DNA of 64,000 nt from an uncultured Prevotella sp. (GTDB lineage Bacteria > Bacteroidota > Bacteroidia > Bacteroidales > Bacteroidaceae). Made by a program: the position numbers and the translations under genes. Below are positions 1-64,000 of this stretch, in pieces. The notes beneath the pieces are model-generated. The model was not told where the DNA came from, made no database searches, and saw only the letters and a program-made list of their open reading frames with translations. The stretch spans positions 1-64,000 of the forward strand of contig ONHE01000049.1 in NCBI GenBank assembly GCA_900317545.1, written 5' to 3'. Within the stretch, counting starts at the first letter, position 1. The number at the start of each line of letters is the position of its first letter.

Positions 1-311
1 GGGTCGAAGTGGTCACGATGTTCGTGTGTGACGAGGATGAGGTCTGCCCGCTCCATCTTTGAGTAATCGGTATGAGGCATCACGACATCTGTGACAGGAT
101 CCACTTCGATGATCCGGCCGTCGTAGTTGATTTCCAAGGAAGCATGCTTGATCGGTCTGATCCGGATCGTTTTGCCTGACCGGGTCGTGAATGTGTCTGA
201 CTGGTCTGCCGCCCGTGTCCCGTGCGCACAAGAACTTCCGCTCAGCATGAGTGCGGTCAAGGTAATCAGAAAAAATGCTGTTTCATATCGTTTGATGCTA
301 AGTGATATCAC
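1..311 (-). CDS. MBL-fold (UlaG-like) metal-dependent hydrolase lipoprotein, 3' part cut by window edge
   Basis: Only the first 103 codons are present; the gene runs off the left edge. The N-terminus is a lipoprotein signal with lipobox LSGSSC, so the protein is probably exported and lipidated. The metal-binding motif THEHRDHFD (HxHxDH class) follows near residue 95, preceded by the strand motif IIEVDPV, which is typical of UlaG-like metallo-beta-lactamase-fold hydrolases. I chose the GTG at 311 because it keeps the complete signal peptide and overlaps the stop codon of the upstream symporter remnant in a GTGA arrangement, suggesting translational coupling. The next in-frame ATG would destroy the signal peptide. 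Substrate unknown. Confidence 0.75.
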   Translation of the reverse strand, partial: MISLSIKRYETAFFLITLTALMLSGSSCAHGTRAADQSDTFTTRSGKTIRIRPIKHASLEINYDGRIIEVDPVTDVVMPHTDYSKMERADLILVTHEHRDHFD

Positions 312-954
312 TGTAGTTCTTTTTCTGCAGCTCCGTCCATGTCTTCTGGCATGCCTTCGTCGAGTCTGTCCTGCCAGAGAAACTTCATTGTCTCGTGTAC
401 GATGATGCCGCTCAGGAAGAGTTGGGACAGCAGGTTGGGGATAGCCATGAGTGCATTCATGCAGTCGGAAATGTTCCAGACCAAGGACAGATTGACGATG
501 CTGCCGGTGAAGACGGCTGGGATGTATAGCACGCGGTATACGTATGTCCACCGCTTGCCATTCAGATATTCCACCGCCCGTCATTGGTCTTCACTCGGTA
601 TTTGATGGGCAATAAGCCTTCGGCATATTTGGTTGAGATGCCGAATACACCCGTAAGCCAGCACCAGAACACGGCCCCGGGACCGCCCAACGCAATTGCC
701 GTGGCCACGCCGATGATGTTTCCCGTTCCTATAGTGGCTGCAAGTGCTGTCGCCAATGCACCGAATTGGGACACGCCACCGGCTGTGTTGCTGTCTCTCT
801 TGACTGATAAGCGGATGGCCGTGAATATCTTCCGTTGCGGGAAACGCAGTCTGATGGTCAGGTAGAGGTGTGTCCCCAACAGCAGGGTGATCATGGGCGA
901 ACTCCAGAGGAAGGCCGAGAGTTGGGAAAAGAATTGATCGGTCGCGTCAGCCAT
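308..954 (-). pseudogene. Alanine/glycine:cation symporter (AGCS family) with a large internal deletion and frameshift
   Basis: The first 129 residues (from ATG at 954) are a normal AGCS N-terminus, with the motif TIGTGNIIGVATAIALGGPG and the loop KTNDGR. The reading then meets a stop at 562. In another frame, from about 574, the sequence continues with an AGCS C-terminus (EYLNGKRW, then NLSLVWNISDCMNALMAIPN). Family members are about 450-550 residues, so roughly 230 central residues and their membrane helices are missing, and the join is out of frame. The product cannot be a working transporter. The tail still overlaps the GTG start of the next gene, so the remnant may still be translated and coupled to it. 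An assembly error at about 575 cannot be excluded. Confidence 0.8.
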
Positions 955-987
955 AAGCAGTTCTGTTTTGATTGGGTGGAGTCCGGG

Positions 988-1641
988 TCAGCTTTTGTTA
1001 TGTTGTTTGGCAGACTCGTCTGCCTCAAATCTGATTCTCACATATTTGAACCCCATACTCCGGAGCATATTTTCGAACTGGACAGCGGCATTCCGTTGTG
1101 CGTTCCGGACGTTCTCGGGGGTGAGACATCGCTTCTTCATGGCCTGATAGGCTTTATGGTACAGTGCCTCGCGGGCATCCTCTGACCATTTCCCTTCCTG
1201 ATAGAACGCCCGGCTGCGTGCCTCGTCGATGAAGTCATGATTGAGCAGCTTGACGGGCGGCAGCATCGCAATGATCGTGTCCCCGTCGCTTTTCATCCAC
1301 CCCGGACGCGCCTCGTGCAGGTCGATCCCTAACCGTAAGGTGCCGTAATAGATCCTAACCAACTGGTCGTCTCCGAAGAAACCGTGCCTGATGGTGTCCA
1401 CGATCTCCTCGTCACTGACGGCAAGAAACTCCCACTGACCGATGTTCTCGATGGTCCGGATCTGTGTCGGCGTGATGTCTATCCGGTCGTTCTGTTCGAT
1501 CGAGATCTGATTGCTGCGGTTGATCCATACCACGGCAAAGATGCCGGCCAAGGCTACGAGCAGCAGCGTGGCCATGGTCATCAGCGCCGTCTTCGACTGA
1601 CGTGCCAGGAGTGAAAGGATGTTATTTGCCGGCTGTTTCAT
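988..1641 (-). CDS. DUF4230 protein with N-terminal membrane anchor
   Basis: This 217-residue protein has one hydrophobic segment near residues 20-43 (MTMATLLLVALAGIFAVVW) followed by a soluble DUF4230-type domain with the pattern IRTIENIGQWEFLAV and a late MGFKYVRIRF strand. It is paralogous to the gene just upstream, which ends in the same kind of MGFKQEDVTITF strand. The ATG at 1641 gives a 20-bp overlap with that gene; a TTG at 1662 is possible but would lengthen the overlap to 41 bp. The two form a pair, probably cotranscribed. The family has no established function; an envelope location is inferred. Confidence 0.8.
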   Translation of the reverse strand: MKQPANNILSLLARQSKTALMTMATLLLVALAGIFAVVWINRSNQISIEQNDRIDITPTQIRTIENIGQWEFLAVSDEEIVDTIRHGFFGDDQLVRIYYGTLRLGIDLHEARPGWMKSDGDTIIAMLPPVKLLNHDFIDEARSRAFYQEGKWSEDAREALYHKAYQAMKKRCLTPENVRNAQRNAAVQFENMLRSMGFKYVRIRFEADESAKQHNKS

Positions 1642-2305
1642 GTTCGAGGGTTGATTTTTCAATGAGTGTGGCGATGTCTGACGGCGTGAACCGCTTCCGG
1701 AAGGTGATGGTCACGTCTTCCTGCTTGAACCCCATCTCGGTGATAAACGGGATCAGCGTACGGGCCGCACTGGCTTTGGACTGTTCGATGAGGTTCAGTT
1801 TAGGCAGGTCATTGAGGATGGCCTGGCGTCCCTGACGTTCGTAGTCGGTCAGCTCGGCATCACTGAAACGGCTTCTGAAGAGCGGCACATACTGCTTGAC
1901 TTCAGCATGATTGATCCGCGTCCCGGTCAGTACGATCTTCGGATCCGGCAGGATGATCTCCACCTTGTCGCCGTTCCGGTTCACGTTCTTCTCGCTGAAG
2001 GTGCTGAAATCGATGTAGGCTCTGACCGTCGCATCCATGGGGATGGCGATCTTGCGCTGGCCCATGGGCAGGTCAATGCTGAAATTCTTGCTCATGAAAG
2101 ATCCCGTCAGCTTCTTCGTGTCATCGTGAGTGACGATCTTGTGGATATGGTATTCGGTGGTGTAGAGACGGGAACTCTTCTGGATGCGCATGACCATTTC
2201 GGGAATGGTATCTAGCATTTCGTCCACATTCCCGCTTGTCTTCTTGTCGGAACAGGCAGACAGTCCGACGGTCAGCAACAGGATGAGCAGGGGGTATATT
2301 TTCAT
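1622..2305 (-). CDS. DUF4230 lipoprotein
   Basis: The gene encodes 227 residues starting MKIYPLLILLLTVGLSACSD, a lipoprotein signal with lipobox LSAC, so the mature protein is probably membrane-tethered. The rest is a DUF4230-type domain ending in MGFKQEDVTITF. The ATG at 2305 is chosen because it starts exactly at the signal peptide and follows a Bacteroidota -7 box; longer upstream readings only extend into AT-rich leader. It overlaps the second DUF4230 gene by 20 bp. The function of the family is unknown. Confidence 0.82.
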   Translation of the reverse strand: MKIYPLLILLLTVGLSACSDKKTSGNVDEMLDTIPEMVMRIQKSSRLYTTEYHIHKIVTHDDTKKLTGSFMSKNFSIDLPMGQRKIAIPMDATVRAYIDFSTFSEKNVNRNGDKVEIILPDPKIVLTGTRINHAEVKQYVPLFRSRFSDAELTDYERQGRQAILNDLPKLNLIEQSKASAARTLIPFITEMGFKQEDVTITFRKRFTPSDIATLIEKSTLEHETAGK

Positions 2306-2327
2306 TATGGGGATGTTAATAACTCTG

Positions 2328-2335
2328 CAAAGATA
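2328..2335 (-). promoter_or_regulatory. -7 box (TATCTTTG) for the DUF4230 pair
   Basis: On the minus strand the octamer TATCTTTG matches the Bacteroidota -7 consensus TAnnTTTG, 22 bp before the ATG at 2305. I see no TTTG at the usual 19-21 bp spacing upstream, so this is a partial match. Confidence 0.5.
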
Positions 2336-2454
2336 ATAAAAAAACGTCAAAATGGAGGAAACGAGGCGTTTTTTTTCGTCAGTAATTAAACTCTGCCTTC
2401 TCTTCTGCATCATATTGTTAGTTACGGCCGCACAGTTCATATAACAATAAAAAA

Positions 2455-2970
2455 ATGAAAGTAAAAATGAAAAAAATGATTTTATCGCTTGTTGCAGCAG
2501 TCGCATTCTCTGCAATGGCTATGGCTCAGGAAGCTAAGAAAGAGGCTGCGCAGTGCAGCAAGTGTGATAAGACCGAGATGCTTCAGCACCGTACGGATCG
2601 CGTTGTCAAGAAGTATGGCCTCAACGAGGACCAGGCCAAGCAGTTGCTCAAGCTGAATACTGCTTTTGCAGACAAGATGTCAGGAACCGGCTTGGGGCAT
2701 TGTGGAAAGCACCAGCAGAAGGGGCAGTGCTGCCAGCAGAAAACGGATGGAGAGACTGGTGCTACCGCACAGCAGCAGAAGCAGTGCCCTTCAAAGGAGC
2801 AAATGCTGGCAAAAAGGAAGATGATGAAAGCTGAAAGGGAGAGCTACAACAAGGAGTTGCAGAAAATCATGACACCTGAGCAGTTCGCTCGGTACAGCAA
2901 TGACCAGAAGAATGCACGCCAGCGCAGACAGCGCGGCAAGCGTGGTGGACAGCCAAAACAGACTGTCTGA
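2455..2970 (+). CDS. DUF4890-type small exported protein with Cys/Gln-rich insert
   Basis: This 171-residue protein has a Sec signal (MILSLVAAVAFSAMAMA, then QEA). A helical repeat with VVKKYGLNEDQAKQLLKL and, near the C-terminus, LQKIMTPEQFARYSNDQK follows, as in DUF4890 / Spy-CpxP-like periplasmic proteins of Bacteroidales. Between the two helical parts lies a hydrophilic stretch rich in Cys, Gln and Lys (CSKCDK, GQCCQQK, QKQCPSKEQ). The C-terminus is basic (RRQRGKRGG). An ATG at 2467 is an equally plausible start. The gene is monocistronic, with a terminator downstream. A periplasmic chaperone or metal-binding role is conceivable but not shown. Confidence 0.7.
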   Translation: MKVKMKKMILSLVAAVAFSAMAMAQEAKKEAAQCSKCDKTEMLQHRTDRVVKKYGLNEDQAKQLLKLNTAFADKMSGTGLGHCGKHQQKGQCCQQKTDGETGATAQQQKQCPSKEQMLAKRKMMKAERESYNKELQKIMTPEQFARYSNDQKNARQRRQRGKRGGQPKQTV

Positions 2971-3060
2971 TCGGCCGTGCCAACAAAGTGATTATTCATA
3001 AACTAAACTTTTTTTTATATCGTGTGAAAGATCAATAGGATTATTAGTGTTTTTAGGATG

Positions 3061-3102
3061 ATGGCACTTCTTCGGGATGGAAGAGGTGTCATTTTGTTTT
3101 TT
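3061..3102 (+). terminator. Rho-independent terminator after the DUF4890 gene
   Basis: ATGGCACTTCTTC (3061-3073) pairs with GAAGAGGTGTCAT (3080-3092) over 13 bp, including two G-U pairs, around a 6-nt loop. It is followed by TTTGTTTTTT. Confidence 0.85.
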
Positions 3103-3114
3103 AGCATTTTTTTC

Positions 3115-3145
3115 TTTGCCGTTCAACGAACTTACTGTAACTTTG
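3115..3145 (+). promoter_or_regulatory. Consensus Bacteroidota promoter for the DUF4738 lipoprotein
   Basis: TTTG (3115-3118) is followed after exactly 19 bp by TAACTTTG (3138-3145), matching the -33 and -7 elements of the primary sigma factor of Bacteroidota. The ATG lies 23 bp further on. Confidence 0.8.
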
Positions 3146-3168
3146 CACGAGAGAAATAACGCGTAAAG

Positions 3169-3756
3169 ATGAAAAAAATCCTGTCTCTCGTCGGACTGGT
3201 CCTGCTTTCAGGCGCACTGGCCGGTTGCAAGAGCGAGAAAAAGCCGAAAGATATCATTACCCATAAGCCGATCATTGTCAAGGCCGGAAAACCGCAGAAG
3301 ATGGGCGACTACGAGCAGTCACGACAGATAGAGTGGCTGGGTAACACCTATACTGTCGAGGTGAGCTTCAAGGCCGATCCTGCTCTGCCCATCGTTGAGG
3401 ATGGCAGTCAGAGGTTTTATGACAACCGGATCAGCCTCCGGATTGTCCGCAAAGATGGGACGGAATTCTTTTCCAAAACTTTCACCAAGGCCGACTTTGA
3501 GCCTTATCTCAACAGTGACTACGGTAGGGACGGGGCATTGCTCGGTATTGTCTTCGACCGAATCGCTGCCGGTCAGCTTGTTTTCGCGGCCAGTGTGGGC
3601 TCGCCCGACAAGTCGAGTGATGAATTCATCCCGCTGGTAATGAAGATTTCGCGCTTCGGGGAAGTGAGCATTAGAGAAGACTCACAGCTTGATGTCAATA
3701 TGCGGGAAGGCAGTTCGGATCCGATAGCTGCAGAAGACGATGATGACGGTGTATAA
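3169..3756 (+). CDS. DUF4738-type lipoprotein
   Basis: The gene encodes 195 residues beginning MKKILSLVGLVLLSGALAGC, a clear lipoprotein signal with lipobox LAGC. The mature part contains GDYEQSRQIEWLGNTYTV and IVRKDGTEFFSKTFTKADF, a beta-rich pattern I associate with DUF4738 proteins of Prevotella and Bacteroides. It ends in an acidic tail (AEDDDDGV). It sits alone between a consensus promoter and a gene-poor region. Its role is unknown; outer-membrane tethering is inferred from the lipobox. Confidence 0.7.
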   Translation: MKKILSLVGLVLLSGALAGCKSEKKPKDIITHKPIIVKAGKPQKMGDYEQSRQIEWLGNTYTVEVSFKADPALPIVEDGSQRFYDNRISLRIVRKDGTEFFSKTFTKADFEPYLNSDYGRDGALLGIVFDRIAAGQLVFAASVGSPDKSSDEFIPLVMKISRFGEVSIREDSQLDVNMREGSSDPIAAEDDDDGV

Positions 3757-4037
3757 GTATTTGCAGTTCAGTTATATATCGTTTCTTGAATAATCGAAAG
3801 GTCCAGTGGAACGGATGAAGTTTTCCCCGGGCTCTGAAGATGGACTTTGAGACGTCCGGATGGTTTTTGACGGACCCCTATAGGTGTTTTCTGCTGTTGG
3901 ATGAAAATGGATCAGGCTTGACTTCATGCGTCGTATTTTTCATCTGTATTTGTGTATTCCCTTTTCTGTTCGTATTGCATAATCTTGCAAAATGCACCCT
4001 TTTGTGATGCTTTCGCATGCCTTTATGCGGTGCGGAG

Positions 4038-4125
4038 CAGACATATGGAGCAGTCTTTGCTATGCTTTGGGGCGCCCGCATGATAGCTTTAGCCTGTCCG
4101 AAGGATAGCTCTTCATAAGTCGGAT
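4038..4125. repeat. 22-bp periodic repeat, locus A (degenerate)
   Basis: GATAGCT occurs at 4082 and 4104, exactly 22 bp apart, each followed by a T-rich step and a C/G-rich block (GATAGCTTTAGCCTGTCCGA). A weaker unit starts at 4060 (CTATGCTTTGGGGCGCCC). Related GATG-rich, less regular sequence occurs around 3814-3880. The whole gap 3757-4363 has no convincing gene; apart from these units I see nothing in it. Confidence 0.6.
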
Positions 4126-4363
4126 GATGCAAACGGTTTGCCCGGAGATGTGATTTTTGTCAACAAAAATTATTTTGAGGCGATTCCGTTTGATCTGTGG
4201 CACGATCTCGGAGCGGATGGCTGTGAGATCATCCGCCTGTTTTTGAGTGCGCTGCAGACCGCTGCATGATTATGCAGATGTGTAGGCAGGCCATGACTTC
4301 CCATTGTCAAGAAATATCTGAAAGTTTCCTTCGTCTTCCCCGCGCCTGTCTTCTGACGGCTGA

Positions 4364-4627
4364 TCAGTTGAGGATGAGTCGGCAGAAGAGTGCCGTCTGA
4401 AGGGCAAGGATAAGTGGTACGCCGTATTTGAACTTCAGATGTCGGGTTTTGTGGTGCACAGTGTACATGGCTGCCCAGGCACCGATAGAACCGCCGATGA
4501 CGGCGAGCCCGAGCAGCGTAGCTTCGGGGATCCGCCACCGGTGATGGCGTGCCTTGCACTTGTCAATGGCATAGGCGAGGAAGGTGACCATGTTGACCGC
4601 AATGCCATAGAGCAGGATGAGTTTCAT
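4364..4627 (-). CDS. DUF1294 small membrane protein
   Basis: The protein has 87 residues with a DUF1294 pattern: a first hydrophobic helix (LILLYGIAVNMVTFLAYA), the motif YAIDKCKARHHRWRIPE, a second helix (LLGLAVIGGSIGAW), the signature HHKTRHLKFKYGVP, and a final helix. It is probably an inner-membrane protein of unknown role. The ATG at 4627 overlaps the upstream stop as ATGA, which favours it over the in-frame ATG at 4633. It is the last gene of the RG-II minus-strand operon; DUF1294 proteins occur in many contexts, so it may simply ride along. Confidence 0.8.
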   Translation of the reverse strand: MKLILLYGIAVNMVTFLAYAIDKCKARHHRWRIPEATLLGLAVIGGSIGAWAAMYTVHHKTRHLKFKYGVPLILALQTALFCRLILN

Positions 4628-7119
4628 TTCCATTCGATCTTCAGATTGTGAAGCATGGTGGTGCCTTCGCCGGCCGTGCCGGTATGCTGGATGGCAAAGC
4701 CTCCGTAAGCGTTGGGCGTGACATCAGCCTGCAGGGCGACCGTGGACTTCACGTGCGCGTCGGCGGGCTTCTGAAGCGGCGTGGTGGTCGATGCCGAGGC
4801 GGAGAGTGTGTTTCCGTGGAGAGACACACGCAGCGTGCAGTTGGTCAGATAGCAGTTGGAGGTCACGGGATCTGTGAGGGGCGTGATGGTGCCATGATCG
4901 TACTTGACGAGCAGGAAGTCCACGGCGTTGGCGTATTTTGTCGTGCGGATGATGCGCAGGCCATAGCCGGTCAACGTCTGCGTGTCAAATTTCAGGCAGA
5001 TGTCCATATACTGCTGCCGGGCGGAAGAGAAGCCCTGGCCGGCCTGTTTGCAGGGGTCGACGAGGAGAGTGACCTCCATATCGCCGAACGCACAGCCTGC
5101 CGGTGTGTAGCGGAGCCTGCTCCCGGGGCGTGTCTGCAGCAGTCCGGTGCCCTTGCAGCCATTGATTCCGGGGCCGTAAATCCAGAAGTCGGCGGCGTTG
5201 TCGACCGTCCAGTTCTGCAGCGTCACATCAGACGGCTTGTAGCCGTCGATGGTCCAGAGTCCGGGCTTGAGGTCAAGTTGGTTGGCACAGGGCAGATGGG
5301 TGAAGTCGGTAGTCAGCTCCCGGTCGCGCAGACCGGTCTGTTTGAATGTCAGAACCTTTGTCGTGAGGGTCACGGCGGTGCCCGGCAGCGAGCGCAGATG
5401 TTTCGGGCGGATGGTCACCTGCAGTCGGCAGTCCTTGTCTCCCGGCTGCAGTCGGTAGGCCGTTTCAGGGTTGCCGTTTCGGCTGACGCTGACTTCATAA
5501 GTCCGGTCCTTGTCTATGCGCGACCACGTGATGACCGATTCGTCGGCCCGTCCCTGCAGGTCGAGCGCATAATCCACGCGTGCCACGCCGTCCTTGACGG
5601 TCAGCCGGGGCTGCCGGGTGAACGCCGGGGCGGGCAGGGTGGAGGGCTTGACGGTGACAGAGGCTGCTCCTTCCAGTCCGTCGTCCGTATAGGCGATGAT
5701 GGCGAAGTGGCGGGGCTTGTCCTCTTCGATCAGCGAGCGCACCCGGCACGTGCTGCCCGCCGGTTCGATCCTGACATAGCGTTCGTAGCCGGCTTCCACT
5801 TTCCAGTGGATCTGTCCTTCATAGAAGGCGTTGAGACTATAGCCTGCATGCCGCATGGCATCAGCCTTCAGCATGATCGGCTCCTGGCCGGTCTGGATCT
5901 CATTGCGCTGTGGCGTCACCGTCAGGCAGGTGGCGAGGTTGGCAGACTGTTCACCGACAAGCTCCTTTTGCCCTAACGGATCCCAGTCGTCATCACCCCT
6001 CAGCAGATTGTAGACGTTGTAGGTGCCGTCGGCAAGTTTGAAGGCAGCGAGAGCTGGTTTGTCGTCGAGTCGCACCGTGTTTTCCGGTTCGCGGGCAGCG
6101 ATGACGATCGGTCGGCCGTTCATAGTCACGTTGGCCTGGTAGCAGCGCAGCCATTTTTCGGGCACAAGTGTCCAGGCCGCATAGGTCCCTTCTGGTGCAT
6201 GGTAACGGCAGTCGATGACGGAAAGGGGATTGAGGCTTTTCGTAAAGTTCTGCCTGAGATAGTTGTGCTTCACGTGGAAGTCTGAATTGAGAAAGACGGC
6301 ACCATGACGATCGCTGTTCCAAAAGGGCTTCGTGGCGTAGAATTCCATATCGCAGTCCAAGTAAACGCCCGTACTTGTCAAGGCGTCATCCGTACACTCC
6401 ATGTGGCAGTGGTTGAATAAGATGCGCTTGGCACCGCCTAACGGGTTCATGTTAAGCCTGCTGATGAACCTCACGTTCTCTGCATAGATGCGGTCGCCGT
6501 GGCAATATGCCACGTGGGCTTGTGTGTAGGCCGGGTTGCGTTTGGCCCGATTCAGCTTCGGATTCAAGGGGAATTCAAGATCGACATTGCAGTAGTTGCC
6601 GAGCGTCATGTCGCGGATGGTCAGTCCGTTGCCGGTGAAGTCAAGCATCGTGAAGTTGCCCCGCGATCCCTGGGTCTGGCCTCTCCGGGATGCGAACACG
6701 ATGTTCGCCGGATCCGGGTTGAGCCCCTTCAGGTGGAGATGCTCGCATTTCACGTACATTCCGATAGGCGCACTGCCGTCCTTGGTGCTTACTTCATCGG
6801 GCTTGTCTGGATCGTTTATCCAGTAGACCCATGGTGCGATGAGCACCGTCATGGGTGCATCGGCGGTCCCGTTCTGCAGGTGTTCGTTGACTTCCTGGAA
6901 GGTGCGGAACACGTAGGGATATTTGTCGGCTTCCGCCTGCGTGAGCTGTCCGTCCAAAAAGAAGGTCTTCGGGCCGAGCTGGTAGGTCTGTCCCTGATAG
7001 GTGACCGAATGGCCTGTGAACCGGATCGGATGTTTCCGGTCCAACGATTGGTATTGCTGCGCAAGGGTATTGGTGCAGAGCAGCATCAGCAGGAACGTGA
7101 GACCGACTTTGACGTTCAT
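4624..7119 (-). CDS. Secreted right-handed beta-helix protein, pectinesterase-like N-terminal half
   Basis: The protein has 831 residues with a signal peptide ending near LLCTNTLAQ. Residues 65-250 read like a CE8 pectin methylesterase beta-helix: FRTFQEVNEHLQNG, VLIAPWVYWIND, QAHVAYCHGDRIYAENVRF (the QAVAL segment) and CHMECTDDALTS where the family has DFIFG. The QDTL segment with its catalytic Asp appears as RLNMNP, so the classical active site is incomplete. Residues 460-830 look like Ig-like and laminin-G/CBM-like beta domains. It lies 15 bp after the symporter gene. A role in pectin binding or non-classical hydrolysis is inferred; enzyme activity is uncertain. Confidence 0.65.
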   Translation of the reverse strand: MNVKVGLTFLLMLLCTNTLAQQYQSLDRKHPIRFTGHSVTYQGQTYQLGPKTFFLDGQLTQAEADKYPYVFRTFQEVNEHLQNGTADAPMTVLIAPWVYWINDPDKPDEVSTKDGSAPIGMYVKCEHLHLKGLNPDPANIVFASRRGQTQGSRGNFTMLDFTGNGLTIRDMTLGNYCNVDLEFPLNPKLNRAKRNPAYTQAHVAYCHGDRIYAENVRFISRLNMNPLGGAKRILFNHCHMECTDDALTSTGVYLDCDMEFYATKPFWNSDRHGAVFLNSDFHVKHNYLRQNFTKSLNPLSVIDCRYHAPEGTYAAWTLVPEKWLRCYQANVTMNGRPIVIAAREPENTVRLDDKPALAAFKLADGTYNVYNLLRGDDDWDPLGQKELVGEQSANLATCLTVTPQRNEIQTGQEPIMLKADAMRHAGYSLNAFYEGQIHWKVEAGYERYVRIEPAGSTCRVRSLIEEDKPRHFAIIAYTDDGLEGAASVTVKPSTLPAPAFTRQPRLTVKDGVARVDYALDLQGRADESVITWSRIDKDRTYEVSVSRNGNPETAYRLQPGDKDCRLQVTIRPKHLRSLPGTAVTLTTKVLTFKQTGLRDRELTTDFTHLPCANQLDLKPGLWTIDGYKPSDVTLQNWTVDNAADFWIYGPGINGCKGTGLLQTRPGSRLRYTPAGCAFGDMEVTLLVDPCKQAGQGFSSARQQYMDICLKFDTQTLTGYGLRIIRTTKYANAVDFLLVKYDHGTITPLTDPVTSNCYLTNCTLRVSLHGNTLSASASTTTPLQKPADAHVKSTVALQADVTPNAYGGFAIQHTGTAGEGTTMLHNLKIEWK

Positions 7120-7134
7120 GGTTTCTGAGTTGTT

Positions 7135-8709
7135 TTAGTTGAAATATAGATAGAGCCCGATCATCACGGCGAATAGCAGGAACCAGCTCGTAAGGACCAG
7201 ATAAGAACGTTCGTGGCGGATAGGACTCGGGATGTCGAAGCGTTGGCTGTCGTGGTCGCACAGGCTGGTGATGATCATTCCGATGCAGAGAATGACAAAG
7301 AGGTAGAAGCTCAGCAGCATGAAGTGCGGCCAGAAGTGGTATTTGTCGGCCGGCAGGATCCAGTAATAGAGCACGCCGACAAACAGGCAGAAGGCCGTTC
7401 CGACGGTCAGTGTGAGGTTCGCGCCGCGTGTCGTCGCTTTCTTCCAGAATACACCGAGCAGGAAGACCGTGGCCATCGGAGGAGCCAGAAAGCTCAGGAC
7501 CGACTGGAAGATATTGAACAGATCGAGACCTTTGATGCTGTCTATGGCAACGCAAAGCATGATGGAGACAGCGGCCCCGATGGCTGTGACCATCCGACCG
7601 ATATGGATGATATGCCGCTGGGAGGCTTCGGGGTGGTACTTCTTCACATAGATGTCCATTGTGAAGACCGTGCTCAGCGCGTTCAGAGCAGATCCGATGG
7701 TGCTGACTAAAGCTGCTGTGAGCACGGCGAAGACCAATCCCACCATGCCCTTGGGAAACAGCATCGTCACCATCGAGATATAAGTCTCGTCCGGATTGTC
7801 AAGGGTCATCTGACCCGTACGTACCATGGCGTATGCTATGATGCCAGGTAGAATGTAGAGAGGGACATCGAGTATCTTCAGCCAACCGGTGAAGTTGGCG
7901 CCCAACTGCCCCTGCTTGATGTTCTTGGCTGCAAGCACCGGCTGCACCATACTTTGATCGGTGCACCAGAACCAGACTCCCATCACCGGGTAACCCAATA
8001 GGATCGGAAGCCACGGGAAAGCCTTGTCCGTGTTCGGCTTGAACAGGATCCAATAGTCATCGGGCACATTCGCGGTCAGGGTTTCAAGGCCGCCCAAGCG
8101 GTGGATGCCGAGAATGGCCAGCGTGGCACTGACAAATATGAGCAGCAACATCTGATAGACGTTGGTGTAAGCGATGGCCTTCAGACCGCCAAGCATGGTG
8201 AAGAAGAGAGAGATGCCCAATAATATGAGCGCGGAAGCCCACATCGGAATGTCAAACACTTGCCTGATGAGCACGCCTCCGGCGAACAGTGTCAGAGCCA
8301 ACCAGGATACCAATATCGTCACGATCGTATACCAGGCCAGAATGTTCCGCGTGTCTTGACCGAAGCGTAAGCCCATGAACTCCGGGAGCGTAGATATCTT
8401 GCTGCCTAAGTATCTCGGTGCAAAGACGAAGGCTAAAAGGGCTATGAAGATGAACGCATACCAGGCATAGTTGCCCGACACGATGCCACTTGTGAATCCG
8501 GCGGATGCAGATGCGATCAGCATAGAAGGGCCGACGTTGGTCCCCCACATCGAGAAACCGATATGATGCCATTGCAGCGAATGCTCCGCAAGAAACAGCG
8601 AGCTGTTCTTCTTCCTGCGCATGCTTGCCCATAAGCCTATTCCCAATAGGATGGCAAAATAGCTTCCCAAGATCAGCCAGTCAAGGCTTTCCATGTAATG
8701 TGTCTCCAT
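7135..8709 (-). CDS. SSS-family sodium/solute symporter (SGLT-like)
   Basis: This 524-residue protein has about 14 hydrophobic segments and sodium/solute symporter motifs: NVGPSMLIASASAGFTSG near the start, TLPEFMGLRFG, MLGGLKAIAYTNVYQM and TGWLKILDVPLYILPGI, the last typical of sugar-transporting SGLT relatives. The ATG at 8709 is chosen over the TTG at 8715. It follows the URO-D-like gene by 77 bp and precedes the beta-helix gene by 15 bp. In this operon it most likely imports a sugar or small oligosaccharide freed from pectin across the inner membrane, driven by sodium. The substrate is inferred only from context. Confidence 0.85.
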   Translation of the reverse strand: METHYMESLDWLILGSYFAILLGIGLWASMRRKKNSSLFLAEHSLQWHHIGFSMWGTNVGPSMLIASASAGFTSGIVSGNYAWYAFIFIALLAFVFAPRYLGSKISTLPEFMGLRFGQDTRNILAWYTIVTILVSWLALTLFAGGVLIRQVFDIPMWASALILLGISLFFTMLGGLKAIAYTNVYQMLLLIFVSATLAILGIHRLGGLETLTANVPDDYWILFKPNTDKAFPWLPILLGYPVMGVWFWCTDQSMVQPVLAAKNIKQGQLGANFTGWLKILDVPLYILPGIIAYAMVRTGQMTLDNPDETYISMVTMLFPKGMVGLVFAVLTAALVSTIGSALNALSTVFTMDIYVKKYHPEASQRHIIHIGRMVTAIGAAVSIMLCVAIDSIKGLDLFNIFQSVLSFLAPPMATVFLLGVFWKKATTRGANLTLTVGTAFCLFVGVLYYWILPADKYHFWPHFMLLSFYLFVILCIGMIITSLCDHDSQRFDIPSPIRHERSYLVLTSWFLLFAVMIGLYLYFN

Positions 8710-8786
8710 CGTCAATTCTTAATGATTATAGTTGTTGGTCCATACCCGTCTTGCCCGTCTCTCACAGGCAGGCAGGGGGAGGGGCA

Positions 8787-9863
8787 TCAGTGTATGAAGC
8801 GGTCGATGATGTCCTCGGCTCGGCGGACCTCTTCTTCCGTATGGAAGTCACAGTTGATCTGTATGCCTTCGGTTCCCACGGCATCCAGGAGCGGCGCAAT
8901 CTCGTCGAGTTCGACCCAGTTGGCCTCTATGCTCTTTCCTCCGGCAATGATCTGCTTGTAGAGATCATACCATTTGGGATTGCCGCCTTGCGGTTCGCCA
9001 ACGCCGGGGGTCCACTGGATGGCGTCAAGTTCTTCGATCTCCAACAGCGCCGGCAGATGTCGCATGGCACCGACACCATCAAGATGATAGAGCGTAAGAT
9101 CCAAACGCCGGGCCTGTTCGCGGATGAACGGTTGGACGAACGTGCGGAAATCATCTTCCGAAATCATCGTGGAGATATCTGATTGCAGCTTGCTGACCTT
9201 GCCGGGACCCCAGAGTGAGAAGTAGCAGAAAGCCATTCCGTCATCTTCCTTGATGATTTCATAAAGTTCATCGAATACCTGAAAGTAGACATCGTTGATC
9301 TCCTGCAGGCGCTGCAAGGTACCTTCGGGATCCATCATCGTGTTCATCAGCGCATTGTCTGTGCCCTCCAGTGAGGCCAAGACATCCAATCCCTCCATCA
9401 GATCCGGCATGCCTACGTAATAGTTACCATTCGAACGCAGCTTGCATTCGGTCAGGAGCCGATGATGGAGCTGCCATCCGGCCGAACCGCGATCAAACTT
9501 TATCGGAGCCGAAGGATCAAAATGGTCGGGTTGGTGAATCCATATCGTATCCGCGCCACCCTCAAGCGGACAGCCTAAAATGGCGGCTAACGAGCCTGGT
9601 CCTAACTCTGTGTTGGCCACGGGGGGAATGTCTGCAAGGAACGAACTGTGCGCCATATACCAGTCTATGTATGCCGCCCGCCATTGAGGATCAAGACATC
9701 GCTGCTGATGATCAATGGCCGGCGCGGGAGCCAAGCGTTCTCCGTGCGGCGCCATGGCGGGATCTTGGAAGTGCTCCCACATGGTCAGCAGCACGCCCTT
9801 GTGGTTCCACCAGTCTATATAACGTCGTTTACTCTCTTCCCAATTTGCTTTCCACGTTTTCAT
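8787..9863 (-). CDS. URO-D superfamily protein, candidate corrinoid methyltransferase
   Basis: This 358-residue protein has no signal peptide. Its second half follows the uroporphyrinogen-decarboxylase fold as used by MtaA/CmuA/MtvB-type methyltransferases: SEDDFRTFVQPFIREQ, then LTLYHLDGVGAMRHL and LLEIEELDAIQWTPG, and a late IQINCDFHTEEEV. Relatives bind catalytic zinc with His-X-Cys and a late Cys; here I see His260-X-Asp262 and Cys338, so one ligand may differ. It is in one operon with a corrinoid protein, a reactivation protein and a homocysteine methyltransferase module, so methyl transfer is more likely than haem synthesis. I propose it demethylates a sugar or another pectin-derived methyl compound; the substrate is unproven. 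Confidence 0.65.
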   Translation of the reverse strand: MKTWKANWEESKRRYIDWWNHKGVLLTMWEHFQDPAMAPHGERLAPAPAIDHQQRCLDPQWRAAYIDWYMAHSSFLADIPPVANTELGPGSLAAILGCPLEGGADTIWIHQPDHFDPSAPIKFDRGSAGWQLHHRLLTECKLRSNGNYYVGMPDLMEGLDVLASLEGTDNALMNTMMDPEGTLQRLQEINDVYFQVFDELYEIIKEDDGMAFCYFSLWGPGKVSKLQSDISTMISEDDFRTFVQPFIREQARRLDLTLYHLDGVGAMRHLPALLEIEELDAIQWTPGVGEPQGGNPKWYDLYKQIIAGGKSIEANWVELDEIAPLLDAVGTEGIQINCDFHTEEEVRRAEDIIDRFIH

Positions 9864-9882
9864 ATCTTATATTCTTTGAAGT

Positions 9883-12147
9883 TCAAAAGTTGTATCCTCT
9901 GAAGTTATCGTCTATTTTCAGTCTGACCGTTTTGCGCATATCCATCTCGTCCGTGCAGTCTACGTCTTCCGGATAGAGGGCGATTTCGGCTCCCGGACGT
10001 ACAAAGACCGGCATCAACTCGAGTGGACAGGCGTAGCCGTAAAGCCATCTGCCACCTTCATATGATTCACCCGTGAAGAAGTTAATCCATTTCCCTTCCG
10101 GCAGATAGATATCTCTCTCTTGTCTGCTGTTCATGACCGGGCAGACCAAAAAAGTGTTCCCGAAATAGTATTCGTCATCTATGTGCCAGCAAACCTTATC
10201 TTTCGGATGATGAAAAATAAGGGCCTGGATGATCGGAAAGCCGCTTTCGGTTGCCGCTTTGCTTTGTTCCACGATGTACGGAATCAGCTTATACCGGAGC
10301 CTCCACCATCGTTTGACGATCGGAGCGATACGTGGATAGCTCCAGGGCTCGCGTTTACAGGTCCCGTGATACCGCATATGGGATGTGAAGACACCAAATT
10401 GAGTCCAACGGACGTAAACGTCTTCCTCGACCGGAGAATTCATGAAGTCTGGTTCGGAATGAAATCCCGGCACGTCATGGCTCCAGAATGCGAAGCCCGA
10501 AAGGCCGAAATGGAGTCCGCCTTTCAATGATCCGGCCATCCCATCCCATGAACTTTGCGAGTCGCCACCCCAATGCAGGGGGTAGCGTTGGCATCCCGCC
10601 CAGGCCGAACGGGCCCATACGATGCCTTGATCTTTGCCGTTCACTTCTTCTGTAGCTTCATAGGCGGCGCGCTGATAGAGCAGTCCGTAGAGGTTGTTGA
10701 GCCTTTCCGGTGTCATCGCATGATAGATATGGTCCATGTGGATGTTTTCTCCGAAGTCGGTTTTGATGCAGCTTACTCCTTTCTTCAGTAAGTCCTTGAG
10801 CAGTCCCTTGTACCATTCAGTCGCTTTGTCATACGTAAAATCAATCGTCCCTGCATAGTCCAAAGCCGAAAAATTGGATTGTCCGCCTGCGCCATCATGC
10901 TGCTGCGGATGCTTCGGTTGCGAGATATAGTGATTGGATTTGGCTTCTTCAAGCTGCTCGGCTCCCTCTGCCACGTAAGGCAGTTGCCACAGACTGATCC
11001 GGAATCCATGACTTCTGAGATTGCGGATGAAGCCTTCCGGATCAGGAAAACGTTCCGGATTGAACTTCCATTCGCAGAGCCAGTCGGTCCGAAACCAGCC
11101 GGTATCGAGGTGGATTACATCGCAGGGATAGTGCTCTTCACGCAGTCTGTGACAGATATCATCCACTTCCGTCGCGGAAAAATAGGTCATCCGGCTCATC
11201 CAGATGCCAAAACTCCATAGTGGTGGCATTGCCGGATAGCCGGTCAATCTTCTATAGGTATGGAGGATTTCTTCAGGGTTCTGACCGCCGATAAGAAACA
11301 CATCGATCGTGGCCCGGTCACACATGAACTGTACACTTCGTGTGGAATGATCGGCCAAAGACAGTTTGCAGTAGTCGCTCGTATGGTAAAAGGCACCGTA
11401 ACCTCTGCTCGACAGATAGAACGGAATATTCTTATAGCAGCGGCGGTTGTTGACTCCCTGACCGTCCTGATTCTTCAATTGGAAGGTCTGACCGGACAAA
11501 TCCATTTTCCGGAAACGTTCTCCGGTTCCAGCGAAGCATTCATCCGGCTCGCACTTAAAGGACAGCGTAGCCCGCTCAGGATAGCCGTCCTTCCTGACGA
11601 AGCCTATTGGCAGCGCGTCATAACGTGGCGGAGAGAAATGGTCGTCACTCAGTTCGACGGCCTTCCCGATGTTTCCGTCCGGATAAAGCTTAAGGAATGT
11701 CGTAGGCTGAGTTGGCGGCAACAGATCGCTCCAGTGGTCTAAGGCGTATGGGCGTGTATCAACCGAGGCGCGCAGACGGCCTTGCGGGTCCTTGATCAGA
11801 TAGAGACCTTCCTGGTTTTCGATGCTTAAGGGAATCCGTCTCACATCCTCCGCCATCTCCAGCATGTCGTCCTGCTCCGTCATCCGATCATCTGTCATCG
11901 AGACAAAGAGGCGCAATATGTCGGGCTGATATGCCCTGAGAACCACGGTGAAGGATTCTTGCGGAGCGTCCATGTCAGGCTCCATGTCTTCCTGGAGCTT
12001 CTGTTTTTGGAAAGGAACGGTCAGTTCTATATCTCCCTCATGTTCCTTGATGGCGGTCATCTGCCAGCATTTCCAAAGCGCTTCATTCAACTTCAGCTCA
12101 GGGTCAAAGTCCATGAAGTCGAAGAGGTGATAGTTAGTTTGCTTCAT
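9883..12147 (-). CDS. GH31 alpha-glycosidase, probable cytoplasmic alpha-xylosidase type
   Basis: The protein has 754 residues. The GH31 nucleophile region is KTDFGE (Asp464), and the likely acid/base region is HWGGDSQSSW (Asp529). The N-terminal beta-sandwich includes FAGTGERFRKMDLSGQ, and the barrel has PPLWSFGIWMSR, a pattern common in YicI-like alpha-xylosidases. The start at 12147 gives MKQTNYHLFD with no signal peptide, so it should act in the cytoplasm, unlike most other hydrolases in this locus. It overlaps the upstream gene by 14 bp and is followed after 19 bp by the URO-D-like gene. RG-II side chain A carries terminal alpha-linked 2-O-methyl-xylose, a reasonable but untested substrate. 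Confidence 0.85.
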   Translation of the reverse strand: MKQTNYHLFDFMDFDPELKLNEALWKCWQMTAIKEHEGDIELTVPFQKQKLQEDMEPDMDAPQESFTVVLRAYQPDILRLFVSMTDDRMTEQDDMLEMAEDVRRIPLSIENQEGLYLIKDPQGRLRASVDTRPYALDHWSDLLPPTQPTTFLKLYPDGNIGKAVELSDDHFSPPRYDALPIGFVRKDGYPERATLSFKCEPDECFAGTGERFRKMDLSGQTFQLKNQDGQGVNNRRCYKNIPFYLSSRGYGAFYHTSDYCKLSLADHSTRSVQFMCDRATIDVFLIGGQNPEEILHTYRRLTGYPAMPPLWSFGIWMSRMTYFSATEVDDICHRLREEHYPCDVIHLDTGWFRTDWLCEWKFNPERFPDPEGFIRNLRSHGFRISLWQLPYVAEGAEQLEEAKSNHYISQPKHPQQHDGAGGQSNFSALDYAGTIDFTYDKATEWYKGLLKDLLKKGVSCIKTDFGENIHMDHIYHAMTPERLNNLYGLLYQRAAYEATEEVNGKDQGIVWARSAWAGCQRYPLHWGGDSQSSWDGMAGSLKGGLHFGLSGFAFWSHDVPGFHSEPDFMNSPVEEDVYVRWTQFGVFTSHMRYHGTCKREPWSYPRIAPIVKRWWRLRYKLIPYIVEQSKAATESGFPIIQALIFHHPKDKVCWHIDDEYYFGNTFLVCPVMNSRQERDIYLPEGKWINFFTGESYEGGRWLYGYACPLELMPVFVRPGAEIALYPEDVDCTDEMDMRKTVRLKIDDNFRGYNF

Positions 12148-13831
12148 ATTTAATATGTGTGCCGGGATGATTGGTCCCGATTTCTTCTTTCGTAAAGTTG
12201 TTCTTCCGGATCGTAAAGCCGTCACTGGAATCGTCGAGGTAAAGCTTAAACGCCCGGTTATTGGTGGCATAGGGGGCGGGGAAGGGCTTGCCGATCACGT
12301 TCCCGCTTATTTCGGAATCGGGTTGATATGAAAGTGTGTAGATCCCCCCGGCGTCATAGAGCATCCGGGCATAGTCTTCCACCCGGTTGTTGATGATCCG
12401 ATTGTTCCGCATGCCACACGCATCGGAGGTCCATCCCCATCCCACGCAGATGCCGGAATAGTTGACTTCGCTGACTTCATTGCTGTCGATGATCGTGTTG
12501 CGGACATATCCGCATCCGATTCCCACGGCTCCCCAATCCTCGTTAGCCGCATCGCGGATCCGGTTGTGGGTGAAGGTGAGGGTGTCGCAGTAGGCTTCTT
12601 GATCAGCCGAAACGCGATAGGGACGATGCACCTCCATTGCTCCTTCCGAGAAAGAACCTGCCATCAGGGCAGTCCCACCTATATCTTTGAAGTGGCATAA
12701 AATCACTTCGATTTTCCTGTTGCCGACTGGAAAATCGAGCGCCGTTGCACTCAAGTGAGTGAAAGAACAACTATCGAAGGTGATATTCCTGCCATATCGA
12801 ACGGTCACAGCAGCCACCGGGCGTTCGATCCATGCCTGGTTTTCCAGCCGGGCGTTCCATGGGAGTCCCTCTTTTTGTAGTTTATAGGCTTCTGTCAATG
12901 GGAATCCGCCTTGCAAGGTGACATGCCCGAAGGTGGAAGGACGATTCCATGCGGAATACTGAAACTGGATCCCGCGGAAACAGACATTCGCTATTCGCTT
13001 GGCCGCAGAACCTTCTGCGCAAACGAGCTGTTCTGTTATAGGTATTTCTACCTCCATATTACTGGCTGTCTGGCCGGCTTTCGGATAGTAGTAAATCTTG
13101 CCGGAAGCAGCATCCTGATACCACTCTCCGGGTTCGTCAACAAACTGGAGGGCATTCGTAAGACAATAGGATGACGAGCCGTATTCGCCATTGATTACCG
13201 GTTGAGGCCAAGGATGGGAAAATTCAAGGGTTGATTCGGGGTCATGAAAAGTGACGTCCGTTTCTTTTCCTCTTACTTTGAAAGACTTTACCCGAAGCAT
13301 TGCGACTGCCCAACGTTGATGGACCATCATCTCCATTTGTGGCGCTTGTTGGATTGAAGATATGTTTGTAGGAGTTGGGATCGTGATGGTTTGCGTTGCC
13401 GGATCAAAGTTCAGCATTCGTCCCATTTGATATTTTCCGAACTGGGAAGCGCGCAACATCTTCTCTCCATTTATCCATAGCTGTCTGATCAATAGCGGCC
13501 TGTTGCCGTTCTTCGGGGCTTCTGCAACAAACAGTTTTCCCTCTTTTCGCCACTCCTTCAATTGAATGCCGCCACAGATGATCGCCCCATCACCGTTGAG
13601 AACGATGTTACTGTCCTCCGGGTAAAGCCGTATCGGCTCTTTGATGCGATAAATCCGATTGCCCAACTCAATGCTGATAACATCCTTCTCACCAAGTCGA
13701 TGCCTGTCGCGTGCCCTGCGAATCGCCATCTGCAGCGTTTCGTTGGGACCGACGATAATTTCTGTGGCAAAGCTATGCATTAGGCTTATAGCCAGCAGAA
13801 GCAAACAGCTGTGAAGTCTCTCCATGCTCAT
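12134..13831 (-). CDS. Secreted GH141-like right-handed beta-helix glycosidase
   Basis: This 565-residue protein has a signal peptide (MERLHSCLLLLAISLMHSFA) and a right-handed beta-helix. It is clearly paralogous to the plus-strand protein at 18750-20561: both share RLYPEDSNI/RLLPEDSNL, IRQLWING/FRQLWVNG, and the late block SGICVGWGW / TGISLGWGW followed by YDAGGIYTL / YDTAGIYTL. GH141 includes an alpha-L-fucosidase of the B. thetaiotaomicron RG-II system. The ATG at 13831 starts one base after the previous stop; 13825 and 13843 are alternatives. Periplasmic or surface action on a fucosyl-type linkage is inferred. Confidence 0.7.
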   Translation of the reverse strand: MSMERLHSCLLLLAISLMHSFATEIIVGPNETLQMAIRRARDRHRLGEKDVISIELGNRIYRIKEPIRLYPEDSNIVLNGDGAIICGGIQLKEWRKEGKLFVAEAPKNGNRPLLIRQLWINGEKMLRASQFGKYQMGRMLNFDPATQTITIPTPTNISSIQQAPQMEMMVHQRWAVAMLRVKSFKVRGKETDVTFHDPESTLEFSHPWPQPVINGEYGSSSYCLTNALQFVDEPGEWYQDAASGKIYYYPKAGQTASNMEVEIPITEQLVCAEGSAAKRIANVCFRGIQFQYSAWNRPSTFGHVTLQGGFPLTEAYKLQKEGLPWNARLENQAWIERPVAAVTVRYGRNITFDSCSFTHLSATALDFPVGNRKIEVILCHFKDIGGTALMAGSFSEGAMEVHRPYRVSADQEAYCDTLTFTHNRIRDAANEDWGAVGIGCGYVRNTIIDSNEVSEVNYSGICVGWGWTSDACGMRNNRIINNRVEDYARMLYDAGGIYTLSYQPDSEISGNVIGKPFPAPYATNNRAFKLYLDDSSDGFTIRKNNFTKEEIGTNHPGTHIKYEAN

Positions 13832-13832
13832 A

Positions 13833-14537
13833 TCATTTGTCATTTTGTACGATGCGGCGGTAGATGCAGTTCTTATTGCTGCAGATGGCACAGCCATACT
13901 CACGCCGTTTCATATGTGGGCCGATACCGATGATGCCGCTCACCGACTTCGCAGGATACATCAGACAGCTCTCGGACAGGCTGATGCCGGTCGGATTGGA
14001 GCCTGCCAGGAGGAAGAGATCCTGCTGTCCGGTCAGCGGCCAGTTGCAATAGCCCGGGCTGTAACGGTTGCTGATGCCGAGGGAGGCGGCCTGCATGTCT
14101 TTCTGAAGCGCGCTTTGGACTCTGTCCATGGCTTTCTCCACGGTCAATGAGCCCAACGCGTCGGTGATGAAGGCCTCGAGATAGTCTCCGGCTTTACTGT
14201 AGTCGCGATATTGGGTGGAGAAAACGGCACCGGCCGTGCATAAGAACAGCGCCACGTGGGTTGCCCCCCGCATATAGCCGCAGACCTGTCTGTCCATGAA
14301 TAGTGTCATGCCTCCGATCCGCATTTCACCCTGCCGGATGTTCAGGTGATCCACTGCGAGGATCCGATATCCCCCGACCGCCGCCAGATTCGCATTTCTG
14401 AGTTCCTCCATCTTCGTCAGCATGAAGCTGTGGGCCGGATGTTCCGGGTCGTCGATATGCAGATAGGCGTCTGCCTGTTCTGGCGTTGGCAGGACGTCTC
14501 TCAATGGATATTCATAGCTGACGAATTGGTTTCTCAT
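13833..14537 (-). CDS. MetH activation-domain-like protein (corrinoid reactivation) with C-terminal Cys motif
   Basis: This 234-residue protein resembles the S-adenosylmethionine-binding activation domain of cobalamin methionine synthase, here standing alone. Residues 158-163 (RYSPGY) and the block ISLSESCLMYPAKSVSGI (about 185-202) match the domain's RYSxGY and L-T/S-E-S-x-M-x-P-x-x-S-V-S-G signature. Near the C-terminus Cys216-X2-Cys219-X4-Cys224 resembles a metal or iron-sulfur site and is not part of the MetH domain. The gene follows the corrinoid-protein gene by 19 bp and abuts the GH141-like gene. It most likely re-methylates or reduces cob(II)alamin in the neighbouring corrinoid protein. 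Confidence 0.75.
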   Translation of the reverse strand: MRNQFVSYEYPLRDVLPTPEQADAYLHIDDPEHPAHSFMLTKMEELRNANLAAVGGYRILAVDHLNIRQGEMRIGGMTLFMDRQVCGYMRGATHVALFLCTAGAVFSTQYRDYSKAGDYLEAFITDALGSLTVEKAMDRVQSALQKDMQAASLGISNRYSPGYCNWPLTGQQDLFLLAGSNPTGISLSESCLMYPAKSVSGIIGIGPHMKRREYGCAICSNKNCIYRRIVQNDK

Positions 14538-14556
14538 GTGTCGCTTCTTCTTTCTC

Positions 14557-15228
14557 TCAGTTTGTTTCTATCATTTTGTCGAGTTTGTCCACGACATCCT
14601 GCGGGTCCTTGCCATAGACGGCCCCGATGCTTTCGGCAAACTCGGGGGTGACAGGCGCGCCACCTACGACGAAGCGTGTCTTCGGATGGTCCTTGGTGAC
14701 GGCGTCGATGACGGTCTTCATGTTGTGCATTGTCGTCGTCAGCAAGGCGCTCATGCCGATGATGGCACCCGGGTTGGACTCCAAGGCAGACACGTATTTC
14801 TCAGGCGGACAGTCGATCCCGAGGTCGATCACATTATATCCGGACCCCTCGACCATCATCGCAACGAGGTTCTTGCCGATATCATGCATGTCACCGAAGA
14901 CCGTTCCGATGATGAACGTGCCTTTCTGCTTGACCTCGCCCGACTTGAAATAAGGTTTGATATACGTCAGACCTGCGTTCATCGCCTTGGCGGCGAGCAG
15001 CATCTGGGGCACGAAGACTTGCCCTTTGGAGAATTTCTCTCCGACCACGCCCATAGCGGGTATCATGGCCTCGTTCATGATTTCCGATGGCTTATATCCT
15101 GCCTCCAAGGCACTCTTGGTATATTCCTGCGCACCGTCCTGTCCTCTCATCGAGGGTGGAAAGGGTGACGCCGCGTTGATCTTACCGCATTCTACGCAGT
15201 CGTAGATCTTCTGTAGTAGCTCGTCCAT
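14557..15228 (-). CDS. Corrinoid (B12-binding) methyl carrier protein, MtxC/MetH-module type
   Basis: The protein has 223 residues. Residues 1-95 are the four-helix cap region (MNEAMIPAMGVVGEKFSKG, VFVPQMLLAAKAMN). Residues 100-223 are the Rossmann-like B12-binding domain with the diagnostic DMHDIG motif (Asp113-His115-Gly118), whose His is the lower axial ligand to cobalt. The later GMSALLTTTM and VVGGAPVT segments also fit. It is the same layout as MtbC/MtmC corrinoid proteins and the central MetH module. The gene starts 2 bp after the homocysteine methyltransferase gene. It should carry the methyl group between the donor-specific methyltransferase and homocysteine. Confidence 0.9.
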   Translation of the reverse strand: MDELLQKIYDCVECGKINAASPFPPSMRGQDGAQEYTKSALEAGYKPSEIMNEAMIPAMGVVGEKFSKGQVFVPQMLLAAKAMNAGLTYIKPYFKSGEVKQKGTFIIGTVFGDMHDIGKNLVAMMVEGSGYNVIDLGIDCPPEKYVSALESNPGAIIGMSALLTTTMHNMKTVIDAVTKDHPKTRFVVGGAPVTPEFAESIGAVYGKDPQDVVDKLDKMIETN

Positions 15229-15230
15229 TC

Positions 15231-16079
15231 TTATTGTTGATAAAGTTCCAATTCATGCCTGATGGCTGTCAGATAGACGCCGTTCGTGCCGCAGCATCCG
15301 CCTACGTAGTCGGCATATTCGAAAGCCGGCACGAAGTCTTTTGCGAAAGCCTCTGGCGTGTAGAGCCTTGTCTCGGCCTGTCCGTTGGAGATCGGCTTGC
15401 CTGCATTCGGCTTGAAGAGCGTCGGCAGACTGGTTGCCTCCTTGAATTGCCTGATGATCGGCAGCGCCGCATCAGGTCCCAAGGAGCAGTTGAGGCCTAT
15501 TGCGTCGATCCCCATAGGCGCCAACGTGGTTACAATCTGATCTACCGTGTTGCCCATAAGCGTAGCACCGAATTCGGTGAAGGTCATCGAGCAGAATACG
15601 GGGACATGATATTGCTTTGCAACATCAGTCGCTATCTGCATCATATCCAAGTCCATGAACGTCATGAGATAAATTAAATCAGGGTTTTCGCTCATCCCCG
15701 CAGAGATCATCTGCTCGTAGATCCGACGGCACTCATCGCGTGTGAGATCGCCGAAGGGTTCGAGCAGGGCAGCGAGAGGACCGCAGTCGAGAGCCACCTT
15801 GACACCCGTTCCCCGGAGCGCATCTTTGGCGATCTTCACGCCCTTGCTGACGATCTCCTCGACGGAGTAGTCGGAATTCCGCTCGACGGTGGGCGCGTTG
15901 GCGCTGAAGGTGTTGGTCGTGACGATGGTTGCGCCGGCTTCAGCGAACTCCTTGGCCACCATTTCTGGGATCTCAGGGTGATCAATGTTGTAGCGCCATA
16001 CCGGTCCCCGATCGTCCGTATGTTCCCACATTGTGGTGCCCGCGGCACCATCCAATAGTTGAATGTTTCTCTTTGCCAT
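15231..16079 (-). CDS. Stand-alone homocysteine S-methyltransferase module (MetH N-terminal type)
   Basis: The protein has 282 residues and matches only the first module of MetH. The start LLDGAAGTTMWE fits the family's DGxxGT motif. The zinc ligands are present: Cys198 in LNCSLGPD, and Cys262-Cys263 in GGCCGTNG. The methyl-folate (pterin) module that follows in MetH is absent from this protein and from the whole window. It is the first gene of the RG-II minus-strand operon, behind a -7 box. It probably transfers the methyl group from the next gene's corrinoid protein to homocysteine, making methionine, but another thiol acceptor is possible. Confidence 0.85.
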   Translation of the reverse strand: MAKRNIQLLDGAAGTTMWEHTDDRGPVWRYNIDHPEIPEMVAKEFAEAGATIVTTNTFSANAPTVERNSDYSVEEIVSKGVKIAKDALRGTGVKVALDCGPLAALLEPFGDLTRDECRRIYEQMISAGMSENPDLIYLMTFMDLDMMQIATDVAKQYHVPVFCSMTFTEFGATLMGNTVDQIVTTLAPMGIDAIGLNCSLGPDAALPIIRQFKEATSLPTLFKPNAGKPISNGQAETRLYTPEAFAKDFVPAFEYADYVGGCCGTNGVYLTAIRHELELYQQ

Positions 16080-16116
16080 AATAGATCTTTGCTTTTATTT
16101 GTTTGTGATTATGACA

Positions 16117-16148
16117 CAAAGATAGTTGTTTTTGTCATCACCGACAAG
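16117..16148 (-). promoter_or_regulatory. Promoter of the methyltransferase / RG-II minus-strand operon
   Basis: On the minus strand CTTG (16148-16145) is followed after 20 bp by TATCTTTG (16124-16117). The -7 box is a perfect TAnnTTTG and the -33 box is one mismatch from TTTG. It lies about 37 bp before the first ATG. Confidence 0.65.
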
Positions 16149-16285
16149 TTAAAAAATTGTTTTTTAACCTTTTTCTGCCTACATGAGAATGGAATATTTC
16201 ATTAGTCTGTCAAATAAAATCTAAATTTTAGATCTCAAAGTGAATCCATTCTATGTAGTGCATCTGGCCTTTCAGGACTTCAAAT

Positions 16286-16440
16286 GGATGGTTTCTGATG
16301 CTCGCAGGACGTCTGTCGCGCCGCAAGAGGTATCCTTTGGGCTGCACGGAAGCCTGCTTCGGGCGGTCCGGAAGTGTCGTTCGGACCGCCCAAAGGATAG
16401 CTCCGGGCGGCGGAGAGCTATCCTCCGGCCGATCCGGCCA
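16286..16440. repeat. 22-bp periodic repeat, locus B, with a 10-bp inverted repeat
   Basis: Units begin at 16330, 16352, 16374, 16396 and 16418, exactly 22 bp apart; the clearest is GATAGCTCCGGGCGGCGGAG. Fainter units extend left to about 16286. Within it GGGCGGTCCG (16361-16370) and CGGACCGCCC (16382-16391) form a perfect inverted repeat with an 11-nt loop. It lies in the 640-bp divergent intergenic region (16080-16719) between the two RG-II operons. I see no consensus promoter for the plus-strand operon there. Confidence 0.75.
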
Positions 16441-16719
16441 GATGCTCACGCTGTCCCGAAAATCGTAAATGGCTGTCAGTCAAGTGGTTGTCAGATTGGC
16501 TGGTTTTTGCGTTTCCCGCATCCATTTTCGTCATCTGTCAGTTACGCGTGAGCATTCTGACAACTTTGTTGAATATTTTATGAGTGTCCGTCTCCTGCCT
16601 TTGAACCTATTGGAGGCCCGTCGTGACGGAGGCTTCGATTATTTTCGTTAACTATTCGTTTTGTTTCTATTGAATGATGACAGATCGAGGCTTTCTGCGT
16701 CTTTAAAAATATAATCAGA

Positions 16720-18753
16720 ATGATCATGAGGAATAGGTTGAGATTACTCTTATTATTGTCCGTTTCTTCGGCTGTTCCCGTCTTTGCGCAGAGTGGCGGA
16801 CTGACCGATATGAGCCGTAGTCCTTATGCGAAAATCGTCAACACCCCGATGGGATCTGTCCGTTGGACGGGTGGCTTTTGGGGTGATCGTTTCGGGGTGA
16901 TCAGCAAGACCTCCGTCTGGGACATGTGGAACACGTGGGACGATCCCGCCCTCAGTCATGGCTTCCGCAATTTCGAGGTGGCCGCAGGCACGGTGAAAGG
17001 CACCCACAAAGGTCCTCCTTTCCACGATGGAGACATGTATAAATGGCTCGAAGGCTGTGCGGCCGTCTATGCCGTCACGAAGGATCCGAAGTTGGACAAG
17101 CTGATGGACCGGTTCATCGAGCAGGTGGCCAAAGCGCAGCGGGCTGACGGCTACATCCACACCCCGGTCGTCATCGACGAGCGGAACAAAGGTGTCGACT
17201 CGCATGCGGCTGACCATACCGTGATCGGAATTACCGTCGGGGGGAAGAACGAGAAAGGAGCGTTCGCCTCACGGCTCAATTTTGAGACCTACAACCTTGG
17301 TCATCTCATGACGGCCGGCATCGTTCACAAACGGGCGACAGGCAAGGACAACCTGTTCCAATGTGCCGTCAGGGCGGCCGATTTTCTCTATCACTTCCTG
17401 AAAAACGACCGTGACGAGCTGGCGCGCAATGCCATCTGCCCCAGCCATTACATGGGGGCAGCTGAGATGTATCGCATGACCGGCGATGCGCGTTACCTCG
17501 AGTTGGCCAAGGAGCTGATTGCGATCCGCGACTCGGTGAAGAACGGTGAAGACCACAATCAGGACCGCGTTCCCTTCCGTCAGCAGTATGAGGCGATGGG
17601 GCATGCCGTCCGCGCCAACTACTTATATGCCGGCGTGGCCGACCTCTATGCCGAGACGGGCGAGCAGCAGCTGTTCAAGAACCTGTCAAGCATATGGGAT
17701 GACATCGCCAACCATAAGATCTACATCACCGGCGGATGCGGTGCGCTCTATGATGGCGTGTCGCCCGACGGGACCACTTACGACCAACCGTCCATCCAGC
17801 AGATCCATCAGGCCTATGGACGGCAGTTCCAATTGCCCAACGAATCATCCCACAACGAGACCTGCGCGCAGATCGGCGAGCTGCTCTATTCATGGCGTCT
17901 CTTCCAGACAACAGGCGACTCGAAGTATGTGGACATGGTCGAGAACGAGCTGTACAACGGCATTCTGCCGGGTATCTCGCTGGATGGCAAGTCGTATTTC
18001 TACACCCAGGCCCTGCGGAAAAACCAAGATTTCCCTTACGTCATGCGCTGGCCGAAGTCGCGTCAGCGCTATATCTCCTGTTTCTGTTGCCCTCCCAACA
18101 CGCTCCGCACATTGGCCGAGGCCCAGGAGTATGCCTACTCCATGAGCAAGGACGGACAGACCTTGTATGTCAACCTTTATGGCGACAACCGGTTGAGACA
18201 GAAGAACATTGACATCGAACAGGTGACTGGCTATCCCTATGACGGGCGAGTCGTGCTGCGGATCCGTCAGGCCAAGGGGCTCAGGAAGATCATGATGCGC
18301 CTGCCCGGATGGACAGGAGAGGCTGGTTACCGTGCGTTTGAAGGTGGCTGGAAGAAAGGCGACTCGATCGTGCTGGATCTTCCGATGAGGGCACGGCTGA
18401 TCGAAGCCAACCCGTTGGTCGAGGAGAGCAAGAATCAGGTGGCCGTGAAGCGCGGTCCGATCGTCTATTGCCTTGAGTCGGTGGATATCGCCGATCGGGC
18501 CGACATCGACAATGTGGTGATTCCGACCGACATCAAGCTCGATCCCGTTTCGATGACCATTGACGGCCATACGTTCGTGGCCTTGGAGGGAGAGGCCCAG
18601 TTGTCCGAGGAGCCCGCATGGGACCGTCAGACCCTCTATCGTGAAGTCAACGTCCGAAACCGCAAGGTCCGCATCCGCCTGATACCCTACTATGCCTGGG
18701 GCAATCGTGGTGACCGCGTCGATATGACCGTATGGATGAATCTGAAAAAATGA
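16720..18753 (+). CDS. Secreted GH127-family glycosidase
   Basis: This 677-residue protein has a signal peptide (LLLLLSVSSAVPVFAQ). It is a GH127 (former DUF1680) enzyme with the full zinc-cysteine active site: NETCAQIGELL near residue 378 supplies Glu and Cys, and CFCCPPN near residue 453 supplies the nucleophile/ligand pair. Family enzymes are beta-L-arabinofuranosidases, but the GH127 member in the B. thetaiotaomicron RG-II locus acts on aceric acid (from memory). The surrounding GH141, GH78 and GH143/142-like genes make that RG-II role attractive. First gene of the plus-strand operon; its stop overlaps the next start as ATGA. Confidence 0.9.
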   Translation: MIMRNRLRLLLLLSVSSAVPVFAQSGGLTDMSRSPYAKIVNTPMGSVRWTGGFWGDRFGVISKTSVWDMWNTWDDPALSHGFRNFEVAAGTVKGTHKGPPFHDGDMYKWLEGCAAVYAVTKDPKLDKLMDRFIEQVAKAQRADGYIHTPVVIDERNKGVDSHAADHTVIGITVGGKNEKGAFASRLNFETYNLGHLMTAGIVHKRATGKDNLFQCAVRAADFLYHFLKNDRDELARNAICPSHYMGAAEMYRMTGDARYLELAKELIAIRDSVKNGEDHNQDRVPFRQQYEAMGHAVRANYLYAGVADLYAETGEQQLFKNLSSIWDDIANHKIYITGGCGALYDGVSPDGTTYDQPSIQQIHQAYGRQFQLPNESSHNETCAQIGELLYSWRLFQTTGDSKYVDMVENELYNGILPGISLDGKSYFYTQALRKNQDFPYVMRWPKSRQRYISCFCCPPNTLRTLAEAQEYAYSMSKDGQTLYVNLYGDNRLRQKNIDIEQVTGYPYDGRVVLRIRQAKGLRKIMMRLPGWTGEAGYRAFEGGWKKGDSIVLDLPMRARLIEANPLVEESKNQVAVKRGPIVYCLESVDIADRADIDNVVIPTDIKLDPVSMTIDGHTFVALEGEAQLSEEPAWDRQTLYREVNVRNRKVRIRLIPYYAWGNRGDRVDMTVWMNLKK

Positions 18754-20561
18754 GAATCGTTACAGTCTTTTGTCTGTTCATCGGGTGCTTCCTGCACCTC
18801 CATGCCACTGACACGGTCATCTACGTGTCAGAGACCAATGGGGAAGGGGTGCTGAAAGCCGTGAGGGCGGCACGCGAATACCGTCGCCGGCACGAGCCTT
18901 CGCCCTTCGTCTTCGCCCCGAAGGCTGTCTGTGCCCAGCCTGCTGCCACCATCCGGCTTGCGCGGGGCGTGTATCGCTTTTCCGAACCGCTGCGCTTATT
19001 GCCCGAGGACAGCAACCTGTCGATCGTCGGCGAGGATGGTACGGTCTTTTCGGTTGGCATCCCCGTCACCGGCTGGAAGCAGGAAGGGAAGTGCTGGGTG
19101 GCTGAAGTGCCCGACTTCAATGGACGTCCCTTTGAGTTCAGACAGCTGTGGGTCAACGGACGGAAGGCAGTCCGGGCAAGGGATGTGGCCGATTTTGAAC
19201 AGATGAACCGCATCCGATGGGTGGACCGCGAGCACCGTACGCTCTGGGTACCTGCATCGGCCGTCCGCAACGGACGCTTCTCCCTGCTCGGCGAGAAATA
19301 CGCGGAGATGGTGCTGCATGAGATGTGGTGTGTTGCCGTCTTGCGGATCAAGGACATCCGGATCGACGGCGACTCGGCGGCCGTGACTTTCTGTGATCCA
19401 GAGTCGCGCGTGCAGTTTGAACACCCCTGGCCGTCTCCCATGTTCAAGAGTGCGCATAATTCGCCGTTCTATCTGACCAACTCGTCCGTCCTGTTGGACG
19501 AACCCGGTGAGTGGTATCATGACATCCGTCAGCACAAGCTGTATTATTATCCCCTACCGGATGAATCCTTGGAAGCGTCGGTTGTAGAGGTCCCGGCACT
19601 CGAAACATTGGTTGAAGTGACGGGAACCCGCGACTATCGCGTCAGCGGCATTCGTTTCAGCAACATCACGTTCAGCCATTCGACCTGGCTGCGGCCGTCC
19701 TTTGAAGGACACGTACCGCTCCAAGTCGGCATGTATCTCACTGATGCCTACCGGTTGTGTCCCAAGAGAGACCGCGCCGACAACCACAAGTTGGACAATC
19801 AGGGATGGTTGGGCCGTGCTGCGGCCGCTGTTCAGGTTGTCAACGGAGACGATATCCGCTTTGATCATTGTCAGTTTACCCACTTGGGAGGAAGCGGTCT
19901 CGACTATGTCGAAGGCTGCGCTTACGGTGGTGTGACCGATTGTGCGTTTACGGATATTGCCATGAACGGCCTCGTGGCAGGCAGTTTCTCCCCGTCCGCC
20001 TTGGAAACTCATCTGCCTTATCGGCCGTCGGATGCCCGCGAGATCTGCCATCATCAGCAAGTGAGTAATTGTCTTTTCGCCGATGTGGGGAATGACGATT
20101 GGGGCTGCGTGGCAATCGCTGCCGGCTACGTGAACAATATTTCGATCGAGCATAATGAGATTCATGACGTCCCCTATACGGGGATCAGCCTCGGATGGGG
20201 ATGGAACCGGGACAGCGTATGTATGTTCAGCAACCGTGTACATGCTAACCTGATCTATCGCTATGCGGGTCACACGTATGACACGGCAGGCATCTACACC
20301 CTCGGCAATCAGCCCGGAACGGAGATCTCGGAGAATGTGGTCAGGGACATCTGCAGGCCCACTTACGTGCACGATCCGAACCATTGGTTCTATCTGTATA
20401 CGGATGAAGGATCATCCCATATCACCTTCCGGGACAACTGGACCCCGTCGGAGAAGTATCTGAAAAATGCCAACGGTCCCGGAAACCGATGGATCAACAA
20501 CGGCCCGCAGGTCGATGAGCACGTCCGGCTCAAGGCCGGAAGGCTCCGGAATGGGATCTGA
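18750..20561 (+). CDS. Secreted GH141-like beta-helix glycosidase (alpha-L-fucosidase candidate)
   Basis: The protein has 603 residues. The ATG at 18750 is chosen because it begins the signal peptide MRIVTVFCLFIGCFLHLHA and overlaps the GH127 stop as ATGA; an ATG at 18732 would put charged residues before the signal. The rest is a right-handed beta-helix with RLLPEDSNLSIVG, LLDEPGEWYHD, FDHCQFTHLGGSGLDY and TGISLGWGWNRD. GH127 next to GH141 is also found in the B. thetaiotaomicron RG-II cluster (from memory), where the GH141 protein is an alpha-L-fucosidase. It has a paralogue in the divergent operon (12134-13831). Confidence 0.75.
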   Translation: MRIVTVFCLFIGCFLHLHATDTVIYVSETNGEGVLKAVRAAREYRRRHEPSPFVFAPKAVCAQPAATIRLARGVYRFSEPLRLLPEDSNLSIVGEDGTVFSVGIPVTGWKQEGKCWVAEVPDFNGRPFEFRQLWVNGRKAVRARDVADFEQMNRIRWVDREHRTLWVPASAVRNGRFSLLGEKYAEMVLHEMWCVAVLRIKDIRIDGDSAAVTFCDPESRVQFEHPWPSPMFKSAHNSPFYLTNSSVLLDEPGEWYHDIRQHKLYYYPLPDESLEASVVEVPALETLVEVTGTRDYRVSGIRFSNITFSHSTWLRPSFEGHVPLQVGMYLTDAYRLCPKRDRADNHKLDNQGWLGRAAAAVQVVNGDDIRFDHCQFTHLGGSGLDYVEGCAYGGVTDCAFTDIAMNGLVAGSFSPSALETHLPYRPSDAREICHHQQVSNCLFADVGNDDWGCVAIAAGYVNNISIEHNEIHDVPYTGISLGWGWNRDSVCMFSNRVHANLIYRYAGHTYDTAGIYTLGNQPGTEISENVVRDICRPTYVHDPNHWFYLYTDEGSSHITFRDNWTPSEKYLKNANGPGNRWINNGPQVDEHVRLKAGRLRNGI

Positions 20562-20635
20562 CCGTTCAGGAGAAACGGGCCGGTGTGCCCTCGGCATTAT
20601 CAATAAAGAATAATAAAAAGATTACTATCATATTT

Positions 20636-22006
20636 ATGGAAAAGAAGAAGAGTAGCTTGAAAAGTACGATTGCTGTATCGCTGACCAATTATTTGGATGC
20701 CGGTGCCATTGTAGCCGGCGCCAGCGGACTGACGCTTTGGAAAGATTATCTCGGTCTGACGGAAGGCAATCTCGGATGGCTTAACGCCATCAGTGCTAAC
20801 TGTTTAGGGGCCGCTATCGGTGCAATCATCGGCGGATTCCTTGCTGACAAATACGGCCGGAAGTTCATTTACACCTACAACATGCTCCTCTATATGCTCG
20901 GAGTGTTGTTTATCGTCTTCTCAACCAATTTCCCCATGCTGCTCACAGGTTTTCTCATCACCGGTATCTCGGTAGGAGTGGGAGTCCCGGCTTCATGGAC
21001 CTACATCTCCGAAAACTCGGAGATCGGCAACCGGGGGCGCAACATCGGCATCTCGCAGATGGCCTGGGGCGTCGGCCCGACGATCATCCTCATCCTCGGA
21101 ACGCTGTTGGCGCCACCGACAGGAGGGGCTGAGAGCGGCGGCCTGCTGTTCGGCTTCGTTGAATGGACGGCTGGTATCGTCACCGGAGGAACGGTGAGTG
21201 GGGCAGCGATGAACGTCTTCAGCAGCCGCATCGTGTTTGCTTCACTGTTCTTTGTCGCCTTGATAGCCTGGTTGCTCCAGCGTCGTTTGCACGAATCGGA
21301 AGAGTGGGTCGCCATGAAGTCGGCAGCCACCTGCGAGACGAAGAAAGACGGTATGTTCGCCTCCTTCGGTACCTTGCTGACCAACAGAATCAACGTCCGC
21401 ACGATCATTTTCTTAGCTGGGATGTATCTGACCTGGAACTTAGTAAGCTCCGTCATGGGATTCTTCCAGCAGCACATCTATGAGACGGCGGGCGGACTGT
21501 CCAACGAATATGCCAACTTATTATCCGTCGGGCAGTGGGTCGTGATCATTTTGACGACGTTTGGGTTCTCCATGATCGTAGACAAAGTGAACCAGCGGTG
21601 GCTTTATTTCATTGGTGTCAGCTTCGCGGTGCTGGCCTGGGTGCTTGTCATTGCGGTGGGCATCAACAGTCTTTCGAGCCTGCTGATCTTCTCACTGTTG
21701 TGGGGCTTGCAGGCCGGAATCTCCGTCCAGTCGTTCTATGCGTTGTGGGCATCGGAGCTTTTTCCCGCCAGATACCGCGCTGCTGCACAGGGCATCATGT
21801 TCTTCATCGTGCGGGGGCTCTCTGCAGCCTGGGGCATCGGCTTCGCCTATATCTATGGGGAGAACGGCGAGGGATTTGCCATCGCTGCGTTTGTCATGCT
21901 CGCCCTGTTGGTCGTATCACTCGTGATCGGAACCGTCGGGGCACCGCAGACACGTGGGAAGTCATTGGATCAAATAACTAAAGAAAGATATGGCGACACA
22001 TTCTGA
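20636..22006 (+). CDS. MFS sugar porter
   Basis: The protein has 456 residues with 12 predicted membrane segments. Sugar-porter signatures are visible: GGFLADKYGRK after helix 2, and ELFPARYRAAAQG in the second half. The ATG at 20636 is chosen because the protein then begins MEKKKSSLKSTIAVSL directly before helix 1; an in-frame start at 20585 adds an unlikely leader. Its end overlaps the next gene by 17 bp. It probably imports a monosaccharide released by the neighbouring glycosidases by proton symport. No SusC/SusD pair is present anywhere in the window. Confidence 0.85.
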   Translation: MEKKKSSLKSTIAVSLTNYLDAGAIVAGASGLTLWKDYLGLTEGNLGWLNAISANCLGAAIGAIIGGFLADKYGRKFIYTYNMLLYMLGVLFIVFSTNFPMLLTGFLITGISVGVGVPASWTYISENSEIGNRGRNIGISQMAWGVGPTIILILGTLLAPPTGGAESGGLLFGFVEWTAGIVTGGTVSGAAMNVFSSRIVFASLFFVALIAWLLQRRLHESEEWVAMKSAATCETKKDGMFASFGTLLTNRINVRTIIFLAGMYLTWNLVSSVMGFFQQHIYETAGGLSNEYANLLSVGQWVVIILTTFGFSMIVDKVNQRWLYFIGVSFAVLAWVLVIAVGINSLSSLLIFSLLWGLQAGISVQSFYALWASELFPARYRAAAQGIMFFIVRGLSAAWGIGFAYIYGENGEGFAIAAFVMLALLVVSLVIGTVGAPQTRGKSLDQITKERYGDTF

Positions 22007-24152
22007 GGCAGTCTGGATCTGGTATCCCGGTGATTTCGAGATTTGGCTTGGCAACAAGATGAACAACAGGCGGACTGAGCGCGGTGCTTTCTTTCCGCCT
22101 TTCTGGAAACAGGACAGCCATTTCGTGATCGTCGAATTTTCCAAGAAGATAGAACTGACGGATGCCGAGACGGTCCGGATAGCCGTCGAAGGGACCTACA
22201 ACGTGAAGCTCGACGGGCGGATGCTCTTTGGTATGCCTGAAACGCTGACACTCCCGGCAGGCCGTCATTCATTGAACATTAAGGTATGGAATCAGGCTAC
22301 ACCGCCTGCAGTGTTTGTCGACGGACCGACCGTCAAGACCGACAGCACCTGGCAAGTCACCAACGAGGACAAGGAATGGATCGATGATTCGGGAAAGGCT
22401 TCTGACACTTCCGACTCTGTCTACATGGATGCCGGATGCTGGAACTTCAAGGCTATCGACCAGAAACCGTCTGCCTTCTGTTTGGAGCGTAAGTCTGAGG
22501 AGGCTGTGCAAGTCGTTGCCACGGCTGCCGGAGGACGGCTCTATGATTTCGGGAGGGAGACTTTCGGCTATTTGGTCTTCAACGGTGTGGAGGGTGAAGG
22601 TTGTCTGCACGTCTACTATGGCGAAAGTGCGGAGGAGGCACAGGACAAGGATCACTGTGAGACATTGGACAAGTTCAGGGTAGACGGGACAACACTTGTC
22701 GACCTGTCTGCCAATACCGCGCTTGCCGAACCGGTCACTCCAAACGGCAAGGCCTTCCGTTACGTTTACATAGAAACTGAAGGCGATGTCCGCTTGGGCC
22801 GTCTCTCCATGCAGTATGAATACCTGCCGGAAACCATTCGTGGGGCCTTCAGATGCAGCAACGACGTGATCAACAGGATGTGGGACATCAGTGCCTACAC
22901 GCTTCATTTGACCACCCGCGAGTTCTTTATTGATGGTATCAAGCGTGATCGGTGGACCTGGAGCGGTGACGCCTATCAGAGCTATCTGATGAACTACTAT
23001 CTTTTCTTTGATCGGGAATGCGTGAAGCGGACCACCTGGCAGCTGCGGGGGAAGGATCCGGTGACTGCTCACATCAATACGATCATGGACTATACGTTCT
23101 ATTGGTTCATGGGCATCTACGACTATTACATGTATACGGGCGACCGGCATTTCGTCCAGCAGATCTATCCGCGCATGCAGTCGATGATGGACTACGTGCT
23201 CGGGCGCACCGATGAGCAGGGAATGGTGGAAGGCATGGCTGGCGACTGGGTCTTTGTCGACTGGTCTCCGAAACCGATGGACAAGCATGGGGCGCTCTCC
23301 TTTGAGCAGATTCTCTTCTGCAAGAGTCTTGAAACGATGGCATTGTGTGCGGAGATTGTCGGATCTGGAGTAGAAGCGAGACTTTACCGGAAACGCTATA
23401 CGGATCTGAGAAACAAGTTGTTGCCGACTTTCTGGGATGAATCCCGACAGGCCTTGGTGCATCAGGTCGTCAACGGAAAACAAAGTCATGAAGTGACAAA
23501 ATATGCCAATATGTTTGCCATCTTCTTTGATTATCTCGACGGAAAAGATATCTTTGCAGTGGCCGAACATGTACTCTTGAACGACCGGATCATGCATATC
23601 GTGACACCCTACATGCGCTTTTACGAGCTCGAAGCATTGTGCCGGCTCGGCAAGCAGGATGAAGTGCTTCGCCAGATGACCGGCTATTGGGGCGGCATGA
23701 TGCACCTCGGCGCCACGTCTTTCTGGGAAGCGTATGATCCGGAGATGGACTCCGAAGAGGGGACAGACATGAAGCATCATCTCGCCATGTATGGTCGGCC
23801 TTATGGAAAGAGCCTCTGTCATGCCTGGGGAGCAAGTCCCCTCTACCTGCTCGGCAAGTATTTCTTGGGCGTGAAGCCTGTCAAACCGGGCTATGAAGAG
23901 TTTGAGATCCGGCCTGTGAGAGGTGGATTGGAGTGGATGGAAGGTACGGTTCCGACACCGAACGGGCAAATTCGGGTCCGGATGGACGACCGTCAGATCC
24001 ACGTGCAGGCAACGGAAGGCAAAGGCTATGTCTACTTTTCGAGCAGGGAAAAACCTCTCTCGAACATCGGAGAGATCGAGGCGATCGGTCAGGGAGACTA
24101 TCGCCTTTGGATGGAAAATCAAGAAGAAGTCATCATATCTTATTCATTATGA
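21990..24152 (+). CDS. GH78-like alpha-L-rhamnosidase without signal peptide
   Basis: The protein has 720 residues with an N-terminal beta-sandwich (about 20-260) and an (alpha/alpha)6 barrel (about 280-620) of the bacterial rhamnosidase type. The GH78 catalytic region appears as DGIKRDRWTWSGDA near residue 315. A C-terminal beta-sandwich (GYEEFEIRPVRGGLEWMEG) is typical of the family. The start MATHSEAVWIWYPG has no signal peptide, implying cytoplasmic action on imported oligosaccharides. It overlaps the MFS gene by 17 bp and the GH43-like gene as ATGA. L-rhamnose links are frequent in RG-II side chains. Confidence 0.8.
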   Translation: MATHSEAVWIWYPGDFEIWLGNKMNNRRTERGAFFPPFWKQDSHFVIVEFSKKIELTDAETVRIAVEGTYNVKLDGRMLFGMPETLTLPAGRHSLNIKVWNQATPPAVFVDGPTVKTDSTWQVTNEDKEWIDDSGKASDTSDSVYMDAGCWNFKAIDQKPSAFCLERKSEEAVQVVATAAGGRLYDFGRETFGYLVFNGVEGEGCLHVYYGESAEEAQDKDHCETLDKFRVDGTTLVDLSANTALAEPVTPNGKAFRYVYIETEGDVRLGRLSMQYEYLPETIRGAFRCSNDVINRMWDISAYTLHLTTREFFIDGIKRDRWTWSGDAYQSYLMNYYLFFDRECVKRTTWQLRGKDPVTAHINTIMDYTFYWFMGIYDYYMYTGDRHFVQQIYPRMQSMMDYVLGRTDEQGMVEGMAGDWVFVDWSPKPMDKHGALSFEQILFCKSLETMALCAEIVGSGVEARLYRKRYTDLRNKLLPTFWDESRQALVHQVVNGKQSHEVTKYANMFAIFFDYLDGKDIFAVAEHVLLNDRIMHIVTPYMRFYELEALCRLGKQDEVLRQMTGYWGGMMHLGATSFWEAYDPEMDSEEGTDMKHHLAMYGRPYGKSLCHAWGASPLYLLGKYFLGVKPVKPGYEEFEIRPVRGGLEWMEGTVPTPNGQIRVRMDDRQIHVQATEGKGYVYFSSREKPLSNIGEIEAIGQGDYRLWMENQEEVIISYSL

Positions 24153-25054
24153 AAATCAAACGTTTGTTCCTGTGGGGTGTAATGGGATTGTTGCTGGCAT
24201 CCTGTAGCAGGGAATATTATGTCTATTCGTCATTTCATGAACCGGCCAATGAGGGCTTGCGTTATCTCTGGAGCAAGGACGGCCGCCACTGGGACTCCAT
24301 TCCCGGAACCTGGCTCAAGCCGTTGGTCGGCAACCAGAAGGTGATGCGGGATCCGTCGATTCAACGCACGCCGGACGGAACTTACCATTTGGTGTGGACT
24401 TCAAGCTGGAGGGGCGACCGCGGTTTCGGTTATGCGTCATCGAGGGATCTGAGGCATTGGAGTGACGAACGTTTCATTGAGGTGATGAGCGACACGTCTA
24501 CGGTCAACGTATGGGCACCGGAACTCTTCTGGGATGATATGCGCCGGGAGATGATGATCGTGTGGGCTTCGTGCGTGCCTTATCGTTTCGAAAAAGGCAT
24601 AGAAGACGAGCGTAACAATCATCGGCTCTATTATACGACGACGAAGGATTTCATCACCTTTTCTCCCACACGCCTGTTGATCGATCCCGGATACAGTTCG
24701 ATTGATGCAACGATCGTCAAGACGGGCGACAGACAATACGTGATGGTGGTGAAGGACAATACCCGCAACGCCCGTAACATCAAGGTTGCCTTTGCCGAAG
24801 ACCCACACGGACCGTGGAGCAAGACCTCTGAACCTTTCACGGGGATGTACTGTGAGGGCCCCGCAGTGGTTAAGGTGAAAGACGGTTACATTATTTATTA
24901 TGACCGATATCGTCAGAAAGACTTCGGGGCGTACTTCACCAAGGATTTCAAAACCTTCACAGACATTTCAGACAAAGTACATATTCCGGACCTCCACAAG
25001 CATGGAACGATTTTCCGAGCACCTCAAAGAATCATTAAAAGACTATGCAGATAA
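24149..25054 (+). CDS. GH43-like beta-propeller glycosidase lipoprotein
   Basis: The protein has 301 residues with a lipoprotein signal (LFLWGVMGLLLASC). The fold is a GH43-type five-bladed propeller: RDPSIQRTPDGTYHLVW near residue 66 holds the catalytic base Asp, NVWAPELFWDD near residue 118 holds the general acid Glu, and SSIDATIVK fits the pKa-modulating Asp region. Family activity is usually alpha-L-arabinofuranosidase or xylosidase. It starts inside the previous stop (ATGA) and overlaps the next gene by 10 bp. From memory, B. thetaiotaomicron also has a GH43 gene next to its GH143/GH142 gene. Confidence 0.75.
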   Translation: MKIKRLFLWGVMGLLLASCSREYYVYSSFHEPANEGLRYLWSKDGRHWDSIPGTWLKPLVGNQKVMRDPSIQRTPDGTYHLVWTSSWRGDRGFGYASSRDLRHWSDERFIEVMSDTSTVNVWAPELFWDDMRREMMIVWASCVPYRFEKGIEDERNNHRLYYTTTKDFITFSPTRLLIDPGYSSIDATIVKTGDRQYVMVVKDNTRNARNIKVAFAEDPHGPWSKTSEPFTGMYCEGPAVVKVKDGYIIYYDRYRQKDFGAYFTKDFKTFTDISDKVHIPDLHKHGTIFRAPQRIIKRLCR

Positions 25055-28000
25055 GACTTATCTTGGCCTGCGCTCTGCTGATGGAGTGTGGTCTCTCGCC
25101 GGCGCAACGCTTGGTTCACTATACCGGGACAGAGCTGAGTGATCCCAACAGGCATGACGGCGGTCTGTCACCGGTTATCGGAGTGCATAACATACAGATC
25201 CTTCGGGCGAACCGAGAACATCCGTCCGGAGCCAACGGAGGAGGCTGGACTTACAACCATCAGCCCATGATGGCCTATTGGAATGGCCGTTTCTACGTGC
25301 ACTATCTCAGTGACGAGAAAGACGAGCAGGTTCCTCCGTCGCGCACGCTCCTGCAGACCTCGGCCGACGGATATACGTGGACTGATCCTCGGGTGTTGTT
25401 TCCGGAATACAAAGTTCCCGACGGATTCAAGAAGGAAGGTGTGCCCGGCGAAGCCCGTCAGTTGATTGCGGTCATGCATCAGCGTATGGGTTTCTATGTT
25501 TCAAAGGAGCACAAGCTGTTTGCTTTAGGCTATTACGGGGTCTGTTTGAATAAGAAAGACCACAACAATGATGGCAACGGGATCGGTCGGGTGATCCGTG
25601 AGATCAAAGCAGACGGATCTTTCGGACCAATCTATTTTATCTATTACAATCACGGTTTCAGTGCCAAGAATACGGATTATCCCAACTATCGCAAGGGCAA
25701 TGCGTCTCTCCGGAAAGCCTGCGCCGAGATACTGGCCAATCCGCGCATACGTATGCAGTGGGTCGAAGAGGCCGATCGCAATGAGCCCCTGATTCCTTTG
25801 AAGAAGGAATACAAGGCATACAACGACTACACCTTGCCCGACGGAACCTTGGTGGGTCTGTGGAAGCATGCGCTGACCTCCATCTCCAAGGATGGCGGCC
25901 TCACCTGGAAGGAACCCGTGGAGCGTGCCAAAGGCTTTGTCAACAGCAATGCCAAGATCTGGGGACAGCGACTTTCGGACGGCAGCTATGCCACAGTCTA
26001 CAACCCGTCCGAATACCGTTGGCCGCTGGCAATATCCCTGAGTAAGGACGGAATCGAATATACGACCCTGAATCTTGTCAACGGAGAGGTTCCCCCAATG
26101 CGCTACGGGGGCAACTATAAGAGTTTTGGACCGCAGTATGTGCGTGGCATTCAAGAGGGAAACGGTGAACCTTCGGATGGCGACTTGTGGGTGACGTACA
26201 GCATGAACAAGGAAGATATGTGGGTCGGACACATCCCCGTGCCGGTCCAGATCAATGCCCACGCACAAGCCAATGATGACTTCACGAAGTGCAAAGCATT
26301 GAGCGACTTGCGCCTGTGGAATATTTATTCGCCTCGGATGGCTCCTGTAGGGCTTGACGGAAAATGGCTGACGCTCGCTGATGAGGATCCTTTCGACTAT
26401 GCGCGTGTGGACCGTAAGATCCCCGCAACATCGGAACTGAAGGTGAGCTTTGATCTGATGGCCGGCCAGAATCATAACGGTCTGCTGCAGATAGAATTCT
26501 TAGACGAGAACGGCGTGGGCTGCGCACGACTCGAAATGACTGCTGAGGGCATTCTGCGTGCGAAAAGCGGGGCCCGCTATGGTAATCTCCTGAACTACGA
26601 AGCGGGCAAATGCTACCACGTGGATGTGGTGCTCTCGGTGTCAAAACGCATGTACGACATTTATATAGACGGGCATAAGGCCGGTCAACGGATGTTCTTT
26701 GCACCCGTCAAAGCCATTGAGCGGATCATGTTCAGGACCGGTTCGCAGCGCACGTATCCGACGGTCGACACGCCCGCAGACTGGGATGGAATCTTGGATC
26801 ATGCCGGTGCGACGGATACATTGGCCACTTATCGGATTGCCAATTTCGTCACTTCATCGGCCGACAGCAATGCTTCGACCGCGTTTCTGCAATACGATTC
26901 GTTCAAGCATTATGTCACCTGCTTCAATGGTATGGAAGATGAGAATATCGTGCAGGCCATTCCCAATGCCGAGGCATGGGACTGGATGAAGGAGAACATC
27001 CCGCTTTTTGAGTGTCCGCAACAGAATTTCGAGCAGATGTATTATTATCGTTGGTGGACGATCAGGAAACATCTGAAGCAGACGGACGTGGGCTATGCCA
27101 TGACCGAATTTCTCGTCCCGAGAGGCTATGCGGACAAATACAACCTGATATCTTCGGCCTTGGGCCATCACATACATGAGGCCCGCTGGTTCCGGAATCC
27201 TGTTTATTTGGATCAAGTGATTCACACTTGGTTTTACGGAAACGACGGTGGCCCGATGAAAAAGTTGGATGCTTACAGTTCCTGGACACCCGCATCCGTG
27301 TGGGACCGCTATCTTGTGGATGGCCGGAAAGAATGGGTAACCTCCTTGCTGCCGAGTCTTATAGAGGAGTATAAGCGATGGGATGGCCACCGTTTGACGA
27401 ATGGTCTTTATTGGCAATATGATGTGAAGGACGCCATGGAAGAGACCATCAGCGGGGGAAGAAGGGTGCAGAACGCCCGTCCGTCCATCAATGGATACAT
27501 GTATGGAAATGCCTTGGGCATCGCCCATATTGCAGCTTTGGCTCAGCAACCGACATTGAGTGCTCTTTACAAAGCCAAGGCGGATACGATCAAGACCTTG
27601 ACACAGCGGCTGCTATGGAATGGCCGTCACCGGTTCTTTGAGGTGCTGACCAAGGACTCAAGTTCCAATGTGCGGGAGGAAATCGGCTTCATTCCGTGGT
27701 ATTTCAACCTGCCCGATGACTCGCCCAAGTATGCCTCTGCGTGGTTGCAGATAGCGGACGAGCATGGTTTCTCTGCCCCTTATGGGCTGACAACGGCTGA
27801 AAGGCGTCATCCGCTGTTTCGTTCTCATGGTGTAGGGAAATGTGAGTGGGATGGGGCGATCTGGCCTTTCGCCACCTCGCAGACCTTGACAGCCTTGGCC
27901 AACTACCTGAACAACTACACCCCCATACCGTCTGTCAACGACAGTCTCTATTTCTCCGAATTGGAGAAATATGTGCAATGCCAGAGCCACAGAGGAAAAC

Positions 28001-28347
28001 CGTATATTGGGGAATACCTCGATGAGATCACCGGATATTGGCTAAAGGGCGACCAGGAGCGTAGTCGGTATTACAATCATTCGACGTTCAATGACTTGAT
28101 TATCACCGGATTGGTGGGCCTCAGACCCCGTGAGGACAACGTGGTGGAAGTCAATCCACTGCTCCCGAAAGACAAATGGAGCTATTTCTGCTTGGATAAT
28201 GTCCGTTATCATGGCCATGATCTGTGCATCGTATGGGACCGGGACGGCGACCGCTATCATGCAGGGAAAGGGCTTGCGCTCTACATAGACGGTCGGAAGG
28301 TGGTCTCACGGCCTGACTTAGGAAAACTTACAGCTAAGCTGCAATGA
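25045..28347 (+). CDS. Two-domain secreted glycosidase, GH143-GH142-like (RG-II chain D type)
   Basis: This 1100-residue protein has a signal peptide (LILACALLMECGLSPAQ). The N-terminal half (about 25-420) is a sialidase-like propeller with Asp-box-like repeats (TSADGYTWTDP, SISKDGGLTWKEP), followed by a jelly-roll insert (about 430-600). The C-terminal half (about 620-1090) is an (alpha/alpha)6 glycosidase domain with KCEWDGAIWPFATSQTLTALAN and HSTFNDLIITGLVG. This length and order fit the RG-II enzyme that removes DHA (GH143) and beta-L-arabinofuranose (GH142) in B. thetaiotaomicron (from memory). It overlaps both neighbours, by 10 bp and by ATGA. Confidence 0.7.
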   Translation: MQIRLILACALLMECGLSPAQRLVHYTGTELSDPNRHDGGLSPVIGVHNIQILRANREHPSGANGGGWTYNHQPMMAYWNGRFYVHYLSDEKDEQVPPSRTLLQTSADGYTWTDPRVLFPEYKVPDGFKKEGVPGEARQLIAVMHQRMGFYVSKEHKLFALGYYGVCLNKKDHNNDGNGIGRVIREIKADGSFGPIYFIYYNHGFSAKNTDYPNYRKGNASLRKACAEILANPRIRMQWVEEADRNEPLIPLKKEYKAYNDYTLPDGTLVGLWKHALTSISKDGGLTWKEPVERAKGFVNSNAKIWGQRLSDGSYATVYNPSEYRWPLAISLSKDGIEYTTLNLVNGEVPPMRYGGNYKSFGPQYVRGIQEGNGEPSDGDLWVTYSMNKEDMWVGHIPVPVQINAHAQANDDFTKCKALSDLRLWNIYSPRMAPVGLDGKWLTLADEDPFDYARVDRKIPATSELKVSFDLMAGQNHNGLLQIEFLDENGVGCARLEMTAEGILRAKSGARYGNLLNYEAGKCYHVDVVLSVSKRMYDIYIDGHKAGQRMFFAPVKAIERIMFRTGSQRTYPTVDTPADWDGILDHAGATDTLATYRIANFVTSSADSNASTAFLQYDSFKHYVTCFNGMEDENIVQAIPNAEAWDWMKENIPLFECPQQNFEQMYYYRWWTIRKHLKQTDVGYAMTEFLVPRGYADKYNLISSALGHHIHEARWFRNPVYLDQVIHTWFYGNDGGPMKKLDAYSSWTPASVWDRYLVDGRKEWVTSLLPSLIEEYKRWDGHRLTNGLYWQYDVKDAMEETISGGRRVQNARPSINGYMYGNALGIAHIAALAQQPTLSALYKAKADTIKTLTQRLLWNGRHRFFEVLTKDSSSNVREEIGFIPWYFNLPDDSPKYASAWLQIADEHGFSAPYGLTTAERRHPLFRSHGVGKCEWDGAIWPFATSQTLTALANYLNNYTPIPSVNDSLYFSELEKYVQCQSHRGKPYIGEYLDEITGYWLKGDQERSRYYNHSTFNDLIITGLVGLRPREDNVVEVNPLLPKDKWSYFCLDNVRYHGHDLCIVWDRDGDRYHAGKGLALYIDGRKVVSRPDLGKLTAKLQ

Positions 28348-30554
28348 AAAAGTATCTCGCGCTGATCATCCTGATGGTCTCGCTCCATGTGCATGCCGCA
28401 CAGGGAGGAGACTTCGGACAGGCTCGCTGGATCGGTGCAACCGTCGATCCGAACGATTCGCTCGCCGACCGGAGTATTGTCATCTCGAAGTCGTTTGCTT
28501 GCCCTAAAGTGATTGCATCCGCCCAACTCCGCATTTGCGGATTGGGTTTCTATGAGTTGCATCTCAATGGTTCCAAGGTAGGTGACGACATCATGTCACC
28601 TGCCTGGAGCAACTATAATAAAACGGTATTTTATAATACCATAGATCTGACACGGCTGTTGCGCAAACGCAATCAGATAGATGTGCTGCTGGGCAACGGA
28701 TTCTATCACGAACGTGGAGAACGTTACCACAAGTTGAAAACCAACTTTGGATCGCTGACACTTCTATTCCACCTTATTATAATATATAAGAATGGCACCT
28801 CCCTCCACATAGACAGCGATCCCTCATGGACATGGAGGCGCAGTCGGATCACATTCAACAGCATCTACGGCGGTGAAGATTTTGACGCCACTTGGACGGA
28901 TGGCCGGCATCCCGTCGTAATCCAGCCAGCTCCCAAGGGCATGCTTCGGGAGCAGCTGTCAGAGCCGGTCAAAATCATGGAAAGATATGACGTGAAGCGG
29001 CGCTTGCCTCATCACGTCTATGATATGGGGCAGAATCTTTCCGGTTTCCCTGCCATTCGGGTCACCGGCAAGCGCGGTCAGCAGATCACGATACGCGTAG
29101 GCGAAACGCTTACCGATGACGGAGACGTCAACCAAAGACAGACAGGGAAGGATCATCTGTACAGATACACGCTGGCCGGAACAGGCATCGAGAGCTGGCA
29201 TCCGCGGTTTTCCTACTATGGTTTTCGGTATATCCAGATCAAGGGCGCGGTGCTCCAAGGCGAGCCAAACCCCGATCATCTGCCTGTCATCCGCAGCCTA
29301 CAGTCGTGTTTCGTCTATAATTCAGCCCAGAAAATCGGTTCGTTCGAATGTTCCAATCAGCGGTTCAACAAGACCTATCAGATCATTGACCGGGCGATCC
29401 GGAGCAACTGGCAATCAGTCTGGACAGACTGTCCTCACCGCGAAAAGCTCGGTTGGTTGGAACAGGACTGGCTGAACGGGGTAGGGTTGGTCTACAACTA
29501 CGACTGTCGGAAGATGATTGAGCAGACGATGCAGCAGATCGCCGACGCACAACATGCCGACGGGAGCATGCCCGAGATCGCACCTGAATATATCCGATTT
29601 GACGGATCCTGGGCTCCGCCTTTTCAGGAATCGCCCGAATGGGGCGGCGCACTCGTCGCGCTTCCGGCCCTCTATGCGCAACACTACGGAGACAGCTCGC
29701 TGATCCGGAAGTATCTTCCGGCGATGGTACGCTATGTCAATTACTTGGCTACACGCGACAGCTGCGGCATTCTGAAGATGGGATTGGGCGACTGGTACGA
29801 CTACGGTCCGGGCAAGGCAGGATTTGCCAAAAACACTCCCGTGGCGTTGGTGGCAACGGCGCATTATTATCGTTGGACGCGGATGGTGGCATCCTTCGAT
29901 CCGCGTCTGTCTTATCTGCATCAGCGGGCCGACAGCATCAAGGCTGCTTTCCTGCGTACTTTCGAACTCCAGAGTCAGGCTGCCTATGCCCTTGCGATCG
30001 AGAACGGACTCTATAGAGAAGGCGAAAGGCAGTCGCTCATGGAGCGCTTGATCGACGATATCCATCGTCACGGCGACCGACTGACAACCGGCGACGTCGG
30101 CACACCATACCTCTTCAAGGTGCTCGTGGACAACGGGCAGGCCGATCTGTTATATACGATGCTCAATCATGATGACGTTCCGGGCTACGGAAACCAGATC
30201 AAGCAGGGCGTGACGACGCTTACGGAACAATGGGACCCGAAGTTTGGCGCTTCGAGAAACCATTTCATGCTGGGCCACATCAACAATCATCTGATCCGGG
30301 ACATTGTCGGCATACGAGTCAAAGGCAACCAATGCACGATCGCCCCGCATCCGGTGGGCGATCTGCAATGGGCAACAGGACAAACTGAAACTACGCTTGG
30401 GACTGTCCGATGCAGCTGGAAGCGGACTGGGCAGACGCTGTCCGTCAACATCGAACTGCCCAAAGACTCCGGACAGACAGCTGTCATCTTCCCCAATGGA
30501 AAGACTTGTCAGGTGGATGGAGGTGGGACGTTCCATTTGGAGGAAGTCCTTTGA
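28344..30554 (+). CDS. Secreted GH78 alpha-L-rhamnosidase
   Basis: The protein has 736 residues with a signal peptide (LALIILMVSLHVHAAQ). It has the full GH78 layout: a Bac_rhamnosid_N domain (RICGLGFYELHLNGSKVGDD, SPAWSNYNKTVFYNT), a concanavalin-like domain (HHVYDMGQNLSGF), then the barrel with WTDCPHREKLGWLEQD near residue 360 and FQESPEWGGALV near residue 430. A C-terminal beta-sandwich with NHFMLGHIN precedes the end. It probably works in the periplasm or on the surface. The start overlaps the previous stop as ATGA. It is the second rhamnosidase of the operon and differs from the cytoplasmic one in having a signal peptide. Confidence 0.92.
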   Translation: MKKYLALIILMVSLHVHAAQGGDFGQARWIGATVDPNDSLADRSIVISKSFACPKVIASAQLRICGLGFYELHLNGSKVGDDIMSPAWSNYNKTVFYNTIDLTRLLRKRNQIDVLLGNGFYHERGERYHKLKTNFGSLTLLFHLIIIYKNGTSLHIDSDPSWTWRRSRITFNSIYGGEDFDATWTDGRHPVVIQPAPKGMLREQLSEPVKIMERYDVKRRLPHHVYDMGQNLSGFPAIRVTGKRGQQITIRVGETLTDDGDVNQRQTGKDHLYRYTLAGTGIESWHPRFSYYGFRYIQIKGAVLQGEPNPDHLPVIRSLQSCFVYNSAQKIGSFECSNQRFNKTYQIIDRAIRSNWQSVWTDCPHREKLGWLEQDWLNGVGLVYNYDCRKMIEQTMQQIADAQHADGSMPEIAPEYIRFDGSWAPPFQESPEWGGALVALPALYAQHYGDSSLIRKYLPAMVRYVNYLATRDSCGILKMGLGDWYDYGPGKAGFAKNTPVALVATAHYYRWTRMVASFDPRLSYLHQRADSIKAAFLRTFELQSQAAYALAIENGLYREGERQSLMERLIDDIHRHGDRLTTGDVGTPYLFKVLVDNGQADLLYTMLNHDDVPGYGNQIKQGVTTLTEQWDPKFGASRNHFMLGHINNHLIRDIVGIRVKGNQCTIAPHPVGDLQWATGQTETTLGTVRCSWKRTGQTLSVNIELPKDSGQTAVIFPNGKTCQVDGGGTFHLEEVL

Positions 30555-30629
30555 TCCGTCACTGGGTATATCCCAAGAGTTTGTGAAAGCATTATCAACC
30601 AAAAGGATACAAGTATCATAAATCATCAA

Positions 30630-31979
30630 ATGATGAGAAAAGCCATAATGACCGTCATGCTTCTGACAGGCAGCATGGCACTGCAAGCGCAAAGTGACTA
30701 TGCCCATCAGTTCACGAAAAGTTTCCATGAGACCATGGATACGGTGGCCTCGCGATGGAAAGTCCGCTTCCGTTACAATGTCGATACGGCCGGATTGAAG
30801 CTCCCGTATGCAGATTTCCGTCTTAAGCCTTATTCGTTGGAAGAGACTTTGGATAATATCTGCAAGTATTTTGACTTCAATTGGTGGAAGCAGAATGACG
30901 GGTCTTACAAGATCAAACCTTACGAATATGCCCGTCGGCATGAAAAGGACGGGGAGAAGATGATCGCGTGGTTGAACTCCCTCTATCGTGACAAGACACA
31001 GTTTGAGGCGCGAAAGGACAGTGTCAGAAAGGAGGTGCGTCGGCTGTTGGGCATTGATGACTATAAGAAGCAGCTTGTGAATGGCCGCCCCAGACTCTCC
31101 AAGTTGAGGGGCTATGACGGCTATACGGTTCAGAATGTGTGTATAGAAACGTTGAAGGGTGAGCATGTCTTCGGCAGCATCTATGCACCTCGGCCAGACC
31201 GAAAGACGCTCAGTCGCTGGAAGGCTGCGCGCGGAAAGCGGTCATGGAGCGGTTTTGCGCTGATCTTATGTCCTGACGGGCACTTCAACGGAGGCCGTTA
31301 CCGCAAGGATGAGCAGCAGCGATTGGCCACGCTGGCCCGGATGGGAGCCGTCTGCGTAGACTACGATCTCTATGGCTGGGGCGAAAGTGAGCGGGAGCAT
31401 GGAGCAAGTGCCCACCGCACCGACCGTGCCCATGTCATGCAGGCCTTGAACGGTCTGGTCATGCTTGACTATGTGCTGAATAGCCGGAAAGATATCGATC
31501 ATCACCGCATCGGCGTCAATGGCGGCAGCGGAGGGGGAACGCAGAGCGTGCTGTTGAGCGTGCTCGACAACCGGTTCACGGCTGCTGCACCGACCGTCAG
31601 TCTGGCGAGTCACTTTGACGGAGGATGCCCATGTGAAAGTGGCAAGCCGATTCAGCTGGCCGGTGGCGGTACCTGTAACGCCGAGTTGGCAGCTTTTTTT
31701 GCGCCGAAGCCGATGCTCATTGTGAGCGATGGAGGCGACTGGACATCCACCGTTCCATCATTGGAATTTCCCTATCTGCAACGGATTTATGCGATGTACG
31801 GTGCTTCCGGGCAGGTCACCAATGTGCATCTGCCCCGAGAGCGGCACGATTTCGGTCCCAATAAGCGCACGGCCGTCTATGACTTTTTTGTCAAAGTCTT
31901 CGGCTTGGACGCCACTCAGCGTGACGAATCGAAGGTAACCGTCGTTGCTCCGGCAGTCCTGCAGACCGATGCGAAGTGA
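30630..31979 (+). CDS. STN-domain alpha/beta-hydrolase esterase (pectin methylesterase / acetyl esterase candidate)
   Basis: The protein has 449 residues with a signal peptide ending near SMALQAQ. Residues 35-98 form a small STN-like domain (FRYNVDTAGLKLPYADFRL, YSLEETLDNICKYFDF), unusual on an esterase. Residues 130-430 are an alpha/beta hydrolase with nucleophile elbow NGGSGGG (Ser300), Asp in VSDGGDW (about 367-370) and His406 in RERHDFG. The RG-II locus of B. thetaiotaomicron contains an alpha/beta-hydrolase pectin methylesterase (from memory); this is a likely relative, and if so it would release methanol. Last gene of the plus-strand operon, 75 bp after GH78. Acetyl esterase is the alternative. 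Confidence 0.7.
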   Translation: MMRKAIMTVMLLTGSMALQAQSDYAHQFTKSFHETMDTVASRWKVRFRYNVDTAGLKLPYADFRLKPYSLEETLDNICKYFDFNWWKQNDGSYKIKPYEYARRHEKDGEKMIAWLNSLYRDKTQFEARKDSVRKEVRRLLGIDDYKKQLVNGRPRLSKLRGYDGYTVQNVCIETLKGEHVFGSIYAPRPDRKTLSRWKAARGKRSWSGFALILCPDGHFNGGRYRKDEQQRLATLARMGAVCVDYDLYGWGESEREHGASAHRTDRAHVMQALNGLVMLDYVLNSRKDIDHHRIGVNGGSGGGTQSVLLSVLDNRFTAAAPTVSLASHFDGGCPCESGKPIQLAGGGTCNAELAAFFAPKPMLIVSDGGDWTSTVPSLEFPYLQRIYAMYGASGQVTNVHLPRERHDFGPNKRTAVYDFFVKVFGLDATQRDESKVTVVAPAVLQTDAK

Positions 31980-32196
31980 TCTCCATCTTTCCTACTGTTC
32001 TTTGTCAGATCAAGGATAGAAACCTCACGTAGGCGGTATGTCAGAGTGGCAAGGGTGGAAAATTTTCGGTTTTCCCGTGATGATGTCGCTCATTCGGGGT
32101 GATTCCGTCAAGTTTTTGATGTGTAATAAAATGACAGTACCAAACACGCTCTTTGCCCCTGAAACAGGCGGATGTGATTGAAAAAAAGGCAATAAT

Positions 32197-32227
32197 TTTG
32201 CAGTCTTTGAATTATTAGGTATCTTTG
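32197..32227 (+). promoter_or_regulatory. Consensus promoter of the UpxY-type gene
   Basis: TTTG (32197-32200) is followed after 19 bp by TATCTTTG (32220-32227). Transcription from it should include the tandem repeats that begin at 32238. The rest of the gap 31980-32196 shows no gene. Confidence 0.8.
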
Positions 32228-32237
32228 CAGAAACAAG

Positions 32238-32323
32238 AGCTATCATATGGACGACCCAAAGCTATCATATGGACGGCCCAAAGCTATCATATGGACGGCC
32301 CAAAGCTATCATATGCAGAACCC
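32238..32323. repeat. 22-bp tandem repeat, locus C, in the leader of the UpxY-type gene
   Basis: Three near-identical 22-bp units start at 32238, 32260 and 32282 (AGCTATCATATGGACGGCCC plus AA; the first has GACGACCC). A fourth, truncated unit at 32304 (AGCTATCATATGCAGAACCC) contains the probable start codon of the downstream gene at 32313. The best-conserved member of the repeat family in this window. Confidence 0.9.
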
Positions 32324-32855
32324 ATTGCCATGGTATGCGATTCGCCTATTTTCGCTGCACTATCAGGAGGCCATTGATTTCCTTACCCAACAAGGTTTGG
32401 AAACCTTTGTCCCGATGGAATCCATCACAGTCAGGGATCATGACGGACGGCTCAGACACCATCAGCGTCCAGTTGTCAGAAACATCATCTTTGTCCAGAA
32501 AAAATACGCAGCGGATGAGATGCGCAAGATCTTTGCCTCGGCCGCTTTCAAGATGGCGGTTTATACGAAGGCATCCGGTAGTTATGAATATTATGAGATT
32601 CCAGCCAAGGAAATGTTTGAATTTCAGGTCATGTGCAATCTTGACAAAGGCGATGCCATGTATTGCAGCGAATCTGAAGTTGCCTTGAAGAAGGGGACGC
32701 CGGTGATAGTGGAATACGGTCCGCTTAAGGGAATGACCGGAAAACTGGTCCGGGCAAGCAAGAAATACTACTTGCTGAAACAGATACCGGGGGTTGCCGT
32801 GATGCTGAAAGTGACCCGTTGGTGCTGCAAGCCCATCGTCACGGGGAGTCAGTGA
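32313..32855 (+). CDS. UpxY-type NusG paralogue (transcription antiterminator), orphan
   Basis: The protein has 180 residues. The N-terminal NusG domain begins WYAIRLFSLHYQEAIDFLTQ and continues with RPVVRNIIFVQKKY. A C-terminal KOW domain reads VIVEYGPLKGMTGKLVRASK. This is the arrangement of specialised NusG paralogues such as UpxY, which act on polysaccharide operons. I place the start at 32313 (MQNPLPWYAIR). An ATG at 32247 would be in frame, but its residues are encoded by the 22-bp repeat. Unusually, no polysaccharide genes follow; the next gene is on the opposite strand. It may act on a distant locus. Confidence 0.85.
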   Translation: MQNPLPWYAIRLFSLHYQEAIDFLTQQGLETFVPMESITVRDHDGRLRHHQRPVVRNIIFVQKKYAADEMRKIFASAAFKMAVYTKASGSYEYYEIPAKEMFEFQVMCNLDKGDAMYCSESEVALKKGTPVIVEYGPLKGMTGKLVRASKKYYLLKQIPGVAVMLKVTRWCCKPIVTGSQ

Positions 32856-32969
32856 ATGATCTTTGTGCTGTATGTTGAAATCATGCAGGGGTGACGCTTT
32901 GATACTGCAGGCATGGCCCATGCCGTTCCTCTTTTTCGGATTACATCCTTAGGGCATGCCTGACGGCGT

Positions 32970-34736
32970 CTACTTGCGGAGCTTCTTGAGCTGTCGGAGC
33001 GCCTGGGGGATATTAGGACAGAGAGCGAGTGCTTTCTCATAGTTGCGGATTGCGGCCTCCTTGAATCCCTCGTGTTCGCATTCCTTGGCCATCATGACAA
33101 ATTCCATGGCGAGTTTCTTCAACGATTCTTCCTTCTTTTGTGCCTCATCTTTCAGCCTCTGAATCTCGGCGCGCTGCGTATTGATGACGTTCAGTTTTCG
33201 TCGTAAGAGCCTTTTTATCCTTGGCTGTTCGATGTCATATCGGCTGTGGATGGCGATAAAGAAATGATCCAAGGCGGCCTGCATCTCTCCGTTGTCAAAT
33301 GCTTGCACGGCTTCGAAGTATTCTTTGTCGGCCCGTGACTGTTGGATGGCAAGGTTGATGATGGACTGATTGTTGTAGTTCTTGGTAAAATCGGCTACTT
33401 CCTTGTTGATGAAAACCTGATCACGATGGATGGGATTGACGAGCGAGATGCCGTCCAAATGGGTGCAACGTGACAGGGCTACATAGGTCTGACCGGCCGA
33501 AAAGACGCCGCCCGAGAGGTCTATCTTTACCTGATTGAAGGTCAGTCCCTGGCTCTTATGCACGGTGATGGCCCACGCCAACTTGATGGGGTATTGGGTG
33601 TAAGTGCCAATAGTCTGCTCTTCAATCTTCTTTTCCTTTTCGTTGAATTTATATTTCTCATTGCTCCACACTTCCTGCTCGACGTCATAGTCATTGCCGT
33701 CCTCCGTGTGGACATAGATTTTGCCGCCTTCATTTTCGTCAAATCCCGTGATCGAACCGAGCGTTCCGTTGACCCAGCGTTTTTCTTTGTCGTTGCGAAT
33801 GAACAGGATCTGCGCACCGACTTTCAGCTCCAATTCCATGGGGGTGGGCAGGCTGTTTTCCGGAAACTCGCCCTCTATGACACCGTAAAAGATGCTCGGT
33901 CCGCCCGGCAGGTCCTCCAACTTTTTCTTGTTGATATAATCCACATTGTCACGACGGGTGGAGAGCGTGATCGACATGGGTGCTCCATCCGGATCGGAAG
34001 CTTGTTCTTGCGTCGGCTTACTGTCGTCTGTCGGAGCTATGACACGACTGTTCAGCATCGAAAGATCTGCATCGGTCATCCGACCGGACCGAATATGATC
34101 GAGAATGTTGATGAAGAGCTGGTCGCTCTGGCGGTAAACCTTGTTCAGTTCGATGGAGATAAGCTGCATTTCTTTGAACACCTTGGCATTGAAGAAGTAT
34201 GCAGAGGGATAGAAAGTATTGAGCAACTGGCGGTCTTCCTCTTTCAGAACGGGTTCAAGCTGATATACATCACCGACGAGCAGGAGTTGTTTTCCGCCAA
34301 AGGGTTCTCGCATGTTGTTGTTGTAGATGCGCAGCACCTTGTCGATAAAGTCGATGATATCTGCACGGACCATGCTGATCTCGTCAATAATGATCAGTTC
34401 GGTGGCTCGCAGAAGTTTCCGCTTTTCGCTGTTATATTTCAAGGTGTTGCGGATGTTTTTGACACTATAGCGGGTGTCATTGGGCAACAGCGGATGGAAC
34501 GGCAACTTGAAGAAGCTGTGGAGCGTTGATCCTCCCACATTGACAGCTGCTATCCCCGTCGGGGCAAGGATGATGTGCTTTTTGTGGGTTGTGGCCGCGA
34601 TGTATCTGAGAAAAGTCGATTTACCCGTCCCTGCCTTTCCGGTAAGGAAGAGGGAGCGACGGGTAAACTGCAAGATCTGGAGTGCATGTTGCAGCTCCGC
34701 ATTATCCAAATCGATTTGATCAGGGTGATTATTCAA
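32970..34736 (-). CDS. PIF1/RecD-like ATP-dependent helicase with C-terminal TPR region
   Basis: The protein has 588 residues. The Walker A motif FLTGKAGTGKSTF is near residue 30, the DEAD-like IIIDEISMV near 115, then VGDVYQLEPVL, and late motif AITVHKSQGLTF with YVALSRC near 430, all typical of PIF1-like DNA helicases. Residues 460-588 are helical with a TPR-like repeat (FKEAAIRNYEKALALCPN). It is probably a cytoplasmic DNA-repair or replication helicase. It is convergent with the UpxY-type gene; the 114-bp gap has a weak inverted repeat (GGCATGG/CCATGCC) but no clear terminator. Confidence 0.88.
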   Translation of the reverse strand: MNNHPDQIDLDNAELQHALQILQFTRRSLFLTGKAGTGKSTFLRYIAATTHKKHIILAPTGIAAVNVGGSTLHSFFKLPFHPLLPNDTRYSVKNIRNTLKYNSEKRKLLRATELIIIDEISMVRADIIDFIDKVLRIYNNNMREPFGGKQLLLVGDVYQLEPVLKEEDRQLLNTFYPSAYFFNAKVFKEMQLISIELNKVYRQSDQLFINILDHIRSGRMTDADLSMLNSRVIAPTDDSKPTQEQASDPDGAPMSITLSTRRDNVDYINKKKLEDLPGGPSIFYGVIEGEFPENSLPTPMELELKVGAQILFIRNDKEKRWVNGTLGSITGFDENEGGKIYVHTEDGNDYDVEQEVWSNEKYKFNEKEKKIEEQTIGTYTQYPIKLAWAITVHKSQGLTFNQVKIDLSGGVFSAGQTYVALSRCTHLDGISLVNPIHRDQVFINKEVADFTKNYNNQSIINLAIQQSRADKEYFEAVQAFDNGEMQAALDHFFIAIHSRYDIEQPRIKRLLRRKLNVINTQRAEIQRLKDEAQKKEESLKKLAMEFVMMAKECEHEGFKEAAIRNYEKALALCPNIPQALRQLKKLRK

Positions 34737-34795
34737 TGAGTTTTAAAGCTTCTTAAGAGGGTCCGGAAGTGCTGTGTGCTGCCTCCGTCCTTCAC

Positions 34796-37294
34796 TTATA
34801 AATTGTCAAGATTGATCACCTCTTCGGTCTGACGGCGCTTTTTCTCCGATTTCTTTTCGGCATTTGGTGCTTCCGGATTATCTTTCTCGCTCTTCTCCGG
34901 CTTTGCAATCGGATTGCCATTCTCGTCCAAGATGATTTCCTCTGATGTCACCTGCAGGCTGTCGTGAGATACTGTGTCCTTTCGGGCAGGCTTGTAATAG
35001 CTTGCGCATTCATACATATCCCGCGTGATGTCATCGTCTTTGGGACGGTTGAATTTGGCATGATACTGCTTGAAGTCTGGATCCTTGAAGAGCGACTGGA
35101 GAAAGTAACCGCAGATGGGGAGGGCCGTACGGCTGCCCTGACCAAGTGCGCCTGTGCGGAAGTGGATGCTTCTGTATTCGCCGCCTACCCATGCTCCGAC
35201 GACGAGCTTGGGGCTGACGCACATGAACCAGGCGTCCGAGTGGTTGTTGGATGTACCGGTCTTGCCCCCGAATTCGGTGTCGCGAAAATCGCCGACATAT
35301 CCCCAGAGACTCTGGGAAGTGCCGCCCGGTTCGCGCATACCGCCCTGAAGGAGTTGCTGCATCAGGAATGCACTCTTGTAAGGGATGACCTGTTCGTTGG
35401 CAGTAGGGCCGACATAGACTTCCTTTCCGTCCTTGTCAACGATGCGTGTAACCAGCACCGGATCATGATGCTTTCCGTCGTTGGCTACCGTGCAGTAGGC
35501 ATTTGCCATCTCTAAAAGATTGACATCGCTGGATCCTAATGCCAAAGACGGTGCATCGTCAAGCGGACTCTTGATGCCCATCTTATGCGCAGTCTCGATG
35601 ATACGTTTGATCCCCATCTCCTGTCCAAGCCGTACGGCGACCGAGTTGATACTCTTTGCGAAGGCACTCTTCAAGGGTATTGAGTCGCCCGTGAAATAGC
35701 CGTTGGCATTGGACGGAGTCCATACAGTCATCTCATGTTTCTTCTTGTCATAGACGTTCATGGAAATATACTCGTCACGGCGCTTGTCACAGGGGGTGAG
35801 ACCTTGATTCATCGCTTCCGTGTAAACGAACAGCTTGAAGGTCGATCCCGGCTGTCTCATTGAGGTGACCTTGTCATATTTCCAAGTGTTGAAGTCGATA
35901 TCGCCTACCCATGCCTTCACTGCGCCGGTCTGAGGTTCCATCGCCACCATCGAGCAATGCATGAAATGGACCATGTAGCGGATAGAATCCAAGGAAGACA
36001 TCTCCTTCTCTATAGTCCCCTTTTCATAGTCGAAGAGTTTGACGGTGTGCGGTTTGTTCATGTAAAAGTTGATGGAATCCGGACTGTTTGGGAACTTTGC
36101 CAGCAGGTATTTGTAGAAAGGCTGGCGCATGGCAATCCCTTCAATGAATCCCGGTATGACCTTTCCGTTTTCATCGACCCATGGATCGTTGTTGCCCCAG
36201 TGGTTCTTAAAGTTACGCTGAACGATCTTCATCTGCTTGATGGCGGCCTCTTCGGCGTATTTTTGCATACGGGTGTCGATGGTCGTATAGATCTTGAGTC
36301 CACTGCTGTAGAGGTCATAGCCGTTGTCGTGACACCAGTCCTTCAGATAGTCAGCTACCGCCTCGCGAAAGTATTTGGCTTGTCCGTCATAGTTTTCTTC
36401 AACCTTAAAGTCGAGCTTGAGAGGTAATTTCGAGAGTGAATCGCATTCTTCCTTAGTCAGATCTCCATGCTTGACCATGTTGTTGAGAACCGTATTGCGC
36501 CGGGCCGTGCTGTTTTTTGGATTCGTCCGAGGGTTGTAATAAGTTGTGGCCTTCAGCATTCCAACCAAGACGGCAGCCTGCTCCGTGGTCATCTCCTTCG
36601 GTGTGCAGTTGAAATAGGTCTTGGCTGCGGTCTTGATGCCATACGCATTTGAACCGAAGTCAACAGTGTTGGCATACATCGTGAGAATATCTTTCTTGCT
36701 GTAAATGGTCTCAAGTTTGGTCGCGATAATCCATTCTTTGCTCTTGACGATCAATATTCTAAGTCCTGGGATCTTTCCCAACAAGCCTGTGGAATATTGT
36801 GTCCTGACGCGGAACATGTTCTTGGCCAACTGCTGAGTGATCGTCGATGCGCCTCGCCCGTCATGCCGGAGGAGTGCGTCCTTGACAGCTCCGATGAGCC
36901 CGATGGGGTCTATCCCCCAATGCTTATAGAACCGCTCGTCCTCGGTATCGATCAATGCCTTGAAGAAATTTGGGTTGACTTCTTCGTATTTGACAGGTGT
37001 CCGGTTCTCGCTGAAGAATTTTCCGATCATGACACCATCCGCACTATAAAGCTCCGAAGCTTCCGCATTCTGCGGATCTTTGATGCCGGAGAAGTAGCCG
37101 GGAGACTTACCGAAGAGCCACAGAAAGTTGATGTCTACAGCTCCGAGGTAAAGGAAGAATGCGATGATACATGAAACAAAAGCCACAAGTGTTTTTCTCC
37201 CCTTGCTCTTCCCTTTGTATAAGCCTTTATACCACGGCCAGAATGAGCGGATTTTATGCCAGCACCATGTGCATATATTTCTTAATGTGCGCAT
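34796..37294 (-). CDS. Class A penicillin-binding protein 1A
   Basis: The protein has 832 residues and makes and crosslinks peptidoglycan in the periplasm. It has a short cytoplasmic N-terminus, a membrane anchor near residues 33-52 (VAFVSCIIAFFLYLGAVDI), a GT51 glycosyltransferase domain (IDTEDERFYKHWGID, GASTITQQLAKNMF), and a transpeptidase domain with SXXK in RQPGSTFKLF, SXN in SINSV and KTG in GGKTGTSNN. The C-terminal 60 residues are charged and rich in Lys and Glu. It appears monocistronic, behind its own -7 box. Confidence 0.95.
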   Translation of the reverse strand: MRTLRNICTWCWHKIRSFWPWYKGLYKGKSKGRKTLVAFVSCIIAFFLYLGAVDINFLWLFGKSPGYFSGIKDPQNAEASELYSADGVMIGKFFSENRTPVKYEEVNPNFFKALIDTEDERFYKHWGIDPIGLIGAVKDALLRHDGRGASTITQQLAKNMFRVRTQYSTGLLGKIPGLRILIVKSKEWIIATKLETIYSKKDILTMYANTVDFGSNAYGIKTAAKTYFNCTPKEMTTEQAAVLVGMLKATTYYNPRTNPKNSTARRNTVLNNMVKHGDLTKEECDSLSKLPLKLDFKVEENYDGQAKYFREAVADYLKDWCHDNGYDLYSSGLKIYTTIDTRMQKYAEEAAIKQMKIVQRNFKNHWGNNDPWVDENGKVIPGFIEGIAMRQPFYKYLLAKFPNSPDSINFYMNKPHTVKLFDYEKGTIEKEMSSLDSIRYMVHFMHCSMVAMEPQTGAVKAWVGDIDFNTWKYDKVTSMRQPGSTFKLFVYTEAMNQGLTPCDKRRDEYISMNVYDKKKHEMTVWTPSNANGYFTGDSIPLKSAFAKSINSVAVRLGQEMGIKRIIETAHKMGIKSPLDDAPSLALGSSDVNLLEMANAYCTVANDGKHHDPVLVTRIVDKDGKEVYVGPTANEQVIPYKSAFLMQQLLQGGMREPGGTSQSLWGYVGDFRDTEFGGKTGTSNNHSDAWFMCVSPKLVVGAWVGGEYRSIHFRTGALGQGSRTALPICGYFLQSLFKDPDFKQYHAKFNRPKDDDITRDMYECASYYKPARKDTVSHDSLQVTSEEIILDENGNPIAKPEKSEKDNPEAPNAEKKSEKKRRQTEEVINLDNL

Positions 37295-37331
37295 TGAATA
37301 AATAATTTAGAAGGTAAGTGCATTCTCGATA

Positions 37332-37339
37332 CAAAAGTA
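37332..37339 (-). promoter_or_regulatory. -7 box (TACTTTTG) for the PBP1A gene
   Basis: The minus-strand octamer TACTTTTG fits TAnnTTTG and lies 37 bp before the ATG at 37294. I see no TTTG at normal spacing upstream. Confidence 0.5.
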
Positions 37340-37355
37340 CGAAATAAGTTCTTAT

Positions 37356-38255
37356 CTATATCGATTTGTCGATATAATTTATGATTTCTTCAATGTTATC
37401 CGGATGAAACCATGTGATGCGTTCATCCTTCTTGAACCAAGTCAGTTGCTTGCGCATGTATTGTCGGGTGTTCGACTGAATCTGCCGGACTGCCTCCTCG
37501 CGGTCTATCTTGCCGTCAAAATAGCTGAACAGCTCACGATAACCTACGGTGTTGAGCGAATTAAGGCCCCTTAAAGGATAGACGCTGCGGGCTTCCTGTT
37601 CCAAGCCTTCATCCATCAGCGTGAGCACGCGCTGGTTTATGCGCTCGTAGAGTTCCTCTCGTGGTCGGTTCAGACCGATCTTCAGGATTCTGAACAGGCG
37701 TTTTTTTCTTGTGTTGGTTCTGAAATGCGAGTAGGGCTGACCTGTCATATGACAGATTTCAAGGGCGTGTATGACGCGTCGGGGATTATTCTTGTCCACG
37801 ATCTGATAGTGCTCGGGATCCAATCGGGAAAGTTCTTCCACGAGTCGGGGAAGGCCCTCCTCGGCCAGCCGTTTTTTCATTGTCTCACGCGTTGCATCAT
37901 CTACAGTGGGAATGTCATCAATGCCATCACATACCGCATCGATATACATCATGCTCCCACCAATCAGGAGTGGGGTGGGGACAGACTGCAACTCTGTATC
38001 CAACAGGTGCAGTACGTCCTGCTCGAACATGAACGCGCTGTAATAGTCTTTCAGATGGCGGGTGCCGACGAGATAGTGTTTGACCTGCTGCAGTTGTTGC
38101 TTTGTTGGGGCTGCAGTTCCGATCGGGATTTCCTGAAAGATCTGTCGCGAATCGGCATTGATAATCGGAGCCTGCAGATGCTCGGCAAGACGCAGGCTTA
38201 ATTCTGTCTTTCCGACACCGGTGGGTCCAACAACGACGATAAGCGTTTGTGGCAT
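37356..38255 (-). CDS. miaA: tRNA dimethylallyltransferase
   Basis: The protein has 299 residues and adds a dimethylallyl group to A37 of tRNAs that read UNN codons. The P-loop VVGPTGVGKTEL, NADSRQIFQEIPIGTAAP and the late QIQSNTRQYMRKQLTWFKK are characteristic. The ATG at 38255 (MPQTLIVVVGPTG) is chosen because it places the P-loop at the normal distance from the N-terminus. The gene follows lpxA by 37 bp, so it may be the end of the lpx operon. Confidence 0.95.
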   Translation of the reverse strand: MPQTLIVVVGPTGVGKTELSLRLAEHLQAPIINADSRQIFQEIPIGTAAPTKQQLQQVKHYLVGTRHLKDYYSAFMFEQDVLHLLDTELQSVPTPLLIGGSMMYIDAVCDGIDDIPTVDDATRETMKKRLAEEGLPRLVEELSRLDPEHYQIVDKNNPRRVIHALEICHMTGQPYSHFRTNTRKKRLFRILKIGLNRPREELYERINQRVLTLMDEGLEQEARSVYPLRGLNSLNTVGYRELFSYFDGKIDREEAVRQIQSNTRQYMRKQLTWFKKDERITWFHPDNIEEIINYIDKSI

Positions 38256-38292
38256 GGGAGCAATGAAGACATTATCCGATAGGCATATTTGC

Positions 38293-39063
38293 TTATCGGA
38301 TAATACCCCGTTTGGATGTTGATACGAAATCGATAATATACTGGATCTCAGGTGTGATCTGCAGGTTCTTCCTGATTTCTTCGATCCCTTCCTGAAGAAC
38401 ACCCTTGGAATAGAGCAACCGATAGGCATTATGGATCAGGTCAATCAGCTCGTTACTGAATCCGTGACGACGCAAGCCGATGATGTTGATGCCTGCATAG
38501 CGGATGGGTTCCTTACCGGCAATGATGTAGGGAGGAATGTCCTGAGAAAAGCGGCTGCCTCCTTGGATCATGACATATCCTCCTATCTTGCAGAACTGAT
38601 GGCATAGCACAACGGCACTGATGATCGCATGATCATCGACCGTAACCTCTCCCGCGAATTTCGTAGAGTTGCCGATGATCGTGTGGCTGCCAATAAAGCA
38701 GTCGTGAGCGATATGCATGTTTTCCATGAGAAGATTGTCGCTGCCGACCTTGGTGATGCCTTTAGAGGCCGTGCCACGGGAGATTGTGACATTCTCACGG
38801 ATGCTGTTACGGTCACCGATCTCGCAGATGGTATCCTCTCCGCGGAACTTCAGATCCTGCGGTTTGGTTGACAAGCTGGCTCCCGGGAATATTTCGTTAC
38901 TGTTCCCGATGCGGGCACCGTAGTGGATTGTGACATTGTTCATAAGTACATTGTCATCTCCCATCACCGTGTTGCGGTCAATATAACAGAACGGACCGAT
39001 GGTATTGTTGTCGCCGAGTTTCGCTTCGGGGTGGACGAAAGCCAATGGACTGATTTGATTCAT
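38293..39063 (-). CDS. lpxA: UDP-N-acetylglucosamine O-acyltransferase
   Basis: This 256-residue left-handed beta-helix enzyme catalyses the first step of lipid A synthesis in the cytoplasm. The start NQISPLAFVHPEAKLGDNNTI and the hexapeptide repeats are typical, as is IHYGARIGNSNEIFPGAS. The late RYAGINIIGLRRHGFS segment distinguishes LpxA from LpxD. It starts 2 bp after the stop of lpxC/fabZ, so the two are coupled. Confidence 0.96.
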   Translation of the reverse strand: MNQISPLAFVHPEAKLGDNNTIGPFCYIDRNTVMGDDNVLMNNVTIHYGARIGNSNEIFPGASLSTKPQDLKFRGEDTICEIGDRNSIRENVTISRGTASKGITKVGSDNLLMENMHIAHDCFIGSHTIIGNSTKFAGEVTVDDHAIISAVVLCHQFCKIGGYVMIQGGSRFSQDIPPYIIAGKEPIRYAGINIIGLRRHGFSNELIDLIHNAYRLLYSKGVLQEGIEEIRKNLQITPEIQYIIDFVSTSKRGIIR

Positions 39064-39065
39064 AA

Positions 39066-40457
39066 TTATTTGTTCTTAACGATTTGCGCTGTGAATGTGG
39101 CTTCTGATACAACCGTGTCTCCGACAAACATGTAGCCCCTCATCGTGCTGATGCCATGGCGCACTGGATGAAGCAGTTCTACGCGGAAGAGCATGGTGTC
39201 TCCGGGGACTACTTTCTGACGAAACTTCACGTCATCGATCTTTATGAAATAGGTGGACCATTTCTCTGGCTCCTCCACCTGGTTGAGCACGAGCAAGCCT
39301 CCGCATTGTGCCATTGCTTCGATCTGCAACACTCCGGGCATTACAGGCTCCTGGGGAAAGTGCCCGGGGAAGAAAGGCTCGTTGGCAGTCACGTTCTTTA
39401 CGCCAACGATACTGTTAGGTCCGATGGCGATGATCTTGTCAACCAGCTGCATGGGATAGCGGTGCGGGAGAAGTTCCCGGATGCGGTTGTTGTCCATGAT
39501 CGGTGTTTCATTTGGATCATAGATCGGTGCCTGAATCTCATGCTTGCGGATCTCCTTGCGCATGAGACGGGCAAATTTGTTGTTGATCGTATGACCTGGC
39601 CTTGTTGCAACGATGCGGCCTTTGATGGGCTTGCCGATCAAGGCCATGTCACCGATGATGTCAAGCAGCTTATGACGGGTACACTCGTTCTCCCATGTCA
39701 GCGGTTTGTTCTGTATATAGCCAATCTTTTTCGCATCCATGTGGGGCACTTTCAGAATATCGGCCAACTGATCCAATTGATCCTGAGGCACTTCGCGCTC
39801 GTAGATGACGATCGCATTGTTGAGATCGCCGCCCTTGATCAGGTTGGCCTCGAGCAGCGGTACGATGTCGCGTACAAATACAAAGGTACGCGCGGGCGCG
39901 ATCTCCTCGGCAAAGTTATGGATGTCATCCAAGGTGGCAAACTGGCTGTTGATGAACTTGGATTGGAACGAACACATGGCCGTGATGCTGAACTGATCGT
40001 CTGGAAGAATCGTGATGCACGAACCGCTCTCCTCGTCCTTCACTTCGATCTTCTTGCGGATGATGTAGTAGTCTTTTGGAGCGTTCTGGTCAACGATGCC
40101 CACTTCTTTGATCTTGTCAACGTACATGGCGGCCGATCCGTCAAGAATCGGAAACTCAGGACCATTGACCTGGATCAGGCAATTGTCGATCCCCATGGCG
40201 TAGAGGGCCGCCATGCCATGTTCGACGGTACTCACCCTGACATTGCCGGAGGCGAGCACGGTGCCGCGTTGGGTGTCTACTACCTTTTCGGCGATGGCAT
40301 CTATGATGGGCTGATCATCAAGATCAATGCGCTGTATCTTGTATCCGGTGTTTTCGGGAGCAGGATTGAACGTCACGGTGAGGCTCAGTCCTGTATGCAG
40401 ACCTTTCCCGAAAAGGGAGAAGCTGCCTTTCAACGTTTTTTGCTTGGTTGCTTCCAT
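39066..40457 (-). CDS. lpxC/fabZ: Bifunctional UDP-acyl-GlcNAc deacetylase / 3-hydroxyacyl-ACP dehydratase
   Basis: The protein has 463 residues; the fusion is typical of Bacteroidota. Residues 1-305 are LpxC, the zinc deacetylase of lipid A synthesis, with [13 protein letters not shown] carrying zinc ligands and the late HTINNKFAR. Residues 320-463 are FabZ, the fatty-acid dehydratase, with [13 protein letters not shown] and [20 protein letters not shown] containing the catalytic His and Glu. It lies between lpxD and lpxA. The gap to lpxD is occupied by 22-bp repeats (locus D). Confidence 0.96.
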
Positions 40458-40488
40458 TATTTCCTTATGTTATTTTCGTGTTTTGCGG

Positions 40489-40576
40489 AGCTATCCTTTC
40501 GAGGCTCAAGAGCTATGCTTTAGGCCGCCCGGAGCTATGCTTTCGGACGTCCAAAGCTATGCTCCGCGGATTCAGG
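40489..40576. repeat. 22-bp periodic repeat, locus D, inside the lpx operon
   Basis: AGCTAT occurs at 40489, 40511, 40533 and 40555, exactly 22 bp apart. The first three units have the form AGCTATGCTTTAGGCCGCCC; the fourth runs into the last bases of lpxD. It fills nearly all of the 114-bp gap between lpxD and lpxC/fabZ. Confidence 0.9.
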
Positions 40577-41612
40577 ATTTATTCTTCAGTTGTTCCACTT
40601 CTTTCTTCAGCTCGTTCAACTCTTTGTAAATCTCTGGCAGTCTGCGGAATATCGCCTGTGACTTGAAGTAAGGCTTCTGCTCCATTGGGGGTGTTCCGAT
40701 CAGCTGCTGATTGTCTTTCAGACTTCCAGGTACGCCTGATTGAGCTCCTAAGAAAACCTTGTTGCCGATCGTGATGTGTCCTGCGATTCCAACTTGTCCG
40801 CCAAACATGCACCACTGACCGACTTTCGTCGAGCCCGCAACACCCACTTGGGCGCTCATGACGGTGTTTTCGCCGATGTCGGTGTTGTGTGCTATCTGGA
40901 CCAGATTATCCAATTTGACGCCCTTGCGGATGAAAGTGCTGCCCATAGTGGATCTGTCCACGCAGGTGTTGGCACCGATCTCTACATCGTCTTCGATCGT
41001 TACGATGCCGATCTGCGGTATTTTATCATAGCAGTTGGCTGCAGGATTGGGCGCGAATCCGAATCCATCCGCACCGATGACACAGCCTGCATGGAGGATG
41101 ACGCGGTTGCCCACTCGGCAGTTGTGATAGACTGTCGCGTTGGGATAGAGAACAGCATGGTCGCCGATCTTCACGTTCTCACCCACGTAAGCATGCGGGT
41201 AGACTTGCGTGCCGTCACCTATCTCTGCGCCGTCAGCGATATATGCAAATGCGCCGATATAGGTGTCCTTGCCGATTTTTGCTGTCGGCGAGATGAAAGC
41301 GAGTGAGTCTATGCCCGTCTTCTTCGGCTTCATGCTCTCGTAGATCTGTAACAGCCGGGCTACACTGTCGCGTGCATCCTTTACGCGAATAAGGGTCGGG
41401 GTGACCGGATGATCCAACTTAAGCCCCTCGTCCAGCAGAACGATGGTCGAAGCAGTGTCATATATATAATGAATATACTTGGGATTGGCTAAAAAGGAGA
41501 TTGCCCCCGGCGTACTCTCTTCTATCTTGGCAAAGGTGTGGACGGTAGCATTCTCGTCACCTTCTATTCTTCCGCCGACCAACTGGGCTATCTGTTTCGC
41601 AGTGAATTCCAT
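40572..41612 (-). CDS. lpxD: UDP-3-O-(3-hydroxyacyl)glucosamine N-acyltransferase
   Basis: The protein has 346 residues and catalyses the third step of lipid A synthesis. An N-terminal uridine-binding domain ([30 protein letters not shown]) precedes a left-handed beta-helix with the signatures [15 protein letters not shown] and [15 protein letters not shown]. The C-terminal coiled segment ([18 protein letters not shown]) is normal for the family. First gene of the lpxD-lpxC/fabZ-lpxA series. Confidence 0.96.
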
Positions 41613-41639
41613 CTTCTCGATATGAATAAATTAGTTTTG

Positions 41640-41647
41640 CAAATATA
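41640..41647 (-). promoter_or_regulatory. -7 box (TATATTTG) for lpxD
   Basis: The minus-strand octamer TATATTTG matches TAnnTTTG, 27 bp before the lpxD ATG and within the gap after the HD-domain gene. No TTTG lies at standard spacing. Confidence 0.5.
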
Positions 41648-41658
41648 CGAAATTATAT

Positions 41659-42879
41659 TCAGAAACGCTGATAGCAAAGATAATATTTGCGATTTTTTTT
41701 AGAAAGCAAAGCAATGTTGAACAATTCGGAAGCATCTGTGATATCCCGCACGGATCCGTCTTTACCGAGGATGGAGATGTGGTCGTCGTTCATGTCGTAC
41801 ATGTCTTTCTGTATAAGGTTCGTGCTCATGAGGTATCTGGCATCGTCTACGGAAACATTTACCTTGGCCGCCAATTTTTCCTGTAACTCCCTGATAGCAT
41901 CTTCGCTGACCTGTTCCTCATGCACTTCGACGCGGAATATCCTTCGTTCGATCAAGTCACGGGCCAGCAGAGCGAGGATCTTGTCTTCATGATGGCACCA
42001 CACTTTGAGACTGCTCCAGATGTCACTGTCATCCAGTTCCTCATAGTTCTGCAGTGCTTCGGGATGGCTGTTGAAGAATGGAGCGTCGACATGATGGCGC
42101 AAAAAGTAGTGTAGGGCGGGTGGGGCGAAGACTTCAATGCCTTGCTGCACTAAGTCCTTGGCACGCAGGAGCACGTTCAAGAGCATTTTTTCGCAGGCCA
42201 CAGTCGTTTTGTGCAGGTAGACTGACCAGTACATCAGCCTTCGCGCGACGAGATAATTTTCGATGGAGTAGATGCCCTTCGAGTTAACCACTAACTGATC
42301 ATCGACGACATCGAGCATCTTGATGATGCGCGCCGAACCGATGTCCCCCTCTGTGACTCCGGTGAAGAAGCTGTCTCTGCGCAGGTAATCGAGCCTGTCC
42401 ATGTCCAACTGCGAGCTGATCAGCTGATGCAGGAATCGCTTCGGATACTCGTCCTTGAAAATCTTCATGGCCAAGTTCAGCTCACCGTTCATATCCTGAT
42501 TGATCTGTTCCATTATCATCAGCGAGATCTCTTCGTGTGAGATGCCGTGGATGAGCGTATTTTCCAGAACGTGGGAAAAGGGTCCGTGGCCGATGTCATG
42601 CATCAGGATGGCGGCTTCGATGGCTTCGGCTTCGCTGTCGAAAATAAAGATCCCTTTCTGCATGAGTGAAGAGACGGCCTCGCTCATCAGATGAAATGCG
42701 CCGATGGAATGCTGGAATCGGGTGTGCTGAGCAGCCGGATAAACAACGCAGGTAAGTCCTAATTGCTTGATGCGCGTGAGCCGTTGCATCAACGGATGAT
42801 TCACGATGTCAAGCAACAGGCCGTGCGGGATCTTGATGAAACCGAATACCGGATCGTTGATAATCTTGCTGTCGTTCAT
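41659..42879 (-). CDS. HD-domain phosphohydrolase (dGTPase/SAMHD1-like)
   Basis: The protein has 406 residues. The motifs HTRFQHSIGAFHLMSEA and AAILMHDIGHGPFSHVLENT give the H...HD...D metal site of HD phosphohydrolases, and SSQLDMDRLDYLRRDSFFTG is typical of the dGTP triphosphohydrolase-like branch. The ATG at 42879 (MNDSKIINDPVFGF) is chosen; a longer reading would run into pyrF. It starts 1 bp after pyrF, so it is cotranscribed. The substrate is not known from sequence; nucleotide hydrolysis is likely. Confidence 0.88.
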   Translation of the reverse strand: MNDSKIINDPVFGFIKIPHGLLLDIVNHPLMQRLTRIKQLGLTCVVYPAAQHTRFQHSIGAFHLMSEAVSSLMQKGIFIFDSEAEAIEAAILMHDIGHGPFSHVLENTLIHGISHEEISLMIMEQINQDMNGELNLAMKIFKDEYPKRFLHQLISSQLDMDRLDYLRRDSFFTGVTEGDIGSARIIKMLDVVDDQLVVNSKGIYSIENYLVARRLMYWSVYLHKTTVACEKMLLNVLLRAKDLVQQGIEVFAPPALHYFLRHHVDAPFFNSHPEALQNYEELDDSDIWSSLKVWCHHEDKILALLARDLIERRIFRVEVHEEQVSEDAIRELQEKLAAKVNVSVDDARYLMSTNLIQKDMYDMNDDHISILGKDGSVRDITDASELFNIALLSKKNRKYYLCYQRF

Positions 42880-42880
42880 C

Positions 42881-43708
42881 TCAACGGCTGATCTTGTCCA
42901 ACTCGGCTGCCATTTCGGCCTGCAGTTCCTTGGCCCTTTCTGCAGCAATGAGGTCAAAGTCGGAGCCATGGCCGGCATAGATAATGCTGCGGGAAGAATT
43001 GACAATGAGGCCGCAATCAGCCGTCATGCCGTAGTGGCAAACCTCTTCAAGGCAGCCTCCCTGTGCACCCACGCCGGGCACAAGCAGAAAGTGGCGCGGC
43101 GCGAGCTTACGGATCTCACTGAACATCTTGCCCTGTGTGGCACCGACAACATACATCATCCGATTCTCATCCGCCCATTCGGCAGAGCGGCGGATGACTT
43201 TTTCAAACAGCCTTTCGCCGTTCCGATCCTCCGTGAGCTGGAAATCGCGGCTTCCTTTGTTGCTTGTAATGGCAAGAAGAATTACCCATTTGCCTTCGTA
43301 TTCCAGAAATGGAGTGACGGAATCCTCACCCATATAGGGCGCGACAGTCAGTGCATCAAGGTCGTATTCTTTAAAGAAGGTTCGCGCATACAGGGACGAA
43401 GTGTTTCCAATATCGCCGCGTTTCGCGTCCGCAATGATGAAGTGGTTGGGGTATACCTTTTTTATATAGGCGACAGTTTGCTCGAAGGCCATGATCCCTT
43501 TGGCTCCCAGGCTCTCATAAAACGCAAGATTCGGTTTGTAAGCGATGCAATAGGGGGCAGTGGCATCAATGATTCGCTTGTTGAAGGTGAAAACGCCGTC
43601 CGTCTCGGTCTGCAGGAATTCGGGGATCTTCTGAATGTCCGTGTCAAGGCCGACACATAGAAACGATCGCTTGCTGAATATCTGTTCTACAAGTTGTTGT
43701 CTGTTCAT
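42881..43708 (-). CDS. pyrF: Orotidine 5'-phosphate decarboxylase, type 2
   Basis: The protein has 275 residues and performs the last step of UMP synthesis. [14 protein letters not shown] at the start and [11 protein letters not shown] (catalytic Asp-Lys-Asp region) mark the longer type 2 family. The ATG at 43708 ([11 protein letters not shown]) is chosen over a longer reading. It follows prfA by 84 bp and is followed after one base by the HD gene. Confidence 0.95.
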
Positions 43709-43792
43709 GTTCTGCTGTTTTTCTGTTATTGTGATGCGGGATGTGTTCAGTGCAAAGTCTGAATGCTCAGATTGACACATCCGGATGACGTT

Positions 43793-44905
43793 TTATAGTT
43801 CGCTTTCTTTCAATTTTTCCGCGTTCTCTGCAACCGTGAGCGCATCGATCATGTCCTGTATGTCACCATTTAGGAAGCCCTGCAGATCATGCGTGGTATA
43901 TCCTATGCGGTGGTCGGTGACACGCCCTTGCGGAAAGTTATAGGTCCTGATCTTGGCACTCCGGTCTCCTGTTGAGACAAGACTCTTTCTCCGACTTGAG
44001 ATGTCATCAACATATTTCTGGTGCTCATGATCATATATATAGGTGTAAAGTCGGCTGAGTGCCCGCTCCTTGTTCTTGGGCTGGTCTCTGGTTTCGGTGC
44101 ATTCGATAAGAATTTCCTCGACCTCTCCCGTGTTCGGATTCTTCCAGGGATAGCGCAGTCGCACGCCTGACTCCACCTTGTTGACATTCTGTCCGCCAGC
44201 TCCGGAGCTACGGAAGGTGTCCCATTTGATGTCTCCTTCGTTGATGTTGACCTCAAATTTGTCTGCCTCTGGCAGCACGGCCACGGTCGCCGCACTCGTA
44301 TGCATGCGACCTTGTGTCTCGGTTGAAGGAACCCTTTGTACGCGGTGCACACCCGACTCATATTTTAAGGTACCGTAAACATTGTCACCACTGACTGCGA
44401 AATCAATCTCCTTGAAGCCGCCTACGGTTCCTTCGGAGACGCTGGTGACTGCCAATTGCCAGCCTTTCTTCTCACAGAATTTCTTGTACATGCTAAATAA
44501 GTCGCCGGCGAAGAGTGCTGCTTCATCACCTCCTGTACCTGCTCGGATCTCCATCTGGATGTTTTTGGCGTCTTCAGGGTCCTTGGGAATAAGTAACACT
44601 TTGATCTCCTCTTCAAGCTTCGGCTGCTGTATCTCTGCCTCGGACAATTCTTCCCGGGCCATCTCCTTCATGTCTGCGTCGCTTTCGTTTGCCAATATGT
44701 CCTTTGCTTCCCTGATGGTATTGAGGCATGCAATGTATCTCTTGCGAGCGTCCATGATGTCTCCCAGGTCCTTATATTCCTTGGTCAGCTTGACATAACG
44801 TGCCTGGTCAGCTATGACGTCAGGGTCAGTGATCAGTGTAGCTACTTCTTCAAAACGAGCCTCAAGACCGTCTAATTTCTCGAGTATGCTGTTGTTGTCT
44901 GGCAT
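43793..44905 (-). CDS. prfA: Peptide chain release factor 1
   Basis: The protein has 370 residues. It recognises UAA and UAG and triggers peptide release. The GGQ loop (SSGAGGQNVNKVES) is at about residue 235-248, preceded by the recognition domain (GGFKEIDFAVSGDNVY, VPSTETQGRMHTS). Length and motifs match RF1. It lies 74 bp after purM. Confidence 0.96.
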   Translation of the reverse strand: MPDNNSILEKLDGLEARFEEVATLITDPDVIADQARYVKLTKEYKDLGDIMDARKRYIACLNTIREAKDILANESDADMKEMAREELSEAEIQQPKLEEEIKVLLIPKDPEDAKNIQMEIRAGTGGDEAALFAGDLFSMYKKFCEKKGWQLAVTSVSEGTVGGFKEIDFAVSGDNVYGTLKYESGVHRVQRVPSTETQGRMHTSAATVAVLPEADKFEVNINEGDIKWDTFRSSGAGGQNVNKVESGVRLRYPWKNPNTGEVEEILIECTETRDQPKNKERALSRLYTYIYDHEHQKYVDDISSRRKSLVSTGDRSAKIRTYNFPQGRVTDHRIGYTTHDLQGFLNGDIQDMIDALTVAENAEKLKESEL

Positions 44906-44979
44906 ATATGGATTATAATGTCTATAAATGTCGATTTTTCTATCGGTTCGAATCTGAATAATCAGTGTTTCTGATCTGA

Positions 44980-46143
44980 TCAGTATTCAAACGTTCCGTA
45001 TTCTGATTGAATGGTAAGCGATTTCTTTCCTTCTTCAATGTGTCCCACGATTTGGGCGTCAATGTTGAAACTCCGGCTGATATTGATGATCTGCTCGGCA
45101 ACCGAAGGTTCGACATAGATTTCCATCCGGTGTCCCATGTTGAATACCTGGTACATCTCCTGCCAGTCCGTTCCACTGGATTGCTGGATTGTCTTGAACA
45201 AAGGAGGAACGGGGAACATGTTGTCCTTGATGACCTTACAGTTATCATTCACGAAGTGGAGCACCTTGGTTTGTGCTCCACCGGTACAATGTACCATGCC
45301 ATGGATCTCGTTACGCAACTCGTCGAGCATGCGTTTGATAACGGGGGAGTAGGTTCGCGTCGGCGACAGAACCAACTGTCCGGCGTTGAGCGGTGTTCCC
45401 TCGATAGCGTCAAGCAGATTACAGGAACCGCTATAAACCAACTCCGGGGGGACGGCATGATCAAAGCTCTCCGGATATTTCTCTGCTAAGTATTTGGCGA
45501 AGACATCATGTCGCGCGCTCGTAAGGCCGTTACTGCCCATTCCGCCATTGTATTGCTTCTCGTAAGAAGCCTGTCCGGTGGAGCTTAAGCCCACGATCAC
45601 GTCGCCCGGACGAATGTTAGCGTTGTCGATCACGTCTTGTCTTTTCATTCGGCAGATGACGGTTGAATCGACAATGATCGTTCTCACCAAGTCGCCGACA
45701 TCAGCCGTCTCACCGCCTGTGGGCCAGATTCCGATGCCCATTTCGCGCATTTCGGCGAGCAATTCGTCCGTTCCGTTGATAATGGCCGATATCACTTCAC
45801 CGGGGATCAGATTCTTGTTTCGCCCGATGGTGCTTGAAACCAATATGTTGTCCACGGCACCTACGCAGAGTAGATCATCCGTATTCATGACGAGGGCGTC
45901 CTGTGCAACACCTTTCCAAACCGACATGTCACCGGTCTCTTTCCAGTATAAGTAGGCCAGAGAGGTCTTCGTTCCGGCTCCGTCAGCGTGCATGATGTTG
46001 CAGTATTCGGGATCTCCGCCCAAGACATCCGGTATGATTTTACAGAAAGCTTGCGGATAGAGTCCTTTGTCTATGTGCTTGATGGCGTTATGGACATCTT
46101 CTTTTGCTGCGCTCACACCGCGCATCATGTATCTGTTGTTCAT
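44980..46143 (-). CDS. purM: Phosphoribosylformylglycinamidine cyclo-ligase (AIR synthase)
   Basis: The protein has 387 residues and forms AIR in purine synthesis. HADGAGTKTSLAYLYWKETG, NTDDLLCVGA and WPTGGETADVGDLVRTIIVD mark the PurM family, in the slightly longer Bacteroidota form. The ATG at 46143 (MNNRYMMRGVSAAKED) is chosen; it starts 13 bp after aroE. Part of the phoH-purC-ubiE-aroE-purM series. Confidence 0.94.
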   Translation of the reverse strand: MNNRYMMRGVSAAKEDVHNAIKHIDKGLYPQAFCKIIPDVLGGDPEYCNIMHADGAGTKTSLAYLYWKETGDMSVWKGVAQDALVMNTDDLLCVGAVDNILVSSTIGRNKNLIPGEVISAIINGTDELLAEMREMGIGIWPTGGETADVGDLVRTIIVDSTVICRMKRQDVIDNANIRPGDVIVGLSSTGQASYEKQYNGGMGSNGLTSARHDVFAKYLAEKYPESFDHAVPPELVYSGSCNLLDAIEGTPLNAGQLVLSPTRTYSPVIKRMLDELRNEIHGMVHCTGGAQTKVLHFVNDNCKVIKDNMFPVPPLFKTIQQSSGTDWQEMYQVFNMGHRMEIYVEPSVAEQIINISRSFNIDAQIVGHIEEGKKSLTIQSEYGTFEY

Positions 46144-46156
46144 CTGTATCTCTGTT

Positions 46157-46903
46157 TTATTCTTTATCATTCCAAAAATCCCAGCTTGCAAACGCCTGCA
46201 ACAGCAGCATTTCCAATCCGTTTTTCACGACTGCTCCCCGTGCCATTCCTTTCTTCATAAACAGCGTCTCGTCAGGATTGTAGATTAAGTCGTAGAGCAG
46301 TGTGTGCGAGTCCATCGCCTCATATGGGAGGTCAGGACACTCGTCGGCGTGAGGGTAAACGCCGCATGGGGTGCAGTTGACGATAACGTTATACGCCTTG
46401 ATATCTTCAGCTTTTAGTTTGTTATACTGAATGGTGCCCGGGCGTTCGAATCTGCTGACGAAGATTGTTTCAAGCCCTAAAGATTTCAAGCCATAGTTGA
46501 CGGCCTTCGAAGCACCTCCCGTGCCTAATATCAGTGACCGCTTATGATAGGACTCAAGAAGCGGTTCGATGCTCTTTGTAAATCCTATCACGTCGCTGTT
46601 GTAGCCTTTCAGGATCGTCTTATTGCCCTTGTGACTGACTTTGATGACATTTACAGCACCGATGGCGCGTGCCTCCGGGCTCATGGTATCGAGATAACTG
46701 ATCACCTTTTCCTTATAAGGAATTGTGACGTTGAGGCCTTTCAGTTCTGGATTCAGCTCAAGAATCTCAGGTAGATTCTCAATGCTTGGGATCTCAAAAT
46801 TGAAGTAACGGGCATTGATCCCTTCGTTTTCGAATTTCTCATTGAAATAATTCTTTGAGAACGAATGGCCCAATGGGTAGCCGATCAATCCATATTTATC
46901 CAT
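46157..46903 (-). CDS. aroE: Shikimate dehydrogenase
   Basis: The protein has 248 residues and reduces 3-dehydroshikimate with NADPH. YGLIGYPLGHSFSKNYFN gives the shikimate-binding start, NVTIPYKEKVISYLD the catalytic Lys, and LILGTGGASKAVNYGLKSLG the nucleotide-binding loop. It starts 6 bp after ubiE/menG. Confidence 0.95.
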   Translation of the reverse strand: MDKYGLIGYPLGHSFSKNYFNEKFENEGINARYFNFEIPSIENLPEILELNPELKGLNVTIPYKEKVISYLDTMSPEARAIGAVNVIKVSHKGNKTILKGYNSDVIGFTKSIEPLLESYHKRSLILGTGGASKAVNYGLKSLGLETIFVSRFERPGTIQYNKLKAEDIKAYNVIVNCTPCGVYPHADECPDLPYEAMDSHTLLYDLIYNPDETLFMKKGMARGAVVKNGLEMLLLQAFASWDFWNDKE

Positions 46904-46909
46904 AACATA

Positions 46910-47644
46910 CTATTTTGTAGCCAAATACATGGTGCAGATTCCGAATGTGAGGCGTTTATATTTCACGTCTTTGTATCCGGCCTTTTCAAAAATGCCTTTC
47001 ATCATTTCTCCCTGCGGGAAAGCCTCCATGGTCGAGGTCAAGTATTGATAAGCATTGATGTCTTTTGACACGATCTTTCCATAGATTGGCAAGATCGTGT
47101 GTGAATATAGCTTGAAGAGCTGCCGCATAGGAAACTTTTGGGGAGCGGATAGCTCCACGATGCTCAGCTGCCCTCCGGGCTTCAGCACGCGGTGAATCTC
47201 TTTCAAACCGCGGTCAAGGTCAGCAAAGTTACGGATTCCAAAAGCCGCTGTGGCAGCGTCAAAAGTGTTGTCATCTATCGAGAGGGCAAGACAGTCGTCC
47301 TTTTGGAATGTGATTGTATCGTCGAGATGTAGCTGTTTCACTTTCTGCCGACCAATTTCCATCATCCCTTCCGAGATGTCTATCCCCAGAATTGATTTCG
47401 GACGGATCATCCGTGCCGCCAGGATGGCGAAATCACCGGTACCTGTTGCGATGTCGAGGATGGTCTTCGGACGGAGGGGCATCAACTGGCTGATCGCCTT
47501 ACGGCGCCAACTTTTGTCGATGTTCCATGAGAGACGGTGGTTCAAAGTGTCATAGGTAGGAGCAATATGATTGAACATTTGCTCAACCAGCTTTCCCTTG
47601 TCGCCGTCTTCCCCGTATGGTTTGATTTCCTCTTGTCTGTACAT
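46910..47644 (-). CDS. ubiE: Demethylmenaquinone methyltransferase
   Basis: The protein has 244 residues and performs the last methylation of menaquinone using SAM (also called menG). The motifs YDTLNHRLSWNIDKSWRRKA, LDIATGTGDFAILAARM and AAFGIRNFADLDRGLKEIHR are characteristic of the family. It lies 6 bp after purC. Confidence 0.95.
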   Translation of the reverse strand: MYRQEEIKPYGEDGDKGKLVEQMFNHIAPTYDTLNHRLSWNIDKSWRRKAISQLMPLRPKTILDIATGTGDFAILAARMIRPKSILGIDISEGMMEIGRQKVKQLHLDDTITFQKDDCLALSIDDNTFDAATAAFGIRNFADLDRGLKEIHRVLKPGGQLSIVELSAPQKFPMRQLFKLYSHTILPIYGKIVSKDINAYQYLTSTMEAFPQGEMMKGIFEKAGYKDVKYKRLTFGICTMYLATK

Positions 47645-47650
47645 TGCCGG

Positions 47651-48601
47651 TTACTTGCGATTGGTCAGAAATTCCGTTACGTTTCTTTCAATTCTGGCAG
47701 CAATGTCATCCTCCTCGGCCGCTTTATTGAACTTTTCACCCGTGATATGCTCATAGAGTTCGATATAACGTTCGCTTACGCCCATCGCATACTCATCGGT
47801 GATCTCCGGCATGGTCTGTCCGGGTTCGTTCATGAAGTCGTGTTCGATCAGCCATTGGCGCACGAATTCCTTGGACAACTGCCGTTGCGGTTCGCCTTTT
47901 TCAAATTTTTCCTGATAGGTGTCAGCATAGAAGTAACGGCTCGAGTCGGGTGTGTGGATCTCATCAATGAGATAAATATTCCCGTCATGCTTGCCGAATT
48001 CATATTTGGTGTCTACTAAGATCAGTCCTTGACGCGCTGCAATCTCCTGCCCCCGGGCAAAGAGCTTACGGGTCCAGTCTTCAATGACGGCATAATCTTT
48101 TGCGGACACGATGCCCTGGCTGATGATTTCCTCTTTGGAGATGTTCAAGTCATGGCCTTCATCAGCTTTTGTGGTCGGGGTGATAATCGGCTCCGGGAAG
48201 CGCTCGTTCTCCCTCATGCCGTCGGGAAGTTTCACGCCGCAGAGTTCGCGGCAGCCTTCCTTATAGGCTCGCCATGCACTTCCGGTAAGGATGCTGCGTA
48301 TGATCATCTCCACGCGGAAGCCTTCACACTTGACTCCGACGGTCACCATGGGGTCCGGTGTGGCCAATTTCCAGTTCGGGCAGATATCTTTGGTCAAGTC
48401 AAGAAACTTAGCCGCGATCTGATTCAGCACCTGTCCCTTGTAAGGAATCCCTTTGGGAAGGATCACGTCAAATGCCGAGATACGATCCGTGGCCACCATT
48501 ACGATGATGTCATCATTGATGTTATAGACATCGCGGACTTTTCCGTGGTAAACACTCTTTTGTCCTTTAAAATGGAAATCAGTTCTTGTTAATGCTTTCA
48601 T
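47651..48601 (-). CDS. purC: SAICAR synthetase
   Basis: The protein has 316 residues and ligates CAIR with aspartate in purine synthesis. [20 protein letters not shown] and [20 protein letters not shown] are the ATP-binding start, and [20 protein letters not shown] with HTPDSSRYF the catalytic region. The ATG at 48601 ([13 protein letters not shown]) is chosen. It starts 22 bp after phoH. Confidence 0.95.
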
Positions 48602-48623
48602 TGTCTTTGTGCTTATGGTTCTT

Positions 48624-49595
48624 TTAGTCTTTGAAATCCAGCTTCGACTCGCTGTTTCGGGCTTTATCGTAAGCCTCATACGCATTGACAATGCGTGTGA
48701 CGAGCTTGTGTCTGACTATATCTTTCTTCGTAAGTTCGATGACCGCGATGCCTTCAATGTCCTTAAGGATCTTCAGCGCTTCAATCAAGCCGCTCTTTTG
48801 TTCATGCGGAAGGTCTATCTGCGTCATGTCTCCGGTCACGATCATCTTTGTGTTCCAGCCCATGCGAGTCAGAAACATGCGTATCTGAGCAGGTGTTGTG
48901 TTCTGTGCCTCGTCCAAAATGACAACGGCATCGCTGAGGGTCCGGCCTCGCATGAATGCCAACGGGGCTATTTGGATGATGTGTTTTTCCATCATATCCT
49001 GCAGCTTCATGGCCGGAATCATGTCCTCAAGCGCGTCATAGAGCGGCTGCAGATAGGGGTCGATCTTTTCCTTCATGTCACCCGGAAGGAATCCGAGTTT
49101 TTCTCCGGCCTCCACTGCGGGACGACTGAGGATGATCTTTTTGGTCCTCTTTTCTTTCAAGGCTTTGACGGCCATGGCAATGCTCAGATAGGTCTTGCCG
49201 GTTCCTGCGGGTCCGAAAGCGAAAATCAAGTCGGTGTGCTCGAAAGCTTCGACCAGCCGCTGCTGGTTTTCCGACCGGCTCTTGATGGGGCGGCCGGAGG
49301 TGCTGTAGACAAGAACGTCCTTGACGGCATCGGCCTTTGTCTTTTTGCCTTTGACGATATCGAGCACGTCCTCGTCGGAAATCGAGTTGTATTTGACCAC
49401 ATGTTTTCGCATGGTTTCAAGATTCTCTTCAATCTTGACCATGTCTTCCTCGTCGCCTAACAGGCGGAGAACATTGTCTCTGGCCACAATCCGCATCTTG
49501 GGGAAGAGCGATTTCAGCATCTGTAAATGACCGTTGTTCACCCCATAGAATACTACGGGGTCAACATCTTCAATGACAACATGTTTCTCTATCAA
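48624..49595 (-). CDS. phoH: PhoH-family ATPase
   Basis: The protein has 323 residues with the Walker A motif [17 protein letters not shown] near residue 130, [12 protein letters not shown] and MTQIDLP. The start codon is TTG at 49595, the only one near the conserved N-terminus. It is supported by AAGGAG nine bases upstream, one of the few clear Shine-Dalgarno sequences here. A consensus promoter precedes it. PhoH-like ATPases are linked to RNA metabolism and phosphate stress; the exact role here is open. Confidence 0.9.
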
Positions 49596-49620
49596 TGGAC
49601 TATGCTCCTTATATTTGCTG

Positions 49621-49652
49621 CAAATTTACATCAAAATTGCGAAATCTACAAA
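49621..49652 (-). promoter_or_regulatory. Consensus promoter of the phoH-pur operon
   Basis: On the minus strand TTTG (49652-49649) is followed after 20 bp by TAAATTTG (49628-49621), a full Bacteroidota promoter. The start codon lies 25 bp downstream. Confidence 0.8.
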
Positions 49653-49788
49653 TAATTGCACTTCAAATACGAGCATACTTTCATGATTTGGTACAGATGG
49701 TCGGAAGCTCAGACCGACCGAATCCGTTCCTTTCAGAACATGACCTGACAGTGCATGTCGGATCTTCTCGCTGCTTTTGGTTTTGCAG

Positions 49789-49876
49789 ATGCTATCTTTG
49801 GACTGCCAAGAGCTGTCGTTTAGGCCGCCTATATGATACCTTCAGGCGGCCTGAATGATACCTCTCCGTTTTTGGG
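49789..49876. repeat. 22-bp periodic repeat, locus E
   Basis: Units start at 49789, 49811, 49833 and 49855 (for example AGCTGTCGTTTAGGCCGCCT and ATGATACCTTCAGGCGGCCT), each 22 bp long. They lie in the 465-bp gap 49596-50060 between phoH and the HAD gene, upstream of the phoH promoter. Apart from these, the promoter and a terminator, the gap shows nothing. Confidence 0.8.
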
Positions 49877-49933
49877 GGTATCGTTGCGTGAAAAGAATTG
49901 ACATCTGTTTCATAATTTGAATAAATAAAGCAA

Positions 49934-49956
49934 CCGTCCTTCAGTATGAAAGACGG
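49934..49956 (-). terminator. Probable terminator of the exopolysaccharide operon
   Basis: Read on the minus strand, CCGTCTTTCA pairs with TGAAGGACGG (one G-U pair) around a 3-nt loop, followed by TTGCTTTATTTATTC. It lies about 105 bp past the stop of the HAD gene. Confidence 0.6.
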
Positions 49957-50060
49957 CTGTTGGACCTTGATTTATGGGACTTTCACCAGTTATGTTCTAT
50001 TTAAGTCCGAATAGCTTCTATAGATGTGAAAGGGATATTCTGATGAAAAAACTGATCAAC

Positions 50061-50489
50061 TCAGAACTGCCACCAGTGTTTCTTCTTCAGCACTTCCATG
50101 GGGGGACGGGATGACAATGATTCCATGATCAGCTGGCGTTGTGTCTTTCCATATTTGATCATCTGATAAATCTGTCCCCAGTCGGGCAGTCCCCCGATGT
50201 TGCGGTCATCTATGAAGAGATCGGCCTTGATCTTACGTGAGAAATGGTTATTGTATTCTACCTTTTCTTCGGGGTAATCCTTGTTGACGGCATAAAATAC
50301 AACACCGCGCTCCCTACACCAGTTGACGGCATCTTCGAGCAGTTTCCCCTCGCGGACGCTCCATAGAATCAGACGATGCTGATCAGCGATTAGCATGCGC
50401 AGTGTCTCGGTCGCGAACGGGATCTCCTGGCCTATTGCCGGATATTCATGGGTCACAATTGTCCCGTCAAAATCAATAGCGATTGTCAT
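50061..50489 (-). CDS. Small HAD-like hydrolase
   Basis: The protein has 142 residues starting MTIAIDFDGTIVTHEYP, with the HAD nucleophile motif DFDGT at residues 6-10. LILWSVREGKLLEDAVNWC is the second motif, and KADLFIDDRNIGGLPDWG holds the late acidic pair. Phosphatase or sugar-phosphate activity is likely but the substrate cannot be read. The ATG at 50489 is chosen because the motif then lies at the N-terminus. It follows the tyrosine kinase gene by 66 bp. Confidence 0.8.
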   Translation of the reverse strand: MTIAIDFDGTIVTHEYPAIGQEIPFATETLRMLIADQHRLILWSVREGKLLEDAVNWCRERGVVFYAVNKDYPEEKVEYNNHFSRKIKADLFIDDRNIGGLPDWGQIYQMIKYGKTQRQLIMESLSSRPPMEVLKKKHWWQF

Positions 50490-50555
50490 ATATGTAATGT
50501 TTCTGCTGCCGGTGCCGTTGATGCTTCTTGAGACGAGGCGCATCAATCAAGCCCT

Positions 50556-53084
50556 TCAGCGCTTGATTGATGTGTCGTTTGCGTCACCATAATGACTATT
50601 GGCATAATTGCCGTAGGAGCCGTAGCTGCCATAGGAGCCATAACCTCCGTAGCCACCATTGTGTCCGTGATGTCCGTATCGTCCGTAACGCCCATATCTT
50701 CCGTACTTGCCGTAGCCGTAGTAATAGCCGTACTTCTTTTTCGACATGTCAATGCCGTTGATGACGATGCACATGTTTGGCATTTTCTTCTCCACGGCCA
50801 GACCGTTGATGAGGCTGAAGCTCTCCTTCGGGGTATAATCTGCGCGGCACAGGTAGACCACCGCGTCAGCTACACGGCTGATCTGCAAGGTGTCTGTTAC
50901 CAATCCGACGGGAGCCGTGTCAATCAGTACATAGTCATAATGTTCCTTGAGGATATCGATGACCTTCTCAAGTGACGGACGTGCCACGAGCTCTGACGGA
51001 TTGGGCGGAATGGGGCCGGCCATCAGCAGGTCTAAGTTGTTGTTGATGCCTGAAGGCAGGGTCTGGCTCTTGACGTTTTCCCATGTAGGATCGCTCATGC
51101 TGAGCAGTGGTGTGATGCCATTATGATGGTTGGAAATCTCAAACAGCTCGGCGAGCCTTGGCTTACGGATATCCAGTCCTACCAGAATGATCTTCTTGCC
51201 TAATAAGGCAAAGCTGACCGCAAGATTCGCGGCGGTGAACGTCTTGCCTTCTCCGGAAGTGGTTGACGTGAAGAGGACGACCTTCTGACCGGGAGTCATG
51301 ACAAACTGGAGGTTGGTCCGCATGCTTCGGAATATTTCTTCCATCTGGTTGTTCTGATTCTCATGAACGACGATGTCGGCTTTTGTCTTGGCAGTATCAC
51401 TGGCAACGGCCACATCCGCAAGGATCGGGAGTTTGGTCAGTTTGGCCACATCGTCGTGTCCTTCGATTTTATATCTGAAGAACTGAAGTATGAAGAGCAA
51501 GAGCATCGGTATTGCTAAGCCGATGACTCCGCCTGCCAGCAAGATCAGAGAAGACTTCGGGGAAACCTTTCCTCCTAATGAAGGGTCGTCAATGAGTTTG
51601 CCTTTGTCGGCGGTGGCAGCAAGCGATATCGAGTTCTCTTCACGCTTCTGGAGCAGCATCAGATAAAGTCCGGACTTCACTTCCTGCTGCCGTCCGATCT
51701 GCGTCAGCATTCTTTCCTGTTCCGGCGTGGCTCCGACCTCGCCTTGATATTTGCCGTACTGACGTGCCACACTGCTGATCTGGATGTTCATGGAGTTGCG
51801 TGCCTGGGTCATGGCTCTCTTGATGGACGACGTCAGATCCTCCAGTTGGGCAGTGAGCGGAGTGACGGTCGGGGAGTTCTCACTGGCACTCCGCAACAGC
51901 CGTTTGCGCTCTTGTGCGATCTCGTTGTAACGGTTGATCAGTGACGTAGATGCCGGATCGGTCAGTCCGACGTTGGACGGGATTGCTTCGTATCTGTTGT
52001 TTGGATCATTCACATAGCTCTGCATCTCGTTGAGCATGGCCGACTGGGCATTGGCTTCGGCCAGTTTCTGACTGTACTGGTCGGCATTCTGAACGGCCTG
52101 TCCGGCGTTCATCTTCAGCTCGACCATGTTGTTGCGCTTCTTATAAGTTTCCAATTGGCCTTCCGTACTGCCCAACTCGGCGTTTATCTTCTCCAATCTG
52201 CCGTTGATGAATTCTTCGGTCCGGAGCGCCACTTCATTTTTGTCCTCATTAGCCTGGCGGTTGTAAACGATCGCCAGTTGTTTCAGATAGTCGACTGCAC
52301 GTCGCGGGCTTTCATCCCGAAGCTGCAGAACGGCGATGGATGTCGTTTTTGCAGTCTGGCTGACCGACAGTCCGTTGACATATTTGTTGGCTGCAATGCG
52401 GGGGGAAGTGATATAAACCTTCATGATCGAACCGTCAGTCATGGGCGAAGCCTGAGGGTTGCTGTTGAAACTGAAGATACCGGCTCTTGTACCGATCGTT
52501 GCCGGCAGCTGGCTGAAAGACTTGTCTATGGAGAAGGGTCCTTGCAAGGTATTCTCGCCCGTTGGTACATAGTAAGTTCCCGTGACATGATAGTTGTTTC
52601 CCTCGCGTTGGATCTGCAGACTGACCTGACTGTTGAGTTTCTCTAAATGGTCCGGGTCTATGTCGACCGAGATCGGCTGATTCTTGTACATCAGGTTGTC
52701 CTTGATCTTCCCGCAGGAGTAATAGTTGACATAGAGTTTGAGATCTCTTACGCTCTGCTGTGCGATGGAATGGGACTTCAGAATCTCCATTTCGTTGTCG
52801 AGCCCAGTGGAGTTTGAGATCATTCCGAGCGTCGTTGCGTTCATCAATGTGCTGCGGCTGCTGCGGCTGTTGTCTTCTTCCTTGATCAGGAGTTTGGCAA
52901 AGGCTTGGTAGACGGGCGTTGTATAGCGCAGGTAAATCGCCGCCGCTCCGAGACAGATAATCAGTGAAAGGATGAACCATTTCCAGTTAAGGACGAGTAG
53001 GGTATAGATGGTTTGAAAGTCAAAAGAAGACTTTTCTTCCGTCTCAAGAATGTTATCCGTTTCTAATTTCTTGTTTTCTTCCAT
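50556..53084 (-). CDS. Wzc-type polysaccharide co-polymerase / bacterial tyrosine kinase with Gly-Tyr-rich tail
   Basis: The protein has 842 residues. An N-terminal Wzz domain sits between two membrane helices (FILSLIICLGAAAIYLRY near 37 and LILLAGGVIGLAIPMLLLF near 515), with a long periplasmic coiled coil. The C-terminal BY-kinase has Walker A TSTTSGEGKTFTA, Walker A' LVGLDIRKPRL and YVLIDTAPVG. The last 63 residues are a low-complexity tail of YGR, YGS and YGG repeats with 16 tyrosines, the usual autophosphorylation region but unusually long. The gene starts 19 bp after rfbA. It controls export and chain length of a surface polysaccharide. Confidence 0.93.
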   Translation of the reverse strand: MEENKKLETDNILETEEKSSFDFQTIYTLLVLNWKWFILSLIICLGAAAIYLRYTTPVYQAFAKLLIKEEDNSRSSRSTLMNATTLGMISNSTGLDNEMEILKSHSIAQQSVRDLKLYVNYYSCGKIKDNLMYKNQPISVDIDPDHLEKLNSQVSLQIQREGNNYHVTGTYYVPTGENTLQGPFSIDKSFSQLPATIGTRAGIFSFNSNPQASPMTDGSIMKVYITSPRIAANKYVNGLSVSQTAKTTSIAVLQLRDESPRRAVDYLKQLAIVYNRQANEDKNEVALRTEEFINGRLEKINAELGSTEGQLETYKKRNNMVELKMNAGQAVQNADQYSQKLAEANAQSAMLNEMQSYVNDPNNRYEAIPSNVGLTDPASTSLINRYNEIAQERKRLLRSASENSPTVTPLTAQLEDLTSSIKRAMTQARNSMNIQISSVARQYGKYQGEVGATPEQERMLTQIGRQQEVKSGLYLMLLQKREENSISLAATADKGKLIDDPSLGGKVSPKSSLILLAGGVIGLAIPMLLLFILQFFRYKIEGHDDVAKLTKLPILADVAVASDTAKTKADIVVHENQNNQMEEIFRSMRTNLQFVMTPGQKVVLFTSTTSGEGKTFTAANLAVSFALLGKKIILVGLDIRKPRLAELFEISNHHNGITPLLSMSDPTWENVKSQTLPSGINNNLDLLMAGPIPPNPSELVARPSLEKVIDILKEHYDYVLIDTAPVGLVTDTLQISRVADAVVYLCRADYTPKESFSLINGLAVEKKMPNMCIVINGIDMSKKKYGYYYGYGKYGRYGRYGRYGHHGHNGGYGGYGSYGSYGSYGNYANSHYGDANDTSIKR

Positions 53085-53103
53085 TGTTATTTCATATTAT
53101 TTA

Positions 53104-53988
53104 TTATCGTAGCGCTTCATTTGCTAATCTCAGCAGGTATTTTCCATAATCGTTTTGAGCCATTTTTCTGGCTGCTTCATTCAGCTGTTCTGCATCGATC
53201 CAGCCTTTTTTGAAAGCGATTTCTTCCAAACAAGCGATTTTCAGGCCTTGTCTTTTCTCTATCACTTCGATGAAAGTCCCCGCTTCACTCAGGCTGTCGT
53301 GTGTGCCTGTATCGAGCCAGGCAAAACCGCGCTGCAATGTTTCGACTTTGAGTTGATGACGCTCCAAGTAAAGTTGATTCAAGGTGGTGATCTCCAATTC
53401 GCCCCTTGCGCTCGGTCTGATGGTCTTTGCCAACCTGATGACACTGTTGGGATAGAAGTAAAGCCCGACGACAGCGTAGTTGCTCTTCGGATGTTCCGGC
53501 TTTTCCTCAATGCTCAGACAATTGCCGTCTTTGTCAAATTCGGCCACTCCATATCGCTTGGGATCATTGACGAAATAGCCGAATACGGTGGCCTTCCCGT
53601 CTTGTTCGGCAGTCTGAACGCTCTCTGCCAGCAGTCTGGAAAAGCCTGCTCCATAGAAGATGTTGTCGCCTAAGACAAGGCATACACAATCGTCTCCAAT
53701 AAACTCTTCGCCGATCAGGAAAGCCTGGGCCAATCCATCCGGACTTGGTTGTTCGGCATATTCAAAACGCACCCCTAACTCATGGCCGTCACCGAGGAGA
53801 CGTCGGAAGGCGGGAAGGTCCTCGGGCGTTGAGATGATCAGTATTTCCCGGATGCCTGCCAGCATCAATACGGAAATGGGGTAATAGATCATCGGTTTGT
53901 CGAAAATGGGTATGAGCTGTTTGCTGATGCCTTTGGTGATGGGGTAAAGACGTGTACCCGATCCACCTGCCAATACGATTCCTTTCAT
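53104..53988 (-). CDS. rfbA: Glucose-1-phosphate thymidylyltransferase
   Basis: The protein has 294 residues (RmlA) and makes dTDP-glucose, the precursor of dTDP-rhamnose and related sugars. [20 protein letters not shown] is the nucleotide-binding start, followed by [32 protein letters not shown] and [12 protein letters not shown]. It begins 1 bp after the stop of the decayed sugar transferase and precedes the tyrosine kinase gene. The rest of the dTDP-rhamnose pathway is not in this window. Confidence 0.96.
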
Positions 53989-53989
53989 G

Positions 53990-54604
53990 TTAGTATGCGT
54001 TTTGATTGAGGCGCAATGATGATGCGGTTGCCATAATGATGATTTTGATATCCAGCCAGAATGTCCGGCCTTTGATCTGCCTGACGACTCTTTCGATGCG
54101 GGCTTTTATCAGCTGGAGTGTTTCAGTCACACTTCGTAGAACTGTGAGCTGTGGCCGGCTGGTCACGGAAGGCTTGTCTGGATGCCGAGTCCTTCTGCCG
54201 TTGACCGGTCTGCCATTGTTCGCGGCATGGTGGAGACAGTGTGACCGCCTCCCCTCGACACCCATGTTGTCTTTTAGAATATGATCGGACAGGGGGTGGA
54301 CACCACGTCCTCTCCTGTGCCTGGACAGGCCGATGGAAAACCAGTGAGGGAAGTTCTTGTCGGGTGGGGCTATATCCTCACGTGTGTCAACATTCGTTGT
54401 ACGGAATGGATAACGGTTGGTTTCCTTCCCCGCGGCCATGGTCTGCTTCAGCTTGAAACCTCTCGGTCCGGGTGAGCGTTGCCTGATTGGCGGGCTGATC
54501 ATCGAACTGAAGGGGGACCGGATAAGTATGGCTTTTAGCAGGATGAAGTCTCCAGAAGCGGCCGATGCCTTGATCAGATATGTCCCACTTGCCTGTAGCT
54601 TCAT
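53990..54604 (-). pseudogene. Decayed initiating sugar transferase (WcaJ/PglC-type phosphoglycosyl transferase)
   Basis: The reading frame is open for 204 codons, the normal length of a single-domain enzyme, and aligns without gaps to the family, but key residues are lost. Recognisable pieces: RSPGPRGFKLKQ (family SPGPxFFKQ), ILKDNMGVEGRRSH (family VLKGDMSxVGPRPH), KPSVTSRPQL (family KPGITGxAQV), RIERVV and [11 protein letters not shown], ending NQNAY. The catalytic Asp-Glu dyad (family LDELPQ) reads RGVHPL, so Gly-Val replaces it. The N-terminal membrane segment is no longer hydrophobic. It retains its position before rfbA. It is probably inactive; a strongly diverged functional protein is the alternative. 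Confidence 0.7.
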
Positions 54605-54639
54605 AAACAGAGTTCGTCAATACATGCTTTTTTCGCGCT

Positions 54640-54647
54640 CAAAGGTA
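54640..54647 (-). promoter_or_regulatory. -7 box (TACCTTTG) upstream of the decayed sugar transferase / rfbA operon
   Basis: The minus-strand octamer TACCTTTG fits TAnnTTTG, 35 bp before the ATG at 54604. No clear -33 element. Its position suggests the 204-codon frame keeps its original start and still drives rfbA and the kinase gene. Confidence 0.5.
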
Positions 54648-55096
54648 ATAAAAAAATGGCTATCGGCTTGTCATTTTTAAGGAAAAAGTTGATAAATGCC
54701 TATAATTGCGATTACAGAGCATGATTTCGGCCCTTTATGCTGGCAATATTAACAGATTCCCTTCGCATGAATGCTGCTTGGATAAAGGTATCGGTTGTCA
54801 TTCAAAGGTTGCCGTCCGATACGTTGGGTCGGGACTTTTGATTGCCTGACATCGACGTGCACGTGGAGGTTGAATATCGTTGGTTGAGTTTTTTTTGCGT
54901 GTAAATGGCAGGTCGGTAAGATTCCGAATAATCTGGACAAAACATCTTCTGAGATTTTCATATTGATGATCTTGGCGCCCTTTGCCCCACCAAAACGGTT
55001 TTCGGTTGAAAAAATATAGTTTGCTGGAAATCAGTCTGTTGCGATTCTGGTGGACCGGTGCGCCCTGCTTGGTGTAGTGCTTCGGGTGGGGCGGAG

Positions 55097-55250
55097 GATA
55101 GCTCCGGCCTTCAGGGATGACTGTTCCGGCAGCGGATTACACGTGTTCCGGCGAGTACGGAGGATATCTTCCGGGAACCGAAACGATAGCTCTTGCCCAG
55201 ATAGAAGATAGCTTCAGTGTTGCCAAAGGATAGTTCCGGTGTGCGGAGCA
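55097..55250. repeat. 22-bp periodic repeat, locus F (seven units)
   Basis: Units start at 55097, 55119, 55141, 55163, 55185, 55207 and 55229, all exactly 22 bp apart. GATAGCT heads the first, fifth and sixth; others are GACTGTT, ACGTGTT, GATATCT and GATAGTT, mostly followed by CCGG. This is the longest array of the family here. It lies in the 960-bp gap 54605-55562, where I see no convincing gene. Two minus-strand open frames (54749-54961 and 55137-55523) match nothing I know, and the second is partly made of repeat units. Confidence 0.85.
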
Positions 55251-55474
55251 TTGTTTTTCGGCTGCTGGAAAGAAGGACTGTGTGACCTCACTTTTTGTGA
55301 ATATTGTTTGACAAATGTTGTTTTCTGTGCTCCTGCTCCGTTCAGGATATCTCGCCAGATGATATCTGGGCGACAGGCCCGGTAAGGGTAGAAGTAGTCG
55401 GCTGAAAGCATGAGCATTGCCCATGATGTCAGAACCGCATTTGAACAGATTGTCAGAGAAAACGTTGGATATTT

Positions 55475-55505
55475 TTTGCATTTCAAATAGATTGTTGTAA
55501 TTTTG
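55475..55505 (+). promoter_or_regulatory. Consensus promoter for the unknown gene at 55563
   Basis: TTTG (55475-55478) is followed after 19 bp by TAATTTTG (55498-55505), a full match to the Bacteroidota consensus, 57 bp before the ATG. Confidence 0.8.
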
Positions 55506-55562
55506 CACGTAGAAATATGTCATACCAACATAGAATCATTATAAAACACTATATTAAGCTTT

Positions 55563-56192
55563 ATGGGAATTATTTCGAAATTATTTGGAAGAAAATCTGA
55601 AGAACCGCGGACTGGAGGCATGGAAGACTATATGTCGCTGGTTCGAGTATATTTTCAGGCATCTATAGCTTCTAATCTGGGAATCAATAATCTGGCAATG
55701 CTTCCGGATCTGAGAACCTTCAAGTCGACACTGCATGTTCCGACGGTCAACAACAAGTTGGGGGTAGGTGAGAAAAATCACTGTCGGAAGATGATGAAAG
55801 ATATCTACAAGACAGATGACAGCTTCTTCAAGGAAATCGATCAGAGTATCCGCAAGAACTGCAGAAAGATCCAGGATGTGCAGACCTACATGTATCAGTT
55901 CCAGGCATTCACACAGGATCTGATGATGTTAGTGGGCAACTTGATGAAGTTCAAACTGCGCATGCCCTCGATATTCAAGAAGGCTCTCTACAGCATGACA
56001 GAGAAAACCGTCAACGATATCTTTGACAAGAACGATTATACCGATGCCGGAGTCGTCAAAGCGGTGATGACCATCCGGCAGATAGACAAGCGTCTGGGCT
56101 TCTCCCGAAAGTGGATCACGGACTTCGTTTACCAAATCGTCATGTTGGCGAAGAAAGAGCCCAAACCCGATCAGAATGCATCCGATCGTTAA
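55563..56192 (+). CDS. Conserved hypothetical helical protein, function unknown
   Basis: The protein has 209 residues and no signal peptide or membrane helix. It begins MGIISKLFGRKSEE and is largely helical, with conserved-looking patches YFQASIASNLGINNLAMLPD and RLGFSRKWITDFVYQIV. I do not recognise a family. It has its own consensus promoter and is 65 bp upstream of a second consensus promoter that drives the coiled-coil/zapA genes. Position suggests a housekeeping or division-related role, but that is only context. Confidence 0.75.
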   Translation: MGIISKLFGRKSEEPRTGGMEDYMSLVRVYFQASIASNLGINNLAMLPDLRTFKSTLHVPTVNNKLGVGEKNHCRKMMKDIYKTDDSFFKEIDQSIRKNCRKIQDVQTYMYQFQAFTQDLMMLVGNLMKFKLRMPSIFKKALYSMTEKTVNDIFDKNDYTDAGVVKAVMTIRQIDKRLGFSRKWITDFVYQIVMLAKKEPKPDQNASDR

Positions 56193-56207
56193 AAACTTGT
56201 TTATTTA

Positions 56208-56239
56208 TTTGGAATTATCGAATATTTAGATTACATTTG
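56208..56239 (+). promoter_or_regulatory. Consensus promoter for the coiled-coil/zapA/rny genes
   Basis: TTTG (56208-56211) is followed after 20 bp by TACATTTG (56232-56239), 18 bp before the ATG at 56258. Confidence 0.8.
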
Positions 56240-56257
56240 TGACCAAATTGTCAATCC

Positions 56258-56548
56258 ATGGATGCTGCAGAGAAGACCATAGCGCTGTTTACTACCAGAG
56301 TCAGACAAATGATCATTCAATTCGAGGAAACAAAAAAGGAGAATGAGGAATTGTATGCCATGGTGGATGAACGTGATACTGCGATCAAGCGGCTTGAAGC
56401 CCAGTTGACTCAAGTGCATCAGGATTATGACAATTTGAAAATGGCCCGGATGCTCGAAATCACAGATGGGGACATGGAAAGCGCACAGAAGCGTTTGGCC
56501 AAACTCATCAGGGATGTCAACAAGTGCATCACGCTGCTGAAAGTATAA
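56258..56548 (+). CDS. Small coiled-coil protein upstream of zapA
   Basis: The protein has 96 residues and is almost entirely coiled coil (FEETKKENEELYAMVDERD, then AIKRLEAQLTQVHQDYDNL), ending in LIRDVNKCITLLKV. It is 12 bp upstream of zapA. Size, coiled-coil nature and position are reminiscent of a ZapB-like partner of ZapA at the division ring, but I cannot claim homology. Confidence 0.75.
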   Translation: MDAAEKTIALFTTRVRQMIIQFEETKKENEELYAMVDERDTAIKRLEAQLTQVHQDYDNLKMARMLEITDGDMESAQKRLAKLIRDVNKCITLLKV

Positions 56549-56560
56549 TAAATCGGTGCG

Positions 56561-56869
56561 ATGGCTGAAGAAAACAGGGAAAAACTACATATAAGACTGC
56601 ACGTCTACGATACGGATCTCTCCGTGAACATCCCAAGGGATGAAGAGGAGCTTTATCGTTCTGCCGGGCGACTTATAACCAATACCGTCAACACATATGC
56701 TTCTATCTCCAAGGGACAGCGGAGCGACAAGATGGTGTTGTATATGGCAATGGTTGACATTGCGCTTCGATATGAGAAGGAATCTAAGCGCAATGATACG
56801 AAGCCGTATGAGGATATTCTCACGCAGTTGACTTCAGAAATCGAGGAAGCACTGAAGAGTGAAACTTGA
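56561..56869 (+). CDS. zapA: Cell division protein ZapA
   Basis: The protein has 102 residues. The N-terminal domain KLHIRLHVYDTDLSVNIPRD followed by EEELYRSAGRLITNTVNTY and a C-terminal helix with DKMVLYMAMVDIALRYEKES matches ZapA, which bundles FtsZ filaments. It is followed after 20 bp by rny. Confidence 0.85.
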   Translation: MAEENREKLHIRLHVYDTDLSVNIPRDEEELYRSAGRLITNTVNTYASISKGQRSDKMVLYMAMVDIALRYEKESKRNDTKPYEDILTQLTSEIEEALKSET

Positions 56870-56889
56870 GAATATTAACATAAATAAGA

Positions 56890-58425
56890 ATGATTGGTAT
56901 AATAATTGTGGCCGTAGTGGCTCTTGTGTTAGGAGGGCTTATAGGCTATTCTATTTTCCGCTATGTGATTAAAGGAAAATATAACGCGATGGTCGAAGCA
57001 GCCGGCAAAGAGGCTGATGTGTTGAAAGAGAAGAAACTGCTTGAAGTCAAAGAAAAGTTCCTGAACAAGAAGTCGGAACTTGAAAAGGAAGTGCAGCAGC
57101 GGAATCAGAAAATCCAGCAGAGCGAAAATCGCCTCAAGCAACGGGAGATCTCGCTCAACCAGAGACAGGAAGAATTAGGTCGAAGGAAGCAGGAAGTTGA
57201 GCAGAGCCAGCAGCGGATCGAGAACGAAAAGAAATTGCTTTCCGTTAAGCAACAGGAGCTTGAGAAGATGCAGATCCAGGAACGCGAGAAGCTGGAAGAG
57301 CTTTCCGGACTGAGCGCAGATGAAGCGAAGTCCCGTCTGGTGGAAAGTATGAAGGATCAAGCTAAGTTGGATGCAGCCAGCTATATCAATGAAATCATGG
57401 ATGAAGCGAAGCTGAACGCCAACCAGCAGGCTAAGAAAATCGTCATCCAGACCATCCAGCGTGTGGCCACCGAGACTGCTATCGAGAACAGTGTCAGCGT
57501 GTTCCACATCGAGAATGATGAGGTCAAGGGACGCATCATCGGCCGTGAAGGGCGCAACATCCGTGCTTTGGAAGCCGCAACAGGCGTGGAGATCGTTGTC
57601 GATGACACGCCGGAAGCGATCGTGATCAGCGCTTTCGATCCAGTCCGCCGTGAGATCTGCCGTTTGGCCCTTCATCAACTTGTGGCAGATGGCCGCATCC
57701 ATCCAGCCCGTATCGAGGAAGTGGTGGCCAAGGTCAAAAAACAACTTGAAAACGAGATCATCGAGACTGGAAAACGCACAACGATCGACTTGGGCATCCA
57801 TGGACTGCATCCGGAATTGGTGCGCATTGTCGGAAAGATGAAGTATCGTTCCAGCTATGGGCAGAATCTGTTGCAGCACGCCCGTGAAACTGCTAACTTA
57901 TGTGCTGTCATGGCAGCTGAACTGGGGCTCAATCCTAAAAAGGCAAAACGGGCTGGACTGCTTCACGACATCGGCAAGGTACCCGACGAAGAAACAGAAC
58001 TGCCACACGCTCTCTATGGAGGAAAAATTGCAGAGAAGTACAAAGAGAAGCCTGACATCGTCAATGCCATTGCCGCCCACCATGATGAGGTAGAAATGCA
58101 GACGCTCTTAGCCCCGATAGTCCAGGTCTGTGACGCTATCTCCGGTGCTCGTCCGGGTGCCCGTCGCGAGATCGTGGAGGCATATATCAAGCGCCTTAAC
58201 GACTTGGAGGCCATCGCCATGAGCTATCCTGGTGTGACCAAGACATACGCCATTCAGGCCGGTCGCGAACTCCGTGTGATTGTCGGAGCAGACAAGATGA
58301 CTGATGATGAAAGTGAAAAACTGAGCTCGGAGATCGCCACTAAGATCCAGAACGAAATGACCTATCCAGGTCAGGTGAAGATTACGGTGATCCGGGAGAC
58401 GCGCTCGGTGGCTTATGCGAAATAA
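56890..58425 (+). CDS. rny: Ribonuclease Y
   Basis: The protein has 511 residues: an N-terminal membrane anchor ([20 protein letters not shown]), a long coiled coil to about residue 190, a KH domain with [15 protein letters not shown], and an HD nuclease domain with [15 protein letters not shown]. This is the standard layout of the membrane-bound endoribonuclease that starts mRNA decay. Two hairpin terminators follow. Confidence 0.96.
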
Positions 58426-58440
58426 ACTTGGATGACATAC

Positions 58441-58474
58441 AAAATCCTGTAGGCTGTGGCTTGCAGGATTTTTT
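58441..58474 (+). terminator. Rho-independent terminator after rny
   Basis: AAAATCCTG (58441-58449) pairs with CAGGATTTT (58464-58472), followed by more T residues. The stop codon of rny is 16 bp upstream. Confidence 0.8.
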
Positions 58475-58503
58475 GATTGTTTAGACAGATAAACAATAGC
58501 ATA

Positions 58504-58532
58504 GCTGCCGAACTTTTGGCAGCTTTTTTTTG
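58504..58532 (+). terminator. Second hairpin terminator after rny
   Basis: AGCTGCC (58504-58510) pairs with GGCAGCT (58519-58525) around an 8-nt loop, followed by a run of T. It may be a backup terminator for rny or the end of a very short transcript. Confidence 0.8.
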
Positions 58533-59425
58533 TTATTTATCGTGAGCTGTCGAGGCAACATGCAAGCACTTCCGATACAGTTCAATCGATATCCTCAGCC
58601 TCTTTGCCGTAGACGGCACGCTGGCCTGAAAAAAGGCCGGAAGGATTGAGAGCGTGTATTGACGAGTCTTTCGGACCCTTTCTCTGTCAGCGTGTTCCAC
58701 GACAGATTGTCATGGCCGTCGGCTGTTCATGTTCCATTCGTAAGCTTCCAATAAACTACACATTGTGATCAATATGATTCCATTGTATCTTGGGATAGTC
58801 CTGAACCGGCCTAGAAAAGATCAGGGGCAGCTTCATGGTAACCCACATGCTGTCCCTAAATAACGTGGCAGTCATATGACTGTCGGGGGATCATTCAAGA
58901 AGATTGAATTCTAATTTATGGCTCGAACGATCAAGCGAAATAGGTCGTGTGGCCGGTAGGCAGGCAACTCCAAGACTGCTCCATTACCAAGGGTGCAAGT
59001 ATGAGTTGGTACGGCAAGTATACCGACGGCGTGGAGGCTAACTTGCATGGCGGTACCACCGGATCTTCAGACATAAACAGATCCCCCACAGAAGACTCCT
59101 GTGTGGGCGTCGAATCGCTCCGTAAGTCCCTCGATGTTGTTCTGGGACTTCGGATACTTCTTCATCCACCCCCATTCTGTAAACCTCTGACGATCCTTTA
59201 CCACAAAGTCATGCAGCCACTGGGAAAGAAACTTGAAAGATTTGCATCACCCCCAGTATCACACTCTTTACGGCTATTGCCATACGTTTGGTCCTACTTC
59301 CTGCAAGAACCAGCATAGAAAACAACCTTCCGCCCAGCCCTGCCTGTTCCTGATCTCCTCTTGGGAGGTACATCAAGTTTGTTTTTAGCGTTCTTTTACA
59401 GGCTGACAGACATCCGGGCTGGGGA
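58533..59425. other. Gene-poor interval of about 0.9 kb
   Basis: No supported gene. A plus-strand frame at 58947-59318 (123 codons) has an unlikely composition and no promoter or family match. On the minus strand a stretch of about 55 codons near 59080-59260 is open (contains WLHDFVVKDRQRFTEWGW) but ends in stops on both sides; it could be the remnant of a gene. A short GGCC hairpin is at 58623-58639. I see no tRNA, 4.5S, tmRNA or RNase P signature. Confidence 0.5.
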
Positions 59426-60613
59426 CTACTCCAAGATCTTTGTCAGATTGAAAGCAGAGATTTTTCCATCAGGGCCCACCTTTGCGCTGACGCGATATTT
59501 TGCGCTCTTTTCTTTTGTGGGATCCGTCCGTTCGATATCTTGAAGGGCAGAGAACTGAACGGCATATTCATATTCGTTGTCACCAACTTCTTTCTTGTCG
59601 ATCTTGTAATCATTGTTCAGATGCCAGTTCATGTTGGTGATGTCTTCCTTATAGATTTTATGGAGGAAGGTTGCCACATCATTTTTTGTAGCATCACTCT
59701 TACCGAGGAAGGAAGTCATGATGGGAGCCACGGTGGCGGTCAGTGCCTCTTCGTCTTTGGAGTTGATGCTTTGGAAAAAGCGGCGGAAAATGGAGGCAAC
59801 GGCACTTTTCTCCTCTGGCTGTACGGTTTGAGCATTGAGCATTTTGATGGCATCGTTGGCATCGTCGACATGCTCGCCGTTTGCATGATCCACCAAATAA
59901 AGCTTATAGGCCTCCAATGTGTTCTCGTTGGCGGCAAGCACCCAGTCAAGGGAGTCTATCATGTGCTGCACCTCCGTGCGATGAGGGCTGTCGGGATGCT
60001 TGGCGAGATAGTCTTCCAGTGCTGTCTGGGAACCGCTGGCAACAGCGTTTGTCCAGTCGAGATCGGCCTGCTTCAACTGCGTCAGATGGGCTTGTATCGA
60101 GTCTCTGTGGACTTGATCGGCATCCGTATAGGTGTCAAGATAGCTTTGCAGAACGAGCGGATCAGAACTGTTCATGGCATATTCATATGCTTCGCGTTCC
60201 TTGTCAGTCTTGGCTTTGTTGTATAGGAAGAAACATACGGAGAGTACGACGAGCGCCAAGACAAAAGAGAGAATCAGCACGCCGTGCCCCTTTTTGCCGG
60301 GTTGCTTGCCTTCTGTGCCCGCGACCGGAGGTTCCCCCGTACCAGGATGTGCCGCGCCTCCGACATTCTGGGTGGGAGGATTGACAGAGGCGGTAGCATG
60401 CGAGACTTGTGGCGGCATCGCAGCCCCCTGTCGCTCAAGGGCAGAAGGAGTGACATGATGACAATTCGGGCACATCTCCTGATCGCTGAAATATACTTCT
60501 CCACATTGTTGGCAGCGTATGATCTTTCCTGCAATCTCGACGCCGCATGATGGGCAGACAGGCGCTTTGTCACTGATCTGATGCCCGCATTCGGGACATT
60601 TAATGATAGCCAT
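59426..60613 (-). CDS. Zinc-ribbon membrane protein with TPR-like and NTF2-like regions
   Basis: The protein has 395 residues. Two N-terminal zinc ribbons are clear: CPECGH...CPSCG (residues 5-23) and CQQCGE...CPNCH (about 34-52). A Pro/Gly-rich linker precedes a membrane helix near residues 110-130 (GVLILSFVLALVVLSVCFFL). Residues 140-260 are helical repeats (LVLQSYLDTYTDADQVHRDS, LEDYLAKHPDSPH), and the last 120 residues look NTF2-like. Such proteins usually put the ribbons in the cytoplasm and the repeats outside. Function unknown; probably an envelope-associated regulator or scaffold. Confidence 0.7.
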   Translation of the reverse strand: MAIIKCPECGHQISDKAPVCPSCGVEIAGKIIRCQQCGEVYFSDQEMCPNCHHVTPSALERQGAAMPPQVSHATASVNPPTQNVGGAAHPGTGEPPVAGTEGKQPGKKGHGVLILSFVLALVVLSVCFFLYNKAKTDKEREAYEYAMNSSDPLVLQSYLDTYTDADQVHRDSIQAHLTQLKQADLDWTNAVASGSQTALEDYLAKHPDSPHRTEVQHMIDSLDWVLAANENTLEAYKLYLVDHANGEHVDDANDAIKMLNAQTVQPEEKSAVASIFRRFFQSINSKDEEALTATVAPIMTSFLGKSDATKNDVATFLHKIYKEDITNMNWHLNNDYKIDKKEVGDNEYEYAVQFSALQDIERTDPTKEKSAKYRVSAKVGPDGKISAFNLTKILE

Positions 60614-60661
60614 AATATGATTGATTAAGAATTTGATGTATAAGTTATTCTATCTGTTGAT

Positions 60662-61357
60662 TTATCGATGACGGAATCGGATTTCCCTTAACTGATGATC
60701 GCCCATGAATCGGCTTTTGTCTACATAACCGTTGATACCGTTGAGCCGCCCTTTGCCTGTATATTGCCACATGATGAAGTCCAGATCGTCTTTTAAGATC
60801 GGGATGCGCTCCGTGTATTGAGCAATCATGACTTTGTAATCATGGATTTTCCCAAGGAGATAGCGGTCGTAAAAGTTGGCAAAGGTGTAGAGCAGGGGTT
60901 GCTGCTTGTATTCCTTCTCCACCAGGGCGATGAATTTGAACAACGAATCGCAAAACGCTTCTGTCGTCATGCCGGCTGTGGTCTCGATGTCGATCATGGG
61001 AATCAGGTCCTGATCTTCGGGACGACACTGCATCCGGAAATTAGCCAGTTGCTTCCGTGTATCGGTCTTAGGGCGGAAGAAGTGGTAGGATCCCACCTTT
61101 AATCCGTATTGATGAGCCAGCTCTATGTTCTGGACGTACTTGTCATCAATGCGGTCTCCGCCTTCGGTAGCCTTCAGATAGACATATCTCATCTTCGTGT
61201 TATTGCCCACGGTCTCCCAAAAGACGTTGCCTTGATAGTGGCTCAGGTCGATGCCATGAATGTGGGAACATGTGTCTTCGCATTGATTGAGATTGGTCTG
61301 GGCCCGTACTGCCGGATCAAAGAGAAGTGTAAACAATAATATAATAATCTTGTTCAT
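60662..61357 (-). CDS. Exported GH25 family lysozyme
   Basis: The protein has 231 residues with a signal peptide (MNKIIILLFTLLFDPAVRAQ). HGIDLSHYQGNVFW carries the first catalytic Asp, and PMIDIETTAG the DxE pair of GH25 muramidases; FIMWQYTGKGRLNGINGYVD is the family's end motif. The ATG at 61357 is chosen because it starts the signal peptide. A TACCTTTG box lies only 6 bp upstream (61363-61370), which would give an almost leaderless mRNA. Likely role: peptidoglycan remodelling or attack. Confidence 0.88.
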   Translation of the reverse strand: MNKIIILLFTLLFDPAVRAQTNLNQCEDTCSHIHGIDLSHYQGNVFWETVGNNTKMRYVYLKATEGGDRIDDKYVQNIELAHQYGLKVGSYHFFRPKTDTRKQLANFRMQCRPEDQDLIPMIDIETTAGMTTEAFCDSLFKFIALVEKEYKQQPLLYTFANFYDRYLLGKIHDYKVMIAQYTERIPILKDDLDFIMWQYTGKGRLNGINGYVDKSRFMGDHQLREIRFRHR

Positions 61358-61475
61358 ACCTGCAAAGGTAATAAAAAGCAAAGAGAGGGAAGTGTTTTCT
61401 TACGCCATTTTTTATTATTTTAAGAGTCTGTGAAGAAGGGGTGGGGATGAGAAAGCGGCATCGGTTTACAGGTCT

Positions 61476-62279
61476 CTATTCTTCGATCTCAGACAATGAC
61501 CTGACGAAGCTGAAAACAAAATGGCTCGTTGTTTCGATCGGCGCAAAACGAATATAACGGACGCTCCGCCGGATAGATCTTCGCATCACGGCAGAATTGT
61601 TTTTCACAAAGCCCGATCGTCCCTGTCGGAAGTGCCATTCTTTTGTGGTATCCAAGATGGCATGGTTGACAGCGCGGAGGGTCATTTCACGTGCCTCAGT
61701 TTCAAACTTGGTGACAAACGGAATCTCGTCTTGCTCAAATTTGAAAACGGCAATCAAGATGCTTCCCTGCAATTGAGCCATACGCTGAACATGCAGCCTG
61801 CCTAACCAGTGTTCCAGCTTGATGAAGTCGACTTTGTCGCCACGGTTGCGCAAGAAGGTGCCTAAAGCCATGATGCCCCGTATGGAGATACCCTGGTTGA
61901 GCATCAGGCGGACGTTGTCAATGATGATGTCCAGCAGGTGGAGCGTGTCAATGGAGGTGTCGATGGAATGGATCTCTGTCTGGTGGATCTTCTTCAGTCG
62001 TCTGTTGAGCAGCGGGTTGCTCAAAGCGGGATGGATCTCTACCCGCATGCTTTGAGCCTCGTCTGGATACAGGTGGGGATATCTGTCAGTCGGCAGGTTC
62101 ATCTGATGATCATACTGATGGTTCTTGATGCCCTTGGCCACGAAGTATGAGAGGTCCTGTGCCTCCGCCATGAGCAACAGTTTATTCCATTTGAAAGCAG
62201 ACATCGGCTCCAGCGACTCGAATTCATTCATCGCCCCGGACCGTAAGAGACGAAAGAGATTTCTTCTGACAATATCCAT
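61476..62279 (-). CDS. Conserved hypothetical protein (nucleotidyltransferase-like?)
   Basis: The protein has 267 residues with no signal peptide or membrane helix. It begins MDIVRRNLFRLLRSGA and contains FESLEPMSAFKWNKLLLMAE, IIIDNVRLMLNQGISIRGIM and LGTFLRNRGDKVDFIKLEHW. The pattern faintly recalls the uncharacterised nucleotidyltransferases of Bacteroidota (NTP_transf_5-like), but I see no clear catalytic GS...D.D motif, so I leave it unassigned. The ATG at 62279 is preferred over a TTG at 62294 that would overlap the antiporter stop. It is cotranscribed with the antiporter gene. Confidence 0.6.
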   Translation of the reverse strand: MDIVRRNLFRLLRSGAMNEFESLEPMSAFKWNKLLLMAEAQDLSYFVAKGIKNHQYDHQMNLPTDRYPHLYPDEAQSMRVEIHPALSNPLLNRRLKKIHQTEIHSIDTSIDTLHLLDIIIDNVRLMLNQGISIRGIMALGTFLRNRGDKVDFIKLEHWLGRLHVQRMAQLQGSILIAVFKFEQDEIPFVTKFETEAREMTLRAVNHAILDTTKEWHFRQGRSGFVKNNSAVMRRSIRRSVRYIRFAPIETTSHFVFSFVRSLSEIEE

Positions 62280-62290
62280 CTTCGAATAAC

Positions 62291-63571
62291 TCAACTATAT
62301 CTTCGGGGATATCTGAAGGCAATGGCCAATAAGGTTGCCGCGCCGATCGCGAAGGGATAATACAGATAGGGCACTATCTCGATGGGGTTTAGGCCGGCCA
62401 GTCCGGCCCCCATCAGAATTTGTGCGCCGTAGGGGATGATGCCCTGCACGCAGCAAGACATCGTGTCCAAGATGCTGGCACACTTTCGGTTGTCGACGCC
62501 GAACCGGTCTCCGATCTGCTTGGAGATGCCGCCGACTGTGATGATCGCAACCGTGTTGTTAGCCGTACAGATATCGACAATGGCGACCAGCAACGCAATC
62601 GAAAACTCCGCTCCGCGCTTGCCATGCACATGGGCGGTGAGCTTCTGGATGACGTAATCGATACCTCCATTCTCCCGGATGATTTCTAACAGACCACCGG
62701 CCATCATCGTTATGATGATCAGCTCGCCCATGCCGATTATGCCTTTGCCAATAAATCCAAACCATCCGTAGATATCGAAAGTGCCTTCAATCATGCCAAT
62801 GATTCCCGCAGAAAGAATGCCGACGACGAGAACTGCCATTACGTTCATTCCTAAAATTGCCATGCCAAGCACCAGCAAGTAAGGGATGATCTTGACGAAT
62901 TCAACCGTAGGAACCGCCGTCGGAGACTTTATATCCGATCCAAGGAAGAAATAGATGATCAATAACAGTGCGGCAGCCGGGACCACGATAAAGGAATTAA
63001 CGCGAAACTTGTCGCTCATTTTACATCCCTGTGTAGAGGTGGCAACAACTGTCGTGTCGGATATGAATGACAGATTGTCACCAAAAAAGGCTCCTCCGAC
63101 CACAACGGCTGCTAAGAATGCAATGCTGGAACCAGTCGAATGCGCCAGTCCGGCGGCAATAGGGACAAGGGCGACAATGGTTCCCACGCTGGTCCCTATT
63201 GACAGGGATATGAAACAGGAGGCTAAGAAGAGACCTGCCAAGATCATGTTCCCCGGCAGGATATTCAGCGTCAAATTTACGGTTGCGTCGATACTCCCCA
63301 TTTCTTTAGCCGTATTGGAAAAGGCTCCTGCCAATACGAAGATCCACAGCATGAGCATCATGTTCTGACTTCCAGCGCCCTTGCTGAAAGTCTGAATCCT
63401 CTTCGATAAGGGGAATCCGCCTGAAATTGCGACCGCATAGATGCTGGAAAACATGAATGCAACGGTTATCGGAACTTTATAAAAATCACCCGCAATGATG
63501 GAAGTGATCAAATAAAGCCCGATAAACAGAATGAGCGGCGATAATGCCCAAAGTCCTCTCTTGTTACTCAA
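62291..63571 (-). CDS. NhaC-family Na+/H+ antiporter
   Basis: The protein has 426 residues with about 11-12 membrane segments. GTSVGTIVALVPIAAGLA, GGAFFGDNLSFISDTTVVA and CTANNTVAIITVGGIS are typical of NhaC-like transporters of the ion transporter superfamily. The start is TTG at 63571 because a stop lies just upstream in frame and the next ATG is inside a helix. It lies 11 bp after the uxaA-type gene, so it may be part of a uronate operon. The substrate could be Na+/H+ or an organic anion. Confidence 0.85.
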   Translation of the reverse strand: MSNKRGLWALSPLILFIGLYLITSIIAGDFYKVPITVAFMFSSIYAVAISGGFPLSKRIQTFSKGAGSQNMMLMLWIFVLAGAFSNTAKEMGSIDATVNLTLNILPGNMILAGLFLASCFISLSIGTSVGTIVALVPIAAGLAHSTGSSIAFLAAVVVGGAFFGDNLSFISDTTVVATSTQGCKMSDKFRVNSFIVVPAAALLLIIYFFLGSDIKSPTAVPTVEFVKIIPYLLVLGMAILGMNVMAVLVVGILSAGIIGMIEGTFDIYGWFGFIGKGIIGMGELIIITMMAGGLLEIIRENGGIDYVIQKLTAHVHGKRGAEFSIALLVAIVDICTANNTVAIITVGGISKQIGDRFGVDNRKCASILDTMSCCVQGIIPYGAQILMGAGLAGLNPIEIVPYLYYPFAIGAATLLAIAFRYPRRYS

Positions 63572-63582
63572 CGCAGTCTAAT

Positions 63583-64000
63583 CTACAACGTTACACCATT
63601 CTTGAATATAGAGATTTCCCTATAGCCGCTTTTCTCGTTGTTGCTTTGCTCACCGCTCGCAATAGAGATGATTTTCTCCGTGAATCGCTTGACGAGCTCC
63701 GGCATGTTGGTTTTGCCCTCAACAAGCTCCCCTGCGTTGAAGTCGATCCAGTGAGGCTTCTTCTGGAAAAGCGCACTGTTGGACGAAATCTTCATTGTCG
63801 GAACGAATGTTCCGAACGGCGTGCCGCGCCCGGTTGTGAATAATACGATATGGCAACCTGCGGCGGCCAAGGCTGTGGAGGCCACAAGATCATTTCCTGG
63901 AGCAGAAAGTAGGTTCAGCCCGTTATCTTTCAACCGGTCACCATAGGCCAGTACGCCGCTGATTGGTGCGTGTCCGCATTTCTGCGTACAGCCCAGCGCC
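63583..64000 (-). CDS. uxaA: Altronate dehydratase, C-terminal part (cut by window edge)
   Basis: Only the last 138 codons are present. The readable start ALGCTQKCGHAPISGVLAYG, then LNLLSAPGNDLVASTALAAA and HIVLFTTGRGTPFGTFVPT, matches the C-terminal half of UxaA/GarD dehydratases. UxaA converts D-altronate to KDG in galacturonate breakdown, which fits an organism that degrades pectin. It is followed after 11 bp by the NhaC-type gene. Confidence 0.9.
   Translation of the reverse strand, partial: ALGCTQKCGHAPISGVLAYGDRLKDNGLNLLSAPGNDLVASTALAAAGCHIVLFTTGRGTPFGTFVPTMKISSNSALFQKKPHWIDFNAGELVEGKTNMPELVKRFTEKIISIASGEQSNNEKSGYREISIFKNGVTL

What the first reader, a model, noticed from the sequence alone, without database searches (positions are those of the whole stretch)
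8787..16079. Dismantled methionine synthase plus a URO-D protein inside an RG-II operon: candidate demethylation route for pectin methyl sugars
Seen: separate genes for a MetH-type homocysteine module (15231-16079), a corrinoid protein with DMHDIG (14557-15228) and an activation-domain protein (13833-14537), 2-19 bp apart, then GH141-like and GH31 genes overlapping or abutting, then a URO-D-family gene (8787-9863). There is no pterin/methyl-folate module. Known: in acetogen O-demethylases a URO-D-fold protein removes the methyl group and a corrinoid protein carries it; RG-II contains 2-O-methyl-xylose, 2-O-methyl-fucose and methyl esters. Inference: methyl groups from pectin-derived compounds go to corrinoid and then to homocysteine, giving methionine and a demethylated sugar. 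I know of no described system of this kind in Bacteroidota.
Basis: partly seen in the sequence, partly recalled or inferred. Interest (0 to 1): 0.93.

Follow-up and report, generated by a model that had tools for sequence, protein, structure and literature searches.

The report
Methionine synthase fed by pectin methyl-sugars
A Prevotella-like bacterium carries, inside a cluster of genes for digesting the pectin RG-II, a set of vitamin-B12 methyl-transfer genes that is predicted to strip the methyl group from an unusual pectin sugar and likely passes it to homocysteine to make methionine; if confirmed, it would offer an answer to the open question of how bacteria living without oxygen use methylated sugars.

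Summary
The "URO-D" gene has no Pfam/NCBIfam hit, but its model has the uroporphyrinogen-decarboxylase/MtaA fold. Relatives settle the partnership: of 80 related loci, 12 fuse URO-D to a corrinoid module and 63 have URO-D + homocysteine methyltransferase + corrinoid in one polypeptide (the one such protein scanned with Pfam has no pterin module). Across 298 Bacteroidaceae genomes the URO-D gene and the operon's GH31 gene occur together in 31 of 33 carriers, within 5 kb in 28 of 31. All 32 URO-D genomes carry the RG-II marker aceric acid hydrolase (18 of 266 others do). GH141 is known from BT1002, which releases 2-O-methyl-xylose-α1,3-fucose from RG-II; GH31 is α-xylosidase-like, without signal peptide. 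Best reading: the disaccharide is imported and cut, 2-O-methyl-xylose is demethylated onto the corrinoid protein, homocysteine takes the methyl. Donor sugar and all chemistry are inferred. Main counter-evidence: wild-type B. theta, which appears to carry this cluster, accumulates the disaccharide. "Dismantled MetH" is wrong: the homocysteine module belongs to a stand-alone lineage. Similar cassettes with other URO-D donors sit in other glycan loci.

The parts
15231..16079 (-). Homocysteine S-methyltransferase module (predicted methyl acceptor side), first gene of the operon
   Evidence: PF02574 5.4e-51; GLNC and GGCCG zinc motifs; aligned to T. maritima MetH Hcy domain
14557..15228 (-). Corrinoid (B12) methyl-carrier protein, MtgC/MtbC-like, DMHDIG
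   Evidence: PF02607/PF02310; NF047996 MtgC 183 bits, below cut-off 370; 70% identical to the L003 protein
13833..14537 (-). Corrinoid activation protein (partial PF02965)
   Evidence: 8.2e-10; distinct from the separate, better-scoring MetH activator found in relatives
12134..13903 (-). GH141 glycosidase with a signal-peptide-like N terminus (true start probably 13825-13843)
   Evidence: PF21231; 386 bits to BT_1002, PDB 5mqp
9883..12147 (-). GH31 alpha-xylosidase-like enzyme without signal peptide (ORF extends to 12270)
   Evidence: PF01055; NF007940 alpha-xylosidase 474 bits, below cut-off 606; full-length match to PDB 5f7c
8787..9863 (-). URO-D-fold protein, predicted sugar O-methyl:corrinoid methyltransferase; conserved H260, D262, H341
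   Evidence: fold; fused to corrinoid or to Hcy methyltransferase + corrinoid in relatives
7135..8715 (-). SSF sodium:solute symporter, predicted importer of the methylated sugar
   Evidence: PF00474; about 72% identical to L003 and P. vulgatus counterparts
4624..7119 (-). Secreted multi-domain beta-strand protein of unknown function, last gene of the operon
   Evidence: no Pfam match above cut-off, no PDB sequence match; all-beta model, uninformative fold matches
16720..18753 (+). Aceric acid hydrolase (GH127), divergent RG-II gene; context
   Evidence: NF049879 937 bits, cut-off 950
18732..20561 (+). BT_1002-like GH141, predicted to release 2-O-methyl-xylosyl-fucose from RG-II chain A; context
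   Evidence: 760 bits to 5mqp; BT1002 activity from PMC10154630

Best explanation
The operon at 4624-16079 (minus strand) encodes a set of B12 methyl-transfer proteins (URO-D-fold protein, corrinoid carrier, activation protein, homocysteine methyltransferase) that is predicted to remove the O-methyl group of 2-O-methyl-xylose released from RG-II side chain A and likely hands it to homocysteine, which would yield methionine and free xylose. Proposed order: (1) a GH141 enzyme releases 2-O-methyl-xylose-α1,3-fucose in the periplasm (known for BT1002, inferred here); (2) the SSF symporter imports it (inferred); (3) the cytoplasmic GH31 splits it into 2-O-methyl-xylose and fucose (inferred); (4) the URO-D protein, through an H-x-D...H site, moves the methyl group to Co(I) of the corrinoid protein (inferred); (5) the homocysteine module takes the methyl from methyl-Co(III) (from family knowledge, untested here); (6) the activation protein re-reduces Co(II) (from family knowledge, untested here). 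Shown by sequence: the gene set, its fusions and its linkage. In relatives step 5 would be done by the MetH-type domain of the triple fusion and/or by a MtaA-like thiol methyltransferase (URO-D2).
For: Gene fusions: of 80 related loci (the best of 196), 63 have URO-D+HcyMT+corrinoid in one ORF, 12 URO-D+corrinoid, 4 URO-D alone, 1 cut by a contig end; 63 of 63 triple fusions keep G-x-[NT]-C, GGCCG and DxHDIG; the one triple fusion scanned with Pfam (L097, from genome G180, not one of the 80) has PF02574, PF02607, PF02310 and no pterin domain at E<=1. Fold: MtaA/URO-D. Linkage: URO-D in 32 of 298 genomes, GH31 ortholog in 32 of 298, both in 31 (Fisher 8e-40); gap under 700 bp in 26 of 31, within 5 kb in 28 of 31. 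RG-II marker at E<=1e-150 in 32 of 32 URO-D genomes vs 18 of 266 others (1.8e-30); over the curated cut-off 25 of 32 vs 16 of 266. Same slot, different acceptor enzyme: window HcyMT-CORR-ACT-GH141-GH31-UROD-SSF; L003 CORR-URO-D2-ACT-GH141-GH31-UROD-SSF. Two separate Hcy-methyltransferase lineages serve the same kind of URO-D. Motif: URO-D2 is H-x-C...C in 12 of 12; donor-type URO-Ds of other loci H-x-C...H (6 of 8) or H-x-D...H (2 of 8); window URO-D H260-x-D262...H341, conserved in 81 of 81; PMC10418091 gives His-Cys-Cys for S- and carboxylate or non-ligand replacement for O-methyltransferases. BT1002 (GH141) releases 2-O-methyl-xylose-α1,3-fucose (PMC10154630).
Against: No biochemistry. Wild-type B. 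theta accumulates 2-O-Me-Xyl-α1,3-Fuc when grown on a chain-A oligosaccharide (PMC7939467), although BT_0338-0343 seem to be this cluster. Of 49 loci with at least 7 kb on both sides, 21 (all triple fusions) have no GH31 in the locus. 18 genomes with the RG-II marker lack the URO-D gene. URO-D2 is present in 30 of 32 URO-D genomes, also beside triple fusions, so the acceptor there may be another thiol; in P. vulgatus the only PF02574 place is in MetH. Loss of MTHFR/MetH is not significantly associated (6 of 11 URO-D genomes vs 5 of 20 listed same-genus genomes without it, p 0.13). The equivalence of H341 to the second donor His was judged by eye, because MAFFT misaligned the window row there; hhalign gave no usable alignment. 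An alkyl methyl ether is a poorer leaving group than the aryl ethers of known O-demethylases (general chemistry).
Confidence: 0.58

Rival explanations
1. Same methyl-transfer chain, but another RG-II-derived donor: 2-O-methyl-fucose of chain B, a methyl-etherified glucuronic acid, or methanol from methyl esters.
For: RG-II also holds 2-O-methyl-fucose and methyl esters (PMC12282258, PMC7939467 passages); B. theta accumulates the chain-A disaccharide.
Against: The co-inherited hydrolases are GH31 (alpha-xylosidase-like) and GH141, which fit 2-O-methyl-xylosyl-fucose. No GH139 (methyl-fucosidase) was recognised among the window proteins scanned, but I did not search for that family. Known methanol enzymes (MtaB) are another family (recalled).
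Confidence: 0.2
2. The URO-D/corrinoid part is right, but the acceptor is not homocysteine in general: another thiol, or folate elsewhere in the cell, takes the methyl group, and the homocysteine module is a side function.
For: URO-D2, a MtaA-like protein with a His-Cys-Cys site, is in 30 of 32 URO-D genomes.
Against: The window genome has no URO-D2 hit (one search finds it in 44 other genomes) and no full MetH or MTHFR hit (87% complete), so its only visible acceptor is the homocysteine module; 63 of 80 loci carry that module in the same polypeptide.
Confidence: 0.12
3. A folate-independent methionine synthase or methyl-sulfur/selenium salvage system that merely sits beside pectin genes.
For: Similar composition to mlp clusters (URO-D proteins, corrinoid protein, activator; PMC10418091); 21 of 38 triple-fusion loci with flanks lie away from GH31.
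Against: Near-absolute co-occurrence with GH31 and the RG-II marker; the donor URO-D lacks the His-Cys-Cys site typical of S/Se enzymes.
Confidence: 0.06
4. The URO-D protein is not a methyltransferase (decarboxylase-like or sugar-binding).
For: No sequence-profile hit to any methyltransferase family.
Against: Fusion to corrinoid and homocysteine-methyltransferase modules in 75 of 80 loci, counting 12 + 63; top fold row is the methyltransferase MtaA, although tied within 1 Z unit with URO-D enzymes.
Confidence: 0.04

Closest known systems
Corrinoid O-demethylases of acetogens (MtvB/OdmB/VdmB with corrinoid protein, activator and folate methyltransferase) and the related CdmBCA
   Same: URO-D-fold methyltransferase I, corrinoid carrier, activating enzyme, O-methyl donor (PMC13222342 passages)
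   Different: Known donors are methoxylated aromatics (or haloalkanes for Cdm) and the acceptor is tetrahydrofolate; here the donor is predicted to be a sugar, the acceptor homocysteine, and the genes sit in a pectin operon
Split methionine synthase / glycine betaine demethylase MtgBCDE of Ruegeria and the split MetH of Phaeobacter
   Same: Separate homocysteine and corrinoid modules; demethylation of a methyl compound linked to methionine synthesis (PMC12478193 abstract and passages, PMC5764234 passages)
   Different: Those include a pterin module and a betaine methyltransferase; here no pterin module was found and the donor enzyme is of URO-D type
MetH (B12-dependent methionine synthase)
   Same: Homocysteine, corrinoid and activation modules; triple-fusion Hcy domains group with MetH
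   Different: No pterin module found; the window Hcy module is from another lineage; corrinoid protein scores higher with MtgC/MtbC models than with MetH
Type 1 mlp gene clusters
   Same: URO-D-family proteins with corrinoid protein and activator, no folate methyltransferase (PMC10418091)
   Different: His-Cys-Cys sites and S/Se substrates there; the word Bacteroid does not occur in that text; the donor protein here lacks that site and is tied to glycosidases
P450 oxidative demethylation of 6-O-methyl-galactose in marine bacteria
   Same: Removal of a methyl ether from a polysaccharide-derived sugar, known in Bacteroidota (PMC10033563 passages)
   Different: Uses a monooxygenase and releases formaldehyde; the present route would need no oxygen and would conserve the methyl group
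Folate-independent methionine synthases MesA-D
   Same: Methionine made without methyl-folate (PMC7857596 passages)
   Different: Those are MetE-type core enzymes with other methyl sources

Membership tests
Corrinoid-dependent methyltransferase system (donor enzyme, corrinoid protein, acceptor enzyme, activator) | Donor methyltransferase of URO-D or MttB/MtaB type | tested here: inconclusive
   URO-D/MtaA fold of the model, shared with decarboxylases; activity not tested
Corrinoid-dependent methyltransferase system (donor enzyme, corrinoid protein, acceptor enzyme, activator) | Corrinoid protein with DxHxxG | tested here: met
   DMHDIG, PF02607+PF02310
Corrinoid-dependent methyltransferase system (donor enzyme, corrinoid protein, acceptor enzyme, activator) | Acceptor methyltransferase | tested here: met
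   PF02574 with the three-cysteine zinc motifs
Corrinoid-dependent methyltransferase system (donor enzyme, corrinoid protein, acceptor enzyme, activator) | Reductive activator | tested here: inconclusive
   PF02965 partial match 8.2e-10, no RACo/Ram-type domain in the scanned protein
Aromatic O-demethylase (MtvB/OdmB) family | Sequence relationship to known URO-D O-demethylases | tested here: inconclusive
   No PDB sequence match at all, so none to the related CdmB; fold match only; MtvB/OdmB not compared directly
MetH methionine synthase | Pterin (methyl-folate) binding module | tested here: not met
   No PF00809 in the operon genes or in the L097 triple fusion at E<=1
MetH methionine synthase | Full-length match to TIGR02082 in the genome | tested here: not met
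   Only three partial pieces, all in the window; genome 87% complete
Type 1 mlp gene cluster | His-Cys-Cys URO-D proteins in the cluster | tested here: not met
   Window URO-D has H-x-D...H; no URO-D2 hit in the window genome; many relatives do carry a His-Cys-Cys URO-D2
RG-II utilisation locus | Signature RG-II enzymes beside it | tested here: met
   Aceric acid hydrolase just under cut-off, BT_1002-like GH141, BT_1020-like protein

The most novel reading that the evidence does not exclude
Anaerobic Bacteroidota carry a whole class of glycan-locus-encoded, B12-dependent sugar O-demethylases: an exchangeable URO-D donor enzyme for each methyl sugar on a shared corrinoid/acceptor/activator chassis. 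In the window lineage and in Prevotella the chassis ends in homocysteine, so plant-cell-wall methyl ethers become methionine, and in some genomes without MetH and MTHFR this is the only visible route to the methyl group of methionine.
Probability: 0.45. Interest if true: 0.95.

Novelty: new variant of a known kind. Interest (0 to 1): 0.86.

Why it matters
How anaerobes remove methyl ethers from sugars is stated to be unknown for 6-O-methyl-galactose (PMC12316285: 'a mechanism to be discovered'); aerobes use a P450. These genes would be candidate enzymes for such a step, in common genera including Phocaeicola vulgatus and probably B. theta. The cluster could also supply an enzyme for the RG-II linkage that B. 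theta's known RG-II enzymes leave uncut. It would link plant-fibre methylation, vitamin B12 and methionine supply, extend corrinoid demethylation from aromatic to sugar ethers, and give a function to genes now labelled 'methylamine corrinoid protein'.

Tried and rejected
Pfam, NCBIfam and PDB sequence searches with the URO-D protein gave nothing; only the fold search worked. hhalign of URO-D against URO-D2 gave probability 1% and an unreliable frame, so ligand positions rest on motifs, spacing (79 residues from the His to the second-site Cys in MtaA; 79 from H260 to D339 and 81 from H260 to H341 in the window protein) and conservation; a MAFFT alignment with other URO-Ds misplaced the window row at the second site. 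D339, an alternative second-site residue, is N in 3 of 81. No Rfam match at gathering score in the window, so no cobalamin riboswitch was seen. The idea that loss of MTHFR and MetH marks the system was tested and is not significant. The idea that B. theta lacks the cluster was dropped when published locus tags pointed to BT_0338-0343. The 831-aa protein was modelled, but its PDB matches are low-coverage and uninformative. Ndeh 2017 is not held. Paper searches touching on methyl-sugar demethylation or corrinoid systems listed no title or abstract that describes such a system; the library holds only openly licensed papers, and of the papers cited I saw abstracts or passages, not whole texts.
Full report
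Observation. The genes are as described. On the minus strand, in transcription order: homocysteine S-methyltransferase 15231-16079, corrinoid protein 14557-15228, activation protein 13833-14537, GH141 (ORF 12134-13903), GH31 (ORF 9883-12270, start probably 12147), URO-D-like 8787-9863, SSF symporter 7135-8715, and a secreted 831-aa protein 4624-7119. Divergent from it lie RG-II genes: aceric acid hydrolase 16720-18753 (937 bits against a cut-off of 950), a BT_1002-like GH141 (760 bits to 5mqp) and a BT_1020-like protein. The nearest named record is a Prevotella MAG (L002, 98% identity over the URO-D protein).

Natural fusions. Among its closest homologs are 600-aa proteins with PF02607+PF02310 attached. 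A scan of GTDB species genomes gave 196 relatives, of which the best 80 loci were kept. Of these 80, 63 have URO-D + homocysteine methyltransferase + corrinoid module in one ORF, 12 have URO-D + corrinoid, 4 have URO-D alone, and 1 is cut by a contig end. All 63 triple fusions keep G-x-[NT]-C, GGCCG and DxHDIG. The one triple fusion scanned with Pfam (L097, genome G180, not one of the 80) has PF02574, PF02607 and PF02310, and no pterin-binding domain at E<=1. That three modules become one polypeptide is strong evidence that they act in sequence. In a URO-D tree the unfused forms, window included, lie on one side of a supported branch (98/92).

Interchangeable acceptor. In L003 the order is CORR - URO-D2 - ACT - GH141 - GH31 - UROD - SSF: the same operon as the window, but with a second URO-D-family protein where the window has the homocysteine enzyme (placed between CORR and ACT). 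URO-D2 matches MtaA best and has a His-x-Cys...Cys site. A tree puts the window homocysteine module with stand-alone relatives, several of them named Clostridia (16 rows, 100/100), and the sampled triple-fusion domains (18 of 63) with MetH (22 rows together, 100/100). So at least two lineages of homocysteine methyltransferase, and one thiol-type URO-D, accompany the same kind of donor protein. This is assembly, not a dismantled MetH. URO-D2 is in 30 of the 32 URO-D genomes and not found in the window genome and G272. Why most Prevotella-type carriers have both a homocysteine domain and URO-D2 is unresolved.

Metal site. In the window protein H260, D262 and H341 are conserved in 81 of 81 URO-D domains (80 loci and the window), and D339 in 78 of 81. 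Twelve of 12 URO-D2 proteins read H-x-C...C. Eight donor-type URO-Ds from other loci read H-x-C...H (6) or H-x-D...H (2, L103 and L104), the latter matching the window (the window's second position was judged by eye). PMC10418091 (passages) reports His-Cys-Cys for S-methyltransferases and carboxylate or non-ligand replacements for O-methyltransferases; PMC13222342 (passages) adds that some URO-D enzymes of this kind work without zinc.

Linkage to pectin. In 298 Bacteroidaceae genomes (the same draw), URO-D orthologs occur in 32, orthologs of the window GH31 in 32, both in 31 (Fisher 8e-40). The exceptions are G262 (URO-D only) and G248 (GH31 only). The two genes are under 700 bp apart in 26 of 31, within 5 kb in 28, and on different contigs in 3. 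Aceric acid hydrolase (E<=1e-150) is in 50 of 298: in 32 of 32 URO-D genomes and 18 of 266 others (1.8e-30); over the curated cut-off it is 25 of 32 and 16 of 266. Related genomes are not independent, so the p-values overstate the case, but five genera show the pattern. Compared with the window, GH31, URO-D and SSF of L003 and P. vulgatus are 68-76% identical, GH141 47-49%. Against this, of 49 loci with at least 7 kb on both sides GH31 is in the locus in 28 (3 of 3 single, 8 of 8 URO-D+CORR, 17 of 38 triple), so the triple fusion often stands alone.

Donor. BT1002, the founding GH141, releases 2-O-methyl-D-xylose-α1,3-L-fucose from RG-II chain A (PMC10154630 passage). B. theta cuts all but one RG-II linkage (PMC12282258 passage), and wild-type B. 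theta accumulates that disaccharide (PMC7939467 passage); that this is the uncut linkage is my inference. A cytoplasmic, alpha-xylosidase-like GH31 (nearest NCBIfam NF007940, below its cut-off; full-length ortholog of PDB 5f7c, which I recall as BT_0339) is the kind of enzyme expected for it. Then 2-O-methyl-xylose remains, and the URO-D gene starts 19 bp after GH31 in the window. Hence the proposed substrate. The counter-evidence is that B. theta seems to own the cluster: BT_0338 GH141 (PMC8264420), BT0339 alpha-xylosidase (PMC10434189), BT_0340/0342/0343 'Mta' B12 proteins (PMC8941943), which fits the order seen in L099 and L092; yet the disaccharide accumulates. Non-expression, missing B12, a defective gene (in L092, another genome, the URO-D frame is broken) or a wrong substrate would each explain it. 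I did not read the B. theta sequence itself.

Methionine. The window genome (87% complete) shows no full MetH, no MTHFR and no full MetE, only a 391-aa PF01717 protein on C132. Five 99%-complete relatives (G143, G180, G186, G229, G274) also show no MTHFR and no full MetH and carry triple-fusion-length URO-D ORFs with homocysteine and corrinoid pieces (two read). But 5 of the 20 listed same-genus genomes without URO-D lack MTHFR as well (p 0.13), so auxotrophy cannot be excluded. The 19 carriers in the genera g3, g6 and g11 have MetH, a separate MetH activator and MTHFR, and in the two read (L092, L099) a second, divergent activator beside the cluster. In P. vulgatus the only PF02574 place lies in MetH, so there the acceptor would be URO-D2's thiol or MetH.

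A wider class. Fourteen genomes have URO-D2 without this URO-D; I fetched ten. Nine have a corrinoid protein beside URO-D2, and eight have another PF01208 protein within about 6 kb. Glycosidases nearby include GH95, GH2, GH3, GH127, GH120 and, twice, what looks like a mannan locus (one annotated with GH5, GH3, GH26, GH130 and an epimerase). One (L108) has URO-D2 alone. This suggests that sugar-linked corrinoid methyl transfer is more general in Bacteroidota. None of the titles or abstracts listed by my paper searches describes it, and PMC12316285 (passage) states that demethylation of methyl-galactose in anaerobes has not been elucidated.

Verdict. The methyl-transfer chain and its coupling to homocysteine in the window are well supported by anatomy (about 0.85); a carbohydrate methyl ether as donor is likely (about 0.75); 2-O-methyl-xylose specifically is the best guess (about 0.6). 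These figures are my judgement. The kind (corrinoid methyl transfer) is known; the predicted substrate class, acceptor, architecture and setting are new.

Noticed in passing
L100-L109 (URO-D2 loci without the RG-II URO-D): Corrinoid - URO-D2 - activator cassettes, most with another PF01208 donor-type URO-D, sit beside GH95, GH2, GH3, GH127, GH120 and apparent mannan (GH5/GH3/GH26/GH130) genes: possibly demethylases for other methyl sugars.
   Followed up: partly
window 4624-7119: Secreted 831-aa protein with many homologs (1414 at E<=0.001), no Pfam domain above cut-off; all-beta model, no informative PDB match.
   Followed up: partly
L085 586-1761 (own genome contig C132): 391-aa PF01717 (MetE catalytic-domain-like) protein in a genome with no MTHFR hit; a possible second methionine synthase or an unrelated enzyme.
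   Followed up: partly
L092 7228-9127: In genome G265 the URO-D/corrinoid gene is split over two reading frames while GH31, GH141 and the symporter are open: loss in progress or a sequencing error.
   Followed up: no
window 30630-31979: 449-aa protein of the RG-II locus with only sub-threshold similarity to S9 peptidase/acetyl xylan esterase.
   Followed up: no
window 988-2515: Two overlapping DUF4230 genes in tandem.
   Followed up: no
L101 1938-3476: A RACo-type corrinoid activator next to a URO-D2/corrinoid cassette that also has a PF02965-like activator: two activator types beside the same chassis.
   Followed up: no
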